A stretch of 64,000 nt of DNA from Cyanosarcina radialis HA8281-LM2 (GTDB lineage: Bacteria > Cyanobacteriota > Cyanobacteriia > Cyanobacteriales > CCAP-1448). Numbering within the stretch: the stretch's first letter is position 1; each line of letters begins with the position of its first letter. The stretch is taken from contig JAHHHA010000003.1 in the NCBI GenBank assembly GCA_019359615.1, positions 124,001-188,000 of the forward strand, in the 5' to 3' direction. The position numbers and the translations under genes are program-made. The notes below the pieces were generated by a model. The model saw nothing but the letters and a program-made list of their open reading frames with translations. It searched no databases and was not told where the DNA came from. Positions 1 through 64,000 of the stretch are shown here, one piece after another.

Positions 1-1578
1 AGAGCTAGAGAATTAGGGCTGCGGGTAATCGTCACCGATCATCACGACTTACCGCCAGAGTTACCCGTAGCCGATGCGATTCTCAACCCTAAGCTGCTAC
101 CAGAAACTTCTCCCTATCGCGGTTTGGCTGGCGTGGGAGTTGCTTATGTTTTGGCGGTATGCCTAGCCCAAGAGTTGGGGCAATCTAAGGGATTAGTCAA
201 GCCGCTACTAGAACTATTTACTCTGGGAACTATTGCCGATCTAGCTCCTTTAACAGGCGTTAATCGCCGCTGGGTGAGAAGAGGCTTGCAACTGTTACCT
301 GAGTCGCAAGTAACTGGAATTAAGGCTTTAATTCAAATTGCTGGCGTACAGCAGGGAGAGAGGGAGGAAGTCAAAAGTCAAAAGTCAAAAGTCAAAAGTG
401 AAAATCTAGCTCCACAATCTCTTAAGCCGGAAGATATCGGGTTTCGTTTGGGACCTCGGATCAATGCGGTGGGGAGGATTGCCGATCCGCAAATCGCGAT
501 CGAATTGCTGACTACTAACGATATGGGGTTGGCATTGGAACGGGCGATGCAATGCGAACAAATCAATCAACATCGCCAGCGATTGTGCGGCGAAATCGAG
601 CAGGAAGCGATCGCTTTGGTAGAGAATTTGTATGCTGCGTCTCTACCTCTAAGTCGGGTATTAGCGATCGTGCAACCTCAATGGCATCACGGCGTAATCG
701 GGATCGTGGCTTCTCGCTTGGTGGAACGGTACGGCGTACCAGTATTCATCGGCACTTACGAAGATGAAACTCACATCCGAGGTTCGGCGCGAGGCATTCC
801 TGAATTTCACGTTTTTGAGGCTTTGGAATTTTGCAAAGATTTATTAGAAAAGCACGGCGGACATCAGGCGGCTGGCGGTTTTTCCTTGCGGGCGAGCAAC
901 TTAGAAGCATTGCGATCGCGACTTAGTACCTTTGCACGTCGATGCTTGCGGCCAGAAGATCTTAAACCCTTACTTTATATCGACGTTCAAACTGAATTCA
1001 AGCAAATCGATCTCGATCTCTTCCAGCAGATCGATGCTTTGCACCCTTGCGGGATCGAGAACCGAGATCCCGTTTTTTGGACGCAGAATGCCCGCGTTCT
1101 GGATCAACAAATTGTCGGTAAGGGTCATATCAAAATGACGCTATCAACAAACTGTCGATCGACAAAATTTAAGGCTATAGCTTGGCGTTGGGGTGAATTC
1201 TTTCCCTTACCGCCGCGATTGGATGTGGCCTATAAACTCAGAGAAAATAATTGGAATGGTAAAACCAATCTAGAGTTAGAGTTAGTGGGTGCGAGATTGT
1301 CAGAGGTAGCTGCATCTAATAGCCCCAGCTATGTCGCTAAATTTGACTACAACCAGCGATCGTATACCTGTAGCCTGTCAGAATCTTTGCAAGAATTAAA
1401 GATCGTCAATACTGAAGGCAAAATTCTGTCAATTCAACAAGGACAGAAAACGGGGATTTTGTCCAAGAGTGAAGCCGATAACAGCGAAGTCGATGTTACT
1501 CAACCGCCTTATTTCCAATTAATTAAAGCTGCTCGACAGGCAGTAGAAGTTACAGCCAGCCGATCGCACAGTCGGTAA
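1..1578 (+). CDS. recJ: Single-stranded-DNA-specific exonuclease RecJ (5' end outside window)
   Basis: RecJ degrades single-stranded DNA 5' to 3' in recombination and mismatch or base-excision repair. The frame is open from base 1. The first residues include the DHH motif (TDHHDLP, codons 13-19) followed by the family block around NPKLLPETSPYRGLAG. Further on come the DHHA1-type region with GGHQAAGGF and a C-terminal OB-like part. The N-terminal part, including the first metal-binding DxD motif, lies upstream of the window. A lysine/serine-rich stretch encoded by five 7-bp repeats (368-402) interrupts the protein in a probable loop. The frame stays open, so the gene is probably functional. 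The assignment is firm from the DHH and GGHxxAxGF motifs. Confidence 0.93.
   Translation, partial: RARELGLRVIVTDHHDLPPELPVADAILNPKLLPETSPYRGLAGVGVAYVLAVCLAQELGQSKGLVKPLLELFTLGTIADLAPLTGVNRRWVRRGLQLLPESQVTGIKALIQIAGVQQGEREEVKSQKSKVKSENLAPQSLKPEDIGFRLGPRINAVGRIADPQIAIELLTTNDMGLALERAMQCEQINQHRQRLCGEIEQEAIALVENLYAASLPLSRVLAIVQPQWHHGVIGIVASRLVERYGVPVFIGTYEDETHIRGSARGIPEFHVFEALEFCKDLLEKHGGHQAAGGFSLRASNLEALRSRLSTFARRCLRPEDLKPLLYIDVQTEFKQIDLDLFQQIDALHPCGIENRDPVFWTQNARVLDQQIVGKGHIKMTLSTNCRSTKFKAIAWRWGEFFPLPPRLDVAYKLRENNWNGKTNLELELVGARLSEVAASNSPSYVAKFDYNQRSYTCSLSESLQELKIVNTEGKILSIQQGQKTGILSKSEADNSEVDVTQPPYFQLIKAARQAVEVTASRSHSR
368..402. repeat. Heptamer tandem repeat inside recJ
   Basis: Four exact copies of AAGTCAA and a fifth variant (AAGTGAA) run head to tail inside the recJ reading frame. 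They encode a Lys/Ser/Gln-rich insert. Similar 7-bp arrays are found between genes elsewhere in the window. Confidence 0.9.
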
Positions 1579-1633
1579 TATCAAATCCGGTCGATCGACC
1601 ATAATTAATGTAGACCCTAGCCCGTGCGATAGC

Positions 1634-1663
1634 GAAACCCAACACTCAGAAATGTTGGGTTTC
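1634..1663. terminator. Hairpin between convergent genes, probable bidirectional terminator
   Basis: An 11-bp stem (GAAACCCAACA pairing with TGTTGGGTTTC) with an 8-nt loop is followed by CTAATTTTG. It lies between the end of recJ and the end of the convergent minus-strand gene. The arms come from the dispersed GTTGGGTTT repeat family of this genome. Confidence 0.55.
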
Positions 1664-1872
1664 TAATTTTGTCTGTAATTAGCATCTATCCAACAACGAG
1701 GTAAATCCTCACCAGACGGAAAAATTAATTGAGTTTTCTCAAAAGGTTCGGGGTCTTGTTCCTCTTCACCTGCTTGCCCTTGGGCGGTGACAGCGCTTTT
1801 GGTGGGGTCGAACAGGGCCTCAATGTCGCGTATTTCTACTAAAGTTCCGGTCTGCTTGTTCTGTAAAAACAT
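1663..1872 (-). CDS. Small conserved cyanobacterial protein, unknown function
   Basis: A 69-residue acidic protein with no signal peptide or membrane segment. The start MFLQNKQTGTLVEI and the end LPRCWIDANYR resemble a small hypothetical protein I have seen in many cyanobacteria, but I know no function for it. A Glu/Asp-rich centre (GEEEQDPEPF) separates two more conserved ends. It converges with recJ, and the two genes share a terminator-like hairpin. Coding status is likely; function is unknown. Confidence 0.7.
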   Translation of the reverse strand: MFLQNKQTGTLVEIRDIEALFDPTKSAVTAQGQAGEEEQDPEPFEKTQLIFPSGEDLPRCWIDANYRQN

Positions 1873-2239
1873 GGTAAAACTAAACTCAATCTAAAAATTC
1901 GATCGCCAATCTAACGGTAGCCCGCTACATTTTCGATTTCACCAGTCGCAAGAGAGAATTAGAGGTGAGACGCGCCCAGGCTGCGAGGGCAGGATCTCTA
2001 TAAATAGCAGCGCTCCCGATTTACCAAACAAATAGCGAGCGGGAAATCTCAAATCTTGCCTCCTGGATTTTCTGCTCCCATTCCATTCGCGAGGCTAAAA
2101 TCCTTATAATTGGGTAAGCGTAACAAAAGTAAACACCAGGTAGTAAATCGATAAGCACCAGCTATCTGAGACTTTTGCCAAATTCGATCGAGGTCGGTGC
2201 TTTTGCCCAAATCTTTGTTAATGGAAGATAGCTCGCTGT
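1873..2239. other. Intergenic region upstream of ndhH
   Basis: About 370 bp between divergently transcribed genes. It should hold the promoters for ndhH and for the small minus-strand gene. I see no RNA gene, repeat or convincing coding sequence here. Confidence 0.5.
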
Positions 2240-3424
2240 ATGGCACAAATTGAAACCAGAACCGAACCCATGGTCTTAAACATGGGGCCCCACCACCCTT
2301 CCATGCACGGGGTGCTAAGGCTGATCGTCACCCTAGATGGAGAGGATGTCGTTGACTGCGAACCTATTATTGGCTACCTGCATCGCGGCATGGAAAAAAT
2401 TGCCGAAAGTCGCACCAGTGTCATGTACGTTCCCTACGTGAGTCGGTGGGACTATGCAGCGGGAATGTTCAACGAAGCAGTTACCGTCAACGCCCCAGAA
2501 AAACTAGCAGATATTCCAGTGCCGAAACGCGCTAGCTATATTCGAGTCATCATGCTGGAGTTGAATCGGATCGCCAACCATTTACTGTGGCTCGGTCCGT
2601 TCTTAGCTGATGTGGGCGCACAAACTCCCTTTTTCTACATCTTCCGCGAACGAGAACTGATCTACGATCTGTGGGAAGCGGCTACAGGTTATCGGCTGGT
2701 CAATAACAACTATTTCCGGATTGGCGGGGTAGCAGTCGATTTACCCTATGGTTGGATCGATAAGTGCGAAGATTTCTGCGACTACTTCGATCCCAAGGTA
2801 GACGAGTACGAACGCTTGATTACCGATAATCCCATTTTCCGGCGGCGGGTAGAAGGTGTCGGCACGATTAGTCGGGACGAAGCCATTAATTGGGGACTTT
2901 CAGGCCCGATGTTGCGAGGTTCTGGGGTGAAGTGGGATTTGCGGAAAGTAGACCACTACGAATGCTACGACGACTTAGACTGGGAAGTTCATTGGGAAAC
3001 CGCTGGCGATTGTATGGCCCGTTACCTGGTCAGAATTCGGGAGATGCGGGAGTCAGTCAAAATCTTGCGCCAAGCTTTAAAGGCACTTCCTGGCGGCCCT
3101 TACGAAAATCTAGAAGCCAAGCGACTGGCAGAGGGGCCTAAATCTGAATGGAACGGTTTTGACTACCAGTACATTAGTAAGAAAGTTGCTCCTACCTTTA
3201 AAATTCCCAAGGGCGAACATTACGTTCGGATCGAAAGCGGTAAAGGGGAGTTAGGAATTTTCATCATGGGAGATGATAATGTCTTCCCTTGGCGTTGGAA
3301 AATTCGGGCCGCAGATTTCAATAACCTGCAAATTTTACCCCACATTTTGAAAGGGGTGAAAGTCGCCGATATTGTGGCCATTTTGGGCAGTATCGATATC
3401 ATTATGGGTTCGGTCGATCGTTAG
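2240..3424 (+). CDS. ndhH: NAD(P)H-quinone oxidoreductase subunit H
   Basis: The 49-kDa-type subunit of the photosynthetic NDH-1 complex in the thylakoid. It lies at the quinone-binding junction of the hydrophilic arm and takes part in cyclic electron flow and respiration. The 394-residue length is normal. The start has the family block [17 protein letters not shown], followed by [12 protein letters not shown] and YVSRWDY, and the C terminus ends in the conserved DIIMGSVDR. No other ndh gene is adjacent; ndhC-K-J and ndhL are elsewhere in the window, which is the usual scattered cyanobacterial arrangement. Confidence 0.97.
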
Positions 3425-4019
3425 GAATGCGATCGAATCTTGTTCTTGTTTGATGGATATGATGCGAACATCTCATAATTCATCATTGCTGTTATCGGTG
3501 AGACAGGGCGGGTTCGACCTGACATTTGATGGCGTGTGCCTTCAACCTGGCGTGGGTTATCGGTCGGGCAGCGCGGGTTTGATTTGACATTTACTGGTGT
3601 GCCTCCAACCTGGCTGGCAAAACCCGCCCCTTGTATCTACAACCCATCTTTGCCACTCTCCTGCAAACATCTATGGCATCGTTTTTCCAATGCCGCTATC
3701 TATGAGGTTTAAACAACAGACTGAAGGCAGATCTGCTGCATCTCCAAGAATTTCCTCGATCTTGACTCATCGCTAACCCTGAGCCGTCGCTGCCAGCACC
3801 AAATCGGGGCGATCTCAAGGCTGGCAGAAACGAGAGTTACCTGCCAAAAGATCGATCTGCTGTTCAAAAACTCGATCCGGGTGCTAGAGTGAAGGGCAAA
3901 TACCAGACCGACCGGATCGATTAAGATTTAGCTAAATTTTGCGCTGAAGATCGAGCATTGGATAAAATGGACTGGTACGTCAACCTTATTCTTCATCAGA
4001 ACATAGCTTACATCATACA
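3425..4019. other. Intergenic region ndhH-infC with two diverged repeats
   Basis: About 600 bp without a convincing gene. The first part holds two tandem, diverged copies (about 3502-3560 and 3561-3630) of a dispersed repeat with the core GGGCGGGTTTGA. The rest shows no structure I can assign; it should contain the infC promoter and leader. Confidence 0.5.
3502..3630. repeat. Two tandem copies of the GGGCGGGTT dispersed repeat
   Basis: Both copies carry a GCGGGTTyGA-yyTGACATTT block followed by GTGTGCCTyCAACCTGGC. The second copy ends with AAAACCCGCCCC, making an imperfect inverted pair with its own start. Related copies lie at about 18786-18856 and 26623-26692. Confidence 0.75.
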
Positions 4020-4031
4020 ATTCCAGAACCT

Positions 4032-4559
4032 GTGATTGAAAAAAGACGCGCTCGCGATCTACCCCAAATAAACGAAAGAATTCGATTTCCCAAGATTCGT
4101 GTAATTGATACCGATGGCGAACAACTGGGAATTCTGACACCTCAAGAGGCCCTGCGCCTGGCCGAAGAAAAAGAACTCGATCTAGTTCTAGTTAGCGACA
4201 AAGCCGATCCGCCCGTTTGCCGGATTATGGACTACGGCAAATATAAGTTCGAGCTAGAAAAAAAAGCTAGAGAAGCTAAGAAAAAGCAGCACACGGCTGA
4301 TGTTAAAGAAGTCAAGATGCGCTACAAAATTGAAGAACACGACTATAAAGTGCGCGTCAATCAAGCCGAACGCTTTCTCAAAGCTGGTGACAAAGTTAAA
4401 GCGACCATTACCTTCCGAGGTCGAGAAATCCAACACAGCGATTTAGCGGAAGAACTACTCAAGCGGATGGCTACCGATTTGCAAGAACTCGGAGAAGTCC
4501 AGCAAGCACCGAAAAAAGAAGGTCGCAACATGATGATGCTAATTGCTCCTAAGAAATAG
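4032..4559 (+). CDS. infC: Translation initiation factor IF-3
   Basis: IF-3 binds the 30S subunit, blocks premature 50S joining and checks the start codon. The 175-residue protein has the N-terminal domain ([19 protein letters not shown]), the lysine-rich linker (about residues 70-90) and the C-terminal domain with [13 protein letters not shown] and [16 protein letters not shown]. The start given is GTG at 4032. An in-frame ATT at 4020 would add IPEP before VIEKRR; infC in E. coli famously starts at AUU. There is no ATG in frame just upstream and no clear Shine-Dalgarno sequence for either start. Confidence 0.95.
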
Positions 4560-4583
4560 GTGCTCTCTCTCCCTTAATTTGGT

Positions 4584-4630
4584 GAAGCAGGCGATCGTCT
4601 TTAATGAAGGCGATCGCTTCTTCAGTTTTT
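4584..4630 (+). terminator. Possible terminator after infC
   Basis: An imperfect inverted repeat built on two GCGATCG copies (GAAGC-AG-GCGATCG against CGATCGCTTC) is followed by TTCAGTTTTT. It lies 25 bp after the infC stop. The stem has a 2-nt bulge, so the call is tentative. Confidence 0.4.
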
Positions 4631-4706
4631 ACTGCGAGCGGTTTCTCAAATTTGCTTCCAATTGTAAAAAACGAGATCCGGGACATCGAGATTTTATTCG
4701 AGAAAC

Positions 4707-4838
4707 GTGGAATTGAAGAGTCCAGCTATTGGCGAGGAAGCTGTAGCTAGATACATAGAGGAAAATGTGCGATCTAGACTAGAAGGAGTACCAGAAGACA
4801 TTTTTCTGACAGAAATGCGCCGAAAGCTAAATAAATAG
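4707..4838 (+). CDS. Possible 43-residue ORF or gene fragment
   Basis: A GTG-started frame open for 43 codons in an otherwise empty 555-bp gap. It encodes a charged, helix-friendly peptide (IGEEAVARYIEENV near the start, LTEMRRKLNK at the end). The frame is open back to 4668. I do not recognise the family. It could be a small protein, the tail of a decayed gene, or chance. The surrounding bases (4560-5114) show nothing else beyond the possible infC terminator. Confidence 0.25.
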   Translation: MELKSPAIGEEAVARYIEENVRSRLEGVPEDIFLTEMRRKLNK

Positions 4839-5114
4839 AATATTTATATATAGTATTTCTAAATGACTTGCGATCTAGCCGTCCCGGCTGTCCCAGGGGC
4901 AGGCGGGAAGCCATTGGTGTCAACTTAAGGCTAGAGCCATTGCTAGGCCTCGATCTTCAATCATCTCCGCTTAGCCTTTGGTCAACAAACTTTAGTTCAT
5001 GGAATTGGGTTATCGCTCAAATGCTTCGCCCCTACTTTTAACATCTGATAGACTAGGCAACAGTGCATTTGTACTGATATTAATAAATTAATCGAAGTAT
5101 GGCGCTTTGCTTGG

Positions 5115-8100
5115 ATGATTCCCTTACAACTGACAATTAAAAATTTTCTCAGCTATCGCGAAGCCACCTTAGATTTTCGAGGCTTGCATACCGCTTGTAT
5201 TTGCGGTGCTAACGGTGCTGGCAAATCTTCTTTGTTAGAAGCGATCGCTTGGGCGATTTGGGGCGAAAGTCGCGTCAATTCGGAAGAAGATGTGATTTAT
5301 GCTGGCGCTCAAGACGTGCGAGTCGATTTCATCTTTCAAAGCCAGCAGCAGATCTATCGCACGATCCGCAGCCGTCAGCGGGGCGGTAGCACTTCCCTAG
5401 AATTTCAGATCGATACGGGCAGCGGATTTCGTTCTTTGACGGAACGGGGGGTAAGGGCAACCCAACAGCTAATTATTCGCTACCTCAAGCTCGATTACGA
5501 GACGTTTATTAATTCTGCCTACTTGCGTCAGGGGAGAGCAGATGAGTTCATGCTCAAACGCCCTAACGAACGCAAACAGATTCTCGCCGATCTGTTGAAA
5601 CTCGATCGCTACGAAGTTTTAGCAGAAGAGGCTAAAGATTTATCCAAGCAGTTTAAAGGGCAAGCCGAACAGTTAGAAAGTTCTTGGCAAACGATTCAAA
5701 CTCAACTCCAACAGCGGGAAGCGACGCTGGCAGAAAAAGCCGAGTTAGAAACTCAACTGAGCCAACTGCAACAGGTTCAAGAGGCAGACAGGCAAAAACT
5801 CCAGCAGCTACAAGCCCTGTTTTCTCAGCGGCAAACCTGGCAGCAACAGCTTACTTGGCAGCAACAACAATGCCAAAATCTCGATCGAGATCGCGATCGT
5901 TTGCAACAAGAAATCGCCATGAATCGCCAACAGCAGCAGCAATTGGCGAGTTTAATCGATCGCCAAACCGAAATCGTCGAGGGTTATAATCAATATCTCA
6001 AGCTGCAAGCTACTGAAGAATCTCTCTCAGCCAAGTTTCAAGCTTACCAAGAGGCCCTGGCGAAAAAGCAACAGTTACAGCAGCAGTTAGAGAGGGAAAT
6101 TAACGAAACCAAAATCCAAATTCGCCAAGCCCAAACCAAACTAGAAGGGTGGCAGCAACAAGAAAAAGAAAACTTAGAAACCTTAAAACGCCAGGGAGAA
6201 GTCACCGCTGCCCTAGAGCAATTACAGCGCAGCCGCCAACGGCTGGCCGAATTCGATGAGTTGCAACTGGCAGTATCGCCCTTGCTGCAACACCGCCTGA
6301 CTCTGCAAGCGCAATTAGATCGCGCTCATGCCAAGATTACCGCCAAATTAGAAGAACTGCGATCGTCAGCTAGAGAACTAGAACTTGAGGGGGCGCGTCA
6401 ACCTCAATTGCAGCAAACGGTGTTGGCAGTAGAGGCGCAAATCGAAGAATTGGAGAAAACGCGAGTTTACCAGCAGCGGGTACAAGAAAAGGGTTTAGAA
6501 CGCCGGAATTTTCAAGAACGCTTGCAAGAACATCAGCGTACTTATGAAAAACAGATTGCCGAATTGGGACAAAAGCTGGAAATGTTAAAGACACCGGATG
6601 CTTGTTGTCCTTTGTGCGATCGCCCTCTTGACGAACACCATTTTGCACGGGTAGTGCAAAAAACCGAAACCGAACAGGAAGAAGTCCAGCATCAATTTTG
6701 GGTAGTGCGAGAACAGCTAGCTACCTGCGAACGAGAATTACAAGTTTTGCGGGGTGAATACAAGCAATTATCTCAACAATTAACTAACTATGAAAGATTG
6801 AGAGAAGAACGGGGGCAACTAACCGCTCAACTGCAAGCGACTACCAACGTGCAGGAACGATTGGACAAAATCGCCCAGGAAGAGGCCAGATTAGAAATCT
6901 CGATTCGGGCTGGGGAATACGCGATCGAATTGCAAGCTGAATTGCAAACCTTAGATGCCCAATTGCAACAACTCAACTACAACGAACAAACCCATGCCCT
7001 AGCTAGGGGAGAGGTAGAACGCTGGCGGTGGGCAGAAATTCGCCAAGCTCAAATCAAAGATGCTCAACGCCGCCAATCGGCCCTAGAAGCTCAAAAGCCA
7101 GAAGTTTTAACCAAAATTGCCGATCTAGAAAAAGCGATCGCCGATCTGCAAGCTAATTCCGAACTCGCGCGTCAAATTTCCGCCCTCGATCGCCATCTTA
7201 CCGAACTCGAATACGATCGCTCGGCACACAACGAGGTGTTAACTTCTCTCAGGCAAGCCCAATCTTGGCAACTGCGCTACCAAGAACTCCAGCAAGCCCA
7301 AGAACAGCATCCCCAACTCATCGAACGCGATCGCACCCTCGATCGAAACCTGCAAGAAAAATTGGCCAGCCAACAGGCAATGGCAGCCCAAATGCAAGCG
7401 ATCGTCGAGCAATTAGAACAAATGCCCGATCCGAGTGGAGAAATCCAAATTTTAGAACTACAAACTCAAAAGCAAAGGCAGCAATTAGATGAATATTTAG
7501 CCACTCTGGGTAGGCTACAACAGCAGCTTTTACAATTAGAGAACTTGCAAGTTCAAGCGGAGAAAGAACAGCAAGAATTACAAGAATGTCGCCGCCAATA
7601 CCGGGTTTATCAGGAATTAGCTCAAGCTTTTGGCAAGAATGGCATTCAGGCTTTAATGATTGAAAACATCTTGCCTCAATTAGAAGCTGAAACCAATCAA
7701 ATTCTCTCTCGATTAACTGGCAACCAACTCCACGTTACTTTTGTCACTCAAAAAACTGGCAAAAGTGCCAAATCCCGCAGTTCTAATAATATTAAAAATG
7801 CCAAATTAATCGATACTCTCGATATTTTAATCGGCGATGCTCGCGGCACTCGCCCCTACGAAACGTACTCTGGCGGCGAGGCATTTCGGATCAACTTTGC
7901 CATTCGGTTAGCCTTGGCACAACTGTTAGCCCAAAGATCGGGAACGGCGCTGCAAATGTTAATAGTCGATGAAGGTTTTGGCACCCAAGATCGAGAAGGG
8001 TGCGATCGCCTGATTGCCGCGATTAATGCGATCGCTCCCGATTTTGCTTGCATCCTCGCTGTAACTCATATGCCTCAATTCAAAGAAGCTTTTCAAACTC

Positions 8101-8153
8101 GAATTGAAGTGCATAAAACGGCTAATGGTTCTCAGTTAAGTCTATTGATGTAA
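5115..8153 (+). CDS. sbcC: Nuclease SbcCD subunit C (Rad50-like ATPase)
   Basis: SbcC is the SMC-like ATPase partner of the SbcD nuclease and cleaves hairpins and DNA-end structures. The 1012-residue protein has a Walker A motif (GANGAGKSS, residues 31-39), two long Gln/Glu-rich coiled-coil arms, a zinc hook CPLC at residues 498-501, the ABC signature YSGGEAFRINFA and Walker B LIVDEGFGTQD near the C terminus. Length is typical. sbcD is not in the window. The gene converges with pebB, with only 3 bp between the two stop codons. Confidence 0.95.
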   Translation: MIPLQLTIKNFLSYREATLDFRGLHTACICGANGAGKSSLLEAIAWAIWGESRVNSEEDVIYAGAQDVRVDFIFQSQQQIYRTIRSRQRGGSTSLEFQIDTGSGFRSLTERGVRATQQLIIRYLKLDYETFINSAYLRQGRADEFMLKRPNERKQILADLLKLDRYEVLAEEAKDLSKQFKGQAEQLESSWQTIQTQLQQREATLAEKAELETQLSQLQQVQEADRQKLQQLQALFSQRQTWQQQLTWQQQQCQNLDRDRDRLQQEIAMNRQQQQQLASLIDRQTEIVEGYNQYLKLQATEESLSAKFQAYQEALAKKQQLQQQLEREINETKIQIRQAQTKLEGWQQQEKENLETLKRQGEVTAALEQLQRSRQRLAEFDELQLAVSPLLQHRLTLQAQLDRAHAKITAKLEELRSSARELELEGARQPQLQQTVLAVEAQIEELEKTRVYQQRVQEKGLERRNFQERLQEHQRTYEKQIAELGQKLEMLKTPDACCPLCDRPLDEHHFARVVQKTETEQEEVQHQFWVVREQLATCERELQVLRGEYKQLSQQLTNYERLREERGQLTAQLQATTNVQERLDKIAQEEARLEISIRAGEYAIELQAELQTLDAQLQQLNYNEQTHALARGEVERWRWAEIRQAQIKDAQRRQSALEAQKPEVLTKIADLEKAIADLQANSELARQISALDRHLTELEYDRSAHNEVLTSLRQAQSWQLRYQELQQAQEQHPQLIERDRTLDRNLQEKLASQQAMAAQMQAIVEQLEQMPDPSGEIQILELQTQKQRQQLDEYLATLGRLQQQLLQLENLQVQAEKEQQELQECRRQYRVYQELAQAFGKNGIQALMIENILPQLEAETNQILSRLTGNQLHVTFVTQKTGKSAKSRSSNNIKNAKLIDTLDILIGDARGTRPYETYSGGEAFRINFAIRLALAQLLAQRSGTALQMLIVDEGFGTQDREGCDRLIAAINAIAPDFACILAVTHMPQFKEAFQTRIEVHKTANGSQLSLLM

Positions 8154-8156
8154 AGT

Positions 8157-8918
8157 CTATCCCAAAGTCAAAGGCGATCGAGCGATCGGTAACTGCCGTT
8201 CTAAATCGAACAAAAACCCGTGAATATACTCTTCCGTCCACTCTTCCCCATAGAACCGACGGAACATCCCTCTAGCTGGATCTTTTTCGGCGCGGTAACG
8301 CAGATAGCGCAGTTGAGATTCTTCGATTTTCTTGAGGGATTCAGGATCGGTAATCGGCACAGCTTGCAAGACAAAATCTACGTAGGCGTGAAGATAATCT
8401 TTAAAGGCCTCGAATACCTGCGTTTCCACCACTTCTGTCTCTTTGGGGCGAGTCCACAAAAAAGCCGGAGAAAAGAACGGCTGTGCCTCTTCCGGGAAAT
8501 CTCCGCCCCATTCTAAATGTTGTTGGTGGGCGCGAAAAATAGGCAAAATTGGCTCGGTATATTTGGCGCGATAAGCCTCGTTGTGGAACAGCGGTTGCAT
8601 ATCTAGCGCGATCAGATGTCCGCCTGGTAGCGTTACCAAATCAGCCCCAAAAAAGGGTAAATCGTAATTTAATCGGGGAAAAATCACAAAATTGAGTACC
8701 TGGAGGGCATTTCCCCCTTGGACGTGGGCAGCCCTAATTTGCCTCATCTGGGAGGATTGCCACCCATAACTAGTAGTGAGAACTTCTTCTTGGTGTTTCC
8801 CTTTACCTGTAATTGCCGCCTTCGATGCAAACCCCTCTGGAATGGGGTAATCTGAGAGTTCTAAACGCGATCGCAAATAATCGATCGCATAATCGAGAAA
8901 CGGCTGGTAAAGAGTCAT
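8157..8918 (-). CDS. pebB: Phycoerythrobilin:ferredoxin oxidoreductase PebB
   Basis: PebB reduces 15,16-dihydrobiliverdin to phycoerythrobilin using ferredoxin, the second step after PebA. The 253-residue protein belongs to the ferredoxin-dependent bilin reductase family. It shows the core block [21 protein letters not shown] followed by [10 protein letters not shown], and a C-terminal [21 protein letters not shown] block. It lies downstream of pebA on the same strand with a 385-bp repeat-rich gap, so cotranscription is plausible but not assured. The PebB/PebA split is based on the core block and the gene order and is fairly firm. Confidence 0.93.
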
Positions 8919-9303
8919 CTGAATTATGAATGCAGGAGTTCAGGAGTTCAGGAGTTCAGAAGGTAGAGACGCGAGATCTCGCGTCTCTACAGGAGGCAGA
9001 AGTTAAGTTATCACGATTCCTCGCGCCCTCACCCCAGCCTCTCCCACACGGCTACGTTTATACACATCGCCGTGCAGCTTGCACCGAGGAGTGGGGATTG
9101 GAATCAAAGTCCCCCTTTTTAAGGGGAATTTAGGGGGATCTAGATGTGGAACGGCATAACCGATAACTTTTATATACACAGTAGCCCACAGGAGAAGGAG
9201 TGACAGCAAGAGAGGGAGGGCAAAGCAATCCATCCTAGCCGAACTCGGAACTGTTACTTTCCTAAATTGTAAATTGCGAACTGCGAATTGCGAATTGTTT
9301 TAT
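8919..9303. other. Repeat-rich spacer between pebA and pebB
   Basis: The spacer contains tandem heptamers (CAGGAGTT units near 8935-8960), a perfect 28-bp palindrome at 8963-8990, and part of a CCCTCACCCC-type repeat near 9025. GAATTGC heptamers lie near 9270-9297. Open frames here are low-complexity repeat translations and are not counted as genes. Confidence 0.6.
8963..8990. repeat. 28-bp perfect palindrome (GTAGAGACG family)
   Basis: The half-site GTAGAGACGCGAGA is followed directly by its exact complement. It is one member of a family of GTAGAGACG...CGTCTCTAC hairpins also found at 20002-20030, 31413-31441, 37495-37515 (inside trmJ) and 44332-44355. Confidence 0.9.
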
Positions 9304-10029
9304 TCAGGATGCTACGGCTAGAGGAACTGCATCTTCAAACAAAAAGCCGTAGAGGAATTTTTCTGACCATTCGTGCCCAAAGTAGCTGCCGAACAAACCA
9401 GAAGCCGGATCGCGTTCGGCACTGTAGCGATCGTAATCTTTTTGAGCTTTGACGATCCGTTGAATATCGCTCGCATCGGTTAGAGGAGAGGCATTCTCTA
9501 GCAATTGCCAGTATAGATCTAGATAATCTTTAAAGGCATCAAAAACCCTCGTTGCTACTGTGGGAGCATCGGTTTTAGCAAACAGCAGATACTTAGAGAA
9601 ATATTGGTTGGCATCGTAGAATTTCATCTCTAAATCTTGTGCCAGATCGGGATATTTGCCGTGTAAAGTTTGTAGCGGCTTAATGTATTTATTTTGGTAA
9701 TCCAGATCTTGAAATAGAGGCTGAAAGTCCAAGACTATCAGGTTCTTGACTTTTCCAAAAGATAAAAAGTCAACTCCTAGCAGCGGCAAATCGTAGCCAT
9801 GGCTGGGATAAATGACGCTATTGAAGATTTGAGCGCTTTCGCCAGCATCGATATAGGTGTAGCGGATCTTGCGCAATTCTGGGCACTCATAACACCAACT
9901 GCGGATAGTAGCGGGGTTTCGACCGCGATCGCTCACGTTAAATTCTAATCCCGGCGGAATGGGGCGACTTTTCAGGTCAAACCGTTGAAACAGTTCTCGT
10001 TCTAAATGCTCCTGAAAGGGCTTATACAT
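9304..10029 (-). CDS. pebA: 15,16-dihydrobiliverdin:ferredoxin oxidoreductase PebA
   Basis: PebA reduces biliverdin IX-alpha to 15,16-dihydrobiliverdin and hands it to PebB. At 241 residues it has normal length for a bilin reductase. It shows the block NSVIYPSHGYDLPLLGVDFLSFG followed by LIVLDFQPLF and a KDYDRYSAERDPASGLFGSYFG region parallel to that of PebB. pebA precedes pebB on the minus strand, the usual order. Its presence implies phycoerythrobilin on phycoerythrin or another PEB-bearing phycobiliprotein; none is encoded in this window. Confidence 0.93.
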   Translation of the reverse strand: MYKPFQEHLERELFQRFDLKSRPIPPGLEFNVSDRGRNPATIRSWCYECPELRKIRYTYIDAGESAQIFNSVIYPSHGYDLPLLGVDFLSFGKVKNLIVLDFQPLFQDLDYQNKYIKPLQTLHGKYPDLAQDLEMKFYDANQYFSKYLLFAKTDAPTVATRVFDAFKDYLDLYWQLLENASPLTDASDIQRIVKAQKDYDRYSAERDPASGLFGSYFGHEWSEKFLYGFLFEDAVPLAVAS

Positions 10030-10365
10030 AACAGATCTGGCGTTTGAGCGACTCCCCTGAGAATAGAAGAGTCCGATCTACCAAACCCTTTTTCTGAGGA
10101 ACAAAGCAACAATCTGTAATAAAGCAGAAATGAAAAACTCCACGCCACTTGCGGGATGGAGTTTTTGGGCATGGGAAATCGGGCATGGCGCATGGGAAAG
10201 AACCTGCCAATGCCCTATCCCTATGCCCCAAGTCGGCGAGCGGCTGTCCCTCTCTACCCACAAGGGAATGGAGTTTTCCGCCGACTTCCTATGAAATATG
10301 GATTGCTATACTGCCCCACGTCTAAGATTGAACTTGGTTGACTTACTTACCACCAAATTTTATCT
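10030..10365. other. Divergent promoter region pebA / HcyBio gene
   Basis: 336 bp between divergent genes. It contains a hairpin at 10133-10166 (arms AAAAACTCCA and TGGAGTTTTT) and runs built on GGGCATGGG-type repeats (10169-10225). Promoters of both genes must lie here, but I cannot assign -10 or -35 boxes with confidence. Confidence 0.5.
10133..10166. other. Terminator-like hairpin upstream of two divergent genes
   Basis: Ten-base arms AAAAACTCCA and TGGAGTTTTT flank a 14-nt interior. The shape is that of a bidirectional terminator, but it sits upstream of both neighbours. It could attenuate pebA leader transcription or be a remnant repeat. Confidence 0.45.
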
Positions 10366-11580
10366 ATGCGAACTATTGCCGAAATAAATGACAAAATCCA
10401 GCGCCAGCAGGCAGTAGTTTGGACGGTTGGCGAACTCAAAGCACGGGTGGCAGAGGTGGGAGTAACTCAGAGTGCTAAAGAAGTAGATGTCATTGCTACG
10501 GGCACTTTTGAACCGATGGAGTCTTCGGGAGCGATTATCAACTTGGGACATACCGATCCACCGATTAAAATTCGCTCTTGCTGGTTAGATGGCGTTCCTG
10601 CCTACGCTGGCTTTGGTGCGGTAGATTTGTATCTGGGCGCTACAGCCATGGTGGAATACCCCAATATCGGTGAAGTACCAGATCTAGAGGCGCGGCGCAG
10701 CGGGTACGTGCAAGAGCGAGGGGGCGGTCATGTAATTGAAGATTTGATCGCTGGTAAGCCAGTGCAACTAAGAGCGATCGGACAGGTGACAGATTGTTAC
10801 CCTAGAGCCTCGTTTGAAACTACCATTACCCAAGAGACGATCAACCAATTTTATCTCTACAATCCTCGCAATTTGTATCAGAATTTTATTGTCGGGGTTA
10901 ATGGCGGCGATCGCCCGTTGTTTACCTATTTAGGAATCTTGCAACCTCGACTGGGAAACGCCGTTTACTCTAGCATTGGGGCCGTTTCTCCCCTACTCAA
11001 CGACCCAGATTTGCAACTAATCGGCATTGGCAGCAGAATTTTCTTAGGTGGAGCTATAGGTTATATCGCCTGGGAAGGAACGCAGCACTTTCCGATGCAA
11101 AAGCGCCTGCCCAATCGTACCCCGATCGGCCCTGCCGCTACGGTGGCATTAATTGGCGATGCCAAGCAAATGGATCGGCGGTGGGTGCGAGGTTGCTATT
11201 TGAAAAATTACGGACCTTCTCTGATGTTGGGGGTAGGCGTACCCTTACCAGTGCTGTCGGAGGCAGTCGTGGCTAGATGCGCCGTGCAAGATAAAGACAT
11301 CGTAGCCCCGGTGGTCGATTTCTCGATTCCTCGCCGCGTTCGGCCTACATTTGGTTTAGTCAGTTACGCCCAATTGAAAACTGGCAAAATGACGATCGAA
11401 GGTAAAAGCGTGCGAGTTGCTCCTCTAGCGAGTATATATTTATCTGCTAAGGTAGCCTTAGAGTTGAAGGAATGGCTGCTCGCAGGAAAATTTACTCTGA
11501 CCGAACCTGTGGCCACTTTGCCGAGCGATCGCGCCTTTTTCCCCCAAGATCGCTGGGGTTCTCAAATTCCGCTTGATTGA
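10366..11580 (+). CDS. Homocysteine biosynthesis (HcyBio/DUF39) family protein
   Basis: 404 residues. The start (RTIAEINDKIQRQQAVVWT) and the phrase GAIINLGHTDPPIKI identify the HcyBio family, originally DUF39. Archaeal members are implicated in putting sulfide onto aspartate semialdehyde to make homocysteine. Cyanobacterial members lack the C-terminal ferredoxin or CBS domains of some relatives, and this one ends without either. The likely role is sulfur assimilation into homocysteine or a related step, by inference from the family. It is a stand-alone gene downstream of the divergent pebA promoter region. Confidence 0.85.
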   Translation: MRTIAEINDKIQRQQAVVWTVGELKARVAEVGVTQSAKEVDVIATGTFEPMESSGAIINLGHTDPPIKIRSCWLDGVPAYAGFGAVDLYLGATAMVEYPNIGEVPDLEARRSGYVQERGGGHVIEDLIAGKPVQLRAIGQVTDCYPRASFETTITQETINQFYLYNPRNLYQNFIVGVNGGDRPLFTYLGILQPRLGNAVYSSIGAVSPLLNDPDLQLIGIGSRIFLGGAIGYIAWEGTQHFPMQKRLPNRTPIGPAATVALIGDAKQMDRRWVRGCYLKNYGPSLMLGVGVPLPVLSEAVVARCAVQDKDIVAPVVDFSIPRRVRPTFGLVSYAQLKTGKMTIEGKSVRVAPLASIYLSAKVALELKEWLLAGKFTLTEPVATLPSDRAFFPQDRWGSQIPLD

Positions 11581-11627
11581 GGCGATCGTTGTCCTATATA
11601 GAAGTTAAAAATAATTGGATATTCTTG

Positions 11628-11703
11628 GGGACAGCCCAGAGGGCTATCCCACAAGAAGGTGGATCTTCCCGCTCATTTCACAATTACCGAATTTAATTCT
11701 TAA
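11628..11703. repeat. Dispersed repeat, copy 1 (downstream of the PLD-CHAT pair)
   Basis: This has a 30-bp hairpin module (starting GGGACAGCCCAGAGGGCTAT, 11628-11657) and a 25-bp module at 11679-11703. Both recur exactly at 16701-16770, the 25-bp module there in inverted orientation. Confidence 0.85.
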
Positions 11704-11741
11704 TTTTCATTAAGAACGACGATCGATTACTTTTATTGCGA

Positions 11742-13382
11742 TTAAAAAGTGACGCGATCGCTCAATGTTTCTAACAAACTAGGGCCCACTCCCGATACGC
11801 CGTCGAGATCGGCTAAAGAAGTAAAAGGTTTTTGATTTCTAGCCTCAATAATCCGTTGAGCCAGTTTTGGTCCTACGCCTGGGAGTGCTTCTAATTCTTG
11901 TAAACTGGCAGTATTGAGGTTGACCTTCCCCTCGCTGCGATCCCTTACAGGTGGAGTCGATATAGTAGCTAACTGCGGGCATTGTTGCTGTTGGGATGCG
12001 ATTTTCTGTTTGAGACTAGCTGGTATTCCTAATTGGGCAACAGTGTAAAGTCGATCGAATTCGCGGGTAAAATGAGCGGCGACAGTGGGATTTTGAATTA
12101 CTAACAGCGTTTCATCGTTATTAGTATTAGCAGCAGCCGACCAATTGTGAGAACCAGTAATAACGGTTTGCCCGTCAATTACCGCAAATTTGTGATGCAA
12201 TAAATCGCCTTTAGCTAACACGGGCGCACCCACGCTACTAATTGGCTGCGGCCAAGGACGATTGTTAGCTTCATATTTACAACTATCCGCTAAAGCCACT
12301 CCCATTAAATCTAAAGCATCGCTATAACTGCGATAGGCAAACTCTCTTTCGATTAAAGCTTTTACTTCCACACCCCGCTGGCGATCGCTTTCTAAGATGT
12401 CGGCCAAAAGTTGCTCTGAAAACACAAACAGCGCCAAATCTACCTTTTGAACTGCCGAACTTAAGGTTTTGCCGATCGTGCCATTAGTAGTTTCGCTCCA
12501 AGGTACGGTTCTGGAAGTAGGAGAAAACTGGACGGTAAGTTTACTACCTTTTAAGTCGATTGTTTTGGCGGGACGAAACGGCTTTTTCACCCCAAATAAA
12601 CTATCTGGTTTGCCTAACGGCCCGTCGCCCCACATCAAGTTAAATTCTTGAGTAAATAAGGCTGCTAATTCGGCACTTTCAATTTTTAAGAGATTGTTAG
12701 CATTTCCCTGGCTGTTGAGTCGCCTGAAATCTCCATGAATGTCGCTAGGAGTAAAGTTTGCGGAAGTAACAATTAGGATGCGATCGTCTACGATGACAAA
12801 CTTGTGGTGCATTAACCCGCTACCAGCCGAACCATCAGCAGTATCGTCAATAATGGGGATACTAGCATTAAGTAACATCGCTACTGCATCCCGTCGATCG
12901 ATTTCAGTCCGACTGAGTTTGCCATCGCGATCGAGATCTACTAACTGCCGGAATTCCTGATAGCGATCGCGTTCTCTTACTGGCAGTTTCGTCACCTCAT
13001 CAGTAGTAAGATACGACCACGGACGGCTGTAATTATGTTCTAGAATTACTCGCACCCGCACCCCAGCTTTCTGTTTTTCAACTAAGGCTTTAGCGATTTG
13101 GGGCAAGCGGAATTCTTGCACCGCTAGATCTACAGTGGCACGAGAGGAGGCGATCGCCTCAATAATTTCTGCCTCTAAGTTATCTCCAGGGCGCTGTTTT
13201 TGACGGTAAGGTTCTCGATATTTAGTAGCAGCATTGTGATTGAAATAAACTTGCACTAATTGGTCTTGAGGTAAAGGTTTAAGAGGGGAATTCTTTACTT
13301 GTGACTGCTGACAGCCAACTATAGCTACCCCTATTACTAAGACCAAACCAGCAGTAATTCGAGCCGAAAAGATAGCCTTCAT
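11742..13382 (-). CDS. Exported phospholipase-D-family lipoprotein with EF-hand loop and helix-hairpin-helix tail
   Basis: Using the ATG at 13382 gives 546 residues. A hydrophobic leader ends in IVG-C24, a probable lipobox, so the protein should be a lipoprotein. Two HxKxxxxD motifs (H192/K194/D199 and H396/K398/D403) mark a complete two-repeat PLD fold, a phosphodiesterase and often a nuclease. Between the start of the fold and the first motif lies a canonical EF-hand loop (D149-E160, DLDRDGKLSRTE). Residues 487-546 form a ComEA-like helix-hairpin-helix domain (VNLNTASLQELEALPGVGP). Longer in-frame starts exist, but they translate a hairpin repeat at 13404-13460. It follows the CHAT gene on the same strand. 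An extracytoplasmic DNA-binding nuclease is my inference. Confidence 0.88.
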   Translation of the reverse strand: MKAIFSARITAGLVLVIGVAIVGCQQSQVKNSPLKPLPQDQLVQVYFNHNAATKYREPYRQKQRPGDNLEAEIIEAIASSRATVDLAVQEFRLPQIAKALVEKQKAGVRVRVILEHNYSRPWSYLTTDEVTKLPVRERDRYQEFRQLVDLDRDGKLSRTEIDRRDAVAMLLNASIPIIDDTADGSAGSGLMHHKFVIVDDRILIVTSANFTPSDIHGDFRRLNSQGNANNLLKIESAELAALFTQEFNLMWGDGPLGKPDSLFGVKKPFRPAKTIDLKGSKLTVQFSPTSRTVPWSETTNGTIGKTLSSAVQKVDLALFVFSEQLLADILESDRQRGVEVKALIEREFAYRSYSDALDLMGVALADSCKYEANNRPWPQPISSVGAPVLAKGDLLHHKFAVIDGQTVITGSHNWSAAANTNNDETLLVIQNPTVAAHFTREFDRLYTVAQLGIPASLKQKIASQQQQCPQLATISTPPVRDRSEGKVNLNTASLQELEALPGVGPKLAQRIIEARNQKPFTSLADLDGVSGVGPSLLETLSDRVTF

Positions 13383-13403
13383 ACGCGATCGCAAATCTGG
13401 CTT

Positions 13404-13460
13404 GCCCTCACCCCCGTCCCCTCTCCCGCGGGAGAGGGGTGCCGGAGGCGGGGTGAGGGC
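13404..13460. repeat. GC-rich inverted repeat, copy 1
   Basis: A 57-bp imperfect palindrome starting GCCCTCACCCCCGTCCCC and ending GGCGGGGTGAGGGC, between the CHAT gene and the PLD gene. Apart from the hairpin tip, it matches the copy at 63864-63924. Confidence 0.9.
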
Positions 13461-13492
13461 TGGATTCATGATTTTAATAACCGGATTTCGGC

Positions 13493-16441
13493 TCAATTCC
13501 ACTCCCCTTGAATGGTAAAAGCTGCCCAATAATAAGGCGCTAGTCCTTGCTGGTGCATTTCTAGCTGTGCTTGGCGCAAAGCCGCCGCTGGCGTTAAACC
13601 TTGACTTAATAACCCTTGATAAAATCTCTTCATTAACTTCGCTGTCGCCGCATCATCCACGCTCCACAAACTGACTACGACGCGGGGAGAACCAGCATAC
13701 ATGAAGCCGCGCGTTAAGCCGACTATCCCCTCACCGCTGATTTCTTTACCTAAACCCGTTTGACAGGCACTCAACACGATTAAATCGGCGGGCAGGTTCA
13801 AATTAAAGATGTCTCGCAGGCGCAAAAAGCCATTCTTTGGCTGTCCTTTTTGGTCGATCGTGGATAAAACTACTCCCGATGCGGTGGGATTGGCGCTGTT
13901 GAGGATGCCGTGAGTCGCTAGGTGAACTATGCGGTATTGACTCAGTTCGGGACGGTTGATATTAGTTAAATTGGCCGCGAAATCTAACTTGAGATCGAAT
14001 TGGTTTTTGGGGACTAATTTGACAATTTCCTCGGCTTCGGTGCGAGTGTTGGTTAAACGGGCGAATTCAACCCCAGATTCAGTAGCGGAACGCTCTAAGC
14101 TGCTTTGGGATAACTCCAAGTCGAGGTTATTGTTTGGGGGGACGGGTTTGGTGTTAGGTTTGAGGCGATCGTCATCTTTGGTAAATACCGGATCTGCCAT
14201 CACAGCTATAGTTTTGGGAGCAGATTTGCGCCCTTTCACTTGCTCTCTGAGGCTAGATAGAGTCCCAGCAGAAGGTAAGTTGACGACTTCGCGGGTAACT
14301 AATAAGGGTTCGTTAGATTTGGGTCGATAAAGGGTAACAAAGGGAATGTAAGCTAATGCCCCATCGCTGACAATAACCAGGCGTTTTTGCCCTAATTCCT
14401 CGGTAGCAGGAGCGATGAGGATTTGACTCAACTGTTGGTTAGCTTGTTCTAACTCGTCTGGCTTGAAGTTGAAAGAGCGTCGATCGGTAAGGAGACTATA
14501 GAATTTCCGAGCAGAGGCTTCGATATCGGCTTTTTTAGGTAATTCGTAACTCTTGATGCTGGTGTTGGTAACTACCCACAGGTAAGAGCGTTCTTCGCCT
14601 AAAGAGTATTCCAACAGGACGGTATTATCGTCTAGTAGCTGCTGAATTTGAGTTAGGGTGAGGGGTTGGGGATATTTGAGCGCGGCATAGCGGGGACTGC
14701 TGGTGCGGATTTGGGTTTGGAGTTGTTGGTATCGATCTTGGAGTTGGGCATCTTCTTTCTCTAGGGCGGCTTTTTGCTCTGGAGTGTATTTACCGCCCAG
14801 AAGTTGGAGGCGACGGGTTTCTAAAGCCGAGAGTTGTTGGCGGAGGGTAGTTTCTCGTTCTAAGAGTTGGGGGGAGACACCTTGGCGGATGTTGGCGTTG
14901 GATTCTGTTAGCAGTTCGATTAAAGTGCGGGCGCGACTGCGTTCGCTAGTTTCTAAAGCTTGGGCATCGTAACCTTGCTTGGGTTCCTGTTTGTGCAGTT
15001 GCATCAAGATGTCGGTTTTCAGTTGGTAATAACCTCGAACGGTGGCAAAGTAAGAGGTTCGCAGGTCGGGGTTAGCGATTTTGGTGCGGAGGTCTTCGAT
15101 AATGTCGATGGCAGAGTTGATGTAGGTGAGGGCAGCTTTGAGATTGCCCCGGCTGCGTTCTAGGCTAGCAAGATTGCCCAAAATGGTAGCTTCCTGAGAT
15201 TTATTTCCCACTTGGTGCGATAGGTGTAAGGATTGGTTATAGTAATCTAGGGCTTTGTGCTTTTCTCCCAAATCGTCGTAAACCCCACCGATGTTGTTCA
15301 AAGTCCTAGCTTCCCCAGCTTTGTCACCCACTTGGTGCGATAGGGGTAAGGATTGGTTATAGTAATCTAGGGCTTTTTGCTTCTCTCCCAAAGCGTCGTA
15401 AACCAAACCGATGTTGTTCAACGTGGTAGCTTCCCCAGCTTTGTCACCCACTTGGTGCGATAGGGGTAAGGATTGGTTATAGTAATCTAGAGCTTTTTGC
15501 TTCTCTCCCAAAGCAGAGTAAACCAAACCGATGTTGTTCAAAGTCCTAGCTTCCCCAGCTCGATCCCCCACTTGCTGCCTTAGAGGTAAGGATTGCTGGT
15601 AGTAATCTAAAGCTCTCTGCTTTTCTCCCAAAGCGTCGTAAACCCCACCGATGTTGTTCAACGTGGTAGCTTCCCCAGCTTGATCCTCAACTTGCTGCGA
15701 TAGGTGTAAGGATTGGTTATAGTAATCTAGAGCTTTTTGCTTCTCTCCCAAAGCAGAGTAAACCAAACCGATGTTGTTCAACGTGGTAGCTTCCCCAGAT
15801 TTATCTCCCACTTGCTGCCTTAGAGGTAAGGATTGGTTATAGTAATCTAGGGCTTTCTGCTTCTCTCCCAAAGTAGAGTAAACCAAACCGATGTTGTTCA
15901 AAGTGCTAGCTTCCTGGGATTTATCCCCTACTTGCCGCGATAGAGGTAAGGATTGGTTGAAATATTCTAGGGCTTTGTGCTTTTCTCCCAAATCGTCGTA
16001 AACTGCACCAATATTGTTCAAAGTGGTAGCTTCCCCAGCTTTATCCCCCACTTGCCGCCATAAGGGTAAGGATTGGTGGTAGTAATCTAGAGCTTTCTGC
16101 TGCTCTCCCAAATCGTTGTAAACTCGACCTATTCCTAAGAGTGTCAAGGCTTCCCCGGCTTTATCGCCCGCAGCCCGAAATAGTGGTAGTGCCTCTTGCC
16201 ATTTTGCAATTGCTCGCTGTCTGGATTCTAAGGTTTTTTGCCGATAGAGTTGCCTTCCTTCCTCTAAAAGTTGCTGTGCGCGTTTAGCTGCTGGCTGCTG
16301 CGAGATGAGGTTTGTTGGTAAGGCGATCGCTTCTGGGGTAATCTGTGGTGTCGAGGCGATCGCCGGGGTCGATAACCAAGCTAAAGCGATCGCAGCAGTA
16401 ATATTGCGGCGGTGGCACGACCAAGAACTGGATTTAGCCAT
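13493..16441 (-). CDS. Exported TPR-repeat protein with C-terminal CHAT (caspase-like) domain
   Basis: 982 residues. An N-terminal signal peptide (hydrophobic stretch about 13-29, then STPAIAS) is followed by TPRs of exactly 40 residues (NNIGLVY.ALGEKQKALDYYNQSLPL), a coiled-coil linker and a CHAT domain. The CHAT His-Cys pair is H844 (HLATHG) and C893 (LSACQTG), so the protease site looks intact. CHAT domains are clan CD peptidases related to caspases and separase. Large TPR-CHAT proteins are common in filamentous cyanobacteria; most have no known substrate. The PLD lipoprotein follows about 110 bp downstream on the same strand. Repeat units are nearly identical at the DNA level. Confidence 0.9.
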   Translation of the reverse strand: MAKSSSWSCHRRNITAAIALAWLSTPAIASTPQITPEAIALPTNLISQQPAAKRAQQLLEEGRQLYRQKTLESRQRAIAKWQEALPLFRAAGDKAGEALTLLGIGRVYNDLGEQQKALDYYHQSLPLWRQVGDKAGEATTLNNIGAVYDDLGEKHKALEYFNQSLPLSRQVGDKSQEASTLNNIGLVYSTLGEKQKALDYYNQSLPLRQQVGDKSGEATTLNNIGLVYSALGEKQKALDYYNQSLHLSQQVEDQAGEATTLNNIGGVYDALGEKQRALDYYQQSLPLRQQVGDRAGEARTLNNIGLVYSALGEKQKALDYYNQSLPLSHQVGDKAGEATTLNNIGLVYDALGEKQKALDYYNQSLPLSHQVGDKAGEARTLNNIGGVYDDLGEKHKALDYYNQSLHLSHQVGNKSQEATILGNLASLERSRGNLKAALTYINSAIDIIEDLRTKIANPDLRTSYFATVRGYYQLKTDILMQLHKQEPKQGYDAQALETSERSRARTLIELLTESNANIRQGVSPQLLERETTLRQQLSALETRRLQLLGGKYTPEQKAALEKEDAQLQDRYQQLQTQIRTSSPRYAALKYPQPLTLTQIQQLLDDNTVLLEYSLGEERSYLWVVTNTSIKSYELPKKADIEASARKFYSLLTDRRSFNFKPDELEQANQQLSQILIAPATEELGQKRLVIVSDGALAYIPFVTLYRPKSNEPLLVTREVVNLPSAGTLSSLREQVKGRKSAPKTIAVMADPVFTKDDDRLKPNTKPVPPNNNLDLELSQSSLERSATESGVEFARLTNTRTEAEEIVKLVPKNQFDLKLDFAANLTNINRPELSQYRIVHLATHGILNSANPTASGVVLSTIDQKGQPKNGFLRLRDIFNLNLPADLIVLSACQTGLGKEISGEGIVGLTRGFMYAGSPRVVVSLWSVDDAATAKLMKRFYQGLLSQGLTPAAALRQAQLEMHQQGLAPYYWAAFTIQGEWN
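15170..16140. repeat. 120-bp tandem repeats encoding TPRs
   Basis: A marker (CCGATGTTGTTCA or one variant) ends at 15300, 15420, 15540, 15660, 15780, 15900 and 16020, exactly 120 bp apart. Units encode 40-residue TPRs and are close to identical, implying recent duplication or gene conversion. Confidence 0.9.
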
Positions 16442-17135
16442 GATGTACGCTTATTTTTAGCCAATATTGTCCCGATTTTAACTGGCGATCGCCGGATTTA
16501 GGCAGATGGTAACAAAGCTATATGGTTGGTGGGAAGTTGGAGAGCGATACGTGCTCCGCACAGGCTGCGCCAACGTTTTTGTGGGTTTGGGATTTGAGGT
16601 GCGATCTCCAGAGCTAAAGCCGTTGTTGCACTATCGACTTCAGCCATCTCCGCCAGGGGTTCAAAACCCCACAGCTTAAGCTCAAGTCCATTGATGAAGG
16701 TTAAGAATTAAATTCGGTAATTGTGGGGCGGGCCTCTTGTGGGACAGCCCAGAGGGCTATCCCACAAGAATTACCCAATTATTTTTTTTACTTCCATAAA
16801 TGGACTAAGGAACTAAATTTCCCAAAGGCCATGGAGTCCTCTTTAGAGGACTTTAACTTTGAGACAGGGGTTTTGAACCCCTGTCGGGGCAAGCTTTTGA
16901 CCGTTAAGTTGACGCGCATAAATGTTTTGCGCTCCTACGGGTAATTTATGCGTAACAGTTATGCGAGCAAAATGGTATTAGGATCGGGAAAAAAGGCAGC
17001 GATCGTCTTGGGAATAAGACTTATAGATCCCTAAACCCCCCATAAGTTAAAAAATTTACAGTTGTTCTTCGCCCTCTTCGCCCTCCTCCCTCTCTGATAG
17101 GATAAAGACGGAGGTGTAAGTCAAGAGCGGCAGCC
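16442..17135. other. Repeat-rich intergenic region
   Basis: About 690 bp without a supported gene. It holds the second copy of a dispersed repeat (16701-16770), complementary GGGGTTCAAAACCCC-type hairpins near 16658-16675 and 16865-16885, and an AT-rich stretch leading to the next gene. One open frame of about 70 codons near 16723-16944 is mostly repeat translation. Confidence 0.5.
16701..16770. repeat. Dispersed repeat, copy 2 (upstream of the CHAT gene)
   Basis: The 25-bp module at 16701-16725 is the exact reverse complement of 11679-11703. The 30-bp hairpin module at 16741-16770 equals 11628-11657. The two copies bracket the CHAT-PLD gene pair. Confidence 0.85.
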
Positions 17136-17516
17136 ATGTCTAGACGAAAAAAGACATTTCCATGCGGTCATAAAGGGTACGGTCAAATCTGTCACCGCTG
17201 TCTCCAAGAAACTTTAATTCAAGAACACAAAAAACAGCAAAAACAAGAGTGGGAAGACACCTTTGCTAGAGATCCCATTGACCTAAGACACCTGCCAACT
17301 CATGTCGTGGTAAGAGCGCGAAGCGTCATTGCTGGTTTGCAAACTCAAAACAATTATCGGGAATTTGGTGGCAAGCGACTTCGCCACAACCGCTTAATCG
17401 TCAGTATCCCCATTACTCGTAATTATCGAATGCTGTGCCGCGACAGTGGCAGTACCTTGATCCCTCAAGAAATTTTGTCTCACGAAGACTACAACATTTG
17501 CAAACCTGGCGGTTAA
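17136..17516 (+). CDS. Small zinc-ribbon protein with RelE/ParE-like C-terminal half
   Basis: 126 residues. The N terminus has a CxH...CxxC metal-binding cluster (C10, H12, C19, C22 in FPCGHKGYGQICHRC), then a charged helix. The second half (YREFGGKRLRHNRL, VSIPITRNYRMLCR) resembles the last strands of the RelE/ParE toxin fold, in which the signature reads roughly kRL...SIrI...YRi. No antitoxin gene precedes or follows it. The zinc site is clearly visible. The toxin-like fold is my inference from the pattern, and a housekeeping RNA-binding role is equally possible. Confidence 0.75.
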   Translation: MSRRKKTFPCGHKGYGQICHRCLQETLIQEHKKQQKQEWEDTFARDPIDLRHLPTHVVVRARSVIAGLQTQNNYREFGGKRLRHNRLIVSIPITRNYRMLCRDSGSTLIPQEILSHEDYNICKPGG

Positions 17517-17590
17517 GAAGTGTTGAGTGTTGAGTGTTGAGTGTGGAATGTAGAGTGTGGAATGTAGAGTGTGGAATGTAGAGTTAATAA
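17517..17590. repeat. GTGTTGA / GTGGAAT heptamer array
   Basis: Tandem degenerate heptamers of the GAGTGTT and AATGTAGAGTGTGG type directly after the stop codon of the preceding gene. Similar arrays occur near 18893, 36957, 55857 and 57177. Confidence 0.8.
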
Positions 17591-17701
17591 ATTCTCCCTT
17601 GCTCTCCCTGCTCTCCCTTGTCTCCCCTCTCTTCTCCTCAATCTGAACCTGTCATTAGCTCTTAGAATATAAAGTGGAGAGTTGTTTGCCAGGAAATCAC
17701 C

Positions 17702-18238
17702 ATGGCTTATATGTGCGATTTAGGCAGGGGTCAAACAGTCTACCTAGACGATCGAGGAAACCAGACGATCGTTACGACTGTTAGCAGCAGTTACGGACAG
17801 CAGCAGCAATCTAGTACCAGTTTTTCCACGGGTAGCTGGACTTCACCCCCAGAAATATTTCAAACTCCCAATGGAGCAATCTTAAAGATTCATGGGGCAG
17901 ATGGCGATCGCTTTATCCAAATTCAAGGAAACAGCATCAGCGTAACTAGCGGCCCCCCATCTGGTATGAGTTCCCAGCAAATGCAAGTCCAGCAAGTTGA
18001 CAATATGCCTGGATCTCCAATGCCACCGATGCAGCCCATGCAACCAATGCAGCCCATGCAGCCGATGAAGATGGGAGACATGGAGATGAACCTGAATCCC
18101 ATGGAAATGCGTATGGGCAATATGGAAATGCGTATGGGTTCGGCCTCTCAAAGCCATCGACGGTTTTGCAGTCAGTGCGGTACTTCAGTCAAGCCAGACG
18201 ATCGCTTTTGCGCCAGTTGCGGCCATCAACTCAGTTGA
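17702..18238 (+). CDS. Zinc-ribbon protein with Met/Pro-rich linker
   Basis: 178 residues. The N-terminal half is Ser/Gln-rich and ends in a beta-rich block (GAILKIHGADGDRFIQIQG). The middle is a low-complexity run of MQP units and then MEM/MGN units. The C terminus is a double-CxxC zinc ribbon (FCSQCG...FCASCG). There is no signal peptide. Zinc ribbons of this type are found in many proteins of unknown role, and I cannot assign a function. The Met-rich repeats are encoded by ATGCAGCCC-type tandem repeats near 18030-18070. Confidence 0.8.
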   Translation: MAYMCDLGRGQTVYLDDRGNQTIVTTVSSSYGQQQQSSTSFSTGSWTSPPEIFQTPNGAILKIHGADGDRFIQIQGNSISVTSGPPSGMSSQQMQVQQVDNMPGSPMPPMQPMQPMQPMQPMKMGDMEMNLNPMEMRMGNMEMRMGSASQSHRRFCSQCGTSVKPDDRFCASCGHQLS

Positions 18239-18400
18239 GAGCGATACGCGCTACCCCCAGGAAGACGCGGTTCTAACGTGCCTTACCCATGCGTATTGTT
18301 CTTGAGTTGTCGAACCGAAACAAAAAAATCGATCGGCAAAAGTGTTGCGATACAATCAATGCAAACAAACAACTTAGCTTCCACTTAAAAATCTTCAGTT

Positions 18401-18766
18401 ATGAACCCAGAAACCAATAAAAACCAATCAGAAGAACACTCTTTGGAAGCCATGCGGCATTTTTCCGAAACCTACGCTCAAAGGACTAATACTTACTTCT
18501 GCGTCGATCCTTCAGTGACGGCTGTAGTAATTGAAGGACTTGCCAAACACAAAGACGAACTCGGCGCTCCCTTATGTCCTTGTCGCCACTACGAAGATAA
18601 AGTAGCAGAGGCCAAAGCTGCCTTCTGGAACTGTCCCTGCGTTCCCATGCGCGAGCGCAAAGAGTGCCATTGTATGTTGTTCCTCACCCCCGATAATGAT
18701 TTTGCTGGCGACCTGCAAGAAATTTCCCTAGAAACCATTAAATCTGTGCGGCAAACAATGGCGTAA
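18401..18766 (+). CDS. ftrC: Ferredoxin-thioredoxin reductase, catalytic (beta) chain
   Basis: This subunit passes electrons from ferredoxin to thioredoxin for light regulation of metabolism. The 121-residue protein has the cysteines that carry the 4Fe-4S cluster and the redox-active disulfide: CPC (C59, C61), CPC (C78, C80) and CHC (C89, C91). A further cysteine is present at C34. Length and motif spacing fit the family. The variable chain gene (ftrV) is not in the window, which is normal in cyanobacteria. Confidence 0.96.
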   Translation: MNPETNKNQSEEHSLEAMRHFSETYAQRTNTYFCVDPSVTAVVIEGLAKHKDELGAPLCPCRHYEDKVAEAKAAFWNCPCVPMRERKECHCMLFLTPDNDFAGDLQEISLETIKSVRQTMA

Positions 18767-18785
18767 TGAAGACAGGAGTTCAGTT

Positions 18786-18856
18786 GTAGGGGCGGGTTTA
18801 GCCAAAAACTCCAGTCGCACAGCAATTCGATCGACAGTCAAACCCGCCCTGCCACA
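18786..18856. repeat. GGGCGGGTTT dispersed repeat
   Basis: It starts GGGGCGGGTTTAGCC and ends TCAAACCCGCCCTGCCACACC-like, so the ends form an inverted repeat. It matches the copy at 26623-26692 in the opposite orientation. Confidence 0.75.
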
Positions 18857-18960
18857 CCATTAACCTCAATGGAGTTGTTCAGAAAGTGTGAAGTGTTGAG
18901 TATTGAGTGTTGAGTTAATAAATTCTCTGCTCCCCATCTCCCCATCTCCCTCTAACCACC

Positions 18961-19389
18961 TTGGACGATCGAACTGAAAAAACTGCTTTTTGGCAAGGAA
19001 TCCAACAGTTCAATCAGCAGGAGTTCTATGCCTGCCACGATACGTTGGAAGCTTTATGGATGGAGGCATCAGAGCCGATAAAAAGGTTTTATCAAGGCAT
19101 TTTGCAAATCGCCGTGGCCTGCTATCACTTAGAAAATCATAACTGGCGAGGAGCAACGATCTTGCTGGGAGAGGGAATCGGGAAACTCAGAGATTATCGG
19201 CCCAGCTATGAAGGTGTTGATGTTGCTAGCTTAGTAGAACAAAGTGCTATTCTGTTAGCGACACTGCACCAAACCGAACCAGAAAGGATTGCCGATTTAG
19301 TAGCGATCGCCAACAATGGGGGTGACACTGGCCTTCAGTTACCTGAAATTCGACTAGCAGAAGCTGGTGAAACTTCTCCAAACATTTAA
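18961..19389 (+). CDS. DUF309 domain-containing protein
   Basis: 142 residues from a TTG start. The DUF309 signature is clear: FYACHDTLEALWMEASEPIKRFYQG followed by GILQIAVACYHLENHNWRGA. The domain is all-helical and widespread in cyanobacteria and Bacillus, with no established biochemical role. No ATG is available near the N terminus, so the TTG start rests on the conservation of residues just after it. It stands alone between ftrC and the lpt genes on the same strand. Confidence 0.85.
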   Translation: MDDRTEKTAFWQGIQQFNQQEFYACHDTLEALWMEASEPIKRFYQGILQIAVACYHLENHNWRGATILLGEGIGKLRDYRPSYEGVDVASLVEQSAILLATLHQTEPERIADLVAIANNGGDTGLQLPEIRLAEAGETSPNI

Positions 19390-19502
19390 ACGTCAAGATT
19401 GACAACTAAGTAGGTGAGCAAAATTAGATCTATAACGGTGTTAGCGCAGCTTGTCCCCAGGAAATAGACCTTCCCTCCGAACTCCAGCAGTTAGCGATCC
19501 CT

Positions 19503-19973
19503 ATGAAACCCCCTGTCAAATTCCCGGCCAAATTAAGGTATAGCCTGAGATTATTTTTGATGCTGCCACTAGCTGCGGCAGGAGCGATGGCTGTCCCTCT
19601 CAAAATTCAAGATGCCCAAGCCCAGCCAGCGAGAGATAATCGCCCGTTGACTCTTAAGGCCGATATCCAAGAGGCTAACTCCAAAACCGGAGTATTGACA
19701 GCCCGTGGCAACGTCCAAATTTTTTATCCAGCTAGGCAAATTCAAGCGACAGCCGCTCAAGCTCAGTATTTCAGCCGGGAACGCCGCATTATTCTCAGCG
19801 GCAACGTCTACGTCTTGCAACAAGGAAATAGTTTGCGGGGCGAAACGATCGTTTATCTAATTGATGAAGGGCGCTTTGTGGCTGTACCGAGATCTAATCA
19901 GCAGGTGGAATCTGTTTATTTGATTTCCGATCCAGAACTAACTGAAACTGGCTCGTCTTCTTCTAATCGCTAA
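19503..19973 (+). CDS. lptA: LptA/OstA-like periplasmic lipopolysaccharide transport protein
   Basis: 156 residues with an N-terminal signal (hydrophobic stretch about 18-30, LRLFLMLPLAAAGAMAV). The OstA-like beta-jellyroll follows, with LTLKADIQEANSKTGVLTARGNVQI and a second repeat GNVYVLQQGNSLRGE. LptA bridges the periplasm in the Lpt machine that moves lipopolysaccharide to the outer membrane. The next gene is lptB and then an LptF/G permease, all on the same strand, which supports the assignment. A 118-bp gap with a hairpin repeat separates it from lptB. Confidence 0.88.
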   Translation: MKPPVKFPAKLRYSLRLFLMLPLAAAGAMAVPLKIQDAQAQPARDNRPLTLKADIQEANSKTGVLTARGNVQIFYPARQIQATAAQAQYFSRERRIILSGNVYVLQQGNSLRGETIVYLIDEGRFVAVPRSNQQVESVYLISDPELTETGSSSSNR

Positions 19974-20001
19974 CGTCAACGGTTAATCGCTCTCATCCCT
20001 A

Positions 20002-20030
20002 GTAGAGACGTAGCAGTGCTACGTCTCTAC
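20002..20030. repeat. 29-bp palindrome between lptA and lptB (GTAGAGACG family)
   Basis: Arms GTAGAGACGTAGCA and the exact complement around a central G. 21 bases of the same sequence recur inside trmJ at 37495-37515. Confidence 0.9.
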
Positions 20031-20091
20031 ACTGTAGCAGGGGGAGCATTTGTACCCAAAATGTAGATAACTAGATAAACCGCGATCGCAA

Positions 20092-20820
20092 GTGAAAATA
20101 GTCTTAGAGAACATTCACAAATCTTACGGCAAGCGGTTAGTAGTCAATCGCGTCAATCTCTCAGTCGCGCAAGGAGAGATCGTAGGGTTGCTAGGTCCTA
20201 ATGGGGCTGGTAAAACCACGACGTTCTATATTGCCACTGGCTTGGAGAAACCCGATCGCGGTACGGTGTGGTTAGACCGACAGGATATCACTACCATGCC
20301 GATGCACCAGCGAGCGCGTTTGGGAATTGGCTATTTGGCTCAGGAAGCTAGCATTTTTCGTCATTTAACCGTGGTCGAAAATATCCTCTTGGTGCTGGAA
20401 CAAACGGGCGTACCTCGTCGGGAGTGGGGACGGCGGATCGATAGTTTAATTAATGAGTTTCGCCTCCAAAAAGTGGCTCATACCATCGGCAAGCGAGTAT
20501 CTGGAGGCGAGAGACGGCGCACGGAAATAGCTAGAGCTTTAGCCGCTGGCATCGAGGGTCCGAAGTTTTTGCTGTTAGACGAACCGTTTGCTGGTGTCGA
20601 TCCCATCGCTGTAGCCGAAATTCAAAAGACTATAGCCCAACAGCGCGATCGCGATTTGGGCATTTTAATTACCGATCACACCGTGCGGGAAACCTTGGCG
20701 ATCGTCGATCGAGCTTATATCATGCGAGATGGGGAAATCCTCGCCGCTGGCAATGCTGAAGAACTCTATAGCAACCCTTTGGTTCGGCAATACTATTTAG
20801 GTGACGAGTTCCAGAAGTGA
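20092..20820 (+). CDS. lptB: Lipopolysaccharide export ATPase LptB
   Basis: 242 residues from a GTG start. It has a Walker A motif (GPNGAGKTTTFYI), a Q-loop (LAQEASIFRHLTV), the ABC signature VSGGERRRTEIARALA, Walker B LLLDEPFAGVDP and the H-loop DHTVRETL, with the LptB-type EASIFRxLTVxENI block. LptB powers extraction of LPS from the inner membrane with the LptF/G permeases. It lies between lptA and the permease gene. Confidence 0.95.
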   Translation: MKIVLENIHKSYGKRLVVNRVNLSVAQGEIVGLLGPNGAGKTTTFYIATGLEKPDRGTVWLDRQDITTMPMHQRARLGIGYLAQEASIFRHLTVVENILLVLEQTGVPRREWGRRIDSLINEFRLQKVAHTIGKRVSGGERRRTEIARALAAGIEGPKFLLLDEPFAGVDPIAVAEIQKTIAQQRDRDLGILITDHTVRETLAIVDRAYIMRDGEILAAGNAEELYSNPLVRQYYLGDEFQK

Positions 20821-20905
20821 GGGATGGGGGATGGGGAGATGGGGAGATGGGGAGCAATGAACGATGAACGATGAACAACGAGCAATGAAAGATAAACGAT
20901 GAACG
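20821..20905. repeat. Heptamer arrays between lptB and lptF/G
   Basis: Tandem GGGGAGAT units are followed by degenerate ATGAACG heptamers reaching up to the start of the permease gene. Confidence 0.75.
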
Positions 20906-22195
20906 ATGACTGGTAAGTTTAAGTTTTCTAAGTATGGATACTCTTTAATTCCGAGAATCTCGGTGATGGATCGCTATCTGGCTGCTGAGTTGATCCCACC
21001 GTTTTTGTTTGGGGTTGGGGCGTTTTCTTCTTTGGGGGTGACGATCGGTACTGCCTTCGATTTAGTGCGGAAAATCGCTGAATCTGGATTGCCGATCGCG
21101 ATCGTCTTCAAAGTGCTGCTATTAAATATGCCCCAGTTTATTGCCTATGCTTTACCAATGTCGGTGCTATTAGCAGCCTTAATGACCTACAGCCGTCTAT
21201 CTAGCGATAGCGAATTAATTGCTTTACGTAGCTCCGGTGTCACGGTTTTTCGCCCGATCGTCCCAGCCGTTATTCTCAGTTTGGTCGTGACTGGTGCGAC
21301 TTTTGTTTTAAACGAAATGGTCGTCCCGGCTGCCAATTACGAAGCTTCTACAACTTTAGAAAAAGCTCTGAAACAGGATAAAGTCTTCCTGCAAGGGGAA
21401 AATATTTTTTATCCAGTATATAACGTCAAAAAACAGCCTGACGGTGACAGAAAAAAGAATCTCAGCCTGTTATTTTATGCCGAAAAATTTGACGGTCAGC
21501 GGATGCAAAATTTGACGGTTGTTAATTGGTCTGACATCAATATCATGCCAGAAATAATTCCTTCTTGTACTCCTGAAACCAACAAATCAGCATCGCAAAG
21601 CCAAGATAAATCTAAAGAAAAAATAGAAGAAATAGAACGGCAAACAGGTAAATTTGGTGTCAGGCAGATCGTCGTTTCAGAATGGGCAGTGTGGGACACG
21701 CCTAAAAACCTTTGGAACACTGCCAACGGAACTATTTATTCGATTTGCCCTAACAATCTCAAAAGAAACACTTTAGAGTTTGGCAATGGATGGCTGCACT
21801 TATCGCGATCGCCTTTAGATTTGCTAAGTAAAGAGCGCGACTATCAAGAAATGAATATCGAGCAGTCTTTAGATTATTTACAAGTCTTAGAGCAGAATGG
21901 TGATGAGAAAAAAATCTTAAAGCTCAAAGTTAGAATTCAACAAAAAATCGCTTTTCCTTTTGTTTGCGTGGTCTTTGGTCTGGTCGGTGCTACTTTAGGA
22001 AGCAAACCGCAACGCACGGGAAAAACTACCAGCTTTGCTATTAGTCTTCTGGTAATTTTTACTTACTATTTACTCTTAACTGTCACTGGTGTTTTAGGTC
22101 AAATAGGGATGCTAACGCCCTTATTAGCTGCTTGGCTGCCAAACATTTTTGGATTAGGCGCTGGAGGTTGGTTAGTATTTCGAGCGTCTCGTTAA
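20906..22195 (+). CDS. LptF/LptG family permease (YjgP/YjgQ)
   Basis: 429 residues with the YjgP/YjgQ architecture: an N-terminal membrane domain (VMDRYLAAELIPPFLFGVGAFSSLGV, then a helix pair), a periplasmic beta-rich domain of about 150 residues, and three C-terminal helices (IAFPFVCVVFGLVGATLGSKP...). This is the membrane part of the LPS extractor. Cyanobacteria often carry one such gene, so I do not choose between LptF and LptG. The start could also be the later Met in VMDRYL. It follows lptB by 85 bp of repeats. Confidence 0.9.
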   Translation: MTGKFKFSKYGYSLIPRISVMDRYLAAELIPPFLFGVGAFSSLGVTIGTAFDLVRKIAESGLPIAIVFKVLLLNMPQFIAYALPMSVLLAALMTYSRLSSDSELIALRSSGVTVFRPIVPAVILSLVVTGATFVLNEMVVPAANYEASTTLEKALKQDKVFLQGENIFYPVYNVKKQPDGDRKKNLSLLFYAEKFDGQRMQNLTVVNWSDINIMPEIIPSCTPETNKSASQSQDKSKEKIEEIERQTGKFGVRQIVVSEWAVWDTPKNLWNTANGTIYSICPNNLKRNTLEFGNGWLHLSRSPLDLLSKERDYQEMNIEQSLDYLQVLEQNGDEKKILKLKVRIQQKIAFPFVCVVFGLVGATLGSKPQRTGKTTSFAISLLVIFTYYLLLTVTGVLGQIGMLTPLLAAWLPNIFGLGAGGWLVFRASR

Positions 22196-22338
22196 CTGAA
22201 ACTATGTTTGTAAATCTTATACCAATTTTCATTAATCGCTGGAGACATGACTGGGCTGGGAGAAGCGATGTATCGCGTCTCTACATCAAGGAATATGTTT
22301 TTTATTTTCTTATTGAAAGAAGAGGTTTGTACCAAACT

Positions 22339-22674
22339 TTACAATTGCTTTCGGTCATTAACGAGATCGACTAAAAGCCGCGCCGATTTGCCACCTACCC
22401 ACGTATCTTTCTTGAATTGCTGATGATATGCGTCTATGGCATGAGGCGACGATCGTACAACCTCGCTTGCTTTTTTTATGGATTCCGCCCGCATATAACA
22501 GAGTAAATAATCTTTGCCATCAAGTGAAAAGTGGAACCAAGACTCTATGCTGACACCCTCATCTTGCAACGTTGCCATAGCCTCGTCAGTACGCTCTTTG
22601 AGAGTTGTCGCCCATGCTTCTACTCGGTCTAGCGAGTTTGATTTTAACTCGATAATACTAGCAACTACATCCAT
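22339..22674 (-). CDS. DUF6176-like protein
   Basis: 111 residues, soluble. The pattern (IIELKSNSLDRVEAWATTLKER at the start, WFHFSLDGKDYLLCYMRAES in the middle) matches a small family known as DUF6176, an alpha-beta fold of unknown role. It lies convergent to the permease gene and divergent from the WGxxGxxG gene. No function can be inferred. Confidence 0.75.
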   Translation of the reverse strand: MDVVASIIELKSNSLDRVEAWATTLKERTDEAMATLQDEGVSIESWFHFSLDGKDYLLCYMRAESIKKASEVVRSSPHAIDAYHQQFKKDTWVGGKSARLLVDLVNDRKQL

Positions 22675-22791
22675 AATTAGTCCTTCGCTCGTACCTCACG
22701 CGACTAAGACAACTGCGATCGAAAATCGATCGCCCTCAACCCACCGCTTAAAGTGCTATCTTAGAGTCGATCGAGTTGACAGCTTGCCATC

Positions 22792-23169
22792 ATGACTGCT
22801 TCTCATTGGTTTCGAGGACTCAAAGTTGGTGCGCTTGCACCAGCAACTATCGCTACCCTAATAGCCGTTTCCCCTCTAGCTATATCAACATCGGCGCGGG
22901 CTGAGGCTCCAGCGGGTGAAAGTTACACTCCTCCACCAGAATTAACTCAGCCCAATGTCCCTCCGACTCAAGTACCTAACAATCTCGATCCCCCTCCACT
23001 CCAAGAAGTTGAAACTACTCAGTCTCAACCTCAGTCTGGTAATGGTAGTAATTGGGGATGGCTCGGTTTGCTCGGCTTGCTGGGCTTACTAGGGCTAGCC
23101 CGCCGTCCGGTATCTTCTGTAGATAAAGAAGAGGCGATCGAAAGCGATCGCCATCATACCAATGTTTGA
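22792..23169 (+). CDS. WGxxGxxG-type small secreted or membrane protein
   Basis: 125 residues. An N-terminal signal (GALAPATIATLIAVSPLAI, then SARAEA) is followed by a Pro-rich mature part and a C-terminal hydrophobic WGWLGLLGLLGLLGL helix with basic residues after it. This tail is the WGxxGxxG motif found in small exported proteins of many bacteria; it resembles a sorting tail. The function is unknown. It would sit in the inner membrane with a short proline-rich outer segment. Confidence 0.8.
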   Translation: MTASHWFRGLKVGALAPATIATLIAVSPLAISTSARAEAPAGESYTPPPELTQPNVPPTQVPNNLDPPPLQEVETTQSQPQSGNGSNWGWLGLLGLLGLLGLARRPVSSVDKEEAIESDRHHTNV

Positions 23170-23194
23170 ATTCACAACTAGGAATTAGGAATTT

Positions 23195-23860
23195 CTATGT
23201 AAGTAAACTCGGACAGGTTAATACAAATACATCTCTCGTTCCTACCCCTTCAGATACAGGTTTAATTGGGGTAGTAAAGTGATAAAACTCGTGGTCGTTT
23301 ACTAAGAGTAACTCGCCGGGATGGAGAATTTTTTTGAAAGCAGGTTTTTCCTTTTTAGCAGTGTAGAGATGCGTTTCGCCACCTTCAATATTTTGTCGGC
23401 CAACTGAGAAGATTCCAATAAAATCGGTACCGTCTCGATGAATGCCTTCTGGGGCTGGATTGCCGTAATTATTGGGAGAACAGGTAGTTCTGATCTGATG
23501 GACTCCGATTTCTACCTCTGGGTGTAATTTGCAGGAATCGCTAAACGCCAATACCATTTTCCTAAAGACATCAAGCTCGATCGTGCGATCGTCTATTTCC
23601 TCAAATTCTCGCTTGATGTCGCCTACTAGTGGATTGTATTCTTTACTTTGAAATAAATATCCGTGAGGCAATTTAATTAATTCATTTCCGGCAACTGAAA
23701 ACCTCGACAATCGACGCAGGCGATAGTTACCTTTAATGTAAGGATCGACAGGAAGATCGTCAAAGAATGGTTTTAAAGCTTCTAAGTCTAATGAGTTCAC
23801 CTTTTTAAAGGTAAACATGAAGGCATAATCTAGTTCTCTCGAAGTTAGTGCAGTTTTCAT
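23195..23860 (-). CDS. 2-oxoglutarate/Fe(II)-dependent dioxygenase family protein
   Basis: 221 residues. The iron triad is visible: H141 and D143 in GIHRDGTDFIG, and a distal histidine (H190 or H194, VNDHEFYHFTTPI). A following RDVFV arginine would bind 2-oxoglutarate. Members of this Pfam-type family (2OG-Fe dioxygenases of the PF10014 kind) hydroxylate free amino acids or related small molecules. No neighbour indicates a substrate. It is monocistronic and convergent with the WGxxGxxG gene. Confidence 0.82.
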   Translation of the reverse strand: MKTALTSRELDYAFMFTFKKVNSLDLEALKPFFDDLPVDPYIKGNYRLRRLSRFSVAGNELIKLPHGYLFQSKEYNPLVGDIKREFEEIDDRTIELDVFRKMVLAFSDSCKLHPEVEIGVHQIRTTCSPNNYGNPAPEGIHRDGTDFIGIFSVGRQNIEGGETHLYTAKKEKPAFKKILHPGELLLVNDHEFYHFTTPIKPVSEGVGTRDVFVLTCPSLLT

Positions 23861-24177
23861 AGGAATTAATACCTTTTACCTCGATCCCCGATATTTTTTT
23901 GTATTGTTTGGGTGTTTCTTATCTCTAGTATAGGCACAAAATTTTAAAACCGTCGTTAACTAAACTACAAAATGTGCCAACTTATGATATATTCCGCTTT
24001 TGTGAAAATTAGCGTACTACAACGTCTCTACAAGAGCGATCGCATCTATTCCCGAATCTGGGGATCGGGGGGAGAGGGAAAAGAGTGGTAGGTTGGGTTA
24101 GCGCCAGCGTAACCCAACAGAACATAAAAGTAGAAGTTGGGTTTCACGTTGTTCAACCCAACCTACGCCTGAACTTC
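23861..24177. other. Intergenic region with GTTGGGTT repeats
   Basis: Contains the start region of the dioxygenase gene and, at 24091-24166, two facing copies of the GTAGGTTGGGTT repeat that can fold into a long hairpin. This may also terminate the aldolase gene transcript. Confidence 0.55.
24091..24166. repeat. GTAGGTTGGGTT dispersed repeat (facing copies)
   Basis: GTAGGTTGGGTTAGCGCCAG faces GTTCAACCCAACCTACG. The same repeat occurs near 28777, 32662, 40218 and 63678. Confidence 0.8.
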
Positions 24178-24942
24178 TCAATTAGATCGCACCGCACGAA
24201 CTAATCGCTTGCACGCCTGGAAAAAGACAGCTACATCTACACCCATAGTCACGTACTGCACTCCGGCATCAATCCATTGTTGGGCAATTTCTGCATTATC
24301 GGCAAAAGTGCCAGCGGCTTTTCCAGATTGGCGGATGGTAGCGACGCATTGCTGCATCAGTTCGAGGACGCGCGGATCGCGTACTTGACCGGGAATGCCC
24401 AATGACTGCGATAGGTCGTAAGGGCCGAGAAAAACCACGTCAATATGAGGAACGCTAACAATTTCTGCGATGTTGTCTACACCGCGCTTGCCTTCAACCT
24501 GAACCACTACCAGCGATTCCTGGTTTAACCGATCTGTAATGTTTGTCCCTAACGACGTGTAAGATGCAGCGCGAGTGGCAAAGGAAAGACCTCGCGTTCC
24601 TAAAGGACTGTACTTAGCGCCGCGAACTACAACTTCAGCGTCAGATTTAGTTTCTATCTGCGGTACTTGCACCCCAGCACTGCCAATATCGAGGGCGCGT
24701 TGAATTTGAGGTGCGTCATTTTGGCGGATTCGGACGATCGGAGACATACCCACGCAGTCAGCCGCCCGACACAGATCTTCGGCTACCAAGGTATCGATTG
24801 CCCCGTGTTCGAGATCGATAACTACAAAATCAAATCCGGCGTGGCCGCAAATTTCAACTAAGGCGGGGTAAACACTGTTGACAAATAACCCCAGGACGAT
24901 ATCTCCTCGTTGCAGTTTTCGTTTCAGTTGGTTTTCGCGCAT
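24178..24942 (-). CDS. HpcH/HpaI aldolase/citrate lyase family protein
   Basis: 254 residues from the ATG at 24942 (MRENQLKRKLQRGD); a start at 24984 would add 14. It is a class II metal-dependent pyruvate aldolase of the HpaI type. The features are FVVIDLEHGAID (metal and base region), VGMSPIVRIRQND, GVQVPQIET and a late FLGPYDLSQSLG block. Such enzymes split 2-keto-3-deoxy acids to pyruvate and an aldehyde. The physiological substrate in cyanobacteria is unknown. Confidence 0.9.
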   Translation of the reverse strand: MRENQLKRKLQRGDIVLGLFVNSVYPALVEICGHAGFDFVVIDLEHGAIDTLVAEDLCRAADCVGMSPIVRIRQNDAPQIQRALDIGSAGVQVPQIETKSDAEVVVRGAKYSPLGTRGLSFATRAASYTSLGTNITDRLNQESLVVVQVEGKRGVDNIAEIVSVPHIDVVFLGPYDLSQSLGIPGQVRDPRVLELMQQCVATIRQSGKAAGTFADNAEIAQQWIDAGVQYVTMGVDVAVFFQACKRLVRAVRSN

Positions 24943-25137
24943 TTGTTCGGGTGGTAGGGGTTTGAGGTAAGAGCGGGGAAACAAGGAGGAGAAGGAAGAA
25001 ATTTTAATTCTTGACTTCTGGCTTTTGTACAGAAGCGAGATCTCACATTTCTACCTCCTGAACTCCTGAACTCCTGAACTTCTGAACTACTGCTATTATT
25101 TCTACCTTAGAATAGAGCCAAGTTATACCAGCAGCAC

Positions 25138-26181
25138 ATGGAAGCAGATATCATCACTCGCTTTCTCGATCGCACCCAGTTAATTACTGTTTGGTTGTCA
25201 GAGGAGCAAAGACACCCAGAGTTTCAAGATCGTAAGTTCTTGAGAACCCTGGCTGATGATTGCCTTCAAACTGCCATTCCAGAAGACGAGAAGCGCCCGC
25301 AGTTTCATCATGAAGGTCAACTTTTTGGCAGTCCAATTTTTGAATATGGATTGTTGACCGATCTCGATAATTATCATCACGCGATCGTCTGGTTATTTCG
25401 CTATGCCGCCACCGATAAAAAACTAGCTACTTGCTATCAGTGCTTATCTGATATATTTACTTACCGCAATAAAATTATTCAAGCTTTTCAAGAAAGTCGT
25501 AAGCTTTGTCCGGAAATTGGAAAAAACTATCAAACCATCGAGAAAGAAGTCGATCGCCTGCAACAGTTGGCTTTAGGTGAAAAATTGAGCGAAAACGATC
25601 TAGCTGAGTTCAGGAAACTACTCAAACTCTTGCCCAAAGTAGCTTTAGAATATAATTACTTGCTGCGTTTATTAGAAAATTGTGGTAATACGATCGCCAT
25701 CAACACTCATAATTATGGCGAGAAGTTACAACAAATTCACCATATGTTGCCGCAAGAAGATCTGAGCTTCTTAGAAAAATTTAAAGATAAAAATTCTACT
25801 CATTTCCAAAAGCAAATTCAAATCGATCTAGGATATTTCACGCACGGCAGCGACTTAGTAGATAAAGCGATCGCTGCTATTCGAGGCATTGTCGAGATCG
25901 AACAAGCCGAACGCGATCGCCAACTGCAAGAAACTATTCACAAAGGCGATCGAGAAATGGAACTTTTGATCGCTGCTGTTGGTGTGGGGCTAGCCGTCAG
26001 TCAAGTTACATCTCAACTGATTCCTGTAATTTCACCTCACGAATCGAAACCTGTAGAGCCTAATACTAATTCTGCTAGCTTTATAGATGTAGCATTACAC
26101 CTATCGATCGGTACGAGTATTGCTATTTGTTTTTATCTTCTATCTAAGGGATTGTATCGCTGGTTGAAACAGAAAAAATAA
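25138..26181 (+). CDS. Hypothetical protein with C-terminal membrane anchor
   Basis: 347 residues, mostly helical and charged, with a hydrophobic segment near residues 280-300 (ELLIAAVGVGLAVSQV) and another near 319-340 (VALHLSIGTSIAICFYLLSKGLY). A coiled-coil-like EQAERDRQLQETIHKGDREM lies just before the first. The layout loosely resembles CorA-like or stress-associated cyanobacterial membrane proteins, but there is no GMN signature, so I do not call a transporter. Its neighbours give no hint. Confidence 0.7.
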   Translation: MEADIITRFLDRTQLITVWLSEEQRHPEFQDRKFLRTLADDCLQTAIPEDEKRPQFHHEGQLFGSPIFEYGLLTDLDNYHHAIVWLFRYAATDKKLATCYQCLSDIFTYRNKIIQAFQESRKLCPEIGKNYQTIEKEVDRLQQLALGEKLSENDLAEFRKLLKLLPKVALEYNYLLRLLENCGNTIAINTHNYGEKLQQIHHMLPQEDLSFLEKFKDKNSTHFQKQIQIDLGYFTHGSDLVDKAIAAIRGIVEIEQAERDRQLQETIHKGDREMELLIAAVGVGLAVSQVTSQLIPVISPHESKPVEPNTNSASFIDVALHLSIGTSIAICFYLLSKGLYRWLKQKK

Positions 26182-26272
26182 GTCGGGGCATGGGGCCTAG
26201 AGCATAGGGCATAGCTACATATCATTTTAAAATTATGAAAGCTTATATTAGTAATAGGAAATTTTTTCAAGC

Positions 26273-26548
26273 ATGAATGCAGCCGCCGACAAACAATTAT
26301 TTCGAGTTTGCTATCCGAGGCTACCTTTAGCAGTTTATAGAGAGATTGCCGCTCATCTTCAGCAAGTTGAAGGAATAGGAGTCGAGTTAATTTCTCAATC
26401 TTCTCAAAAGTTCGATTATGACGACAGCCAAATCGGTAGCTTGCAAATTAAGTATTTAGATAATTTAGAACCTTTCGGCCAGCAGAGAGTAGAAGAGATA
26501 TTGGCTTATTACAGTCAGCTATATGGCGAGTGGGTGGAATTGAAATAA
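26273..26548 (+). CDS. Small hypothetical protein
   Basis: 91 residues, soluble, no cysteine cluster beyond one Cys. The sequence (RVCYPRLPLAVYREIAAHLQQVEGIGVEL, ending YYSQLYGEWVEL) looks like a genuine compact alpha-beta protein and has the codon usage of its neighbours. I do not recognise the family. It follows the membrane-anchored hypothetical by about 90 bp on the same strand. Confidence 0.7.
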   Translation: MNAAADKQLFRVCYPRLPLAVYREIAAHLQQVEGIGVELISQSSQKFDYDDSQIGSLQIKYLDNLEPFGQQRVEEILAYYSQLYGEWVELK

Positions 26549-26622
26549 CAAGGAGAAAGCGGAGAAGAGGGAAGAATTTTCAACGGCGAATTCCGAATTC
26601 CTAACTCCGAATTCATACAAAT

Positions 26623-26692
26623 GGTGTGGCAGGGCGGGTTTGATTTGACATCAACTGTTTGTGGCAAACATAGCTAGCAAAACCCGCTCCTA
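26623..26692. repeat. GGGCGGGTTTGA dispersed repeat
   Basis: It starts GGTGTGGCAGGGCGGGTTTG and ends AAAACCCGCTCC. Opposite orientation to the copy at 18786-18856. Confidence 0.75.
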
Positions 26693-26769
26693 CAAATCAA
26701 CTCAACTCCTGTCTTCTGAACTCTTTCAAGCTGAGCGTAGCCGAAGCTTGAACTTCTGAACTCCTGACT

Positions 26770-27318
26770 TTAATATGCGTCTTGCAACTCGTAAAAGTCA
26801 GGAGAAATATAATCTTTCCGTAGAGGCCAGCCTTTCCAATCTTCTGGCATCAGAAGCCGCTTTAAGTTGGGATGCCCTTCGTAGACGATGCCGAACATAT
26901 CGTGGCTTTCGCGCTCTTGCCAGTCGGCGGCCTTCCAAATCCAATAGACTGAAGGCACTTTGGGGTTCTCTCGCGGCAAGAAGACTTTAACCCGCACTTC
27001 TTCAGGCCGATCGCCATTGTCGCTGACTTTGGTTAAATGGTAGAAGCTGACCAACTCTTGTCCCGGACCGACATCGTAGGCCCCTTGACACTGTAGATAA
27101 TTAAATCCATAAGCATAAAGGGCTGTAGACAGGGGAAGCAGGTAGTCAGCATCGACTTTAATCAACTCCACTCCCAAATGGTCTTTTTCTAGCGCCTGAT
27201 GTTCAAACCCGTTTTCGGTTAGCCAGCGAGAAACTTTACCAGCTTCGACTATCTGAGAAGATTCGCCAGCGGGAGTTGCATTTTCAGCAGGTGTTGGTTG
27301 AGATCCTTCTTCAGCCAC
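26770..27318 (-). CDS. ndhJ: NAD(P)H-quinone oxidoreductase subunit J
   Basis: The 30-kDa-type subunit of NDH-1 in the hydrophilic arm. The 182-residue protein has the family blocks [10 protein letters not shown] and [26 protein letters not shown], ending in [13 protein letters not shown]. The start is GTG at 27318, backed by a strong AGGAGG ribosome-binding site about 6 bp upstream (27325-27330). It overlaps the 3' end of ndhK by 8 bp, so the two are translationally linked. Confidence 0.96.
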
Positions 27319-28057
27319 GATCTACCTCCTGTTTTTCGGCGGCTTCGAGTGCAGTCGGGATTGGCATTCCCATCGCTTCGGCCAATTCCAAGGGGGGACT
27401 TTGGCGGGTAGCAGATTGTAAATACTTCCCAGTCAAAATCGGCGGTACTACCTTCATTTTGTGAGTGGTACTGTAGTAACGGTGGGTTTGCGTGAGTCGA
27501 TCGCGCTCTTGCATCGAATCGTTAGCTACTTTTTTCCGCAACTTAATAATCGCGTCCATAATCGCTTCCGGACGCGGCGGACAGCCAGGAATGTAGACAT
27601 CCACCGGAATCAACTTATCTACTCCGCGTACTGCTGTGGGGGAGTCCATGCTAAACATCCCACCAGTAATCGTGCAGGCTCCCATCGCGATGACATACTT
27701 GGGTTCTGGCATCTGTTCGTACAACCGCACCAATGCCGGAGCCATTTTCATCGTAATCGTCCCGGCTGTAATAATTAAATCTGCTTGTCTGGTACTAGCG
27801 CGGGGTACTAGACCGAACCTGTCGAAATCAAACCGCGAACCGATCATGGCAGCAAATTCGATGAAGCAGCAAGCAGTACCAAACATCAAGGGCCACAGAC
27901 TAGAAAGCCTGCACCAGTTATAGAGATCGTCAACCGTCGTCAGAATCACGTTTTCCGAAAGGTCTTGCGTGACTTGAGTTCCATCTATGGGGTTGAGTAT
28001 CCGCTCAGTCTGTTCTGGTTGCCAAGTAAGGTTTTGAGTTTTAGAGTTAGAGTTCAT
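27311..28057 (-). CDS. ndhK: NAD(P)H-quinone oxidoreductase subunit K
   Basis: The Fe-S subunit that carries cluster N2 next to the quinone site. About 248 residues from the ATG at 28057. The cysteines for the cluster are seen in [20 protein letters not shown] and [12 protein letters not shown]. The C-terminal extension is usual for cyanobacteria. It is second in the ndhC-ndhK-ndhJ operon. Confidence 0.97.
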
Positions 28058-28191
28058 ATCCAATTGGCCATTCTCAATTTACAATTCGCAGTTAGTACCC
28101 ACGCCTGTTGGCGGGGATTGAATATTGATGGCTATGCGTTTCTGGGTTTTCCATAACTAAAGTTAGGGGCTAATAATTGCGGTAATCTGAA

Positions 28192-28214
28192 ATGTTGGAG
28201 GCTTCCTCCAACAT
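28192..28214 (-). other. Hairpin in the ndhC-ndhK spacer
   Basis: Ten-base arms ATGTTGGAGG and CCTCCAACAT around a 3-nt loop, in the 202-bp spacer between ndhC and ndhK. It has no T-run, so it is more likely an RNA-processing or stabilising element than a terminator. Confidence 0.5.
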
Positions 28215-28259
28215 CGCTTACCTTGCGAATTACTAATTGCCCATTGGCAATTGTGACGT

Positions 28260-28622
28260 TCACGACCATTCCAACGCCCCTTTGCGCCAAGCGTAAACCA
28301 GGGCAACCACAAGAATTGCGATAAAAATCAGGGCCTCGATAAATGCCAGCAGCCCCAAGCTATTGAAAGCTACAGCCCAAGGATAGAGAAATACAGTTTC
28401 AACATCAAAAATGACGAAGACTAGAGCAAACATATAGTAGCGGATGTTGAACTGAATCCATGCGCCCCCGATCGGTTCCATGCCGGATTCGTAGGTGGTG
28501 CGTCGTTCTGGACCGGCACTGGCAGGCCGCAAAATTTTAGAAGCAGACAGTGCCAGTAGGGGAACTAGGCTAGAAGCCAGGAGGAAGCCTAGAAGATATT
28601 CATAACCACTGAGGACAAACAC
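28260..28622 (-). CDS. ndhC: NAD(P)H-quinone oxidoreductase subunit 3
   Basis: A small membrane subunit of NDH-1 with three helices (120 residues). It shows the conserved [41 protein letters not shown]. First gene of the ndhC-ndhK-ndhJ operon, transcribed away from rubA. The spacer to ndhK carries short repeats and a hairpin. Confidence 0.97.
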
Positions 28623-28931
28623 TATAGGTAACTACCGCTCCAACGACTCGTGTAACTCTTCTTTACATTATATATAGCTAGCGGTCTGTCAACTTCAGTA
28701 TCGAGCGATCGCTCTCCTCCGTTCTTCCGAGAGAAACCATAGGGTAAAGGCTATGGAGGCAACAGCAGAGGCATTCGGGTTGGGTTCGTTGGGTTTCACT
28801 TCGTTCAACCCAACCTACGGTTCTTGCTACTTCGCCCTTCTGCCCCCTGCCCTCGTACTTCTGCCTTGTTGTTAAAAAATTGAAACACTTATGCCATAAT
28901 TTGTAACAGAGATTTTAAGATTTCCCTCATA
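28623..28931. other. Divergent promoter region ndhC / rubA
   Basis: 309 bp between two divergent photosynthetic operons. It includes a GTTGGGTT repeat hairpin at about 28777-28822. The promoters of both operons must lie here, but the boxes are not obvious to me. Confidence 0.5.
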
Positions 28932-29300
28932 ATGCCTGCGATGAGCGATTCTCTTCGAGACGGCAAAGCCGAACGCGCTGTTGATGCCAAAACCTTAGAT
29001 CGGTATGAATGCCGAGCTTGCGGTTATGTTTACGAACCGGAAAAGGGCGACCCCCAAAATGGCGTTCTCCCTGGAATTCCGTTTGACGAATTGCCTGCCA
29101 CTTGGCACTGTCCCGTTTGTGGTGCTAAATCGGTAGCATTCCAAAACCTCGGACCGAAAGATAATCCTTCTGGTTTTAAGGAAAATCTCAACTACGGTTT
29201 GGGGGTCAATCGGCTAACGCCCGGTCAGAAAAATATTTTGATTTTTGGCGCTTTGGCGCTAGGAGTTTTGTTCTTTATCAGTCTTTATGGCTTGCAATGA
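28932..29300 (+). CDS. rubA: Rubredoxin with C-terminal membrane anchor
   Basis: 122 residues. The rubredoxin iron site is clear: [14 protein letters not shown] and CPVCGAKS supply four cysteines. A C-terminal hydrophobic helix ([21 protein letters not shown]) anchors it to the thylakoid. This membrane rubredoxin is needed for photosystem assembly in oxygenic phototrophs and is typically encoded just before ycf48 and psbEFLJ, as here. Confidence 0.95.
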
Positions 29301-29398
29301 GTTATGAAGACCCAAAAATCGATAATTGAGGCCGGCAGAATTACTTTGCCCTACGCCCCATGTCCGTTAAATTACTTCCCGATGCGATCGAACGATAA

Positions 29399-30394
29399 AT
29401 GCTGAGATTTCTGAAACAAATTGTAACGTTAGTGGCGATCGCCTTAATTTGTGTTGGCTGCAATTCCAGTGGCGCTATCGGCCAGAATCCCTGGCAAGTG
29501 ATGGCTCTACCTACAGAGGCTAATATCTTAGACCTGGGATTTACCCAAGACTTGAACCATGGATGGCTAGTCGGGTCGGAATCGACCTTGATGGAAACCG
29601 TCGATGGCGGTAAAAGCTGGCAACCTCGCCAACTAGAACTAGGCCAGCAAAAATATCGTTTCACTTCAATTAGCTTTGCTGGAGACGAAGGCTGGATTGC
29701 TGGAGAACCGTCGATCTTGCTGCATACGACAGATGCAGGTAAATCTTGGGCCCGCATTCCTCTTAGCAGCAAGCTACCTGGTGCCCCGAATCGAATTGCG
29801 GCCTTGGGAGCCGACGCAGCCGAGATGACTACTAATGTGGGAGCCATTTACCGCACGTCGGATGCTGGCAAAACCTGGAAAGCCACTGTAGCGGAAGCTT
29901 TAGGGGTAGTACGGAACATTTCGCGCTCTCCCGATGGCAAATATGTAGCCGTATCTGCTAACGGCAGTTTCTTCTCGACTTGGGAACCAGGTCAACCCTC
30001 GTGGGTAGGACATAATCGCAGCAGTTCCCGCCGCGTCCAAAATATGGGTTTCACTCCAGATGGAGGTTTGTGGATGCTGGCGCGAGGCGGCCAAGTGCAA
30101 TTCAGCCTGCCGCCAGATTTAGAGAATTGGCAAAAAGCCCAATATCCAGAGAAGTCGGCTAGCTGGGGTTTGCTAGATTTAGCTTACCGCACGCCGAACG
30201 AGGTTTGGGTAGCAGGCGGCAGCGGCAGCTTACTTCAGAGTGCAGACGGCGGTAAAACTTGGCAAAAAGACAGCGAAGTAGAAAACGTCGCTTCTAATCT
30301 ATACAAGATCGTGTTTGTTACCCCGCAGCAAGGATTTATCTTGGGTCAACGAGGGATTTTGCTCAAATACCAAAGTTCAAACCCAACAGCTTGA
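29399..30394 (+). CDS. ycf48: Photosystem II assembly factor Ycf48 (HCF136)
   Basis: Ycf48 helps early PSII assembly by stabilising newly made D1. The 331-residue protein has a lipoprotein-like leader (ALICVGC) and a seven-bladed beta-propeller with repeated DGGKSW, DAGKSW, DAGKTW and DGGKTW motifs, one per blade. It lies between rubA and psbE, the canonical cyanobacterial order. Confidence 0.96.
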   Translation: MLRFLKQIVTLVAIALICVGCNSSGAIGQNPWQVMALPTEANILDLGFTQDLNHGWLVGSESTLMETVDGGKSWQPRQLELGQQKYRFTSISFAGDEGWIAGEPSILLHTTDAGKSWARIPLSSKLPGAPNRIAALGADAAEMTTNVGAIYRTSDAGKTWKATVAEALGVVRNISRSPDGKYVAVSANGSFFSTWEPGQPSWVGHNRSSSRRVQNMGFTPDGGLWMLARGGQVQFSLPPDLENWQKAQYPEKSASWGLLDLAYRTPNEVWVAGGSGSLLQSADGGKTWQKDSEVENVASNLYKIVFVTPQQGFILGQRGILLKYQSSNPTA

Positions 30395-30527
30395 GAGGAG
30401 GTAATAGGTAATAGGTAAGACCGATAAATAACAGCGATCGCTCGTTACCCAATTACCTGTAAAATATAGGGGTTAGCGATCGCGATCTCGTCAAAGATTG
30501 AGTTTGTTGTTAGTAGGAGGAAGATCG

Positions 30528-30773
30528 ATGTCAGGTACTACCGGAGAACGTCCATTTGGAGATATTATTACCAGCGTTCGTTACTGGGTAATTCACAGTA
30601 TCACTATTCCCGCTTTGTTTATTGCTGGATGGCTGTTTGTCAGCACTGGTCTAGCTTACGACGTGTTCGGCACGCCACGTCCTAACGAGTATTACGCTCA
30701 ACCCCAGCAGGAAATCCCCATCGTGTCAAATCGCTTAGAAGCTAAGCAGCAAATCGACCGAGCAACTAAATAA
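30528..30773 (+). CDS. psbE: Cytochrome b559 alpha subunit
   Basis: A core PSII protein. 81 residues from the ATG at 30528, preceded by GTAGGAGG. One transmembrane helix, and the heme-binding histidine is in [11 protein letters not shown]. With PsbF it coordinates the b559 heme. First gene of psbEFLJ. Confidence 0.98.
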
Positions 30774-30800
30774 GTAAATTTTTTCGATCGGTGGCAAATC

Positions 30801-30935
30801 ATGACTAGTAACACTCCCAATCAACCAGTTTCTTATCCCATTTTTACCGTCAGATGGCTAGCGGTTCACACTCTAGGAGTACCAACAGTATTCTTTTTAG
30901 GTGCGATCGCAGCTATGCAATTTATTAGAGCGTAG
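30801..30935 (+). CDS. psbF: Cytochrome b559 beta subunit
   Basis: 44 residues. One helix, with the heme histidine in [20 protein letters not shown] and the family end AAMQFIRA. It lies 27 bp after psbE. Confidence 0.98.
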
Positions 30936-30949
30936 GAGAACAGAAAAAT

Positions 30950-31072
30950 ATGCCAGAAAAGGCTCCCAATCCTAATAGTCAACCAGTGGAGTTAAACCGG
31001 ACTTCCCTGTACTTGGGCTTACTCCTGATTTTTGTGCTGGGAATTCTATTTACCAGTTATTTCTTTAACTAA
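30950..31072 (+). CDS. psbL: Photosystem II protein L
   Basis: 40 residues ending in LFTSYFFN, the hallmark of PsbL. It stabilises the PSII dimer and the acceptor-side quinone. It starts 14 bp after psbF with a TAGGAGAA ribosome-binding site. Confidence 0.97.
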
Positions 31073-31167
31073 CTGGAATGAATTATGAATTATGAGGTGT
31101 CAAATGACCGCACTCATGATTCATCGTTCTTTAATCAATTTGGGGATAAATGTAGGAGAAAAAAATT

Positions 31168-31287
31168 ATGTCTGGAAGTGGAAGAATTCCCTTGTGGCTG
31201 GTAGCAACAATCGCTGGAATCGGCGTGTTGACAATTCTCGGTCTTTTCTTCTATGGGTCATACGTTGGCGTAGGCTCTGCTTCGTAG
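31168..31287 (+). CDS. psbJ: Photosystem II protein J
   Basis: 39 residues ([20 protein letters not shown], ending [10 protein letters not shown]), one helix. It is needed for PSII assembly and QA/QB function. GTAGGAGAA lies upstream. Last gene of psbEFLJ, followed by AATTCGC heptamers and a terminator. Confidence 0.97.
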
Positions 31288-31288
31288 C

Positions 31289-31321
31289 AATTGCCAATTC
31301 GCAATTCGCAATTCGCAATTA
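31289..31321. repeat. AATTCGC heptamer array after psbJ
   Basis: Several tandem copies of the CAATTCG heptamer, the complement of the GAATTGC family seen near 9270 and 41940. Confidence 0.8.
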
Positions 31322-31366
31322 GTCGGGTCTAGAGAGCAACGCTAATTGAAATCATCCAAAAATAAG

Positions 31367-31400
31367 AAACTGTCGGTTGCAGTCAGATCGACAGTTTTTT
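31367..31400 (+). terminator. Rho-independent terminator of psbEFLJ
   Basis: Arms AACTGTCG (31368-31375) and CGACAGTT (31389-31396) are followed by TTTTATTT. It is about 80 bp after the psbJ stop and well upstream of ilvC. Confidence 0.75.
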
Positions 31401-31412
31401 ATTTGTCAAAAT

Positions 31413-31441
31413 GTAGAGATGTAGCATTGCTGCCTCTCTAC
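31413..31441. repeat. GTAGAGAnG-family hairpin upstream of ilvC
   Basis: A 29-bp imperfect palindrome (GTAGAGATGTAGCA... with CTCTCTAC), a diverged member of the family also found at 8963 and 20002. Confidence 0.75.
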
Positions 31442-31470
31442 ATTTGCGTCTAATTTTAAGGTACGATTAA

Positions 31471-32511
<1,041 letters not shown>

Positions 32512-32753
32512 TGCGATCGATTGTCGGTAGTTAGCGCGAGGATCTCGATCGCAAACGGTATAGTTGTAGGACTTACGCAAAGCCCCTAACTATAGTGGCT
32601 CGACACAGCTAATTTGGTACGTTATGGTAGTGGCGTGTCAAGCCTAATTTCGTGCAATAGCTGTAGGTTGGGTTGAGCGCCAGCGAAACCCAACAAACCC
32701 AACCGTAACGCCGCCTCATTTTAAGCTTGCCACGCCAGTAGTTAAACTTTCAG

Positions 32754-34067
32754 ATGGGGAAATGGAAGCAATTAGGCCGAGGAATTTATCTGGCACTGGC
32801 AGTAGGAATCAGCGCCCTAGTGGTGCGAGCTAATCTCTGCCTGTGGACGGTATCGGCTGCTAGCTATCCCTACGGGCAGGTAGGTGAAGATGTTCTCTGG
32901 CAATTGCATCACATCAAAGGGCGGCTAATCGCTGGGGAAGGAGAGCAGATGCAAGCTCTTTTCCCAGAGGGTTGGTTTTTCAGCCACATCGTTTATGGCA
33001 ATAGCTGGATCAACGTCGCCCTTTCTACCAAATCCGCAGCTTTACGCCAGCAAGCAATTCAAGAAGTACGTTGGGTGTTGGAGCAAGCAGATAGCCCCCA
33101 AGGACGCGCTCCCTTTACTAGCGATACTCAAGTTCGTTATGGCGTGTTTTATTTAGGTTGGACTAATCGCTTGTTGGGCGGCTTGTTAAAAATTCAGCAC
33201 CCCAAAGAGAGAGCGCCTCAAGACGTAGCTCGATTCCACGCCCAATCTTCTGAGTTAGCGCGAGCGTTTGCTGCCAGTCCCACCGCCACCCTCGATGCCT
33301 ATCCCGGACAAGCCTGGCCCTGCGACCAAACCGTGGCTCTAGCGTCTTTGGCTTTGCACGATGAATTGTTTGGCAGCAACTACCGACGGACGATCGAGAA
33401 ATGGATCGACTATACCCAAGAGCATCTCGATCCACAAACGGGTTTAATTCCGCATAAAATTGATGCTGCTACAGGTGAAATCGAAATCGGTGCCAGGGGT
33501 TCCAGCCAGGTCTATTTGTTAGCGTTTCTTCCAGAATTAGACCCAGCGTTTGCTACCCAACAGTACGCGCGGTTTCGGCAACAGTTCGCGATCGAAGTTA
33601 TAGGCTTTTTGCCGATTCGGGAGTATCCCCTCCAAGCAGACGGACAGGGCGATGTTGACTCCGGCCCGATTATCTTTGGCATCGGTCCCACCAGCACGAT
33701 TGTTAGTATCGCCCCAGCCCGCGCCCATCGAGATGCTCAGGTATTTGAAAGTACGCTGCTGCTGGCAGAAATATTTGGTTTTCCGCAGGTAAAGGGCCAG
33801 GAAAAATCCTATGCTTTCGGTTGGTTGCTAGTCATCGATGACTTTTTGGTTTGGGGGAAAAGTTTAGTGCCTTGGACTGAGGTGAATTATCCTCCCTACA
33901 GCACCCCAACCATGGAACTCAAACGGTGGTTCTGGCATCTGAGTTCTGGGGCGTTGTTGCTTTTAATTTGGAGTCCCCTTATTGGCAAGGTTTTACGGTT
34001 CGGGCGACTTAAGTTGAATCGATCGCCAAAGCCGCGCCTGCCCGTAGATCGCGATGAAAATAGCTGA
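32754..34067 (+). CDS. Predicted membrane-anchored protein with alpha-helical enzyme-like domain
   Basis: 437 residues. An N-terminal hydrophobic segment (about 12-36), a large helical domain rich in Trp and aromatic residues, and a C-terminal membrane segment (about 396-415) before a basic tail. The body has repeats of helix pairs and motifs such as YPGQAWPCDQTVALASLALHDE and LDPQTGLIPHKID, like the alpha/alpha-toroid of glycosidases and linalool dehydratase-type proteins. That fold similarity is my inference. No catalytic pair is certain, and the substrate is unknown. Confidence 0.75.
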   Translation: MGKWKQLGRGIYLALAVGISALVVRANLCLWTVSAASYPYGQVGEDVLWQLHHIKGRLIAGEGEQMQALFPEGWFFSHIVYGNSWINVALSTKSAALRQQAIQEVRWVLEQADSPQGRAPFTSDTQVRYGVFYLGWTNRLLGGLLKIQHPKERAPQDVARFHAQSSELARAFAASPTATLDAYPGQAWPCDQTVALASLALHDELFGSNYRRTIEKWIDYTQEHLDPQTGLIPHKIDAATGEIEIGARGSSQVYLLAFLPELDPAFATQQYARFRQQFAIEVIGFLPIREYPLQADGQGDVDSGPIIFGIGPTSTIVSIAPARAHRDAQVFESTLLLAEIFGFPQVKGQEKSYAFGWLLVIDDFLVWGKSLVPWTEVNYPPYSTPTMELKRWFWHLSSGALLLLIWSPLIGKVLRFGRLKLNRSPKPRLPVDRDENS

Positions 34068-34142
34068 GTTGAAAACCGCTGTAAGTCTCACTGCGATCGA
34101 TTTTGCCCTACAACCAGCCAGAGAAAATCATTCTTAAAAAGC

Positions 34143-34364
34143 TTATTTCCCTTCTCTTTCTTGTAGCCGATCGACCGCTTTTTCTGTGCGATCGTTGGGA
34201 TTTTTAAATCTTTTTTGCGGAAATAATCCACTCAGGAAGTTATTTAAGGTCGTTCGGGTGTTGAAACTGTATGTACTCAAAGGTTGCGGCAAAACGCGAT
34301 CGCCTATACTGATAAACAGCAACGCCACAATTATCAGCGGCAAAGTAAAATGTTTGGGACGCAT
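34143..34364 (-). CDS. Small membrane or exported protein, unknown function
   Basis: 73 residues: one hydrophobic N-terminal segment (TLPLIIVALLFISIGDRVLP), then a basic tail with a charged end (KAVDRLQEREG). The phrase around SIGDRVLPQPLS and the length suggest a conserved small protein, but I cannot place it in a named family. It converges with the preceding gene. Confidence 0.6.
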   Translation of the reverse strand: MRPKHFTLPLIIVALLFISIGDRVLPQPLSTYSFNTRTTLNNFLSGLFPQKRFKNPNDRTEKAVDRLQEREGK

Positions 34365-34513
34365 AACCGATCGAGGGTGGTAGGTTGAGGAAGTTAGTGT
34401 TATATTTCCCCATCACCTACTAAAAGCGATCGTTAGAATTCGGAATTCAGAGTTCGGAGTTCGGAATTAATAATTCTCATTTGTCCTCTTTGTCTCTCTC
34501 CCCCTCTGCCCTT

Positions 34514-35113
34514 CTAATTTATGATTCTCGAACTAATAAAATCGATAATGGTTGGCAGTCCTGCCTGAGTTTTCAAATTTGTAAACACAAAAGGCTTGCT
34601 ACCGCGCATTTTTTTCGCATCCCGTTCCATGACGCTCAAATCTGCACCGACATAAGGGGCTAGATCGATTTTATTAATTACTAGTAAATCCGATTTCGTA
34701 ATTCCAGGGCCGCCTTTTCGAGGAATTTTGTCACCAGCGGCAACATCGATCGCGTAAATCGTCAGATCGACTAATTCTGGGCTAAAGGTTGAAGCCAAAT
34801 TATCGCCACCACTCTCGACAAAAATTAAGTCTAAGTCGTTAAATTGACGTTCTAGTTGGGCGATAGCGGCTAGGTTGATCGAAGCATCTTCCCGAATGGC
34901 AGTATGGGGACACCCCCCAGTTTCCACCCCAACAATGCGATCGCCCTCTAGCGCCTGACTTCGCACCAAAAACTGGGCATCTTCTTGAGTATAAATATCG
35001 TTAGTAACGACAGCGATTCTATAACTTTGCCGCATAGCCTTACACAAAGCATCCACTAAGGCAGTTTTCCCCGATCCTACAGGGCCAGCAATTCCTACTC
35101 GAAAAGCGTTCAT
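34514..35113 (-). CDS. ureG: Urease accessory GTPase UreG
   Basis: UreG delivers nickel into urease in a GTP-dependent way. The 199-residue protein shows GPVGSGKT (residues 10-17), [13 protein letters not shown], the metal-binding CPH in [23 protein letters not shown] and [13 protein letters not shown]. No other urease gene lies in the window. Scattered ure genes are usual in cyanobacteria. Confidence 0.97.
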
Positions 35114-35340
35114 AAGTAATAGGTAATAAGCAATCGTGACAAGTTAAGGTTTTGAGCCAAAAGTCAAGGGTAGAGATTAACTCTGTCAAACTGAAGAAGC
35201 TCTCAATAGAGATCGCATCATGGCACATTCGCAAAAAAGCATCCGAGACCATGCTAGACCACATCATCAGCCCCAAGCGAACAACGCTGCGATCGCCGAG
35301 CAGAGCGAAAAACTGGTCAGTCCGGCGGTGTATGCCCAAG

Positions 35341-35472
35341 CTAGTTCGGAACTACCATCAACATGGGAGAAACTACCACATCAGTCTGCACTGCAATCGC
35401 TGGACGAGTGCCCTGTTCTTCGCGTCGATTAGATGCTGGTAATGCGACCAATAGAACATCTCCTCGCGCCAT
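35341..35472 (-). pseudogene. Truncated MazF/PemK-family toxin
   Basis: 43 codons starting at the ATG immediately after the antitoxin stop (TAG-ATG). RGDVLLVALPASNRREEQGT followed by RPAIAVQTD is the N-terminal half of MazF (typical RGDVxLVxLPPxxGREQ.G.RPAvVvQ). The frame ends after VVPN; a full toxin runs to about 110 residues. The lost part includes the second beta-sheet and C-terminal helix, so it should be inactive. The next about 230 bp show no clean MazF tail. The toxin of this pair has been disabled while the antitoxin is intact. Confidence 0.75.
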
Positions 35473-35712
35473 CTACAATTCCTCGCCGAGCGATCTGGCT
35501 TCTATATTTAGCCAATCTTCATCGCTGGCTGTTTCCCAAGCGGCAAATTCAGTTGCTAAATCTCCACTAATCTCCGTGCCAAGAGATGCAGCTAGAAGTG
35601 CCACAATTTCGCTATTGACAGAACGCCTATGTACTTTTGCCCGTTGTTCGATCGCTTGATATAACTCAGTTGGCAACCTGACTTGAGTATGAGAACTTTG
35701 AGCAGCATTCAT
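35473..35712 (-). CDS. Ribbon-helix-helix antitoxin (MazE/Arc-like)
   Basis: 79 residues from the ATG at 35712; an ATG at 35736 would add 8. The N-terminal RHH pattern (TQVRLPTELYQAIEQRAKVHRRSVNSEIVALL) is followed by an acidic tail (AWETASDEDWLNIE) typical for a MazF-binding antitoxin. The gene is immediately upstream of the truncated mazF. It may still act as a DNA-binding regulator or protect against a related toxin elsewhere. Confidence 0.85.
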   Translation of the reverse strand: MNAAQSSHTQVRLPTELYQAIEQRAKVHRRSVNSEIVALLAASLGTEISGDLATEFAAWETASDEDWLNIEARSLGEEL

Positions 35713-35800
35713 AGTAATTCTCAAATTTTCACCCATATTTATTATGGCTTAGTGCTATTGGCTCGCGAAAGCGATCGCTCCGATCTTTACCAAAATTCCC

Positions 35801-36742
35801 TCAAACACTTCCTGTCAGAGCATTGTCGCTCCACTCTAAAGTATCTCCAATAGTTTCTCCAGTGTGGTAGGCGGCCAGTAAGACTTGGCTGGTTTTTCCC
35901 CAACAAATCGCGCCAGTGCGATCGATCCCAATTGCCCCTAAATCTCGTTGGCGACTTTGGGCTTCGACAAGCGATCGATCGAAGGCTGCGGCTAAAGACA
36001 TCCCATCAGTAACGCGCACTACAATTCGGGCAGCCAAGCATTCATCGATAATGTCTTCGCCGATTCCCGTACAGCTAACGGCCGCCTGAGAGGTAGCATA
36101 GTTGCCAGCAGGCGTAGCCGAATCGCTCACTCTGCCGATTCTTTCAAATCCCTTGCCGCCTGTAGAAGTACCAGCAGCCAAACTCCCTTGGCTATCTAAA
36201 GCAACTACCCCAATCGTCCCTCTACCAGCTTCAGTAGAAGTAAATAAATCTGCCTCTGCTACTACTCCAGCGGCTTCTTTGACAAAGTTCTCTTGGCGTT
36301 CTTGCCACCACTCTTGCAAGCGCATATCAGTTAAGGGATTGTAGATCGGTACTTGCAGTTCTCTAGCTAATTCTGCCGAACCGTAATCGGAAAGAACGCG
36401 ATCGGGAAAATTCTGCAAAGCTTGGGCTAGGGCGATCGGATTTTTCAGCCGCGAAACGTTGATCGTGCCACTAAACCGCTGATTTGTGCCATCCATCAAA
36501 GAAGCACTCATTCTAATTTGCCCGTCCGATTGCAGTACCGAACCCGTTCCCGAATTGAAGCGGGGATCGTCTTCCAGCAATTGACAGCCTCTCACCACGG
36601 CAGCTTGGGCAGATTCTCCTGCCAATAGTAAGGGATAGACTTCTTCTAAAACTTTGGTAAGCGACTGGCGCACTATTTCGACTCCGCCCTTACCTATGAG
36701 GGAACTACCAGCACCGCCATGAATAATTAATTTGGGTTGCAT
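35801..36742 (-). CDS. Isoaspartyl peptidase / L-asparaginase (Ntn hydrolase)
   Basis: 313 residues. An autocatalytic precursor; the nucleophile is T176 in EAGRGTIGVVALDSQG, and a GTSTGG block follows. The N-terminal PKLIIHGGAG and the DPRFNSGTGSVL block are family hallmarks. It removes isoaspartyl residues from dipeptides and hydrolyses asparagine, and in some cyanobacteria takes part in cyanophycin breakdown. Adjacent to, and same strand as, the DUF2256 gene. Confidence 0.95.
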   Translation of the reverse strand: MQPKLIIHGGAGSSLIGKGGVEIVRQSLTKVLEEVYPLLLAGESAQAAVVRGCQLLEDDPRFNSGTGSVLQSDGQIRMSASLMDGTNQRFSGTINVSRLKNPIALAQALQNFPDRVLSDYGSAELARELQVPIYNPLTDMRLQEWWQERQENFVKEAAGVVAEADLFTSTEAGRGTIGVVALDSQGSLAAGTSTGGKGFERIGRVSDSATPAGNYATSQAAVSCTGIGEDIIDECLAARIVVRVTDGMSLAAAFDRSLVEAQSRQRDLGAIGIDRTGAICWGKTSQVLLAAYHTGETIGDTLEWSDNALTGSV

Positions 36743-36769
36743 AGATGTCGATTGTTAATGGTTCGATGC

Positions 36770-36946
36770 TCATAGTTCATTGCTTTCTCTCTGCCCTTCT
36801 CCGCTATTACGGCGGCGGCGACAGCGATCGGAGCAGTATTTTACATCATCCCAACAATCTGCCCATTTTTTCCGCCAACTAAAGGGACGCTGACAGACAG
36901 GGCAAATTTTTGTCGGTAGATCGGATTTAGATTTTTGCCGTGCCAT
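36770..36946 (-). CDS. DUF2256 small zinc-binding protein
   Basis: 58 residues from the ATG at 36946. The pattern [20 protein letters not shown] then [14 protein letters not shown] is the DUF2256 signature, with CxxC and CxxxC pairs and a highly basic end. The function is unknown. It lies 27 bp upstream of the peptidase gene on the same strand. Confidence 0.88.
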
Positions 36947-36993
36947 GGCTTAAAAGTGTTAAGTGTTGAGTGTGGAGTATTGAATTATAAATC

Positions 36994-37770
36994 GTGTCAG
37001 AAACACCGCTAGAGCTAGTGCGAATTGTCCTAGTAGAACCCGCTGGCGCTCTCAACGTGGGTTCTGTGGCTAGGGTAATGAAAAATATGGGGTTAAGCCA
37101 TCTGGTGCTAGTGAATCCCCAGTGCGATCGCCTCAGCGAGGAAGCTACCAAAATGGCGGTCCATGCCAGTAATATTCTAGAAACTGCCGAGGTGGTGGCA
37201 ACTTTACCAGAAGCGTTAATTGGCTGTCAAAGAGCGATCGCCACTACTGCTAGAGAACGCACCCTTCCTACAGCTTTAGAAACTCCCAGAACCGCCTTGC
37301 CTTGGCTGCTAGAGGAATCAGTGCGATCGGCGGTGATTTTCGGTCCTGAAGATCGGGGACTGAGCAATATGGAATTAAACTACGCTCGGCGTTTTGTCAA
37401 GATTCCCGTCAATCCAGAATACTCTTCTTTAAACTTGGCTCAATCGGTGGCGATTTGCTGCTACGAACTTTATCAAGCCACTATTGACTCTTCCAGACGT
37501 AGCAGTGCTACGTCTCTACAGTCTTCCCCTTTCCCCCTCTCCCCCTCTCCCTCTCCCTTAGACGTAATGGAAGCCTACTACCAGCAGATGGAAGAGGTGT
37601 TATTAAAGATTGGCTACCTCCATCCTCACACGGCTGCGAGTCGAATGGAAAAACTGCGGCGTTTGTTTAACCGCGCTAATCCTTCTGACGCTGAAGTTGC
37701 CATGCTGCGAGGAATTTTTCGCCAAATGTCATGGGGATGGGAAAATTTACCTCGATCTTCCTCCGAATAA
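36994..37770 (+). CDS. trmJ: TrmJ-like tRNA/rRNA 2'-O-methyltransferase (SPOUT family)
   Basis: 258 residues from a GTG start. The SPOUT/TrmH fold is seen in VRIVLVEPAGALNVGSVARVMKNMGL, the motif FGPEDRGLSN and the knot PVNPEYSSLNLAQSVAICCYEL. A TrmJ-type C-terminal extension follows. It methylates tRNA (position 32 in TrmJ). A 21-bp perfect palindrome plus a pyrimidine-rich run (37495-37560) encode a Ser/Pro-rich insert between the SPOUT domain and the C-terminal part, without breaking the frame. The split between TrmJ and LasT-type is not certain. Confidence 0.9.
   Translation: MSETPLELVRIVLVEPAGALNVGSVARVMKNMGLSHLVLVNPQCDRLSEEATKMAVHASNILETAEVVATLPEALIGCQRAIATTARERTLPTALETPRTALPWLLEESVRSAVIFGPEDRGLSNMELNYARRFVKIPVNPEYSSLNLAQSVAICCYELYQATIDSSRRSSATSLQSSPFPLSPSPSPLDVMEAYYQQMEEVLLKIGYLHPHTAASRMEKLRRLFNRANPSDAEVAMLRGIFRQMSWGWENLPRSSSE
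37495..37515. repeat. GTAGAGACG-family palindrome inside trmJ
   Basis: AGACGTAGCA-G-TGCTACGTCT is a perfect palindrome with a single central base, identical to bases inside the intergenic copy at 20002-20030. It lies in frame in a linker of the methyltransferase. Confidence 0.9.
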
Positions 37771-38101
37771 CTAGACCAAAACCCCAGGTTGTGATATGTT
37801 GTCCCAGTAATTGCTCGATTGGTAAATAGCAACTATAGGTATAAATCGATATCTTGCTTTGCTAGTTAACGAAGAAGAAAATCTACTGCTTTAGGAAGTT
37901 ATACAGTTAAGAATTTTTGGTTAAATGTATCGTTTTTTGAAGTAGAGATGTGCCAGAAAATTTTTATAGATGTTTCTACACTAAATGATGAAAAATCGCG
38001 CTATCTTTTTGAAAAGCGGTTGAAGCTAAAAAATTAGATTTGCCTGCTAGCTCGCGATCGCCTCGATCGTCAATCCTTAAGGTTGTTGCACCGATTAAAA
38101 G
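37771..38101. other. Intergenic region trmJ - beta-lactamase-like gene
   Basis: About 330 bp, fairly AT-rich in the middle. It holds a diverged GTAGAGATG-type hairpin half near 37942. No RNA gene or ORF that I can support. Confidence 0.4.
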
Positions 38102-39382
38102 ATGCCACGTTCTCGCAACTCTTCCCCACCTCCTACTCGCCTCCAGTCTCGCCAGCAAACCCGGCAGAGAAAATTTGAAGAAGCTAAAAAGCCCAAACGT
38201 CCTCGCCCTTTGGAAGCTGGCAGTCGCGAGGCGATGGAAAAACTCTATCGCACGGTAGGTGCAAAACCTCAGCCGATCGCTCCTGCTAGGGAAGATTTGA
38301 AAGCGAACAGCGTCAAATTAACTAAAAAAAGAAGCCACCAACCGCGTCGAGTTACTAAAGTGGCTCCCTTGCCGCCTAAGAAAAAAGTCATCCGCAAGCG
38401 ATCGCCTTCGGTGTTGGTATATGCTATGCGACTGGCGATCTTGGGTGTAGGACTAGGTGCGATCGCGGGGACGGTGCTATCAACCTTGAATCCGACCAAA
38501 GGACTCCACGCCAAGAAAGGGGCAGCTTCGATCGCAGAAGTTCAGCCAGGGGTTAAAAAAGCCCAAGCCTCTTTACCCGTAGGAGAAGAAATTTTGCCCC
38601 TTAAAGCTCAAATTAAAGCTTTAGTCGCCAAAAATCCCAAGTTGCAACCAGGAGCGTTTTTCGTCGATCTAGATACAGGCAACTACGTCGATTGGGAAGG
38701 ATCTACCGCCTTTTCGGCTGCTAGTACGATCAAATTTCCCATCTTGGTGGCTTTCTTCCAAGATCTCGATGCCAAAAAAATCCGTTTAGATGAAAAATTA
38801 ACACTGACCAAAGATGTTATCGGTAGCGGTTCTGGGACGATGCAGTACCAAAAAATCGGGACTCAATTTACCACCCTAGAAACGATAACTAAGACGATCG
38901 CGATCAGCGATAACACCGCTACGAATATGATAATTAAACGTTTGGGCGGAATCGAAAAGCTAAATCAGCGATTTCAAGGTTGGGGCTTGAGAGTAACCAC
39001 CATCCGCAACCCGCTGCCAGATTTAGAAGGGACAAACACCACCAGCCCTAAAGACTTGGCAACTTTAATGGCTATGGTCGATCGCGGCGAATTAATGTCG
39101 TTGAGATCGCGCGATCGCTTGTTAGAAATCATGCGTCAGACGGTAACTAATACCCTACTGACACCGGGCTTAGGCAAAGGTGCCACCATTGCCCATAAGA
39201 CAGGAGATATCGGCTCGCTGGTAGGAGATATTGGCTTAATCGATATGCCCAGCGGCAAGCGTTACATTGCTAGCGTAATGGTGAAAAGAAAGCACAACGA
39301 TCGCAACGCCCAAGAACTCATTCGCCAGATGTCTCGGATTACTTATCAATACTTCAGCCAAAAAGAAGTCAGAACTCCTTAA
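38102..39382 (+). CDS. Class A beta-lactamase-fold serine hydrolase, membrane-anchored
   Basis: 426 residues. About 100 basic, proline-rich cytoplasmic residues, one membrane helix (about 103-127), then a periplasmic beta-lactamase fold. The catalytic set is complete: S208-TI-K211 (SxxK), S269-D-N271 (SDN) and K366-T-G368 (KTG), plus a possible omega-loop acidic residue (PDLEGTN). Such proteins in cyanobacteria may be true beta-lactamases or peptidoglycan enzymes. The long basic N terminus is unlike secreted lactamases and could tether it to a cytoplasmic partner. Confidence 0.88.
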   Translation: MPRSRNSSPPPTRLQSRQQTRQRKFEEAKKPKRPRPLEAGSREAMEKLYRTVGAKPQPIAPAREDLKANSVKLTKKRSHQPRRVTKVAPLPPKKKVIRKRSPSVLVYAMRLAILGVGLGAIAGTVLSTLNPTKGLHAKKGAASIAEVQPGVKKAQASLPVGEEILPLKAQIKALVAKNPKLQPGAFFVDLDTGNYVDWEGSTAFSAASTIKFPILVAFFQDLDAKKIRLDEKLTLTKDVIGSGSGTMQYQKIGTQFTTLETITKTIAISDNTATNMIIKRLGGIEKLNQRFQGWGLRVTTIRNPLPDLEGTNTTSPKDLATLMAMVDRGELMSLRSRDRLLEIMRQTVTNTLLTPGLGKGATIAHKTGDIGSLVGDIGLIDMPSGKRYIASVMVKRKHNDRNAQELIRQMSRITYQYFSQKEVRTP

Positions 39383-39585
39383 AAAGAAGTTCAGAAATAG
39401 GGCCGTTGGCGTAGAAAGCATATGTTACTTGACGTTTTTCTAAGAGAAACTAATTCAGTCTAACGTTCGCGCTCACCGGGCGCAGATAACCTTTGCAACT
39501 CAAGCAACCATATCATCACGTTCCGGTGCACCGCGATTGTTATGCCGCGATCTCTACTCAATTTAATCCAGAGTCGATATCAAAA

Positions 39586-40221
39586 ATGGTTTTTTTTCAC
39601 GAGCAATTACACCGAACGCCAACTTTAATGGCGAAACTGAAAGATTTCCCAGTGACGATATGCGGTGCTGGAGCATTAGGGGCAAATATCACCGAAAATC
39701 TGGCGCGTTCAGGGTTTGGTAAATTAAAGGTTATCGATCGCGATCGCATTGAAGAACGCAATCTTTCTACTCAACCCTACTATCGATCGGAAATTGGAGC
39801 TTACAAAGCTAAGATATTGGCTAATAATCTCTATCGTGCTTTAGCCGTAGCCATAGACGGACAGACTAAAGAACTTATGCCAGAAAACGCCGATCGATTG
39901 CTTGGCGGTAGCGCCTTAATTATAGACACTTTTGATAATAGCGCTGCTAGAGGTGCTGTCAAAGATTATTGTGCTAGCACCCAAATTCATTGTTTGCACG
40001 TCGGACTCGGGGGCGATTATGCTGAGGTAATTTGGAACGAGATTTATCGTGTCCCTTCACCAGTTAACGATGATATCTGCGACTACCCTTTAGCTAGGAA
40101 TTTAGTTATGTTAGCTGTAGCTGTGGCTGGTGAAGCGATCGTCAAATTTATCGCTACAGGAGAACGGCAAAGTTTCACTCTCACTCTGGGAGATTTTGCG
40201 ATTCAACCGTTTGCGGCGTAG
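39586..40221 (+). CDS. ThiF/E1-like adenylyltransferase family protein
   Basis: About 211 residues from the ATG at 39586; a TTG at 39493 would add 31. It has the E1 nucleotide site ICGAGALGANITENLARSGFGKLKVIDRDRIEERNLSTQPY (glycine loop, Asp, Arg, Asn) and a second block IIDTFDNSAARG. It has no C-terminal CxxC zinc clamps and no obvious active-site cysteine loop like MoeB or ThiF. No ubiquitin-like or JAB gene is adjacent. E1-like proteins adenylate the C terminus of a carrier protein; the partner here is unknown. It converges with mysC. Confidence 0.85.
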   Translation: MVFFHEQLHRTPTLMAKLKDFPVTICGAGALGANITENLARSGFGKLKVIDRDRIEERNLSTQPYYRSEIGAYKAKILANNLYRALAVAIDGQTKELMPENADRLLGGSALIIDTFDNSAARGAVKDYCASTQIHCLHVGLGGDYAEVIWNEIYRVPSPVNDDICDYPLARNLVMLAVAVAGEAIVKFIATGERQSFTLTLGDFAIQPFAA

Positions 40222-40276
40222 GTTGGGTTGAGCTTGCGAAACCCAACAAACCCAACCAAAATGCCTATGTTTTAAA

Positions 40277-41746
40277 TTAATCAATCAGTTCGCCAATGTT
40301 AAAGTCAATTCTAATCCAGCCCCGAAGTTTTCGTAAGCTGTCAAGAATTTCCAGGGGAATTTGCCAGTGATGTACCATCAAAAATGGCAGAGGATCGTCG
40401 ATCGCAAAAATGGCTTCTTTGCCATGCCAAATCTGACTCATCCATTGTTGTAATTGCTTTAGCGATCGCACTTCATTGAGCCGCCAAAGTTCGTGATAAA
40501 GCCAATAGGTGGGCTTACTATTAGCTAATGGTTGAATCGCCTCCGGTGGTGCTTCTGGGTTGAGATAAGCAGCGGCTACGCCGGGATGGTTGTAGAACAT
40601 GGTAATTGCCGAGTGCGTTCGAGGATTGCATTCGATCGCATAAACCGTTCCATCTTCAGCTTGAATTAGATCGAACGAGGCTTGCCCAGTACCAGGAATA
40701 ACGGATAAAAACCGATCTACCCAGGCTTTAATTTCCGGTTTGTCAACCCGTTCGTAATTGACCTGAAACGCCGATGATTCGCAGCAGCAATATAAAGTCG
40801 ATTTGCCATTACGCACTGTACTATGAGTGCAATATTCCTGTCCTGAAATAAACTCTTGCATAATCCAGGGCTTGCTTTCGCTAATGGGCAAACTATTGAC
40901 AAAAGTTGCTGTAGCTTCTGGAGAGTCGCAGGGTAATTTAGTTAAGTTCAAACGATGCTTGGCATCGTAAGGAATGCTCTTAAGAATGTATTTGTGTTGT
41001 TCGTTAGAGAAATCGAAGTTTAAAACTTGTTCTGGTGAGGTAATTCGGAAAGATTTAGGCACGGATAAAGAGAGCGATCGCGCTTTCTCTGCAAAGGCAA
41101 ACTTATCATCTAGCATGGCGATCGTTTCTGCATCGAAGTGACAAACTTCGCAGTAATCGGCCAGGGGATGTTTAGCCATGCCGTCACTCGATTTTGGATT
41201 TTGGATTTTGGATTTTGGATTGGCTTCGCCGTTTGCTCGGTCATAATAAATGGTGGCGAAGATGGCCACTGGAATGAAGAGATCGATTTTTTCTTTACGC
41301 GCGATCGACTGTAAAGTTTCAATGTAACCTGGCAAATCTTTTGCCGGATCGGGCACGGTATAAAACGCCGCGACTGCATTCGAGTATTGATTGCCGCTGT
41401 GCCAGAACTTTTCGGTATCGATTAAAATCGCGCGATGTCCGGCCGCATGGAAGGAACGAGCTAGTTGCAGTGCTTTGGTCATTCTGCCACCAGCAATTAA
41501 GATGTTTTTTTGAGGGTTGGCTATAGGAATAGTCGATCGCCTAAATGGCCTGCGCATCCAACTCCACAGTAATGATAGGAATACGACTGCCAGATTGAAA
41601 GGAAATGCGATCGCTAATAAAGCTAGCGTACCTAAATTTTGGAGGATCGCCAAAATTGACGTTTCGATCTTTCGAGGTGCTTCTGGGAGGGTATCGATCG
41701 AAGATTCGATCGAGAAAGATTTTGGGAGCAGAGTATTTGTCGGCAT
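40277..41746 (-). CDS. mysC: MysC: ATP-grasp ligase, 4-deoxygadusol to mycosporine-glycine
   Basis: 489 residues from the ATG at 41746. MysC joins glycine to 4-deoxygadusol. An N-terminal hydrophobic stretch (about 29-58, LGTLALLAIAFPFNLAVVFLSLL) precedes the ATP-grasp core. Core marks are ILIAGGRMTKALQLARSFHAAGH, LDDKFAFAEKA, YVILKSIPYDA-like and AIECNPRTHSA. A heptamer array at 41190-41217 encodes an in-frame insert (PKSKIQNPKS) before ADYCEVCHFD. Third gene of a mysA-B-C cluster; the spacer to mysB also carries repeats. Function is from known MAA clusters. Confidence 0.93.
   Translation of the reverse strand: MPTNTLLPKSFSIESSIDTLPEAPRKIETSILAILQNLGTLALLAIAFPFNLAVVFLSLLWSWMRRPFRRSTIPIANPQKNILIAGGRMTKALQLARSFHAAGHRAILIDTEKFWHSGNQYSNAVAAFYTVPDPAKDLPGYIETLQSIARKEKIDLFIPVAIFATIYYDRANGEANPKSKIQNPKSSDGMAKHPLADYCEVCHFDAETIAMLDDKFAFAEKARSLSLSVPKSFRITSPEQVLNFDFSNEQHKYILKSIPYDAKHRLNLTKLPCDSPEATATFVNSLPISESKPWIMQEFISGQEYCTHSTVRNGKSTLYCCCESSAFQVNYERVDKPEIKAWVDRFLSVIPGTGQASFDLIQAEDGTVYAIECNPRTHSAITMFYNHPGVAAAYLNPEAPPEAIQPLANSKPTYWLYHELWRLNEVRSLKQLQQWMSQIWHGKEAIFAIDDPLPFLMVHHWQIPLEILDSLRKLRGWIRIDFNIGELID
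41190..41217. repeat. GATTTTG heptamer array inside mysC
   Basis: Four exact tandem copies of GATTTTG inside the mysC reading frame. They give a Pro/Lys/Ser/Gln-rich loop in the protein. This is a typical intergenic repeat in filamentous cyanobacteria. Confidence 0.9.
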
Positions 41747-41929
41747 TGGGATTTGTAGTAGAGATATAGTAAACCTCTGGCAACAATCCAAATTTTGGAT
41801 GTATAACGCAGATAAACAGCAGATAAACCTTGTCCTGAGTCCTTCGCTTCGCTCAAGGATAAACTCCGCGAAGGAGCAGATAAACGCAGATGAATTTGGT
41901 GAGTTATCGGCTGATGCCAAAGGTTTAAT

Positions 41930-41979
41930 AATTCGCAATTGGCATAAATTGCGAATTGCGAATTGCGAATTGCGAATTG
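41930..41979. repeat. GAATTGC heptamer array downstream of mysB
   Basis: About five tandem GAATTGC units run directly into the mysB stop codon. The 41747-41979 spacer also includes an imperfect GAGTCCTTCG/CAAGGA inverted repeat. Confidence 0.85.
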
Positions 41980-42825
41980 CTAGACCCGTCGAATCAGAGT
42001 GAGTCCGTCGCGAATAGGTAACAGAACTTGCTCCGTTTTCGGATCGTCTGCAACTACTTGATTGAAATGTGCGATCGCTTTAGCAGTGTCCGATCGTTCG
42101 GATTCTGCTAAGTAAACTTCCCCCTGAAATAGGGTATTGTCGGCGCAGATATAGCCGTTGGGTGCTAGTAAGTCGCTACCTATCAATTTGCGGTAATACT
42201 CAACGTATTCCCGCTTGGCAGCATCGATAAAGACAAAATCGAAAGATGCTTTATTGGCAGCTAACCGATCTAACGTTTCTAGGGCTGGGGCTAACTCGAT
42301 TCCGATTTTGCGGCCGTGAGGCGATCGATCGAATAGGCTTTGAGCAAATTTAGCGGCATAAGGATCGACCTCGCAGGCTACCAGACAGCCATCGTCTGGT
42401 AAGGCTTCTGCCATGGCCAGGGCTGAATAACCCGTAAACATCCCGATGTCTAAAACCCGGCTGGCACGAGTCATCCGCACGAACATTTTTAGCGTTTGCC
42501 CTTCTATGTGCCCGGTGAGCATTTCCTGCTCTAACTCTTCCACGGTTTCACCCCCAGCAAATTTTGCCTGCCAGGGTTCGTGCTGGGTTTTTTGGGCGAT
42601 TTCTGTCAGTTCGGGCGATTCGGGAGTAGTCGATCGCTCTAAGTAGCCATCCAACCCCGCCATCAGGAGCAACGCTTTTTGCAAATGTATCCCCAGATCG
42701 TCAGGCACATCTGGCATTTCTGTTAACAAAGCGATCGCGGTTTCCAGATGCTCGACAGCAATTCCCACCGGAGTCACGGGACGAGGTGGATTGACCATAG
42801 TTGATTCCATCGTCATTGGGTTCAT
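41980..42825 (-). CDS. mysB: MysB: O-methyltransferase forming 4-deoxygadusol
   Basis: 281 residues from the ATG at 42825, which overlaps the mysA stop by 4 bp (ATGA). MysB methylates the mysA product. It is a class I SAM enzyme: [18 protein letters not shown] (SAM loop), [31 protein letters not shown] and [10 protein letters not shown]. These match catechol-type O-methyltransferases and the known MysB family. The overlap implies coupled translation with mysA. Confidence 0.95.
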
Positions 42826-44072
42826 GCTTTGCCTCCTACCAATGCTGGGACTGCCTCGACCATAGCTTTTTCTTCCACGTAGGCATCGATGCCAGCACCC
42901 GCACGCCGATAGCCCGCACACAGGTCTTTATGGTCGTAGAGCGCCGCTTCTAGCTCTTCGCGGGTCAAGTCGTTAATAAAGTGGCAAACGCCGATGGGAC
43001 GGGGAACGGCGGCTCGCAACAGCCCGTCTCGCGTTAAGACGATCGATTGCGTGGCTTTCCAGAGGAGTTCGATATCCAAGCTGGGATGATCCAGGGCTAA
43101 CCCCAGCCGACTCATCAAACCCAAAATGCGATCGCGCTCTGCGATGGTGATATATCCCCGTCGTGCCGCTAGGGTGGCAGAAAGTGCCATATCGATATTG
43201 ACCGCATGACCGTGCAACAAAGGCGGTTCGGGGGTTAGTTCCAGCGTTGGACTCCAGGTATGACCGTAGGCAATGACGCGATCGAGCATTAACTCGTGCA
43301 GGTTGGGGGTTTCCAACTCTAGCATGGTGGCGATCGCTTCATAGTTGATTTGATGTCCGATCTGTTGCCAGCGGGCATCGTCAGGGTCGTAGCCAAAATG
43401 TCCGTACAACAAGCCTTCGCCGTAGCGATCGAGCAGGTCGAACACTCGATCGTTAGATACGACCGCGATCTTCACCAGTTCTGCCATGCCATTGCGAATT
43501 TGAGCGACTGGCAGGGTGCGCAAAAATGAAAAGTCGAGGAAAGTAACTTTAGGGGCGTGATATGCACCCAAGCGATTTTTGAGTTTGCCGTGATTCACGG
43601 CCACTTTAATGGCAATTCCGGCATCAATTAATCCAATTAATGTCGTCGGGATGCGGATGTAATTGGTACTGCGACGATAAGACGCACAGGCAAATCCGGT
43701 GACATCTGAAACCAAACCGCCCCCAATTACCAGTACGGGTTCTTTGCGAAGCAAGTTAAACCGACAAAATGCATCGATAATTGTTTCAAAAGTGGCGATC
43801 GTCTTATCGGGTTCTTCGATCGTCACGGGAAAGACAGTTAATTGAATCCCATAATACTGAAAGTATTGTTGCAACTGAGATCCATAGAGTCGATAAACGG
43901 TATTATCGACAATTGCCAGACAACGTTTGAGCGTCGTGTAATGACTTGCTAAATCTGGTTTGCGAATATCGAAAATTCGATCGACTAGTTGAAAGTCAAA
44001 TTCGATTTTTTCATAACCTTCAACTCGAAAACTAGTTGCCGCTGTAGATAGTTGTGCTTGAATGTTGCTCAT
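42822..44072 (-). CDS. mysA: MysA: 2-demethyl-4-deoxygadusol synthase (DDGS)
   Basis: 416 residues, a sedoheptulose-7-phosphate cyclase of the dehydroquinate-synthase-like family. The NAD block is [37 protein letters not shown]. Later motifs include [10 protein letters not shown] and [12 protein letters not shown] with the zinc-site histidine, and the second [11 protein letters not shown]. It makes the ring core of mycosporines from sedoheptulose-7-phosphate. First gene of the cluster, immediately followed by mysB and then mysC. Confidence 0.96.
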
Positions 44073-44817
44073 GGTTTCTATTAGTAAAAAACGTTCGATC
44101 GGGTGTCATGTCACGACAAACTGTGGCAGCTAAGCAGTGACTCTTAGAACGCAAGCGAAACTGCTACAGCCGTCATGCTGCAAAAGACTATCTCAAAGCA
44201 AAACTAACCCTGAAATTAGGGTCATTTCAAAGTGCTGCTTTAGTCGCTTTAACCTTCAGCAGAATTTACCACTTGCTAAACTCTCTATAGCAAATGGATA
44301 CTTTAGATAGAGGTAAGGAAAAACCTTTATTGTAGGGACGCAGCAACGTCTCTACTGGTAATAATTGGAGTTAGGAACGAACGAGCCAATCTGATGCCAA
44401 AAATCGGAAGCAGATAAAAACTTGAATCCGAATTGACTTGGCGAACTCCCAGTAGGTAATAATTCCAAAGATACCTTTGATTTGAATCATTGTGGAGCAA
44501 CACCAAAAACTTAGAGTAGTCTAGTCAGACTTAACGCGCCTATATCACTACTGAGAGGAAGAGAAAGAATCTATCTATCGGTAGAGAAAAGGTGGTTTTA
44601 TCGACCCCACTTACTTACAGTGTTTTGCATACAAATGTAGTACAGCTTTCTCATACCATTTTGCTAAATACCTGCTACACACGAATTACCTGTAGGGGCG
44701 CAAAGCATTGCGGAGGTTGCGGTTCCGTCGTCGCACGGCGGAACTCCAGCAACCGTCCCCTATCCAGGATGTGTTGCAACAAAAAAGCAAAATGGTATCA
44801 GTAGTTTTCTTGGCCCT
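44073..44817. other. Region upstream of mysA
   Basis: About 745 bp with no convincing gene. It contains the mysA promoter and leader region, a GTAGGGACG-type hairpin at 44332-44355, and a GGCGGAACTCC repeat near 44720-44760. A 70-codon frame at 44592-44804 has no family features. UV-responsive control elements might lie here but I cannot point to one. Confidence 0.4.
44332..44355. repeat. GTAGGGACG-type hairpin upstream of mysA
   Basis: GTAGGGACGCAG and CAACGTCTCTAC are a diverged member of the GTAGAGACG palindrome family. Confidence 0.6.
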
Positions 44818-45411
44818 CTAATTGCTGCGCCATCGCTTCGCCACCCTCAGCATCATTGCTAAAACTAACAAAATGACAAAGGGAGAATATAAAAATGGTG
44901 ATTTGCTCAGCTTAAAGCTGTATTCCAACAGCAAACCTGCCCAGAGAAAGTACATTCCCGTCGTATGTAATATCTGCCAGCGACGTTTTCCCAACCAGTT
45001 AGCAGGGCGCGGGAAAGAGGTAACGGTCATAGCAATTAAAATGATGTAGCCCAAAGTACCTAAAGGTTCGATTTGAGGCGCTGTGCCAGCAGTGGCGAAC
45101 CACAAACCCAAAAGCGCGATCGCATGATAGCTATGAGATACTGCCATCGATATTCCCAAATAGCGACGATTTTTTAGCAGCCAGACCGAGAAAGATGACG
45201 ATCGAAGTTGATGGAGTGAAGAAGCAATAAAAGCACTCAAAAACAGCAGGCATGAAGTGCGACCTGTAGTTCTAATTGCTATTCGCATTCCCTGTTCGTT
45301 AATGCCGTTTACAATCCAAATAGTGCTGACTATGATGCCGATCGCTATTGCTGTCAAACCGACTATCTGCCATTTTTGTAAGTAGAACTTAGTGCTGTTT
45401 GAAGATTGCAT
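44818..45411 (-). CDS. Ferric-reductase-like transmembrane protein
   Basis: 197 residues from the ATG at 45411, with about six helices. It has the FRD pattern: SAFIASSLHQL, SHSYHAIALLGLWF, LGTLGYIILIAMTVTSF, and LGKRRWQILHTTGMYFLWAG with paired histidines that would bind heme. This resembles MsrQ/ferric reductase membrane domains without the FAD/NAD module. A role in electron delivery across the membrane is inferred. It follows the mys genes on the same strand but with a large gap. Confidence 0.85.
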   Translation of the reverse strand: MQSSNSTKFYLQKWQIVGLTAIAIGIIVSTIWIVNGINEQGMRIAIRTTGRTSCLLFLSAFIASSLHQLRSSSFSVWLLKNRRYLGISMAVSHSYHAIALLGLWFATAGTAPQIEPLGTLGYIILIAMTVTSFPRPANWLGKRRWQILHTTGMYFLWAGLLLEYSFKLSKSPFLYSPFVILLVLAMMLRVAKRWRSN

Positions 45412-45511
45412 TTCTAAATTGATAACTTGTCGATCGCTACTCAATTTAGCTGCATATATTTAATCTTGTCTTGCCCGATCTTCCGAAAAATGTCCTAATC
45501 TTCGACTAATT

Positions 45512-46366
45512 TTAGAGTTTATCTCTATATGCCTTCGGGGTCGTTTGAGCGTGTTGGCGAAATACTCTAGTAAAATGGCTTTGACTTTCAAAGCCGACTT
45601 CTTGGCAAATTTCTATTAGTGTCAACTCCTGCTTTAATAATAACTGCTTGGCTCTTTCAATGCGGCATTTCATGACGTACTGATGCGGTGTAATTCCAGT
45701 AGATTGTTTGAACGAACTGGCAAAGTAATGAGGACTCATTTGGACGGCACTACTAATCTGGGCCAGAGTTAATTTTTGCTCTAAATGCTCGTTAATGTAG
45801 GAAATTACTCGTTTGAGTTTATATTTGGGCAAACCGCTGCGATCGCTTTTAATCTCTGGCACGGCAGCACAATATCGTCTTAATAAATGCGCCGATAGGG
45901 CTGTGGCCATCGACTCGGCATAAAGCCGACTATCTGCGTCTCCCGCTTCTAATTCTGCCTTCAATGCCAGTCCCATCTGTTGAATGAAGCGATCGCCGAT
46001 CTGCCACTGCGGGACTAACTCAATTCCATTTACATCTCGATATTCAGAGGCTACCCGCACGAGACTGGCAGGTTCTAGGAACAGTTCGATGAGAGGAACT
46101 TCGCGATCGATTTGGGTTCTGGGAAAAGGTTGGGTAGCGGGAATAATGGCAATGTCACCTTTAGCGTAATCTATCTGCCGCCAATAGCCGTTTAGCATAT
46201 AGCTGGCTCGAAAATCATCGAGAGCAATAACGATAAAATGCCGACCCAAATCGGTTTCTGGAGTTTCGTCAATTGGTTCTATTTCATAGAGGAGGTTTAA
46301 ACTATCCCATCCGGCCTCGAAGCTAGAGAGCAGATGTAGGTGTTGGGGAGGTTCGCTATTAGCCAT
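45512..46366 (-). CDS. AraC-family transcriptional regulator
   Basis: 284 residues from the ATG at 46366 (MANSEPPQHL). The N-terminal about 180 residues form a cupin-like sensor part. The C terminus has two HTH motifs: KLTLAQISSAVQMSPHYFASSFKQSTGITPHQYVMKCRI and LTLIEICQEVGFESQSHFTRVFRQHAQTTPKAYRD, with the classic AraC/XylS second-helix region. An in-frame start 150 bp upstream would add residues not found in the family core. The target genes are not known. Confidence 0.93.
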   Translation of the reverse strand: MANSEPPQHLHLLSSFEAGWDSLNLLYEIEPIDETPETDLGRHFIVIALDDFRASYMLNGYWRQIDYAKGDIAIIPATQPFPRTQIDREVPLIELFLEPASLVRVASEYRDVNGIELVPQWQIGDRFIQQMGLALKAELEAGDADSRLYAESMATALSAHLLRRYCAAVPEIKSDRSGLPKYKLKRVISYINEHLEQKLTLAQISSAVQMSPHYFASSFKQSTGITPHQYVMKCRIERAKQLLLKQELTLIEICQEVGFESQSHFTRVFRQHAQTTPKAYRDKL

Positions 46367-46481
46367 TGGTTTTTGGCAGACTGCATAAATCGATCGAGTC
46401 AACCCTATATGTAAATGAAAGAGTCCGAAATAGGGTTTGAGTTGATTTGGGGCGATTGCTAGTAACATAGCGATCGCTTTT

Positions 46482-46898
46482 TTATGGCCCGCAACTTCCC
46501 GACGAGCAATCGCCAATTGGGTAAACAGGTTGATAAGTAGAGTCGCGCCGACCGAAGAGACTGTAACGATTATCTCGAATTTGCTCGTAAGTGCGATCGC
46601 CCAACCATTTCAATCCTGGCAACCCTCGGTAAGCTGCAATTAATCCGCCTCCTAAAGGTAGCAACCGTCCGATCTCTTCTGCGGCCTCGCTACCTTGCCA
46701 GCGGCGACTGGGGTTATCAGCATCGATTAAAATCATTCCCCCTTCGCAGTCTCGACTGGTAATGCCAAAGCGACTGAGGGTGGCTTCATCCTGCATGGGA
46801 GCGTAGTTGAATAGTTTGCCTTTGTCCAAACTCTCTAATTGTTGCACCAGCGTCACGCAGAGATTGCAGTTGCCATCGTAGATGATGTAATAAGCCAT
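46482..46898 (-). CDS. DCC-family thiol-disulfide oxidoreductase-like protein (DUF393)
   Basis: 138 residues. It starts with YYIIYDGNCNLC, the DxxCxxC signature of the DUF393/DCC family. The middle has a lone PLGGGL and a PGLKWLGDRTYEQIRDNRY block typical of the family. It is presumed to act in disulfide exchange. The C terminus adds a DCSSGSC. Unlinked to the neighbouring AraC gene by strand overlap, but same direction. Confidence 0.88.
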   Translation of the reverse strand: MAYYIIYDGNCNLCVTLVQQLESLDKGKLFNYAPMQDEATLSRFGITSRDCEGGMILIDADNPSRRWQGSEAAEEIGRLLPLGGGLIAAYRGLPGLKWLGDRTYEQIRDNRYSLFGRRDSTYQPVYPIGDCSSGSCGP

Positions 46899-46944
46899 AA
46901 ACTCAAGGATAAAAAGTAAAATATAGGATTTTTTAGGCTGAACT

Positions 46945-47403
46945 CTAATTAGAGTCCTGTTCTGACGTTAATTCTTCCTCTAACACGGTTTCAATCGAGA
47001 AAGGGCAGTCTGCGGGAAAGATTTCTAGATGGAGTTCAGTTTCGCTAGCAGCATTTTTCCGAGCAACGGGATAAGCCTGTTCTAACACTAGAGCGGGATA
47101 ATTTTTTAAACTAGGGCTATCAGCGAGAATCTGTGCGATTTCATCGCGATTAGTCCTAATTGTAGATTCCCAAGAGCCACAGCGTCGATCGGGCTGATAT
47201 TTCCATTTAAGCAAGTGCATTATCAGTACCTTGAGCCGACTGAGGATCTCTCGTTTATCTCTCCTACTCGTCCCCTCTAGTTCGTCTATGAGATTTTCTA
47301 AGTCCAATTCTGCCCACCTACCCGATCTCAACAGTTCGACCGTTTGCTCGATCCACAAGTTGAAGTCTCGATCGTAGCTGACTAAAGGTTTACTAAGCGT
47401 CAT
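46945..47403 (-). CDS. DUF29 domain-containing protein
   Basis: 152 residues from the ATG at 47403; an upstream ATG at 47436 adds 11. DUF29 hallmarks are YDRDFNLWIEQTVELLRSGRWAELDLENLIDELE and LKVLIMHLLKWKYQPDRRCGSWESTIRTNRDEI. The family is abundant in cyanobacteria and of unknown role; some copies lie next to toxin-antitoxin genes. No partner is evident here. Confidence 0.9.
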   Translation of the reverse strand: MTLSKPLVSYDRDFNLWIEQTVELLRSGRWAELDLENLIDELEGTSRRDKREILSRLKVLIMHLLKWKYQPDRRCGSWESTIRTNRDEIAQILADSPSLKNYPALVLEQAYPVARKNAASETELHLEIFPADCPFSIETVLEEELTSEQDSN

Positions 47404-47468
47404 GGCTCGGTCGGTTTCTAAGTATTTTCGGGACATTATAGCGTTTCGTAAACCTCTAGAAAGTTTTC

Positions 47469-47580
47469 AGGACTTACGGAACCACACTATTGAGGTGGTG
47501 GCGGTGCTAACGGCAGCGCTTTAGCGTAGCCATGCCGCAGGCTTTACACACCCTACATTTGGAGGCTTTGCGTAAGTCCT
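47469..47580. mobile_element. 112-bp MITE-like element
   Basis: Perfect 10-bp terminal inverted repeats AGGACTTACG and CGTAAGTCCT bound a 112-bp sequence with no ORF. The GGACTTACG end also occurs alone near 32570, in front of GCAAAG. It resembles a non-autonomous transposon derivative. No clear target duplication is visible. It lies just upstream of recX and the Dnd island. Confidence 0.7.
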
Positions 47581-47660
47581 AAATTGGTTAGTATTAGATC
47601 GAATAGTAATTTAGTACATTTATACTAATTAACTAGCTTTGTCAAAGGAGAACACGATCG

Positions 47661-48116
47661 ATGAGTTGCCTGGATTATTTTACGCGCCTGCTATCGCGTC
47701 GAGACTATAGTGCTTACGAACTCCAGCAGAAGGGAAAAGAAAAGGGGTTTGAGCTTGAGGAAGTTGAGGGGGCGATCGATCGCTTGCAATACCTGGGCTA
47801 TCAGTCAGATCGTCGCCTGGTGGAACGGCTGATTGCAGCCTCGGTGGGCAAGCATGGCAAGCCAGTAGTGAAACGCCAGTGTTGGCAGAAGGGAATTAAT
47901 AACGAGTTATTTGAGACAATTTGGGCAGAGCAAGAAGCAACTGTTGAGAAAGCAGACAATTTATCTGAGTTGAAAGCTAAAATCAGCCGCAAGTACAAGA
48001 TTGACGATTGGACGAATTTAGAACCAAATACTAAAAGAAAGGTATTCAATTATCTGCAATATCGAGGGTTCAATCCCTTTGAAACTTGGGAGCAATGGCA
48101 AAGAGAAGATAGTTAA
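47661..48116 (+). CDS. recX: Regulatory protein RecX
   Basis: 151 residues, a small RecA inhibitor. The pattern SCLDYFTRLLSRRDYSAYELQQKGKEKGFELEEVEGAIDRLQYLGYQSDRRLVERLI is the RecX three-helix repeat, and the C-terminal end KRKVFNYLQYRGFNPFETW closes the family. recA is not adjacent. It precedes the phosphorothioation genes on the same strand with a 97-bp gap. Confidence 0.93.
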   Translation: MSCLDYFTRLLSRRDYSAYELQQKGKEKGFELEEVEGAIDRLQYLGYQSDRRLVERLIAASVGKHGKPVVKRQCWQKGINNELFETIWAEQEATVEKADNLSELKAKISRKYKIDDWTNLEPNTKRKVFNYLQYRGFNPFETWEQWQREDS

Positions 48117-48213
48117 AGTGGGACCATGGAGAAGCGATTCTCCGCAGGAGATGCTGCGCGATCGCTGTTTCAACTCTTTACTATAAGATTATAAATAAAC
48201 CAAAAGTACCATA

Positions 48214-48675
48214 ATGTCCGCCAATAGGATTAAGATCGCTAAAGATAAAGCAGAGCTAGTAAAAGGCTTAACAGTATCAAATGGCACAACTGGGCCTTTT
48301 CGTACCTACGTAGAGGTAATTGTATTTGCCGCAGCTTTAGGTGTTAAGTGGAATAAGCGAGTGCCTATAGAAGAAGTTTCAAAGAAAGATCCCGATCCGA
48401 TTCCACGAGAGCATTTTGTGAATAATGGGTATGAGCCGATAATCAACTTGATTGGGATTAATGAAACTCAAGATAAAAATATCATGTCTTTTGAAGAGAG
48501 AGGTGAAGAATGTAATAAAATTTTTGAAGAGTATGCTAATGGAGGTCTAGAAATATTGCGTGAGGAATTACGCGGATCGGTAGATTATACCAATCAAATT
48601 TTATTATTAATGTTAAAAATAAAAGATAAAGATATTAGTCCAGAAACTGAGTTCGACCTGAGTAAATTTTTATGA
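48214..48675 (+). CDS. DNA phosphorothioation-associated protein 4-like
   Basis: 153 residues. It resembles the small Dnd-associated protein (Dpt4/DNA phosphorothioation-associated protein 4): RIKIAKDKAELVKGLT, TYVEVIVFAAALGVKW, FEERGEECNKIFEEYANGGL and a C-terminal YTNQILLLMLKIKDK. The role is unknown. It overlaps the next gene by 4 bp (ATGA), and both are visibly more AT-rich than the flanks. The context with dndC, dndD and dndE supports the name. Confidence 0.8.
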   Translation: MSANRIKIAKDKAELVKGLTVSNGTTGPFRTYVEVIVFAAALGVKWNKRVPIEEVSKKDPDPIPREHFVNNGYEPIINLIGINETQDKNIMSFEERGEECNKIFEEYANGGLEILREELRGSVDYTNQILLLMLKIKDKDISPETEFDLSKFL

Positions 48676-49616
48676 ATAATTTGCAATGTTATTTAAAACA
48701 GTTCTCAGATTTAAAAGTTAGCAACCATCGAGAGCGAGGGCAGGCTCATTATAAGCCAATACTACTTTTATCTGTAATTGAACTCATATCACAAGGATTT
48801 ATTAAAGAAAATCGTATTACTGTTTCAGACGAACTAATTGAAGTTTTTGATAAATATTGGAGAATATTTGGTAATGAGGCTTATAAAGGTGGCTTGACAT
48901 ATCCATTTTTGCATATGCAAAATGAGGGCTTTTGGCACTTAAAGTTTCAAGATAATTTTAAGGGACTACAACCTAAGACTATAAATAAACTTAAACAAGC
49001 TGCCGAGTACGCCTACTTAAATACCGATCTGTTCGAGTTACTACAAGATCGAGCTTTAAGAACTGAGTTAGTTGATAATTTATTAGTCTCTTGGGTTTCA
49101 TCCAAAAAAGATAGCATTGGAGAGCTTTTAAAAGCGAACGAAGATTTTCAAGATTACTCTGAAACAGAAGCAGAATCGTTAAACAAATTACCAAACATAG
49201 AAAAATATCCAAAAATAATATTCAAGAAATCGATTGTTAGAGATGCTTTATTTCGTAAATCCATAATTTACTTTTATGATTATAGATGTGCCTTTTGTAG
49301 GCTCAAGGTTGTTAATTCACTGAATCAAAATATTGTTGACGGCGCACACATAAAACCATTAGCAAAGTTTTATGACAGCCAGATAAATAATGGAATATCT
49401 CTATGTAAAAATCATCATTGGGCATTCGATCGAGGTTGGTTCAGCATAGACAACAGTTACAAAATTATCATCTCTGATAGTTTTCAAGAAGATTCACCAA
49501 ATTCAAATCCTATGAATGAATTTGATGGTAAAATGATATGTCTGCCGTCTGAAGAAAAGTATTTTCCTGCCATAGAAGCTCTAACCTGGCATCGCCAAAA
49601 TATTTTTATTGGCTAG
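48672..49616 (+). CDS. HNH endonuclease with sulfur-binding-domain-like N terminus
   Basis: 314 residues. The N terminus (about 1-130) has RGQAHYKPILLLSVIELISQ and ELIEVFDKYWRIF, like the sulfur-binding domain (SBD) of ScoMcrA-type nucleases that recognise phosphorothioated DNA. The C terminus has an HNH site: Cys pair C206/C209, H226 (VDGAHIKPLAK), N240, C245/H248/H249 (CKNHHWAFDRGWF). It overlaps Dpt4 and precedes dndC by 52 bp, so it is probably cotranscribed. In this family it cuts modified DNA; how the host avoids self-cutting is the question. The SBD call is by pattern; HNH is certain. Confidence 0.83.
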   Translation: MNNLQCYLKQFSDLKVSNHRERGQAHYKPILLLSVIELISQGFIKENRITVSDELIEVFDKYWRIFGNEAYKGGLTYPFLHMQNEGFWHLKFQDNFKGLQPKTINKLKQAAEYAYLNTDLFELLQDRALRTELVDNLLVSWVSSKKDSIGELLKANEDFQDYSETEAESLNKLPNIEKYPKIIFKKSIVRDALFRKSIIYFYDYRCAFCRLKVVNSLNQNIVDGAHIKPLAKFYDSQINNGISLCKNHHWAFDRGWFSIDNSYKIIISDSFQEDSPNSNPMNEFDGKMICLPSEEKYFPAIEALTWHRQNIFIG

Positions 49617-49668
49617 CACTAATAAATGAATTTTAAACTAAAAATCAGTTTCTAAGGAAATTTGAATT

Positions 49669-51252
49669 ATGGTAGAAACTAATGTAGAACCATTAAAAAA
49701 ACGTACAGTAGCAGAGTTAGTAGAAAATATTAAAAAGCTAACCATAGAAATTCAAGAATTATACTGTCTAGACGATATTCCGTGGGTTGTAGGTGCATCT
49801 TTAGGTAAAGACAGCACGACAGTTTTACAGCTAATATGGAATGCTATTGCCTCTCTCTCTCCAGAAAAGCGCACCAAGACAATTTATGTAATTACCACAG
49901 ATACTTTAGTAGAAAATCCTATAGTTTCTAGTTGGGTACGACAATCGCTAGAGCAAATGAAAAATGCGGCTTCGGCGCAAGAGCTACCCATAGAACCTCA
50001 TCTTCTTTACCCAAACATCAAAGACACATTCTGGGTAAATATCATTGGCAAAGGCTACCCCGCACCTCGGCATAGATTTCGCTGGTGCACCGAACGGTTG
50101 AAAATCCATCCATCCAATCACTTCGTTCGCGATGTTGTAAGAGCAAAAGGAGAAGTAATTTTAGTGTTGGGTACGCGCAAAGCTGAAAGTAGCAAACGGG
50201 CTGCTTCGATGGAAAAACACGAAATAGGTCGAGTTAGCGATCGCCTCAACTCTAATTCTAGCTTAGGTAACTCTCGACTTTATCATAGTCCCAGCCTTCC
50301 TAACTCGATGATTTACAGCCCCATTGAAGACTGGAAAACTGATGAGATTTGGCTTTATCTCATGCAATGGGAGAATCCTTGGGGGCAAAGCAACAAAGAT
50401 TTATTTACTATGTATCGAGGTGCTACAGACGATAACGAATGCCCCTTAGTTGTCGATACTTCTACTCCTAGTTGTGGTAGTTCTCGATTTGGATGTTGGG
50501 TTTGTACGATGGTCAATCGCGATCGATCTATGGAGGCAATGATCCAAAATGATGAAGAAAAAGAATGGATGCAGCCTTTACTGGATATCCGTAATGAATT
50601 AGATGTTGAAGATGATTACGAGCGTAGAGATTTTCGACGGCTCAATGGTAAAGTTCAACTATTTGAACGGAATGTAGATAACCAAATTTCTGTTGTCCCC
50701 ATTCCCGGCCCTTATACTAAAGAATGGCGAGAACATTGGTTAAGGCGAGTTTTAAATGCACAAACCTTAATTCGTCAAACTGCTCCAGAACGAGTACGCG
50801 ACATCACCCTAATTACCCCAGAAGAACTGAGTGAAATTAGGCGAATTTGGCTCGAAGAAAAACACGAATTTGACGATAGTTTGCCTCGTATCTATAAAGA
50901 AATTACAGGTGAAATTTTCCGCGATTTACGTCCCGGTGCCGATCTTAGCTTACTAGGTAGCGACGAGTGGACTGTACTCGAAGAAATCTGCGATGACGAT
51001 GCCATGCACCTAGAATTGATGGCAAAACTTTTAGATACCGAACGCCAGTATCGCACGATGGCACGTCGCGTGGGGATTTATGACGAATTAGAAAAATGCT
51101 TCGCCACCAGTTCTCGTTCTCAACAAGAAGCGATCGAAAATGCCCACTACAAACGCGACTTAAAAACAGCCGTTAGCGAGGGGGACGTAGAAGCAGTTAA
51201 ACAACTAACTTGGGCAAATCTGAAATTCCCAAACAGCAATTCTAGCGATTAG
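49669..51252 (+). CDS. dndC: DNA phosphorothioation system sulfurtransferase DndC
   Basis: 527 residues. DndC is an Fe-S protein with ATP pyrophosphatase activity that passes sulfur to the DNA backbone. The P-loop-like GASLGKDSTTV is at residues 42-52; the PAPS-reductase fold continues. The block RHRFRWCTERLKIHP and the cluster DTSTPSCGSSRFGCWVC give the 4Fe-4S cysteines. The C-terminal half (RDITLITPEELSEIRRIW, then GAD-SLLG) matches DndC length. Ends tail-to-tail with the antitoxin gene (4-bp overlap). Confidence 0.97.
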   Translation: MVETNVEPLKKRTVAELVENIKKLTIEIQELYCLDDIPWVVGASLGKDSTTVLQLIWNAIASLSPEKRTKTIYVITTDTLVENPIVSSWVRQSLEQMKNAASAQELPIEPHLLYPNIKDTFWVNIIGKGYPAPRHRFRWCTERLKIHPSNHFVRDVVRAKGEVILVLGTRKAESSKRAASMEKHEIGRVSDRLNSNSSLGNSRLYHSPSLPNSMIYSPIEDWKTDEIWLYLMQWENPWGQSNKDLFTMYRGATDDNECPLVVDTSTPSCGSSRFGCWVCTMVNRDRSMEAMIQNDEEKEWMQPLLDIRNELDVEDDYERRDFRRLNGKVQLFERNVDNQISVVPIPGPYTKEWREHWLRRVLNAQTLIRQTAPERVRDITLITPEELSEIRRIWLEEKHEFDDSLPRIYKEITGEIFRDLRPGADLSLLGSDEWTVLEEICDDDAMHLELMAKLLDTERQYRTMARRVGIYDELEKCFATSSRSQQEAIENAHYKRDLKTAVSEGDVEAVKQLTWANLKFPNSNSSD

Positions 51253-51671
51253 ATAAAGAGGCTAGGATCGACATGGAAAAATTTACCTAAAACCTCAGCC
51301 TGCCCTCGATCGATCTCTCTGCGATCGTCGATAATTTCAGCAGCAACACTACTAGAACCCAGTATTTGTATTATATCGGATGGCTGTAAACTCCGTGCTT
51401 CCATTAAATGAAGAAGCATAGCATGAGAGTTAGATTTAGGTATTGGGTATTGCTCGCCTTCATATTTTTCTATAAGAGCGAGCAATAATTCAAATAAAGT
51501 TGTTTCTTCCAAAGTTCGATTCGGTCGCTTGCGTGCGCGGAGCGCGTATCGATGAGCTAATTCTTCAACTATGGCGATAGCTTCTTCGTTTTCTTCATCA
51601 GTTTTAATCGCCTTGGGTTGATATTTAGCTAATAAATTGGCATAAATTTCAGAACTAAAACTAAGGGTCAT
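51249..51671 (-). CDS. HigA-type antitoxin / transcriptional regulator
   Basis: 140 residues from the ATG at 51671. The family pattern is TDEENEEAIAIVEELAHR followed by TLFELLLALIEKYEGEQYPIP and a C-terminal HTH (LMEARSLQPSDIIQILGSSSVAAEIIDDRREIDRGQAEVLGKFFHV). It lies antisense between dndC and dndD, so it splits the operon. No HigB toxin is next to it; the upstream 195 bp have only CTTTGCG-type repeats. It could repress the dnd genes or be an orphan antitoxin. Confidence 0.85.
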   Translation of the reverse strand: MTLSFSSEIYANLLAKYQPKAIKTDEENEEAIAIVEELAHRYALRARKRPNRTLEETTLFELLLALIEKYEGEQYPIPKSNSHAMLLHLMEARSLQPSDIIQILGSSSVAAEIIDDRREIDRGQAEVLGKFFHVDPSLFI

Positions 51672-51866
51672 TTTTCCAATTATCCTTTTAGAACATCTCA
51701 AATTTAGAGTACAATATCACGTATCAATAGCAATCCTACAAAACCTTGATTCTCCAAAGGAGACGCTCCACGAACGCTAGATGCCTCACAACTTAAAAAT
51801 CCTCTGCGAACCTTTGCGCTTTCCTTTGCGTACCTCTGCGTTAAAAAAACACCAGGAGACAACTGC

Positions 51867-53855
51867 GTGATCTTCCTAGAACTGGTGCTGCAAAACTTTG
51901 GTTCTTATTGCGGGCGACAAGTCATCAATCTCCGTCCAGAAATCGATAACAATCCTCGTCCAATCATCTTAATTGGTGGCATGAATGGTGGCGGGAAAAC
52001 CACTTTAATGGATGCCATTCGTCTATCACTTTACGGACATCGGGCCCAATGTTCTAACAGGGGAAATTTAAGTTATAGCGATTTTCTCAATCAGTCAGTT
52101 AATAAATATGCAAAACCAGAAGAAGAGACTGGCATCGAACTCTTGTTTGAACACATCCTCAATAACGTACCTGTAGAATTCCGTATCAAAAGAACTTGGA
52201 AAAAAAATCCCCGCAATGGCAAAGACACTTTAGGGGTTTTAGTAGATGATTGGCCCGATGCAGCCTTAGCCAAAACTTGGGACGAACGGATTGAAGACTT
52301 ACTACCTTTAGGCATCTCGAATCTGTTTCTTTTTGATGGCGAACAGGTTAAAGAACTAGCCGAAATGGAAACAACTCCTTCTCTAGTAGTAGAAGCAATT
52401 GAATCGCTTTTAGGTTTAGAACTAGCCGAACGTCTCGCTGTCGATTTAGACATTCTCGTCAATCGCAAACGGAAAGCGATCGCTGAGACTAAAGATCTCG
52501 CTACCTTAGAGGAAATCGAACAAAAGCTGAATTTCCAAAAACAAGAATACGATTCAGCCAAACAAGCATTAGCATCAATTCAAAACCAGTTAGATAAAGC
52601 ACACGAAGAACACAGTTCCGCCTCAGAAAAATTTCTTTCAGAAGGGGGCAAAATTGCCGGAGAACGCAGCCAGCTAGAAAAACAATTGCATGACTTGGGT
52701 GCAGATACCGAAGAAGTTCGCAACAAATTGAGAGAAGTAGCGGGCGAGATTTTACCTTTAGCTTTAATTTCCCCGTTGTTAAACTCGGCAAAAATCCAAG
52801 CAGATAAAGAACATCATGCATCTCAAGCCAAAATCGCCCATGATGTTTTACAAGAGCGATCGCAGCGCTTATTAAACTACATTAGCGAACTAGGCTTAGC
52901 CGCCAAACAAATTAACAAAATCAAAGATTTTATCGAGCTAGAAGAACGAGAACTACAGCAAGAAATATCTAGTAATGAAGCTGCTTGGTTAAATGCCGAT
53001 CGAGAAACTAGTAATTTGTTAGCTAATATAAGCGATCGCAATTTACCAAATCAAATCCAAATAGCTGAAGAAAAACTTAAAACTCTCAAAAATATCGAAG
53101 CCGAAATTACATCCACAGAGAGACAGCTAGCCGTTGCTGCCTCACCAGAAGCCTACGAAAAGTTAACCAATGCAGTTAGAGAGGCACAAGCCGAACTAGT
53201 AGCAGCACAGACAGCTTATGATGCCAAGAAGAAACTAAGTGAGGACTTGTGGGATGCGATCGAAAAAACCAAAAAGAGATTAGGCGAGTACAGCCAAGAA
53301 AACATCGATCGTAAAAATGACGAACACATCATCAATGCGGCAGCAAAAGTACAATCCACGCTCAAAGTCTTTCGCGAAAAATTGACCCTTCGCAAACTCA
53401 ACCAGTTAGAGTCAGTAGTCACAGAATGCTTCTTATATTTACTGCACAAATCAGATTTAGTACATCGAGTAGCGATCGATAGCAAAACCTTCAGCCTTTC
53501 TCTCTACGATCTGCAAGGACAATTAGTCCCCAAACATCGACTATCTGCTGGAGAAAAACAACTGCTAGCGATCGCATTTTTATGGGGATTAGCGCGAGTA
53601 TCTGGACGGAAATTGCCAATAGCGATCGATACACCTTTAGGAAGATTAGATTCATCTCACCGCAGTAACTTAGTAGAACGATATTTTCCCGCTGCCAGCC
53701 ATCAAGTAATCCTGTTATCAACCGATACGGAAATTGGAGAATTAGAAGTTAAAAAGCTCAGAGAACAAGAAGCGATCGCTCGCGAGTATTTGCTAAAGTA
53801 TGACTCTTCTGCTCGTCAGACTGTGGTAGAAGGGGGTTATTTTTGGGAAGCATGA
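51867..53855 (+). CDS. dndD: DNA phosphorothioation system ATPase DndD
   Basis: 662 residues from a GTG with CAGGAGAC upstream. DndD is an SMC/Rad50-like ATPase thought to change DNA structure for sulfur insertion. Walker A GGMNGGGKTT is at residues 37-46; a long coiled coil follows; the signature LSAGEKQLLAIAFLWGL and Walker B LPIAIDTPLGRLDSSHR are at the C-terminal end. Downstream of dndC, with an antisense antitoxin between, and 41 bp before dndE. Confidence 0.97.
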   Translation: MIFLELVLQNFGSYCGRQVINLRPEIDNNPRPIILIGGMNGGGKTTLMDAIRLSLYGHRAQCSNRGNLSYSDFLNQSVNKYAKPEEETGIELLFEHILNNVPVEFRIKRTWKKNPRNGKDTLGVLVDDWPDAALAKTWDERIEDLLPLGISNLFLFDGEQVKELAEMETTPSLVVEAIESLLGLELAERLAVDLDILVNRKRKAIAETKDLATLEEIEQKLNFQKQEYDSAKQALASIQNQLDKAHEEHSSASEKFLSEGGKIAGERSQLEKQLHDLGADTEEVRNKLREVAGEILPLALISPLLNSAKIQADKEHHASQAKIAHDVLQERSQRLLNYISELGLAAKQINKIKDFIELEERELQQEISSNEAAWLNADRETSNLLANISDRNLPNQIQIAEEKLKTLKNIEAEITSTERQLAVAASPEAYEKLTNAVREAQAELVAAQTAYDAKKKLSEDLWDAIEKTKKRLGEYSQENIDRKNDEHIINAAAKVQSTLKVFREKLTLRKLNQLESVVTECFLYLLHKSDLVHRVAIDSKTFSLSLYDLQGQLVPKHRLSAGEKQLLAIAFLWGLARVSGRKLPIAIDTPLGRLDSSHRSNLVERYFPAASHQVILLSTDTEIGELEVKKLREQEAIAREYLLKYDSSARQTVVEGGYFWEA

Positions 53856-53896
53856 AGTTAGATGAGTTTTTTTAACCACAAATAAAACAAAAAGCT

Positions 53897-54298
53897 ATGG
53901 AACCACCCATTAACACCATCCGGCTTTCCCAATCAGCCAAAGACCAACTCACCAAACTCAAACGCCTCACCAAAATCGATCGCTGGAACGTCCTTTGTCG
54001 CTGGGCATTTTGTCGATCCCTAGCCGAACCATCCATTCCCTCACCCGTCCCCATTCCCGCCGATAGCAACGTCGAAATGACCTGGCCCGTCTTTGGCGGA
54101 GAAATTGCCGATATTTTACTCATAGCCCTAAAACAACGCTGCCACAACGACGGTTTGGGCACAGACAAAGAAACCATAGCCACACAATTCCGCCTGCACC
54201 TGCATCGCGGTATCGGATACTTAGCAGGCGACCCCAATATTAAGAAAATTGAAGACCTGATTGAAATTGGCTTGCCATCTAGAAAAAATATGGATTAG
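53897..54298 (+). CDS. dndE: DNA phosphorothioation protein DndE
   Basis: 133 residues. DndE forms tetramers that bind nicked DNA in the modification complex. The start NTIRLSQSAKDQLTKLKRLTKIDRWNVLCRWAFCRSL is diagnostic for DndE. The middle holds WPVFGGEIADILLIALKQRC, and the end LHRGIGYLAGDPNIKKIEDLI matches the family. It lies between dndD and the methyltransferase. Confidence 0.96.
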   Translation: MEPPINTIRLSQSAKDQLTKLKRLTKIDRWNVLCRWAFCRSLAEPSIPSPVPIPADSNVEMTWPVFGGEIADILLIALKQRCHNDGLGTDKETIATQFRLHLHRGIGYLAGDPNIKKIEDLIEIGLPSRKNMD

Positions 54299-54320
54299 AC
54301 ATTCCACCTCAAAGGCAGCT

Positions 54321-55856
54321 ATGGACGACTCTTCTCCCAATCGAGAAATCGAACGTCACCGGGCTGCGATGATTCGTAGCGATCTGTCTTTGCCAGTACG
54401 TCTAGCCCTAGAAACAGGACTCTTCACCCCAGATACTACCTTCTTCGACTACGGTTGCGGTCGCGGCGGCGATGTGGAACGCATAGTTCAGCAAGGATAT
54501 AGCGCCGCTGGGTGGGACCCCTATTACCGCCCCGATAGCCCTCTTACCCCAGCCGACATCGTTAACCTGGGCTATATCATTAACGTCATCGAACACCCTC
54601 CCGAACGTCGAGAAGCCTTACTAAAAGCCTGGGAACTAGCGGGGCAAGTTTTAATCGTTTCTGCCCAAGTTTTAATTAGCCAGCGGGGTTCCGGGCAAGT
54701 TGCCTACGGCGATGGCATTATTACCTGTCGCAATACCTTTCAAAAATACTACGACCAACAAGAACTTAAAAGCTACATCGACCAGGTTTTAAACGTCGAT
54801 GCGATTCCCGTAGGATTGGGCATTTACTTTATCTTTCGCGACGAACAAGCTAAAGAAAACTTTCGGGCTTCTTATTTTTATTCTCGTACCACCACGCCCA
54901 GAATTCGAGTTAACTCTAAGAAATTTGAAGACTATCAAGAACTGCTAACACCGCTAATGGATTTTGTCGCCAAACGCGGCCGACTGCCGATAAAAAGAGA
55001 GGTAAGTTTCGAGCGAGCAATTCAGGAAGAATTTATCAATTTTAAGCGAGCATTTCAGGTAATTTTACAAGTTACAGACCGAGATGAGTGGGAAGCGATC
55101 GCCCAAAAACGCCGCGAAGATATTATCGTCTACTTAGCTTTGAGCTATTTCCGCTCCGGTCCGCAATTTAAAAAACAGACGACAGCAGTGCAAAACGATA
55201 TCAAATCTCTTTTCGGCACCTTACGTCTAGCTGATGAAATCGCTAAATCGATGCTCTTGGACTTAAAAGAACCCAGAGCGATCGCTAAGTGTTGTCAAAA
55301 AAGTAAGATTGGTAAAATATTACCTACAGCGCTCTACGTCCATATTTCCGCTTTAGAAAAACTCGACCCTTTATTAAGGATTTATGAAGGTTGTGCCAGC
55401 AGTACGATCGGCCGTCCTAAAAATACGACGCTGATCAAGTTACATACCAACAAACCGCAAATCTCCTATCTTTATTACCCCGAATTTGATAGCGATCCTC
55501 ATCCGAGTTTATCTACTAGCGTTAGGGTAGAATTGCAAGATTTACAAGTTGACTACCGCGACTATCGATCGTCAATCAACCCACCTATTTTGCACCGCAA
55601 GGAAACTTTTATCGCCCCAGATTATCCCCAATACGAAAAATTTGCCAAACTCACCAAGCAAGAAGAAGATTGGGGATTGTTAGACGATATTCACACTATT
55701 GGCACTCGTAAAGGTTGGCAAAAATGTTTAGAAGATAACTGTGCCGAAATTAAAAATTATCGAGTTTACTGGCGCAAAGATGCCGATCCATATCGGATCA
55801 AACTCTTAAAGTCTGCTCGTCGCCAGCGGGACAGGGAAGAGGGGGAGCATTCTTAA
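54321..55856 (+). CDS. DNA phosphorothioation-associated putative methyltransferase
   Basis: 511 residues from the ATG at 54321; a TTG at 54261 would overlap dndE. The N-terminal part has a SAM-binding loop FFDYGCGRGGDVERI (residues 41-55), then GYIINVIEHPPERREAL. The large C-terminal region is family-specific (RKDADPYRIKLLKSARRQRDRE at the end). It belongs to the Dnd-associated methyltransferase family found in many cyanobacterial dnd clusters; the substrate is unknown. Last gene of the island on this strand. Confidence 0.9.
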   Translation: MDDSSPNREIERHRAAMIRSDLSLPVRLALETGLFTPDTTFFDYGCGRGGDVERIVQQGYSAAGWDPYYRPDSPLTPADIVNLGYIINVIEHPPERREALLKAWELAGQVLIVSAQVLISQRGSGQVAYGDGIITCRNTFQKYYDQQELKSYIDQVLNVDAIPVGLGIYFIFRDEQAKENFRASYFYSRTTTPRIRVNSKKFEDYQELLTPLMDFVAKRGRLPIKREVSFERAIQEEFINFKRAFQVILQVTDRDEWEAIAQKRREDIIVYLALSYFRSGPQFKKQTTAVQNDIKSLFGTLRLADEIAKSMLLDLKEPRAIAKCCQKSKIGKILPTALYVHISALEKLDPLLRIYEGCASSTIGRPKNTTLIKLHTNKPQISYLYYPEFDSDPHPSLSTSVRVELQDLQVDYRDYRSSINPPILHRKETFIAPDYPQYEKFAKLTKQEEDWGLLDDIHTIGTRKGWQKCLEDNCAEIKNYRVYWRKDADPYRIKLLKSARRQRDREEGEHS

Positions 55857-55892
55857 CTCAACACTCAACACTTCACACTCCACACTCCAAAA

Positions 55893-57050
55893 TTATCGCT
55901 GCAAATTGCGGGGATCGAGGGCATCGCGCAATCCATCGCCTAATAGGTTAAAAGCCAAAATTGTCAGGATAATCAGCAAAGCTGGAGGCCAAATCAGCCA
56001 AGGTTGTAGCACCAAAATCGAAAAATTGGTTCCCGACGACAACAACTTGCCCCAGGAAGCATCAGGTTCTGCAATTCCCAACCCAATCAAACTTAAAACC
56101 GATTCTGCCACAATAAATCCAGGCACGGCTAAAGTGGCAGAAATAATCATATAAGTAGTTGTTTGAGGCAAAATATGACGCAGGATGATATGCAAAGGTT
56201 TAGCCCCCATTGCTCTTGCAGCTTGTACGAAGTCCCGCTCTTTAATTGATAATACTTGCCCTCTAATTACTCGTGCTAGCCCTGCCCAATTGACAAATGA
56301 AGTAATTAGCACGATCAATAAAAATCGCTGACTGCTACTTAGTCCTAGCGGTAAAACCACAGTCAACGACACCAGCAGATAGATAGTTGGAATAGACATC
56401 AACACTTCTGTTAACCGCATGATAGTGGCATCAACCCAACCACCGAAATAACCAGATATACCCCCAACTAACATTCCTAGAGGAAAGGTAATGGCAATGC
56501 CAACTAAACCAATGCTGAGACTAATTCTACCGCCATGGATCAACCGACTAAACTGATCGCGCGATCGCTCGTCAGTACCTAAAAGATTGATTTTACCTTC
56601 TCCCTCAGTGCCGAACAAATGCCAATTGCTGGGGATTCCTGGAAACAATGCTACATCCTGCCATTTCCATTGATACACCGACTTCGACCTCTGATTTACT
56701 CTTACCCATTGAGGTAAAGGTAAACTCATGCGCAAAAAGTCATACTTGGCACCTCTAGCAAACAAACGGATTGGTGAAGGTTTAGTTTTGTCAACAATCA
56801 GTTGACGTTCCCCAGTTTCTATATCGATTTTTCCCTGCTTGGTTGGATATACATGAGGCCCGATAAACTGTCCTGCTTCGTTCTGCCAGTAAATCTGCGT
56901 CGGTGGCAGCAGCGAACCCTCTGGCTGAGAATCATAGGGATCGTAAGGAGCAACAAAATCAGCAGCAATGACGCATAGGTAGAAAAATAACAGCAGCAAA
57001 GCTCCCAAGCGAGCTAAGTTATTTTTTTGCAGTTTCTGCCACCAGTTCAT
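55893..57050 (-). CDS. Oligopeptide/dipeptide-type ABC transporter permease (DppC/OppC-like)
   Basis: 385 residues. One N-terminal helix, a large periplasmic loop of about 140 residues, then the BPD_transp_1 permease core with EAA motif (EKRDFVQAARAMGAKPLHIILRHILPQTTTYMI in outline). The insert between helix 1 and the core (IYWQNEAGQFIGPHVYPTKQ) is a family feature of the larger OppC group. No binding protein or ATPase gene is adjacent. It converges with the methyltransferase gene. Confidence 0.92.
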   Translation of the reverse strand: MNWWQKLQKNNLARLGALLLLFFYLCVIAADFVAPYDPYDSQPEGSLLPPTQIYWQNEAGQFIGPHVYPTKQGKIDIETGERQLIVDKTKPSPIRLFARGAKYDFLRMSLPLPQWVRVNQRSKSVYQWKWQDVALFPGIPSNWHLFGTEGEGKINLLGTDERSRDQFSRLIHGGRISLSIGLVGIAITFPLGMLVGGISGYFGGWVDATIMRLTEVLMSIPTIYLLVSLTVVLPLGLSSSQRFLLIVLITSFVNWAGLARVIRGQVLSIKERDFVQAARAMGAKPLHIILRHILPQTTTYMIISATLAVPGFIVAESVLSLIGLGIAEPDASWGKLLSSGTNFSILVLQPWLIWPPALLIILTILAFNLLGDGLRDALDPRNLQR

Positions 57051-57096
57051 AATTTAGTTCTATAATTGAATACCTGATAGTTTAACAATATCGGTT

Positions 57097-57168
57097 GCGG
57101 GTGTAATTCAGTGGTAGAATGTCACCTTCCCAAGGTGAACGTCGTGGGTTCGAGTCCCATCACCCGCT
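57097..57168 (+). tRNA. tRNA-Gly(CCC)
   Basis: 72 nt. The acceptor stem GCGGGTG pairs with CACCCGC, the discriminator is T, and the anticodon stem TCACC/GGTGA closes the 7-nt loop TTCCCAA, giving anticodon CCC. The T arm is GTGGGTTCGAGTCCCAT. No encoded CCA end. The next bases are heptamer repeats. Confidence 0.93.
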
Positions 57169-57176
57169 TAAGGAAG

Positions 57177-57235
57177 TGAGAAGTGTTGAGTGTTGAGTGT
57201 GAAGTTGAGAATGTGAAGTGTGAAGCATTGAGTTA
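57177..57235. repeat. GTGTTGA heptamer array downstream of tRNA-Gly
   Basis: Tandem GAGTGTT and GAAGTGT heptamers between the tRNA and the 3' end of trpA. Confidence 0.75.
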
Positions 57236-57308
57236 AAAATTCTCCTCTGCGCCATCTTCCTCAATCTAACTTGGCCCCCTAAATGACTAGCACCTTAATT
57301 CTTTTTAC

Positions 57309-58109
57309 TTATTCGATCGCGCTTTTGAGACTGCGACAAAATCGATCGATCTCGTCTAATCTTTCTGGAGATGTTCCGGCAGTCAATTTTTGCACGAAGG
57401 CACTACCCACGATAACGGCATCGGCTCCCCACTCTTTTACTTGTCGGGCGTGTTCTGGTTGAGAAATACCAAACCCCACCCCAATTGGTTTATCGGTGAC
57501 GCTCCGCAACTGTTGGAGTAAATCTTTGACTCGGCTTTCGACGTGAGAACGAGTACCAGTAACCCCCGTAACGCTAACCAGGTAAATGAATCCTTGAGAT
57601 TGGCGAGCGATCGCAGCTATCCTTTCTTGGGGGGTAGTAGGGGCCACCAGCAATACTACTTCCACTCCGACCTCGGATGCTACTTCCAGCAACGCATCCG
57701 CCTCTTCTAGGGGTAAATCTGGCACTACTAACCCTTTGACACCCGCAGCCGCAATTTGACTTAAAAAAGCTTTAATCCCTCGATACAAAATCGGGTTGTA
57801 GTAGTTAAAGAGGATGATGGGCGACTTCACATCTTTACTGGCGCTCTCGACTACAGCTAAAACATCATCCAAGCGCACGCCTTTTTGCAAGGCGCGAGTT
57901 GCTGCTGCTTGAATTACTGGTCCGTCTGCCAGCGGGTCGGAGTAGGGAACGCCTAGTTCGATTAGGTCTGCACCAGCGGCATCTAGAACCCGCAAAGCCT
58001 CAGCAGTAGTCTGTAAATCTGGATCGCCAGCGGTGATAAAAGGAATCAAAGCACACCGCTTAGCTTGACGCAGTGAATCGAAGCAACTAGAGAGCGATAC
58101 TATCTTCAT
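57309..58109 (-). CDS. trpA: Tryptophan synthase alpha chain
   Basis: 266 residues. Converts indole-3-glycerol phosphate to indole with TrpB. Catalytic marks: [30 protein letters not shown] (active-site Glu and Asp), and [25 protein letters not shown]. Third gene of the common cyanobacterial ndhL-DUF3007-trpA order. Confidence 0.97.
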
Positions 58110-58119
58110 CCTTCATCAT

Positions 58120-58434
58120 TCATCCTTCATCATTCTTTCGTTCTCGTTCGATTTCGGCTTGCAGGCGCTCGATTTCTTCAGGTGTCATTTCTTCTAGTTT
58201 CTTCTGTAAGACGGCATCCTCATAATCTTGCAACTGCTGATTATAAGTCATGCGTTTGGTGCCGACGCGGAACAAATAGGTGAGCAACCAACCGATTAAC
58301 CCGCCAACTAGTACAACCTGACTCCAAATCCCAGCCTTGACGCTATCTAGTCCAGCTAGCTGCAAGAACCAATAAGCTAGACCGCCACCAGCAAAGATGG
58401 CTATACCGATTAAAATGACATCAACTCGTCTCAT
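58120..58434 (-). CDS. DUF3007 family membrane protein
   Basis: 104 residues, two helices and a charged, coiled-coil C terminus (EMTPEEIERLQAEIERERK). DUF3007 is conserved between ndhL and trpA in cyanobacteria and has a plastid relative; the function is not established. It is 10 bp upstream of trpA on the same strand. Confidence 0.92.
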   Translation of the reverse strand: MRRVDVILIGIAIFAGGGLAYWFLQLAGLDSVKAGIWSQVVLVGGLIGWLLTYLFRVGTKRMTYNQQLQDYEDAVLQKKLEEMTPEEIERLQAEIERERKNDEG

Positions 58435-58455
58435 AGCGACTTGACAGCGATCGAT

Positions 58456-58668
58456 CTAGGCCTCAACTTGCCGCCGTTTGGGACGAAAATTTAAAATCGG
58501 ACTCAACAGCAATAGTCCTGGAAAGAAAAAGAACACCAAAAAGTACATGAACCCTCGTTCAAAAGAGCTAGCCACATACCAACGCTTTTGCAGGTAGATA
58601 TAGATAAATCCAGGAACCACCAACAGGTAGGCTCCACTCAAAACCAAATATAGCAGGGCTACAACCAT
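58456..58668 (-). CDS. ndhL: NAD(P)H-quinone oxidoreductase subunit L
   Basis: 70 residues, two membrane helices, ending in [14 protein letters not shown], diagnostic for NdhL. It supports CO2 uptake-related NDH-1 function. It starts the ndhL-DUF3007-trpA unit, which reads away from the tRNA-Leu gene. Confidence 0.94.
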
Positions 58669-58836
58669 ATGTATGCTCGAAGAACGCAGGAAGGTCGAAC
58701 TTTTCCATTCTACAGCCTTATGGCAAAGGATCTAGAGCGTCGATCGACGTGCCATCAAGAAAAAATATCTCTAGATTGGGGTTGCAGAGAACACCCTGTT
58801 AATGTTGGAATAAGTAAGCATAGATTTTTCAATCCA

Positions 58837-58921
58837 GGGGGCGTGGCGGAATGGCAGACGCTACGGACTTAAAATCCGTTTCTCCGAAAAGAGAGTGTGG
58901 GTTCAAGTCCCACCGCCCCCA
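58837..58921 (+). tRNA. tRNA-Leu(UAA), no group I intron
   Basis: 85 nt. The acceptor stem GGGGGCG pairs with CGCCCCC and the discriminator is A. The anticodon stem ACGGA/TCCGT closes the loop CTTAAAA, giving anticodon UAA. A long variable arm (TTCTCCGAAAAGAGAG) marks it as type II. In many cyanobacteria this gene has a group I intron after the U of the anticodon; here the anticodon is uninterrupted. Confidence 0.94.
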
Positions 58922-58925
58922 CTAA

Positions 58926-59054
58926 CCAAACTCCCTTAATCAAAAGGTTTTCCCTGAATGGGTCGAAAAATTTACCCAAAACTATTTTGAGTCGCGCCCT
59001 CAGACCCCCACCAAGCTCAACACCTTCAAGAAAGAATTCACTTTTGGGAATTGA
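58926..59054 (+). pseudogene. Possible integrase (tyrosine recombinase) fragment next to tRNA-Leu
   Basis: A frame of 42 codons without a start begins 5 bp after the tRNA and ends at a TGA. It reads FPEWVEKFTQNYFESRPQ then TPTKLNTFKKEFTFGN, like the N-terminal core-binding part of tyrosine recombinases. Integrases often lie at the 3' end of their target tRNA. No catalytic part is left. The assignment rests on pattern only. Confidence 0.4.
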
Positions 59055-59077
59055 ATGAATTTAATGAAAATACCTCC

Positions 59078-59233
59078 TCAAACCTGAAAATGGATGGTGG
59101 CAGGGGATTGGTAATCAAGAGACTGATGTAATCGCCGATAGTTGTAGAACTCAAAGTAGTGAGCTAAGTTCTCCTGCGCTAAAGTCAGAGTCTGATAATC
59201 TTTGAGGTAAAATTTATCCTCCTCCGCCCTATA
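59078..59233 (-). pseudogene. 3' remnant of an IS3-family transposase (orfB)
   Basis: On the minus strand the last about 50 codons read EEDKFYLKDYQTLTLAQENL then AHYFEFYNYRRLHQSLDYQ and SPATIHFQV-stop. This is the end of the DDE integrase core of IS3-family transposases (HxYFxFYNxxRxHQSLxYxTPxxvy). The 5' part is missing: yjbQ begins directly at the break. No inverted terminal repeat was identified. It is a dead fragment. Confidence 0.82.
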
Positions 59234-59638
59234 CTATCCAGTAATTCGCAGCCAAACTTGCCTAGCCGATCGCGGGCCGTCAAATTCAAAGAAATAAATC
59301 GATTGATAAGTTCCCAATTGTAGCTGACCTCCAGCAATTAAAACTGTTTGAGAAGTGCCAATTAAAGCTGCTTTAATATGCGAAGCAGCATTTTTCCTTT
59401 CGGTTTCATGCAAGTAAGGAATATCTTTAGGAACCAGTCGCTCTAAAGCATTCAGTAAGTCGATATGAACGTTAGGATCGGCATTTTCTTGAATGCAAAC
59501 GCTGGCGGTAGTATGGGGCACATAAATCGTACAAATTCCTTCAGAAATCTGGGCGGCATTTACTGCCGATTGCACTTGCATAGTAATATCGATAATTTCT
59601 GTTTTTTGTTGCGTATTAACGTGGAATTTGTGCATCAT
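59234..59638 (-). CDS. YjbQ/UPF0047 family protein
   Basis: 134 residues. The family marks are ICTIYVPHTTASVCIQENADPNVHIDLLNAL, HIKAALIGTSQTVLIAGGQLQLGTYQSIYFFEFDGPR. The conserved histidines (H47 region, H109 region) bind a metal or phosphate. YjbQ proteins show thiamine-phosphate-synthase-like activity in vitro; the physiological role is open. The gene ends directly against the IS3 remnant. Confidence 0.9.
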   Translation of the reverse strand: MMHKFHVNTQQKTEIIDITMQVQSAVNAAQISEGICTIYVPHTTASVCIQENADPNVHIDLLNALERLVPKDIPYLHETERKNAASHIKAALIGTSQTVLIAGGQLQLGTYQSIYFFEFDGPRSARQVWLRITG

Positions 59639-59944
59639 ATTGGTATCCTTATAGCTCTAGCGATTGGAATCGCCGCTACACAAACTTTCGTCCGTCGGCG
59701 CGGACTTCAAGATTTAGTACCAGTATATAGAACTGAAGCGATCGCTCCTCCATCTCAAACTTTCGGTAAACCCGGTTAGAATAGGTAAGCCGTAGATTGA
59801 GAGACAAGGGAGAGAGAGCGAAGAGAGGGGAGACACGGGGAGGGCAGAGGGGAGAGAATTCTTTAACTCCATACTCCACACTCCACACTTCTCAGTTCTT
59901 AAACTCCGAACTCCGAATTCCGAACTCCGAACTCCCAACACCAT
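59639..59944. other. Intergenic region yjbQ-der with heptamer repeats
   Basis: About 306 bp. The half next to der is made of short purine-rich repeats (GGGAGA) and CCGAACT heptamers (59895-59940). The half next to yjbQ has an open frame (ending GKPG, 59779) with no start codon of its own. Confidence 0.5.
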
Positions 59945-61306
59945 ATGTCTTTACCTATAGTTGCTATTATCGGTCGCCCGAACGTGGGCAAATCAACTCT
60001 GGCCAATCGTTTGGCTGGAGACAACGACGCGATCGTCCATGACGAACCAGGCGTAACCCGCGATCGCACTTATCGTCAGGCCTTTTGGCGCGATCGAGAA
60101 TTTACGATCGTCGATACGGGTGGTTTAGTATTTGACGACGATACCGAATTTTTACCTCTGATCCGCGAACAGGCAATGCTGGCCCTCTCAGAGGCCAGTG
60201 CTGCCATATTTATTGTTGACGGCCAAGCGGGATTGACAACGGGGGATGAAACCATTGCTGAGTGGTTGCGCCAACAACCCGTACCAGTGCTATTAGCGGT
60301 GAATAAATGCGAGTCGCCCCAACAAGGTTTAATCCAAGCGTCGGAGTTTTGGCAACTGGGATTAGACGAACCTTTTCCAGTATCGGGGATTCATGGTAGC
60401 GGGACGGGGGAATTGCTAGACCAATTAATTACTCACCTGCCAGCGGCGGACGAAATTGCTGAAACAAATGAGATTAAAGTAGCGATCGTCGGGCGGCCAA
60501 ATGTGGGTAAATCTAGCTTGTTAAATGCTTTTGTGGGAGAAACTCGATCGATCGTCAGTCCGATTTCTGGGACTACCCGCGATGCGATCGATATGGTGGT
60601 GCAGCACCAAGATCGAACTTATCGCTTGATCGATACCGCCGGAATTCGCAAGAAGAAAAATGTGGAATACGGGCCGGAGTTTTTTGGCATCAATCGGGCT
60701 TTTAAAGCGATTCGGCGGGCAGATGTAGTGCTGTTAGTAGTTGATGCGATCGATGGCGTGACCGAACAAGACCAAAAGCTGGCTGGGAGAATTGAGGAAG
60801 AAGGCCGCGCTTGCGTTATTGTCGTCAATAAATGGGATGCGATCGAAAAGGATAACCATACCATTTACGAGCATGAAAAGCTGGTTAAAGACCGACTGTA
60901 TTTTATCGAGTGGGCAGAAACCATTTTTGTCAGTGCTTTAACCGGCCAGCGGGTGGAAAAAATTCTCGATTTAGTCAACATTGCCGCTGAAGAACACCTA
61001 CGTCGCGTCTCTACAGCGGTAATCAACGAAGTCTTGCAAGAAGCGATTAGCTGGCACTCTCCCCCTACTTCCAGGCAAGGACGACAGGGGAAAATTTATT
61101 ACGGCACTCAAGTTAGAAGCCAACCGCCGACGATCGTGTTATTCGTGAACGATCGCGATCGGTTTAACGAAAATTACCGCCGTTATATCGAAAGCCAATT
61201 TCGCCAACAATTAGGCTTTAGGGGAACTCCTCTCAGGTTGATGTGGCGCAGTAAAAAAGTGCGCGAAATGGAACGTAATAACGTCAATCGTGCTACGCGA
61301 GTTTGA
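59945..61306 (+). CDS. der: GTPase Der (EngA)
   Basis: 453 residues, two tandem G domains and a C-terminal KH-like domain, needed for 50S ribosome assembly. First G domain: [10 protein letters not shown] (residues 9-18), DTGGL, NKCE. Second: [28 protein letters not shown]. The C terminus has [12 protein letters not shown] and [12 protein letters not shown]. The start is an ATG at the end of a heptamer array. Confidence 0.97.
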
Positions 61307-61330
61307 CAATAACTCAGCGCATAGAATTCG

Positions 61331-61388
61331 CGGCTACATAAACGAAGTCCGCCTGCGCGGACTAAAGAATTAATGGGATTTTAAAACC
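61331..61388. repeat. GCGGCTACAT-type dispersed repeat, copy 1
   Basis: Contains AAGTCCGCCTGCGCGGACTA and GGGATTTTAAAA. A direct-orientation copy lies at 63794-63852, on the other side of the cysteine desulfurase-PLD pair. Confidence 0.8.
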
Positions 61389-61550
61389 AAATTGGCTATT
61401 ACATGGCTGACTGAGAATATGGCGATCGTCCTTCGGGGCGATCGAGGATTGGAACCACGATCCTCCCTTAAAATTGGGTTAGTGTTTACGTTGCGATCGT
61501 CCTACAGTCTCATACCCCTGGATCGGGTGCATTGCTCTAACGGAAGAAGT

Positions 61551-62708
61551 TTATAGAAGTTGATGAATTTGATTTACGGCATCGACGAGCAGAGAAGAAG
61601 CTATTTGGATTTCTGCTTGGGTGGTAAATTTACCAATACCAATTCTTAAAGCTCCTTCGATTAAATTTTCTGCCAGATTCATAGCCTGTAAAACGTGAGA
61701 TGGAGCCACAACTCCCGACGAACAAGCTGCACCTGTAGAAATAGCTAATTGGTGGCGAAGTCTAGCAATTATGGCACTATTAGGAACGTCAGGGATAGAA
61801 ATATGTAAGTTTCCTGCTAAGCGGTTGTTTGAGTCTCCATTTACTACTAAGTCGGGAATTGCAGCTTGCAGCAAGTTTTGCAATCGATTGCGCAAAATTG
61901 CGATCGCATCTTCATCTGCTGTCATTTCCAATTGTCTCAATTTACAAGCTTCTCCTAAACCCACAATTCCGGGAACGTTGAGCGTACCCGATCTAATTCC
62001 CCGTTGATGTCCGCCGCCATAAATTATAGGTTCCAGATCGCAATCTTTTTTTACTACTAATACCCCAATTCCCTTGGGTGCATAAAGTTTATGACCTGAA
62101 ATAGCTAGATAGGTAATCCCCCAATCTTGAAAGTCGATGGGAATTTTACCGACTGCTTGCGAAGCATCGCACAAAAAAGGGATATGGTATTGTTGGGCCA
62201 TCGCTCCAATTTGTTCGATGGGGTAAGCTGTCCCCACTTCGTTGTTAGCAGCCATGACGCAGAGCAAGGAAGCACCTTCCGAACATACCTTTTCCAGATG
62301 TTCTAGATCGATTTGAGCCTGTTGGTTTACTCGCAACCAGGTAATTTCGGCCAGTCCTTTTTTAGCTAAAGCTTTACAAGTATCTAAAACCGCTTTGTGT
62401 TCCACTGGGGAAACAATTATTCTGGCGGGTTTATCCAGTTTAGCGATTTGCCCTTGAATTGCCAGATTAATACTTTCTGTGGCTCCCGACGTAAAAATGA
62501 TTTCCTTGGGAGAAGCGCCGATTAATTCAGCTACTTGTTGGCAAGCTCGTTTGACCGCTTGGGCTGCTTCGTCTCCATACACATGGTCTACACTACTAGC
62601 ATTACCAAAATCAGAGGTCATATAGGACATGACTTTTTCTGCTACTCTAGGGTCAACGGGAGTAGTTGAATGGTAATCGAGGTAAATAATATCTTTTGAT
62701 GCAGCCAT
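61551..62708 (-). CDS. Cysteine desulfurase (DndA/IscS-like)
   Basis: 385 residues, class V PLP enzyme that takes sulfur from cysteine as a persulfide. The PLP lysine is K207 (ISGHKLYAPKG) and the persulfide cysteine C329 (STGAACSSG). The N-terminal YLDYHSTTPVDPRV and FGNASSVDHVYG are typical of DndA/IscS enzymes. It follows a PLD-nuclease gene by 6 bp on the same strand. No DndA is encoded within the Dnd island, so this enzyme is the nearest candidate sulfur donor; it may instead be a general desulfurase. Confidence 0.92.
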   Translation of the reverse strand: MAASKDIIYLDYHSTTPVDPRVAEKVMSYMTSDFGNASSVDHVYGDEAAQAVKRACQQVAELIGASPKEIIFTSGATESINLAIQGQIAKLDKPARIIVSPVEHKAVLDTCKALAKKGLAEITWLRVNQQAQIDLEHLEKVCSEGASLLCVMAANNEVGTAYPIEQIGAMAQQYHIPFLCDASQAVGKIPIDFQDWGITYLAISGHKLYAPKGIGVLVVKKDCDLEPIIYGGGHQRGIRSGTLNVPGIVGLGEACKLRQLEMTADEDAIAILRNRLQNLLQAAIPDLVVNGDSNNRLAGNLHISIPDVPNSAIIARLRHQLAISTGAACSSGVVAPSHVLQAMNLAENLIEGALRIGIGKFTTQAEIQIASSLLVDAVNQIHQLL

Positions 62709-62714
62709 TCTTTG

Positions 62715-63635
62715 TTATTGAATTCGGTAAAATACTTCGGAATAGTTAGGAACAGATAAAGCATAGCGATAAGGTAGAAAATAAAGCAACCACCTCATTA
62801 AGGTTTGCCACGATCGCTCTGGATCGAAATTAGGAGTTTGAGCGCAGAGTAAAGATGAGATAATATCTCTGACAGCACCGAATCTTTGAGGTATTTTCAC
62901 AAAGTTATCTATTTCTTGAATTATCGATTTTTGTAAAAGTAGAATGCCAACATAACGATTAAAGTCATGTCGATCTAAATTAGGAGCGACTTGCAAAAAC
63001 TGTAAGTCGTAGAGCGCATTTTTGCGGGCTATAGCTGTAAGTTTATCTTCTCGTCCAATATAAACAATATAAAGTTCTTCTGGATTTCTTAAAATTGGTA
63101 GCCAATTTTCATTGTCTAAAGACGCAGTAGTTATTAATTGCTGACGATCGAGAGGAATATTTTGATTTTCTAGTTGGTTAACTAGTTTGACATATTGTTC
63201 GTGTAATTGAGAATCGACTTGAATACATTTTTTCTCTAATTCTTGCTCGAATTCCAGCAATGATGAATAATTAGCTGGTAGTTCGACTAAAAGTTCTAGG
63301 TTCGATCGATTTGACCATCCTAAAGCTTTATCTGTTAAATTTGCCGAACCGACTAAACAGCGATCGTCCGATCGATAATATTTGGCGTGTAAGTCATTTC
63401 TCAACCATAAAGAAGCTTGAGGATGAGATTGAATTATCGACCACACTTCTAAATCGCTGACTCCTATTAAAATTTCTTCTATTAACCAGCGAGTAACGCA
63501 TTTAATCGAGATATGGGGTTCGATCGATGTCAGAATTTCTTTTAAGGCAGCAGCTTTAATAAAAGGTGCAACGATGACGATTTCTGTTCGAGCAGAATGA
63601 CATAACTGTTTGAGTTTATTACCTAATAAATCCAT
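62715..63635 (-). CDS. Phospholipase-D-superfamily nuclease-like protein
   Basis: 306 residues, no signal peptide. A single HxKxxxxD motif is present (H83, K85, D90 in LHAKYYRSDDRCLVGSANLTDKAL), followed by a GSAN/LT tail. One motif per chain suggests a dimeric enzyme, as in BfiI-like restriction nucleases and Nuc. The C-terminal about 190 residues are helical, and I see no known DNA-recognition domain by pattern. The desulfurase gene starts 6 bp after its stop, so the two are almost surely cotranscribed. This pairing supports a link to DNA modification or defence, as inference. Confidence 0.85.
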   Translation of the reverse strand: MDLLGNKLKQLCHSARTEIVIVAPFIKAAALKEILTSIEPHISIKCVTRWLIEEILIGVSDLEVWSIIQSHPQASLWLRNDLHAKYYRSDDRCLVGSANLTDKALGWSNRSNLELLVELPANYSSLLEFEQELEKKCIQVDSQLHEQYVKLVNQLENQNIPLDRQQLITTASLDNENWLPILRNPEELYIVYIGREDKLTAIARKNALYDLQFLQVAPNLDRHDFNRYVGILLLQKSIIQEIDNFVKIPQRFGAVRDIISSLLCAQTPNFDPERSWQTLMRWLLYFLPYRYALSVPNYSEVFYRIQ

Positions 63636-63793
63636 GATTTCATGATTATACTAATTCTCTTCGATCGCGAGACAGATATAGGTTGGGTCGAGCGGTAGCA
63701 AAATCAAACACCAGCCCTCGTAGGTTGGTTTGAGCGATAGCGAAACCCAACATTCACCCCAGTTTTAAAGATTTTATTAAACGACGGTTGAAA

Positions 63794-63852
63794 CCGCAGC
63801 TATATAATCAAAGTCCGCCTACGCGGACTAAAGAATAAACGGGATTTTAAAA
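63794..63852. repeat. GCGGCTACAT-type dispersed repeat, copy 2
   Basis: Direct-orientation relative of 61331-61388; shares AAGTCCGCCTnCGCGGACTA and CGGGATTTTAAAA. Confidence 0.8.
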
Positions 63853-63863
63853 TCCCGAATCCA

Positions 63864-63924
63864 GCCCTCACCCCCGTCCCCTCTCCCAAGCTTGGGAGAG
63901 GGGTGCCGGAGGCGGGGTGAGGGC
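63864..63924. repeat. GC-rich inverted repeat, copy 2
   Basis: A 61-bp palindrome with the same arms as 13404-13460; only the loop (CAAGCTTG) differs. Confidence 0.9.
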
Positions 63925-64000
63925 AAACCAGCTTTTGCTAAGCGGATTTCGTATTGCATCCAAAATTTGAATTTTTCCTAGAGTTTTACTCATTTTCTAA

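Follow-up and report, generated by a model that had tools for sequence, protein, structure and literature searches.

An Ssp-type DNA phosphorothioation cluster in Cyanosarcina radialis with a predicted helicase, GHKL ATPase and PLD nuclease restriction arm

Introduction

In Ssp systems SspA and SspD begin the sulfur pathway, and SspB nicks DNA and is required for single-stranded phosphorothioation (PT) (PMC8092258; PMC7188994). The SspABCD-SspFGH system of V. anguillarum FF-93 combines the sspBCD writer with an adjacent three-gene restriction module, its desulfurase being either IscS or SspA (PMC8092258); SspF carries a Walker A motif, the end of SspH is FtsK/SpoIIIE-like, and IscS can replace SspA in some Ssp systems (PMC8092258). 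The same writer, sspBCD with a desulfurase, is found in SspABCD-SspE, where SspE is a DUF262-DUF1524 protein (PMC12707154). SspFGH attacks DNA that lacks PT, whereas SspE needs PT in order to act (PMC8092258; PMC7188994). A 2025 review proposes DndFGH (with SspFGH), SspE and PbeABCD as the PT restriction branches (PMC12707154), and DndI has been added for Dnd restriction (PMC11662687). The PbeABCD/CxC-ATPase systems, a subset of which lies beside PT genes, couple an HKD endonuclease with an SF2 helicase; PbeA, a single fused protein accompanied by a CxC ABC-ATPase and a DndE-like partner, is linked to Dnd genes (PMC10853773). Type-4 BREX, of PT type, contains DUF4007, an SspC-like ATPase, a PAPS reductase and often a desulfurase, with PglZ in all and BrxL in 96% of the type-4 taxa (PMC12839542). 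In a 2021 count, 2,211 of 2,678 sspBCD clusters lacked both SspE and SspFGH, and further restriction partners were given as one possible reason for these partnerless clusters (PMC8092258).

The locus described here lies at the right end of a 64,000-nucleotide stretch of the Cyanosarcina radialis HA8281-LM2 genome (the window; positions 124001-188000 of a 320,701-base contig, JAHHHA010000003.1, in a genome of 6.5 Mb), which also contains a Dnd island. A first-pass annotation of the window suggested that a cysteine desulfurase encoded beside a PLD-family protein may be the DndA of that island, and the two together one half of a split system. We favor, with a probability of roughly 0.8, a reading in which this pair closes, at the 3′ end, a complete Ssp-type cluster for DNA phosphorothioation and restriction-modification, with an SF2 helicase, a GHKL ATPase and the PLD protein (“the trio”) as its restriction arm.

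Organization of the Cluster

Translation of the open reading frames placed both genes of the pair on the minus strand (Table 1). The first-pass description of their arrangement holds: the PLD protein has a single HKD motif, and the desulfurase gene lies downstream of it, starting 6 bp past its stop codon. Of the next cluster gene, that of the GHKL ATPase, the window includes the last 15 bp and no more, so the rest of the cluster was invisible to the first-pass annotation. From its 5′ end the order is SspB-SspC-[Uma2]-SspD-[227 aa]-[DGQHR/DndB-like]-SF2 helicase-GHKL ATPase-PLD-desulfurase, over 15,192 bases (about 15.2 kb), and only the PLD and desulfurase genes are whole within the window. 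All genes are on one strand and either overlap or are separated by gaps of at most 199 bp, except for 350 bp ahead of the PLD gene; among the four genes that precede this gap, with starts assigned mechanically, the overlaps measure 16 to 32 bases.

Table 1. Features of the Ssp-type cluster and of the neighboring Dnd island. Positions are those of the window unless marked as contig positions.
Feature	Length	Position	Strand	Evidence or remark
SspB/DUF4007	305 aa	outside window	minus	PADLOC 418 bits; DUF4007 345 bits
SspC	1188 aa	outside window	minus	PADLOC 1589 bits
Uma2-family gene		outside window, between SspC and SspD	minus	
SspD (PP-loop enzyme)	266 aa	outside window	minus	PADLOC 382 bits; Pfam support
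Protein with GIY-YIG-like motifs (by eye)	227 aa	outside window	minus	after SspD
DGQHR protein, DndB-like	783 aa	outside window	minus	PF14072 1.8e-6, 27.7 bits, below the 29.1 cut-off
SF2 helicase	557 aa	outside window	minus	Pfam ResIII/Helicase_C
GHKL ATPase	618 aa	contig 187986-189842; window 63986-64000 (last 15 bases)	minus	HATPase_c_3 72.7 bits
Dispersed genome repeat	~113 bp	63842-63954		about one third of the 350-bp GHKL-PLD gap
Single-HKD PLD-family protein, predicted nuclease	306 aa	62715-63635	minus	third gene of the helicase-GHKL-PLD trio
Cysteine desulfurase	385 aa	61551-62708	minus	last gene of the cluster; putative SspA by gene context
dndC		49669-51252	plus	NCBIfam above cut-off
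dndD		51867-53855	plus	NCBIfam above cut-off
dndE		53897-54298	plus	NCBIfam above cut-off
TIGR04096 methyltransferase		54261-55856	plus	NCBIfam above cut-off

The repeat within the 350-bp gap has at least 64 matches in the C. radialis genome, where 40 of 485 candidates were scored, and among the matches listed the long ones mostly end near query positions 203-315; a palindrome (63878-63903) lies inside it. Given this gap, the PLD-desulfurase pair may have a promoter of its own.

The Ssp PT-writing set is complete, with SspB (DUF4007), the SspC ATPase and the PP-loop enzyme SspD recognized by PADLOC and Pfam, and the desulfurase is encoded together with it. The GHKL ATPase has the N-box (ELMDN) and the DxGxG motif (DNGCG) of a GHKL domain, as MORC/paraMORC ATPases do. 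The 227-aa protein had no match in Pfam or PADLOC. The position of the trio in an Ssp cluster and the nature of its parts point to a role as effector.

The cluster shares its writer with SspABCD-SspFGH and SspABCD-SspE, and also resembles the former in having three further genes beside it; the trio, however, consists of an SF2 helicase, a GHKL ATPase and a single-HKD PLD protein. No FtsK was found in the trio with Pfam, and its identification as SspFGH was rejected, as the published features of SspF and SspH differ from those of the trio (PMC8092258). The helicase scored 88 bits on the PbeA model, but in contrast to PbeABCD the PLD protein is a separate protein accompanied by a GHKL ATPase and linked to Ssp. 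The trio also differs from SspE. No match to PF07510 (GmrSD_C), which we take to be DUF1524, was found in the window's genome, whereas the same search matched six of nine other genomes. Several writer components are shared with Type-4 BREX; no PglZ or BrxL was found among the pair and the eight scanned cluster proteins outside the window.

The PLD-Family Protein

The single HKD motif of the PLD protein reads HAKYYRSD (residues 83-90), followed by GSAN at 96. In an alignment of 86 rows, which includes the window's protein and represents some genomes twice, H83, K85, N99 and E114 are invariant in all 86 and D90 is present in 72. Scores against sequence families were marginal: Pfam PF00614 gave 22.7 bits, barely above its cut-off of 21.9, and PLDc_2 gave 23.9 bits, slightly below its cut-off of 27. 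Membership in the BfiI/NgoFVII family was rejected (PF09565, 13.2 bits against a cut-off of 23.8), as was an identity as the DISARM protein DrmC (NF038319, 25 against 133 bits), and a search of PDB sequences with the alignment gave no convincing match (best E 0.3).

The AlphaFold2 model, built from 36 alignment rows, has a pLDDT of 93. Its top structural match is the PLD domain of SauUSI (Z 16.9 over 141 residues, rmsd 2.0; Foldseek, VIA-align 2), the structure of which is titled as an ATP-dependent restriction endonuclease, and next by Z come NucT, Nuc, FAM83 domains and BfiI (Z 14.1); NgoAVII R matches with Z 12.1. The likeness to restriction-type PLD nucleases claimed in the first-pass annotation is thus borne out by the SauUSI and BfiI comparisons. 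These matches mainly cover residues 1-153 of 306: the PLD fold is common to SauUSI, BfiI, NgoAVII R and the window's protein, but the latter is a separate 306-aa protein with a C-terminal half of its own. The HKD motif and the modeled fold place it in the PLD superfamily, and we regard it as a predicted nuclease, since fold alone proves no function.

Lineage of the Desulfurase

The desulfurase has the class-V aminotransferase fold (Pfam Aminotran_5, 261 bits) and contains the motifs SGHK (204-207) and TGAACS (325-330), which we take to be the PLP lysine motif and the catalytic cysteine motif, respectively. For a published SspA, Lys201 and Cys314 are the residues named (PMC7188994). PADLOC scores of 476 bits for SspA and 479 bits for DndA do not separate the two models. 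On the NCBIfam DndA model TIGR03235, however, the enzyme reached 361 bits, below the cut-off of 480 and also below the 440 bits of the genome's own IscS-type enzyme.

In a quick tree of 67 rows, calculated without bootstrap and containing long branches that include the proteobacterial Ssp rows L047 and L146, the enzyme falls in a cyanobacterial clade with SH-aLRT 100; left out beforehand were two cyanobacterial rows that were short or empty and four that came from genomes already represented. The members of this clade are mostly from sspB-positive genomes, and it also holds one long-branched enzyme from Sinorhizobium that is linked to Ssp. The window's enzyme stands apart from the IscS type of its own genome, from the IscS of E. 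coli and Legionella, from one cyanobacterial NifS and from two haloarchaeal Dnd-linked desulfurases, which group with the IscS rows (SH-aLRT 89). A housekeeping-type IscS was therefore rejected, the genome's own IscS-type enzyme being 45% identical and placed elsewhere in the tree. Ssp-linked desulfurases of Actinomycetota and of most Pseudomonadota form separate branches, so that “SspA” as used here denotes a role in the cluster more than one clade. With that meaning, the best reading of the desulfurase, from its gene context, is that it is the putative SspA of this cluster.

Distribution of the Trio and of the Ssp Genes

Among 100 genomes, comprising C. radialis and 99 others of its family and order, eight carry the PLD gene. 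In all seven relatives that do so, the desulfurase gene is found 3′ of it on the same strand, at distances of 2 to about 1,520 bp as measured by alignment ends (at most 75 bp in five of them, 0.8 and 1.5 kb in the other two), and the desulfurases are 57-69% identical to that of the window; one of the seven PLD genes contains in-frame stops. This adjacency exceeds chance.

A wider sample of 388 cyanobacterial genomes, in which the desulfurase was counted at E ≤ 1e-140 and DndD above its cut-off, contained the PLD gene in 10, SspB in 71, DndD in 84 and the desulfurase in 64. Every one of the 10 PLD genomes has sspB, against 71/388 overall (Fisher 2.4e-8, a test which treats related genomes as independent), and every one has the desulfurase. 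The desulfurase is present in 53/71 sspB-positive genomes versus 11/317 sspB-negative ones, these being the 11 of 64 desulfurase genomes with no SspB match; where both genes occur (53 genomes), they share one contig in 43 and lie within 30 kb in 40. The GHKL ATPase (E ≤ 1e-60) was found in 12/71 sspB-positive genomes and in 0/71 sspB-negative controls, the latter taken in handle order (G102 to G185) from the genomes not listed as sspB-positive. The PLD gene is missing from 61 of the 71 sspB-positive genomes. Two genomes, G035 and G219, keep the GHKL gene and have no PLD match, indicating that the nuclease is not always retained; no other desulfurases come closer to the window's than theirs (81 and 80%).

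For a wider view, two short motifs were used to scan a collection of 84,980 species, each represented by one genome. This yielded 81 relatives, a sample thus leaning toward close relatives, of which the best 80 were kept. Neighborhoods were counted with family profiles seeded from the window's cluster at an 80-bit floor and built from matches in the same loci that were later counted. By this measure helicase, GHKL ATPase and PLD protein are all present in 73/80 of these best loci; at least one of SspB, SspC and SspD is present in 72/80, at least two in 67/80 and all three in 48/80, and the desulfurase in 59/80. Eight of the 80 loci are without SspB, SspC and SspD; six of these are cut off on at least one side. 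The other two, the doubtful L104 and L042, are uncut, and in L042 the GHKL and PLD domains share a single open frame of 896 aa. Two Anaerolineae loci, L030 and L034, have low-scoring Ssp-like genes that could be BREX-like.

The loci span several phyla, Cyanobacteria, Actinomycetota, Pseudomonadota and Chloroflexota among others, and differ in arrangement: the trio points away from desulfurase-SspB-SspC in the Streptomyces loci and toward SspD-SspC-SspB in several loci of Pseudomonadota. An annotated twin of the cluster is found on plasmid A of Trichormus variabilis ATCC 29413, with the same order minus the Uma2 gene: DUF4007, a protein of SspC size, PAPS reductase, two small proteins, “DndB,” helicase, ATP-binding protein, phospholipase D family and desulfurase. 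The family profiles agree with this annotation. A TIGR04096-type methyltransferase is divergent from the DUF4007 gene there. On pSYSM of Synechocystis PCC 6803, DUF4007 occurs with a desulfurase of the window enzyme's lineage, and the family profiles found no trio member across a 37-kb stretch.

These patterns bear on whether SspABCD and the trio might be two independent defenses that share an island, the trio being of MORC/paraMORC type and blind to PT. Operons with a GHKL ATPase beside an SF2 helicase and a nuclease have been described as restriction systems, often with DNA methylases and with HKD among the nucleases (Iyer et al., 2008; PMC2292703), and a TIGR04096 putative methyltransferase lies near some trio loci. 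We nevertheless consider independence improbable: the coupling to sspB is complete in the cyanobacterial sample, with sspB in every PLD genome and the GHKL gene in none of the sspB-negative controls, and the trio remains near SspB, SspC or SspD across several phyla and gene orders. The published operons are described with DNA methylases, and the text of Iyer et al. (2008) draws no phosphorothioation link in wording on sulfur, phosphorothio- or desulfurase (PMC2292703). Its figure legends name Anabaena variabilis and Nitrococcus mobilis, and that of Figure 2 lists HKD genes, so the parts of the trio may be drawn in that figure (PMC2292703).

The Neighboring Dnd Island

The first-pass annotation was right that the Dnd island lacks a desulfurase and lies close by: it ends at 55856, 5.7 kb from the desulfurase, and none of the five desulfurase-like places in the genome is inside it. 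The island is separate from the pair, being on the opposite strand from the desulfurase with other genes in between. That the desulfurase is the DndA of this island, with the PLD protein as the island's restriction enzyme, draws on this shared neighborhood, on the PADLOC DndA score and on one further genome, G255, in which dndCDE lie about 2.5 kb from a window-type desulfurase. Taken together, the gene context, the model score, the tree and the co-occurrence data make this proposal very improbable, and we rejected it. A search for the Dnd-associated restriction family TIGR03238 gave no match even in the control genomes and so does not speak for its absence. The desulfurase adjoins a complete Ssp cluster; TIGR03235 prefers the genome's own IscS-type enzyme; and in the tree the desulfurase is distinct from the Dnd-linked enzymes, as it is from IscS and NifS.

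Co-occurrence with Dnd argues in the same direction. Desulfurase and DndD are associated overall (24/64, p 0.0014), but the association is gone once sspB is taken into account, in SspB-positive genomes (23/53 vs. 5/18, p 0.28) and in SspB-negative ones (1/11 vs. 55/306, p 0.70); these tests, too, treat related genomes as independent. A window-type desulfurase is absent from 60 of the 84 DndD genomes, and of the 14 genomes with both genes on one contig only two, those of the window and G255, have them within 10 kb. As there is no association with dndD within the sspB classes, and G035 and G219 have the desulfurase without the PLD gene, the desulfurase follows sspB whether or not the PLD gene is present. 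Six of the ten PLD genomes have DndD and four are without DndD above the cut-off; the pair is thus found apart from Dnd, which the first-pass annotation had named as contrary evidence, although the grouping with IscS named along with it was not seen. Of the split system, what stands is that the pair belongs to a cluster of PT restriction-modification type; a role as the half that supplies sulfur and restriction to the Dnd island is not supported.

A weaker form of the link, compatible with our preferred reading, would have the desulfurase serve as Ssp SspA and also as sulfur donor to the adjacent DndC. It is found near Dnd genes in the window's genome and in G255, and IscS can replace DndA in Dnd systems, so that DndC accepts other donors (PMC11662687). 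Against this, there is no link to dndD beyond that to sspB, the genome's IscS-type enzyme fits the DndA model better, and in V. cyclitrophicus SspA was not replaced by the chromosomal IscS or by a DndA, which argues against a free exchange of donors, at least for this direction (PMC7188994). We regard a shared donor as possible, if rather doubtful.

Discussion

Under the preferred reading, SspABCD would mark self DNA with sulfur and the trio would be the restriction arm. The sulfur chemistry we propose is that of published Ssp work: SspA would take sulfur from cysteine and hand it to SspD, and a single-stranded phosphorothioate would be installed by SspB, SspC and SspD at a short motif in the cell's own DNA. 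Scanning of DNA would fall to the helicase and to the GHKL ATPase, which is MutL/MORC-like, and where the sulfur mark is absent the HKD nuclease would be licensed to cut via a histidine adduct, probably as a dimer. The proposal builds on gene content, conservation, the lineage of the desulfurase, intact catalytic motifs and the statistical coupling of the trio with sspB, as observed here; from these we infer that the trio restricts DNA and that the PT mark protects from it rather than triggering it. Protection is favored because the combination of an ATP-driven helicase, a GHKL ATPase and an HKD nuclease looks like machinery that restricts unmarked DNA. The sulfur mark sits on the kind of phosphate that the HKD histidine attacks, and sulfur could therefore block this step, which would make the nuclease itself the reader.

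The kinds of component are all known; the new element here is the putative restriction module, for which we found no description in an Ssp system. No helicase-GHKL-PLD trio tied to Ssp appeared among the matches listed in a search of open-access titles and abstract beginnings, and the parts of a 2026 BREX survey that treat DUF4007, SspC and SspD in Type-4 BREX describe no such trio (PMC12839542). We lean, by a modest margin over even odds, toward the trio being an unrecognized Ssp restriction module and the missing effector for part of the orphan sspBCD clusters, perhaps with the nuclease as reader.

The assignment of the desulfurase to the Dnd island is herewith corrected, and the C. radialis genome is seen to hold a Dnd writer and an Ssp writer about 6 kb apart; Dnd and Ssp systems can function in one cell (PMC10470545). 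For the partnerless sspBCD clusters, the trio, conserved and associated with sspBCD across several phyla, offers a concrete candidate for a further restriction partner, and the annotated copy of the trio in a collection strain makes the question directly testable.

Gene content of the Ssp cluster and its relatives

Two genes lie between SspD and the helicase in the Ssp cluster, in the part of the contig beyond the window edge (L022), and a DGQHR protein similar to the larger of the two products is found in 5 of the 80 trio loci (the best 80 of 81 relatives of the PLD gene), the distant loci L083 and L095 included. The trio is composed of SF2 helicase, GHKL ATPase and PLD protein; in one metagenome-assembled genome (locus L042) a single open frame joins the GHKL ATPase and the PLD protein. 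A desulfurase with a GHKL gene adjoining or close by was observed at L158 (genome G035) and L159 (genome G219); no PLD gene was found at either of these loci, and the helicase frame is 540 aa long in G035, whereas it is only 176 aa in G219.

Features in the window and at related loci
Feature	Location	Strand	Context
HNH_2 endonuclease gene	window 48672-49616		immediately upstream of dndC
150-aa ORF	window 51249-51701	minus	between dndC and dndD; PADLOC PD-Lambda-2_B match, 1.3e-12
TIGR04096 methyltransferase	window 54261-55856		directly after dndE
DGQHR/DndB-like protein (783 aa) and 227-aa protein with GIY-YIG-like motifs	L022 5455-8474		between SspD and helicase
GHKL-PLD frame, 896 aa	L042 8258-10945
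sspC-like gene, only ~563 aa, and LAGLIDADG endonuclease gene	L143 (Synechocystis 6803 pSYSM) 11083-14682		endonuclease gene comes second, on the opposite strand
BREX PglZ and BrxL genes and desulfurase	L151 (Thermomicrobium roseum plasmid) 3364-8140		desulfurase immediately after the two BREX genes

The placement of the Thermomicrobium roseum desulfurase agrees with the Type-4 BREX desulfurase described in PMC12839542. The sspC-like gene of Synechocystis 6803 looks as if interrupted.

Genes in and beside the Dnd island

Within the window, the HNH_2 endonuclease is a possible Dnd-associated nuclease, and the small ORF following dndC appears antitoxin-like in sequence. The TIGR04096 methyltransferase is present in 14 of the 80 trio loci (again the best 80 of 81), and in other Ssp clusters (L145, L153-L155 and L157) it adjoins sspB. 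Its position after dndE here, and beside sspB elsewhere, associates this methyltransferase with both phosphorothioate systems.
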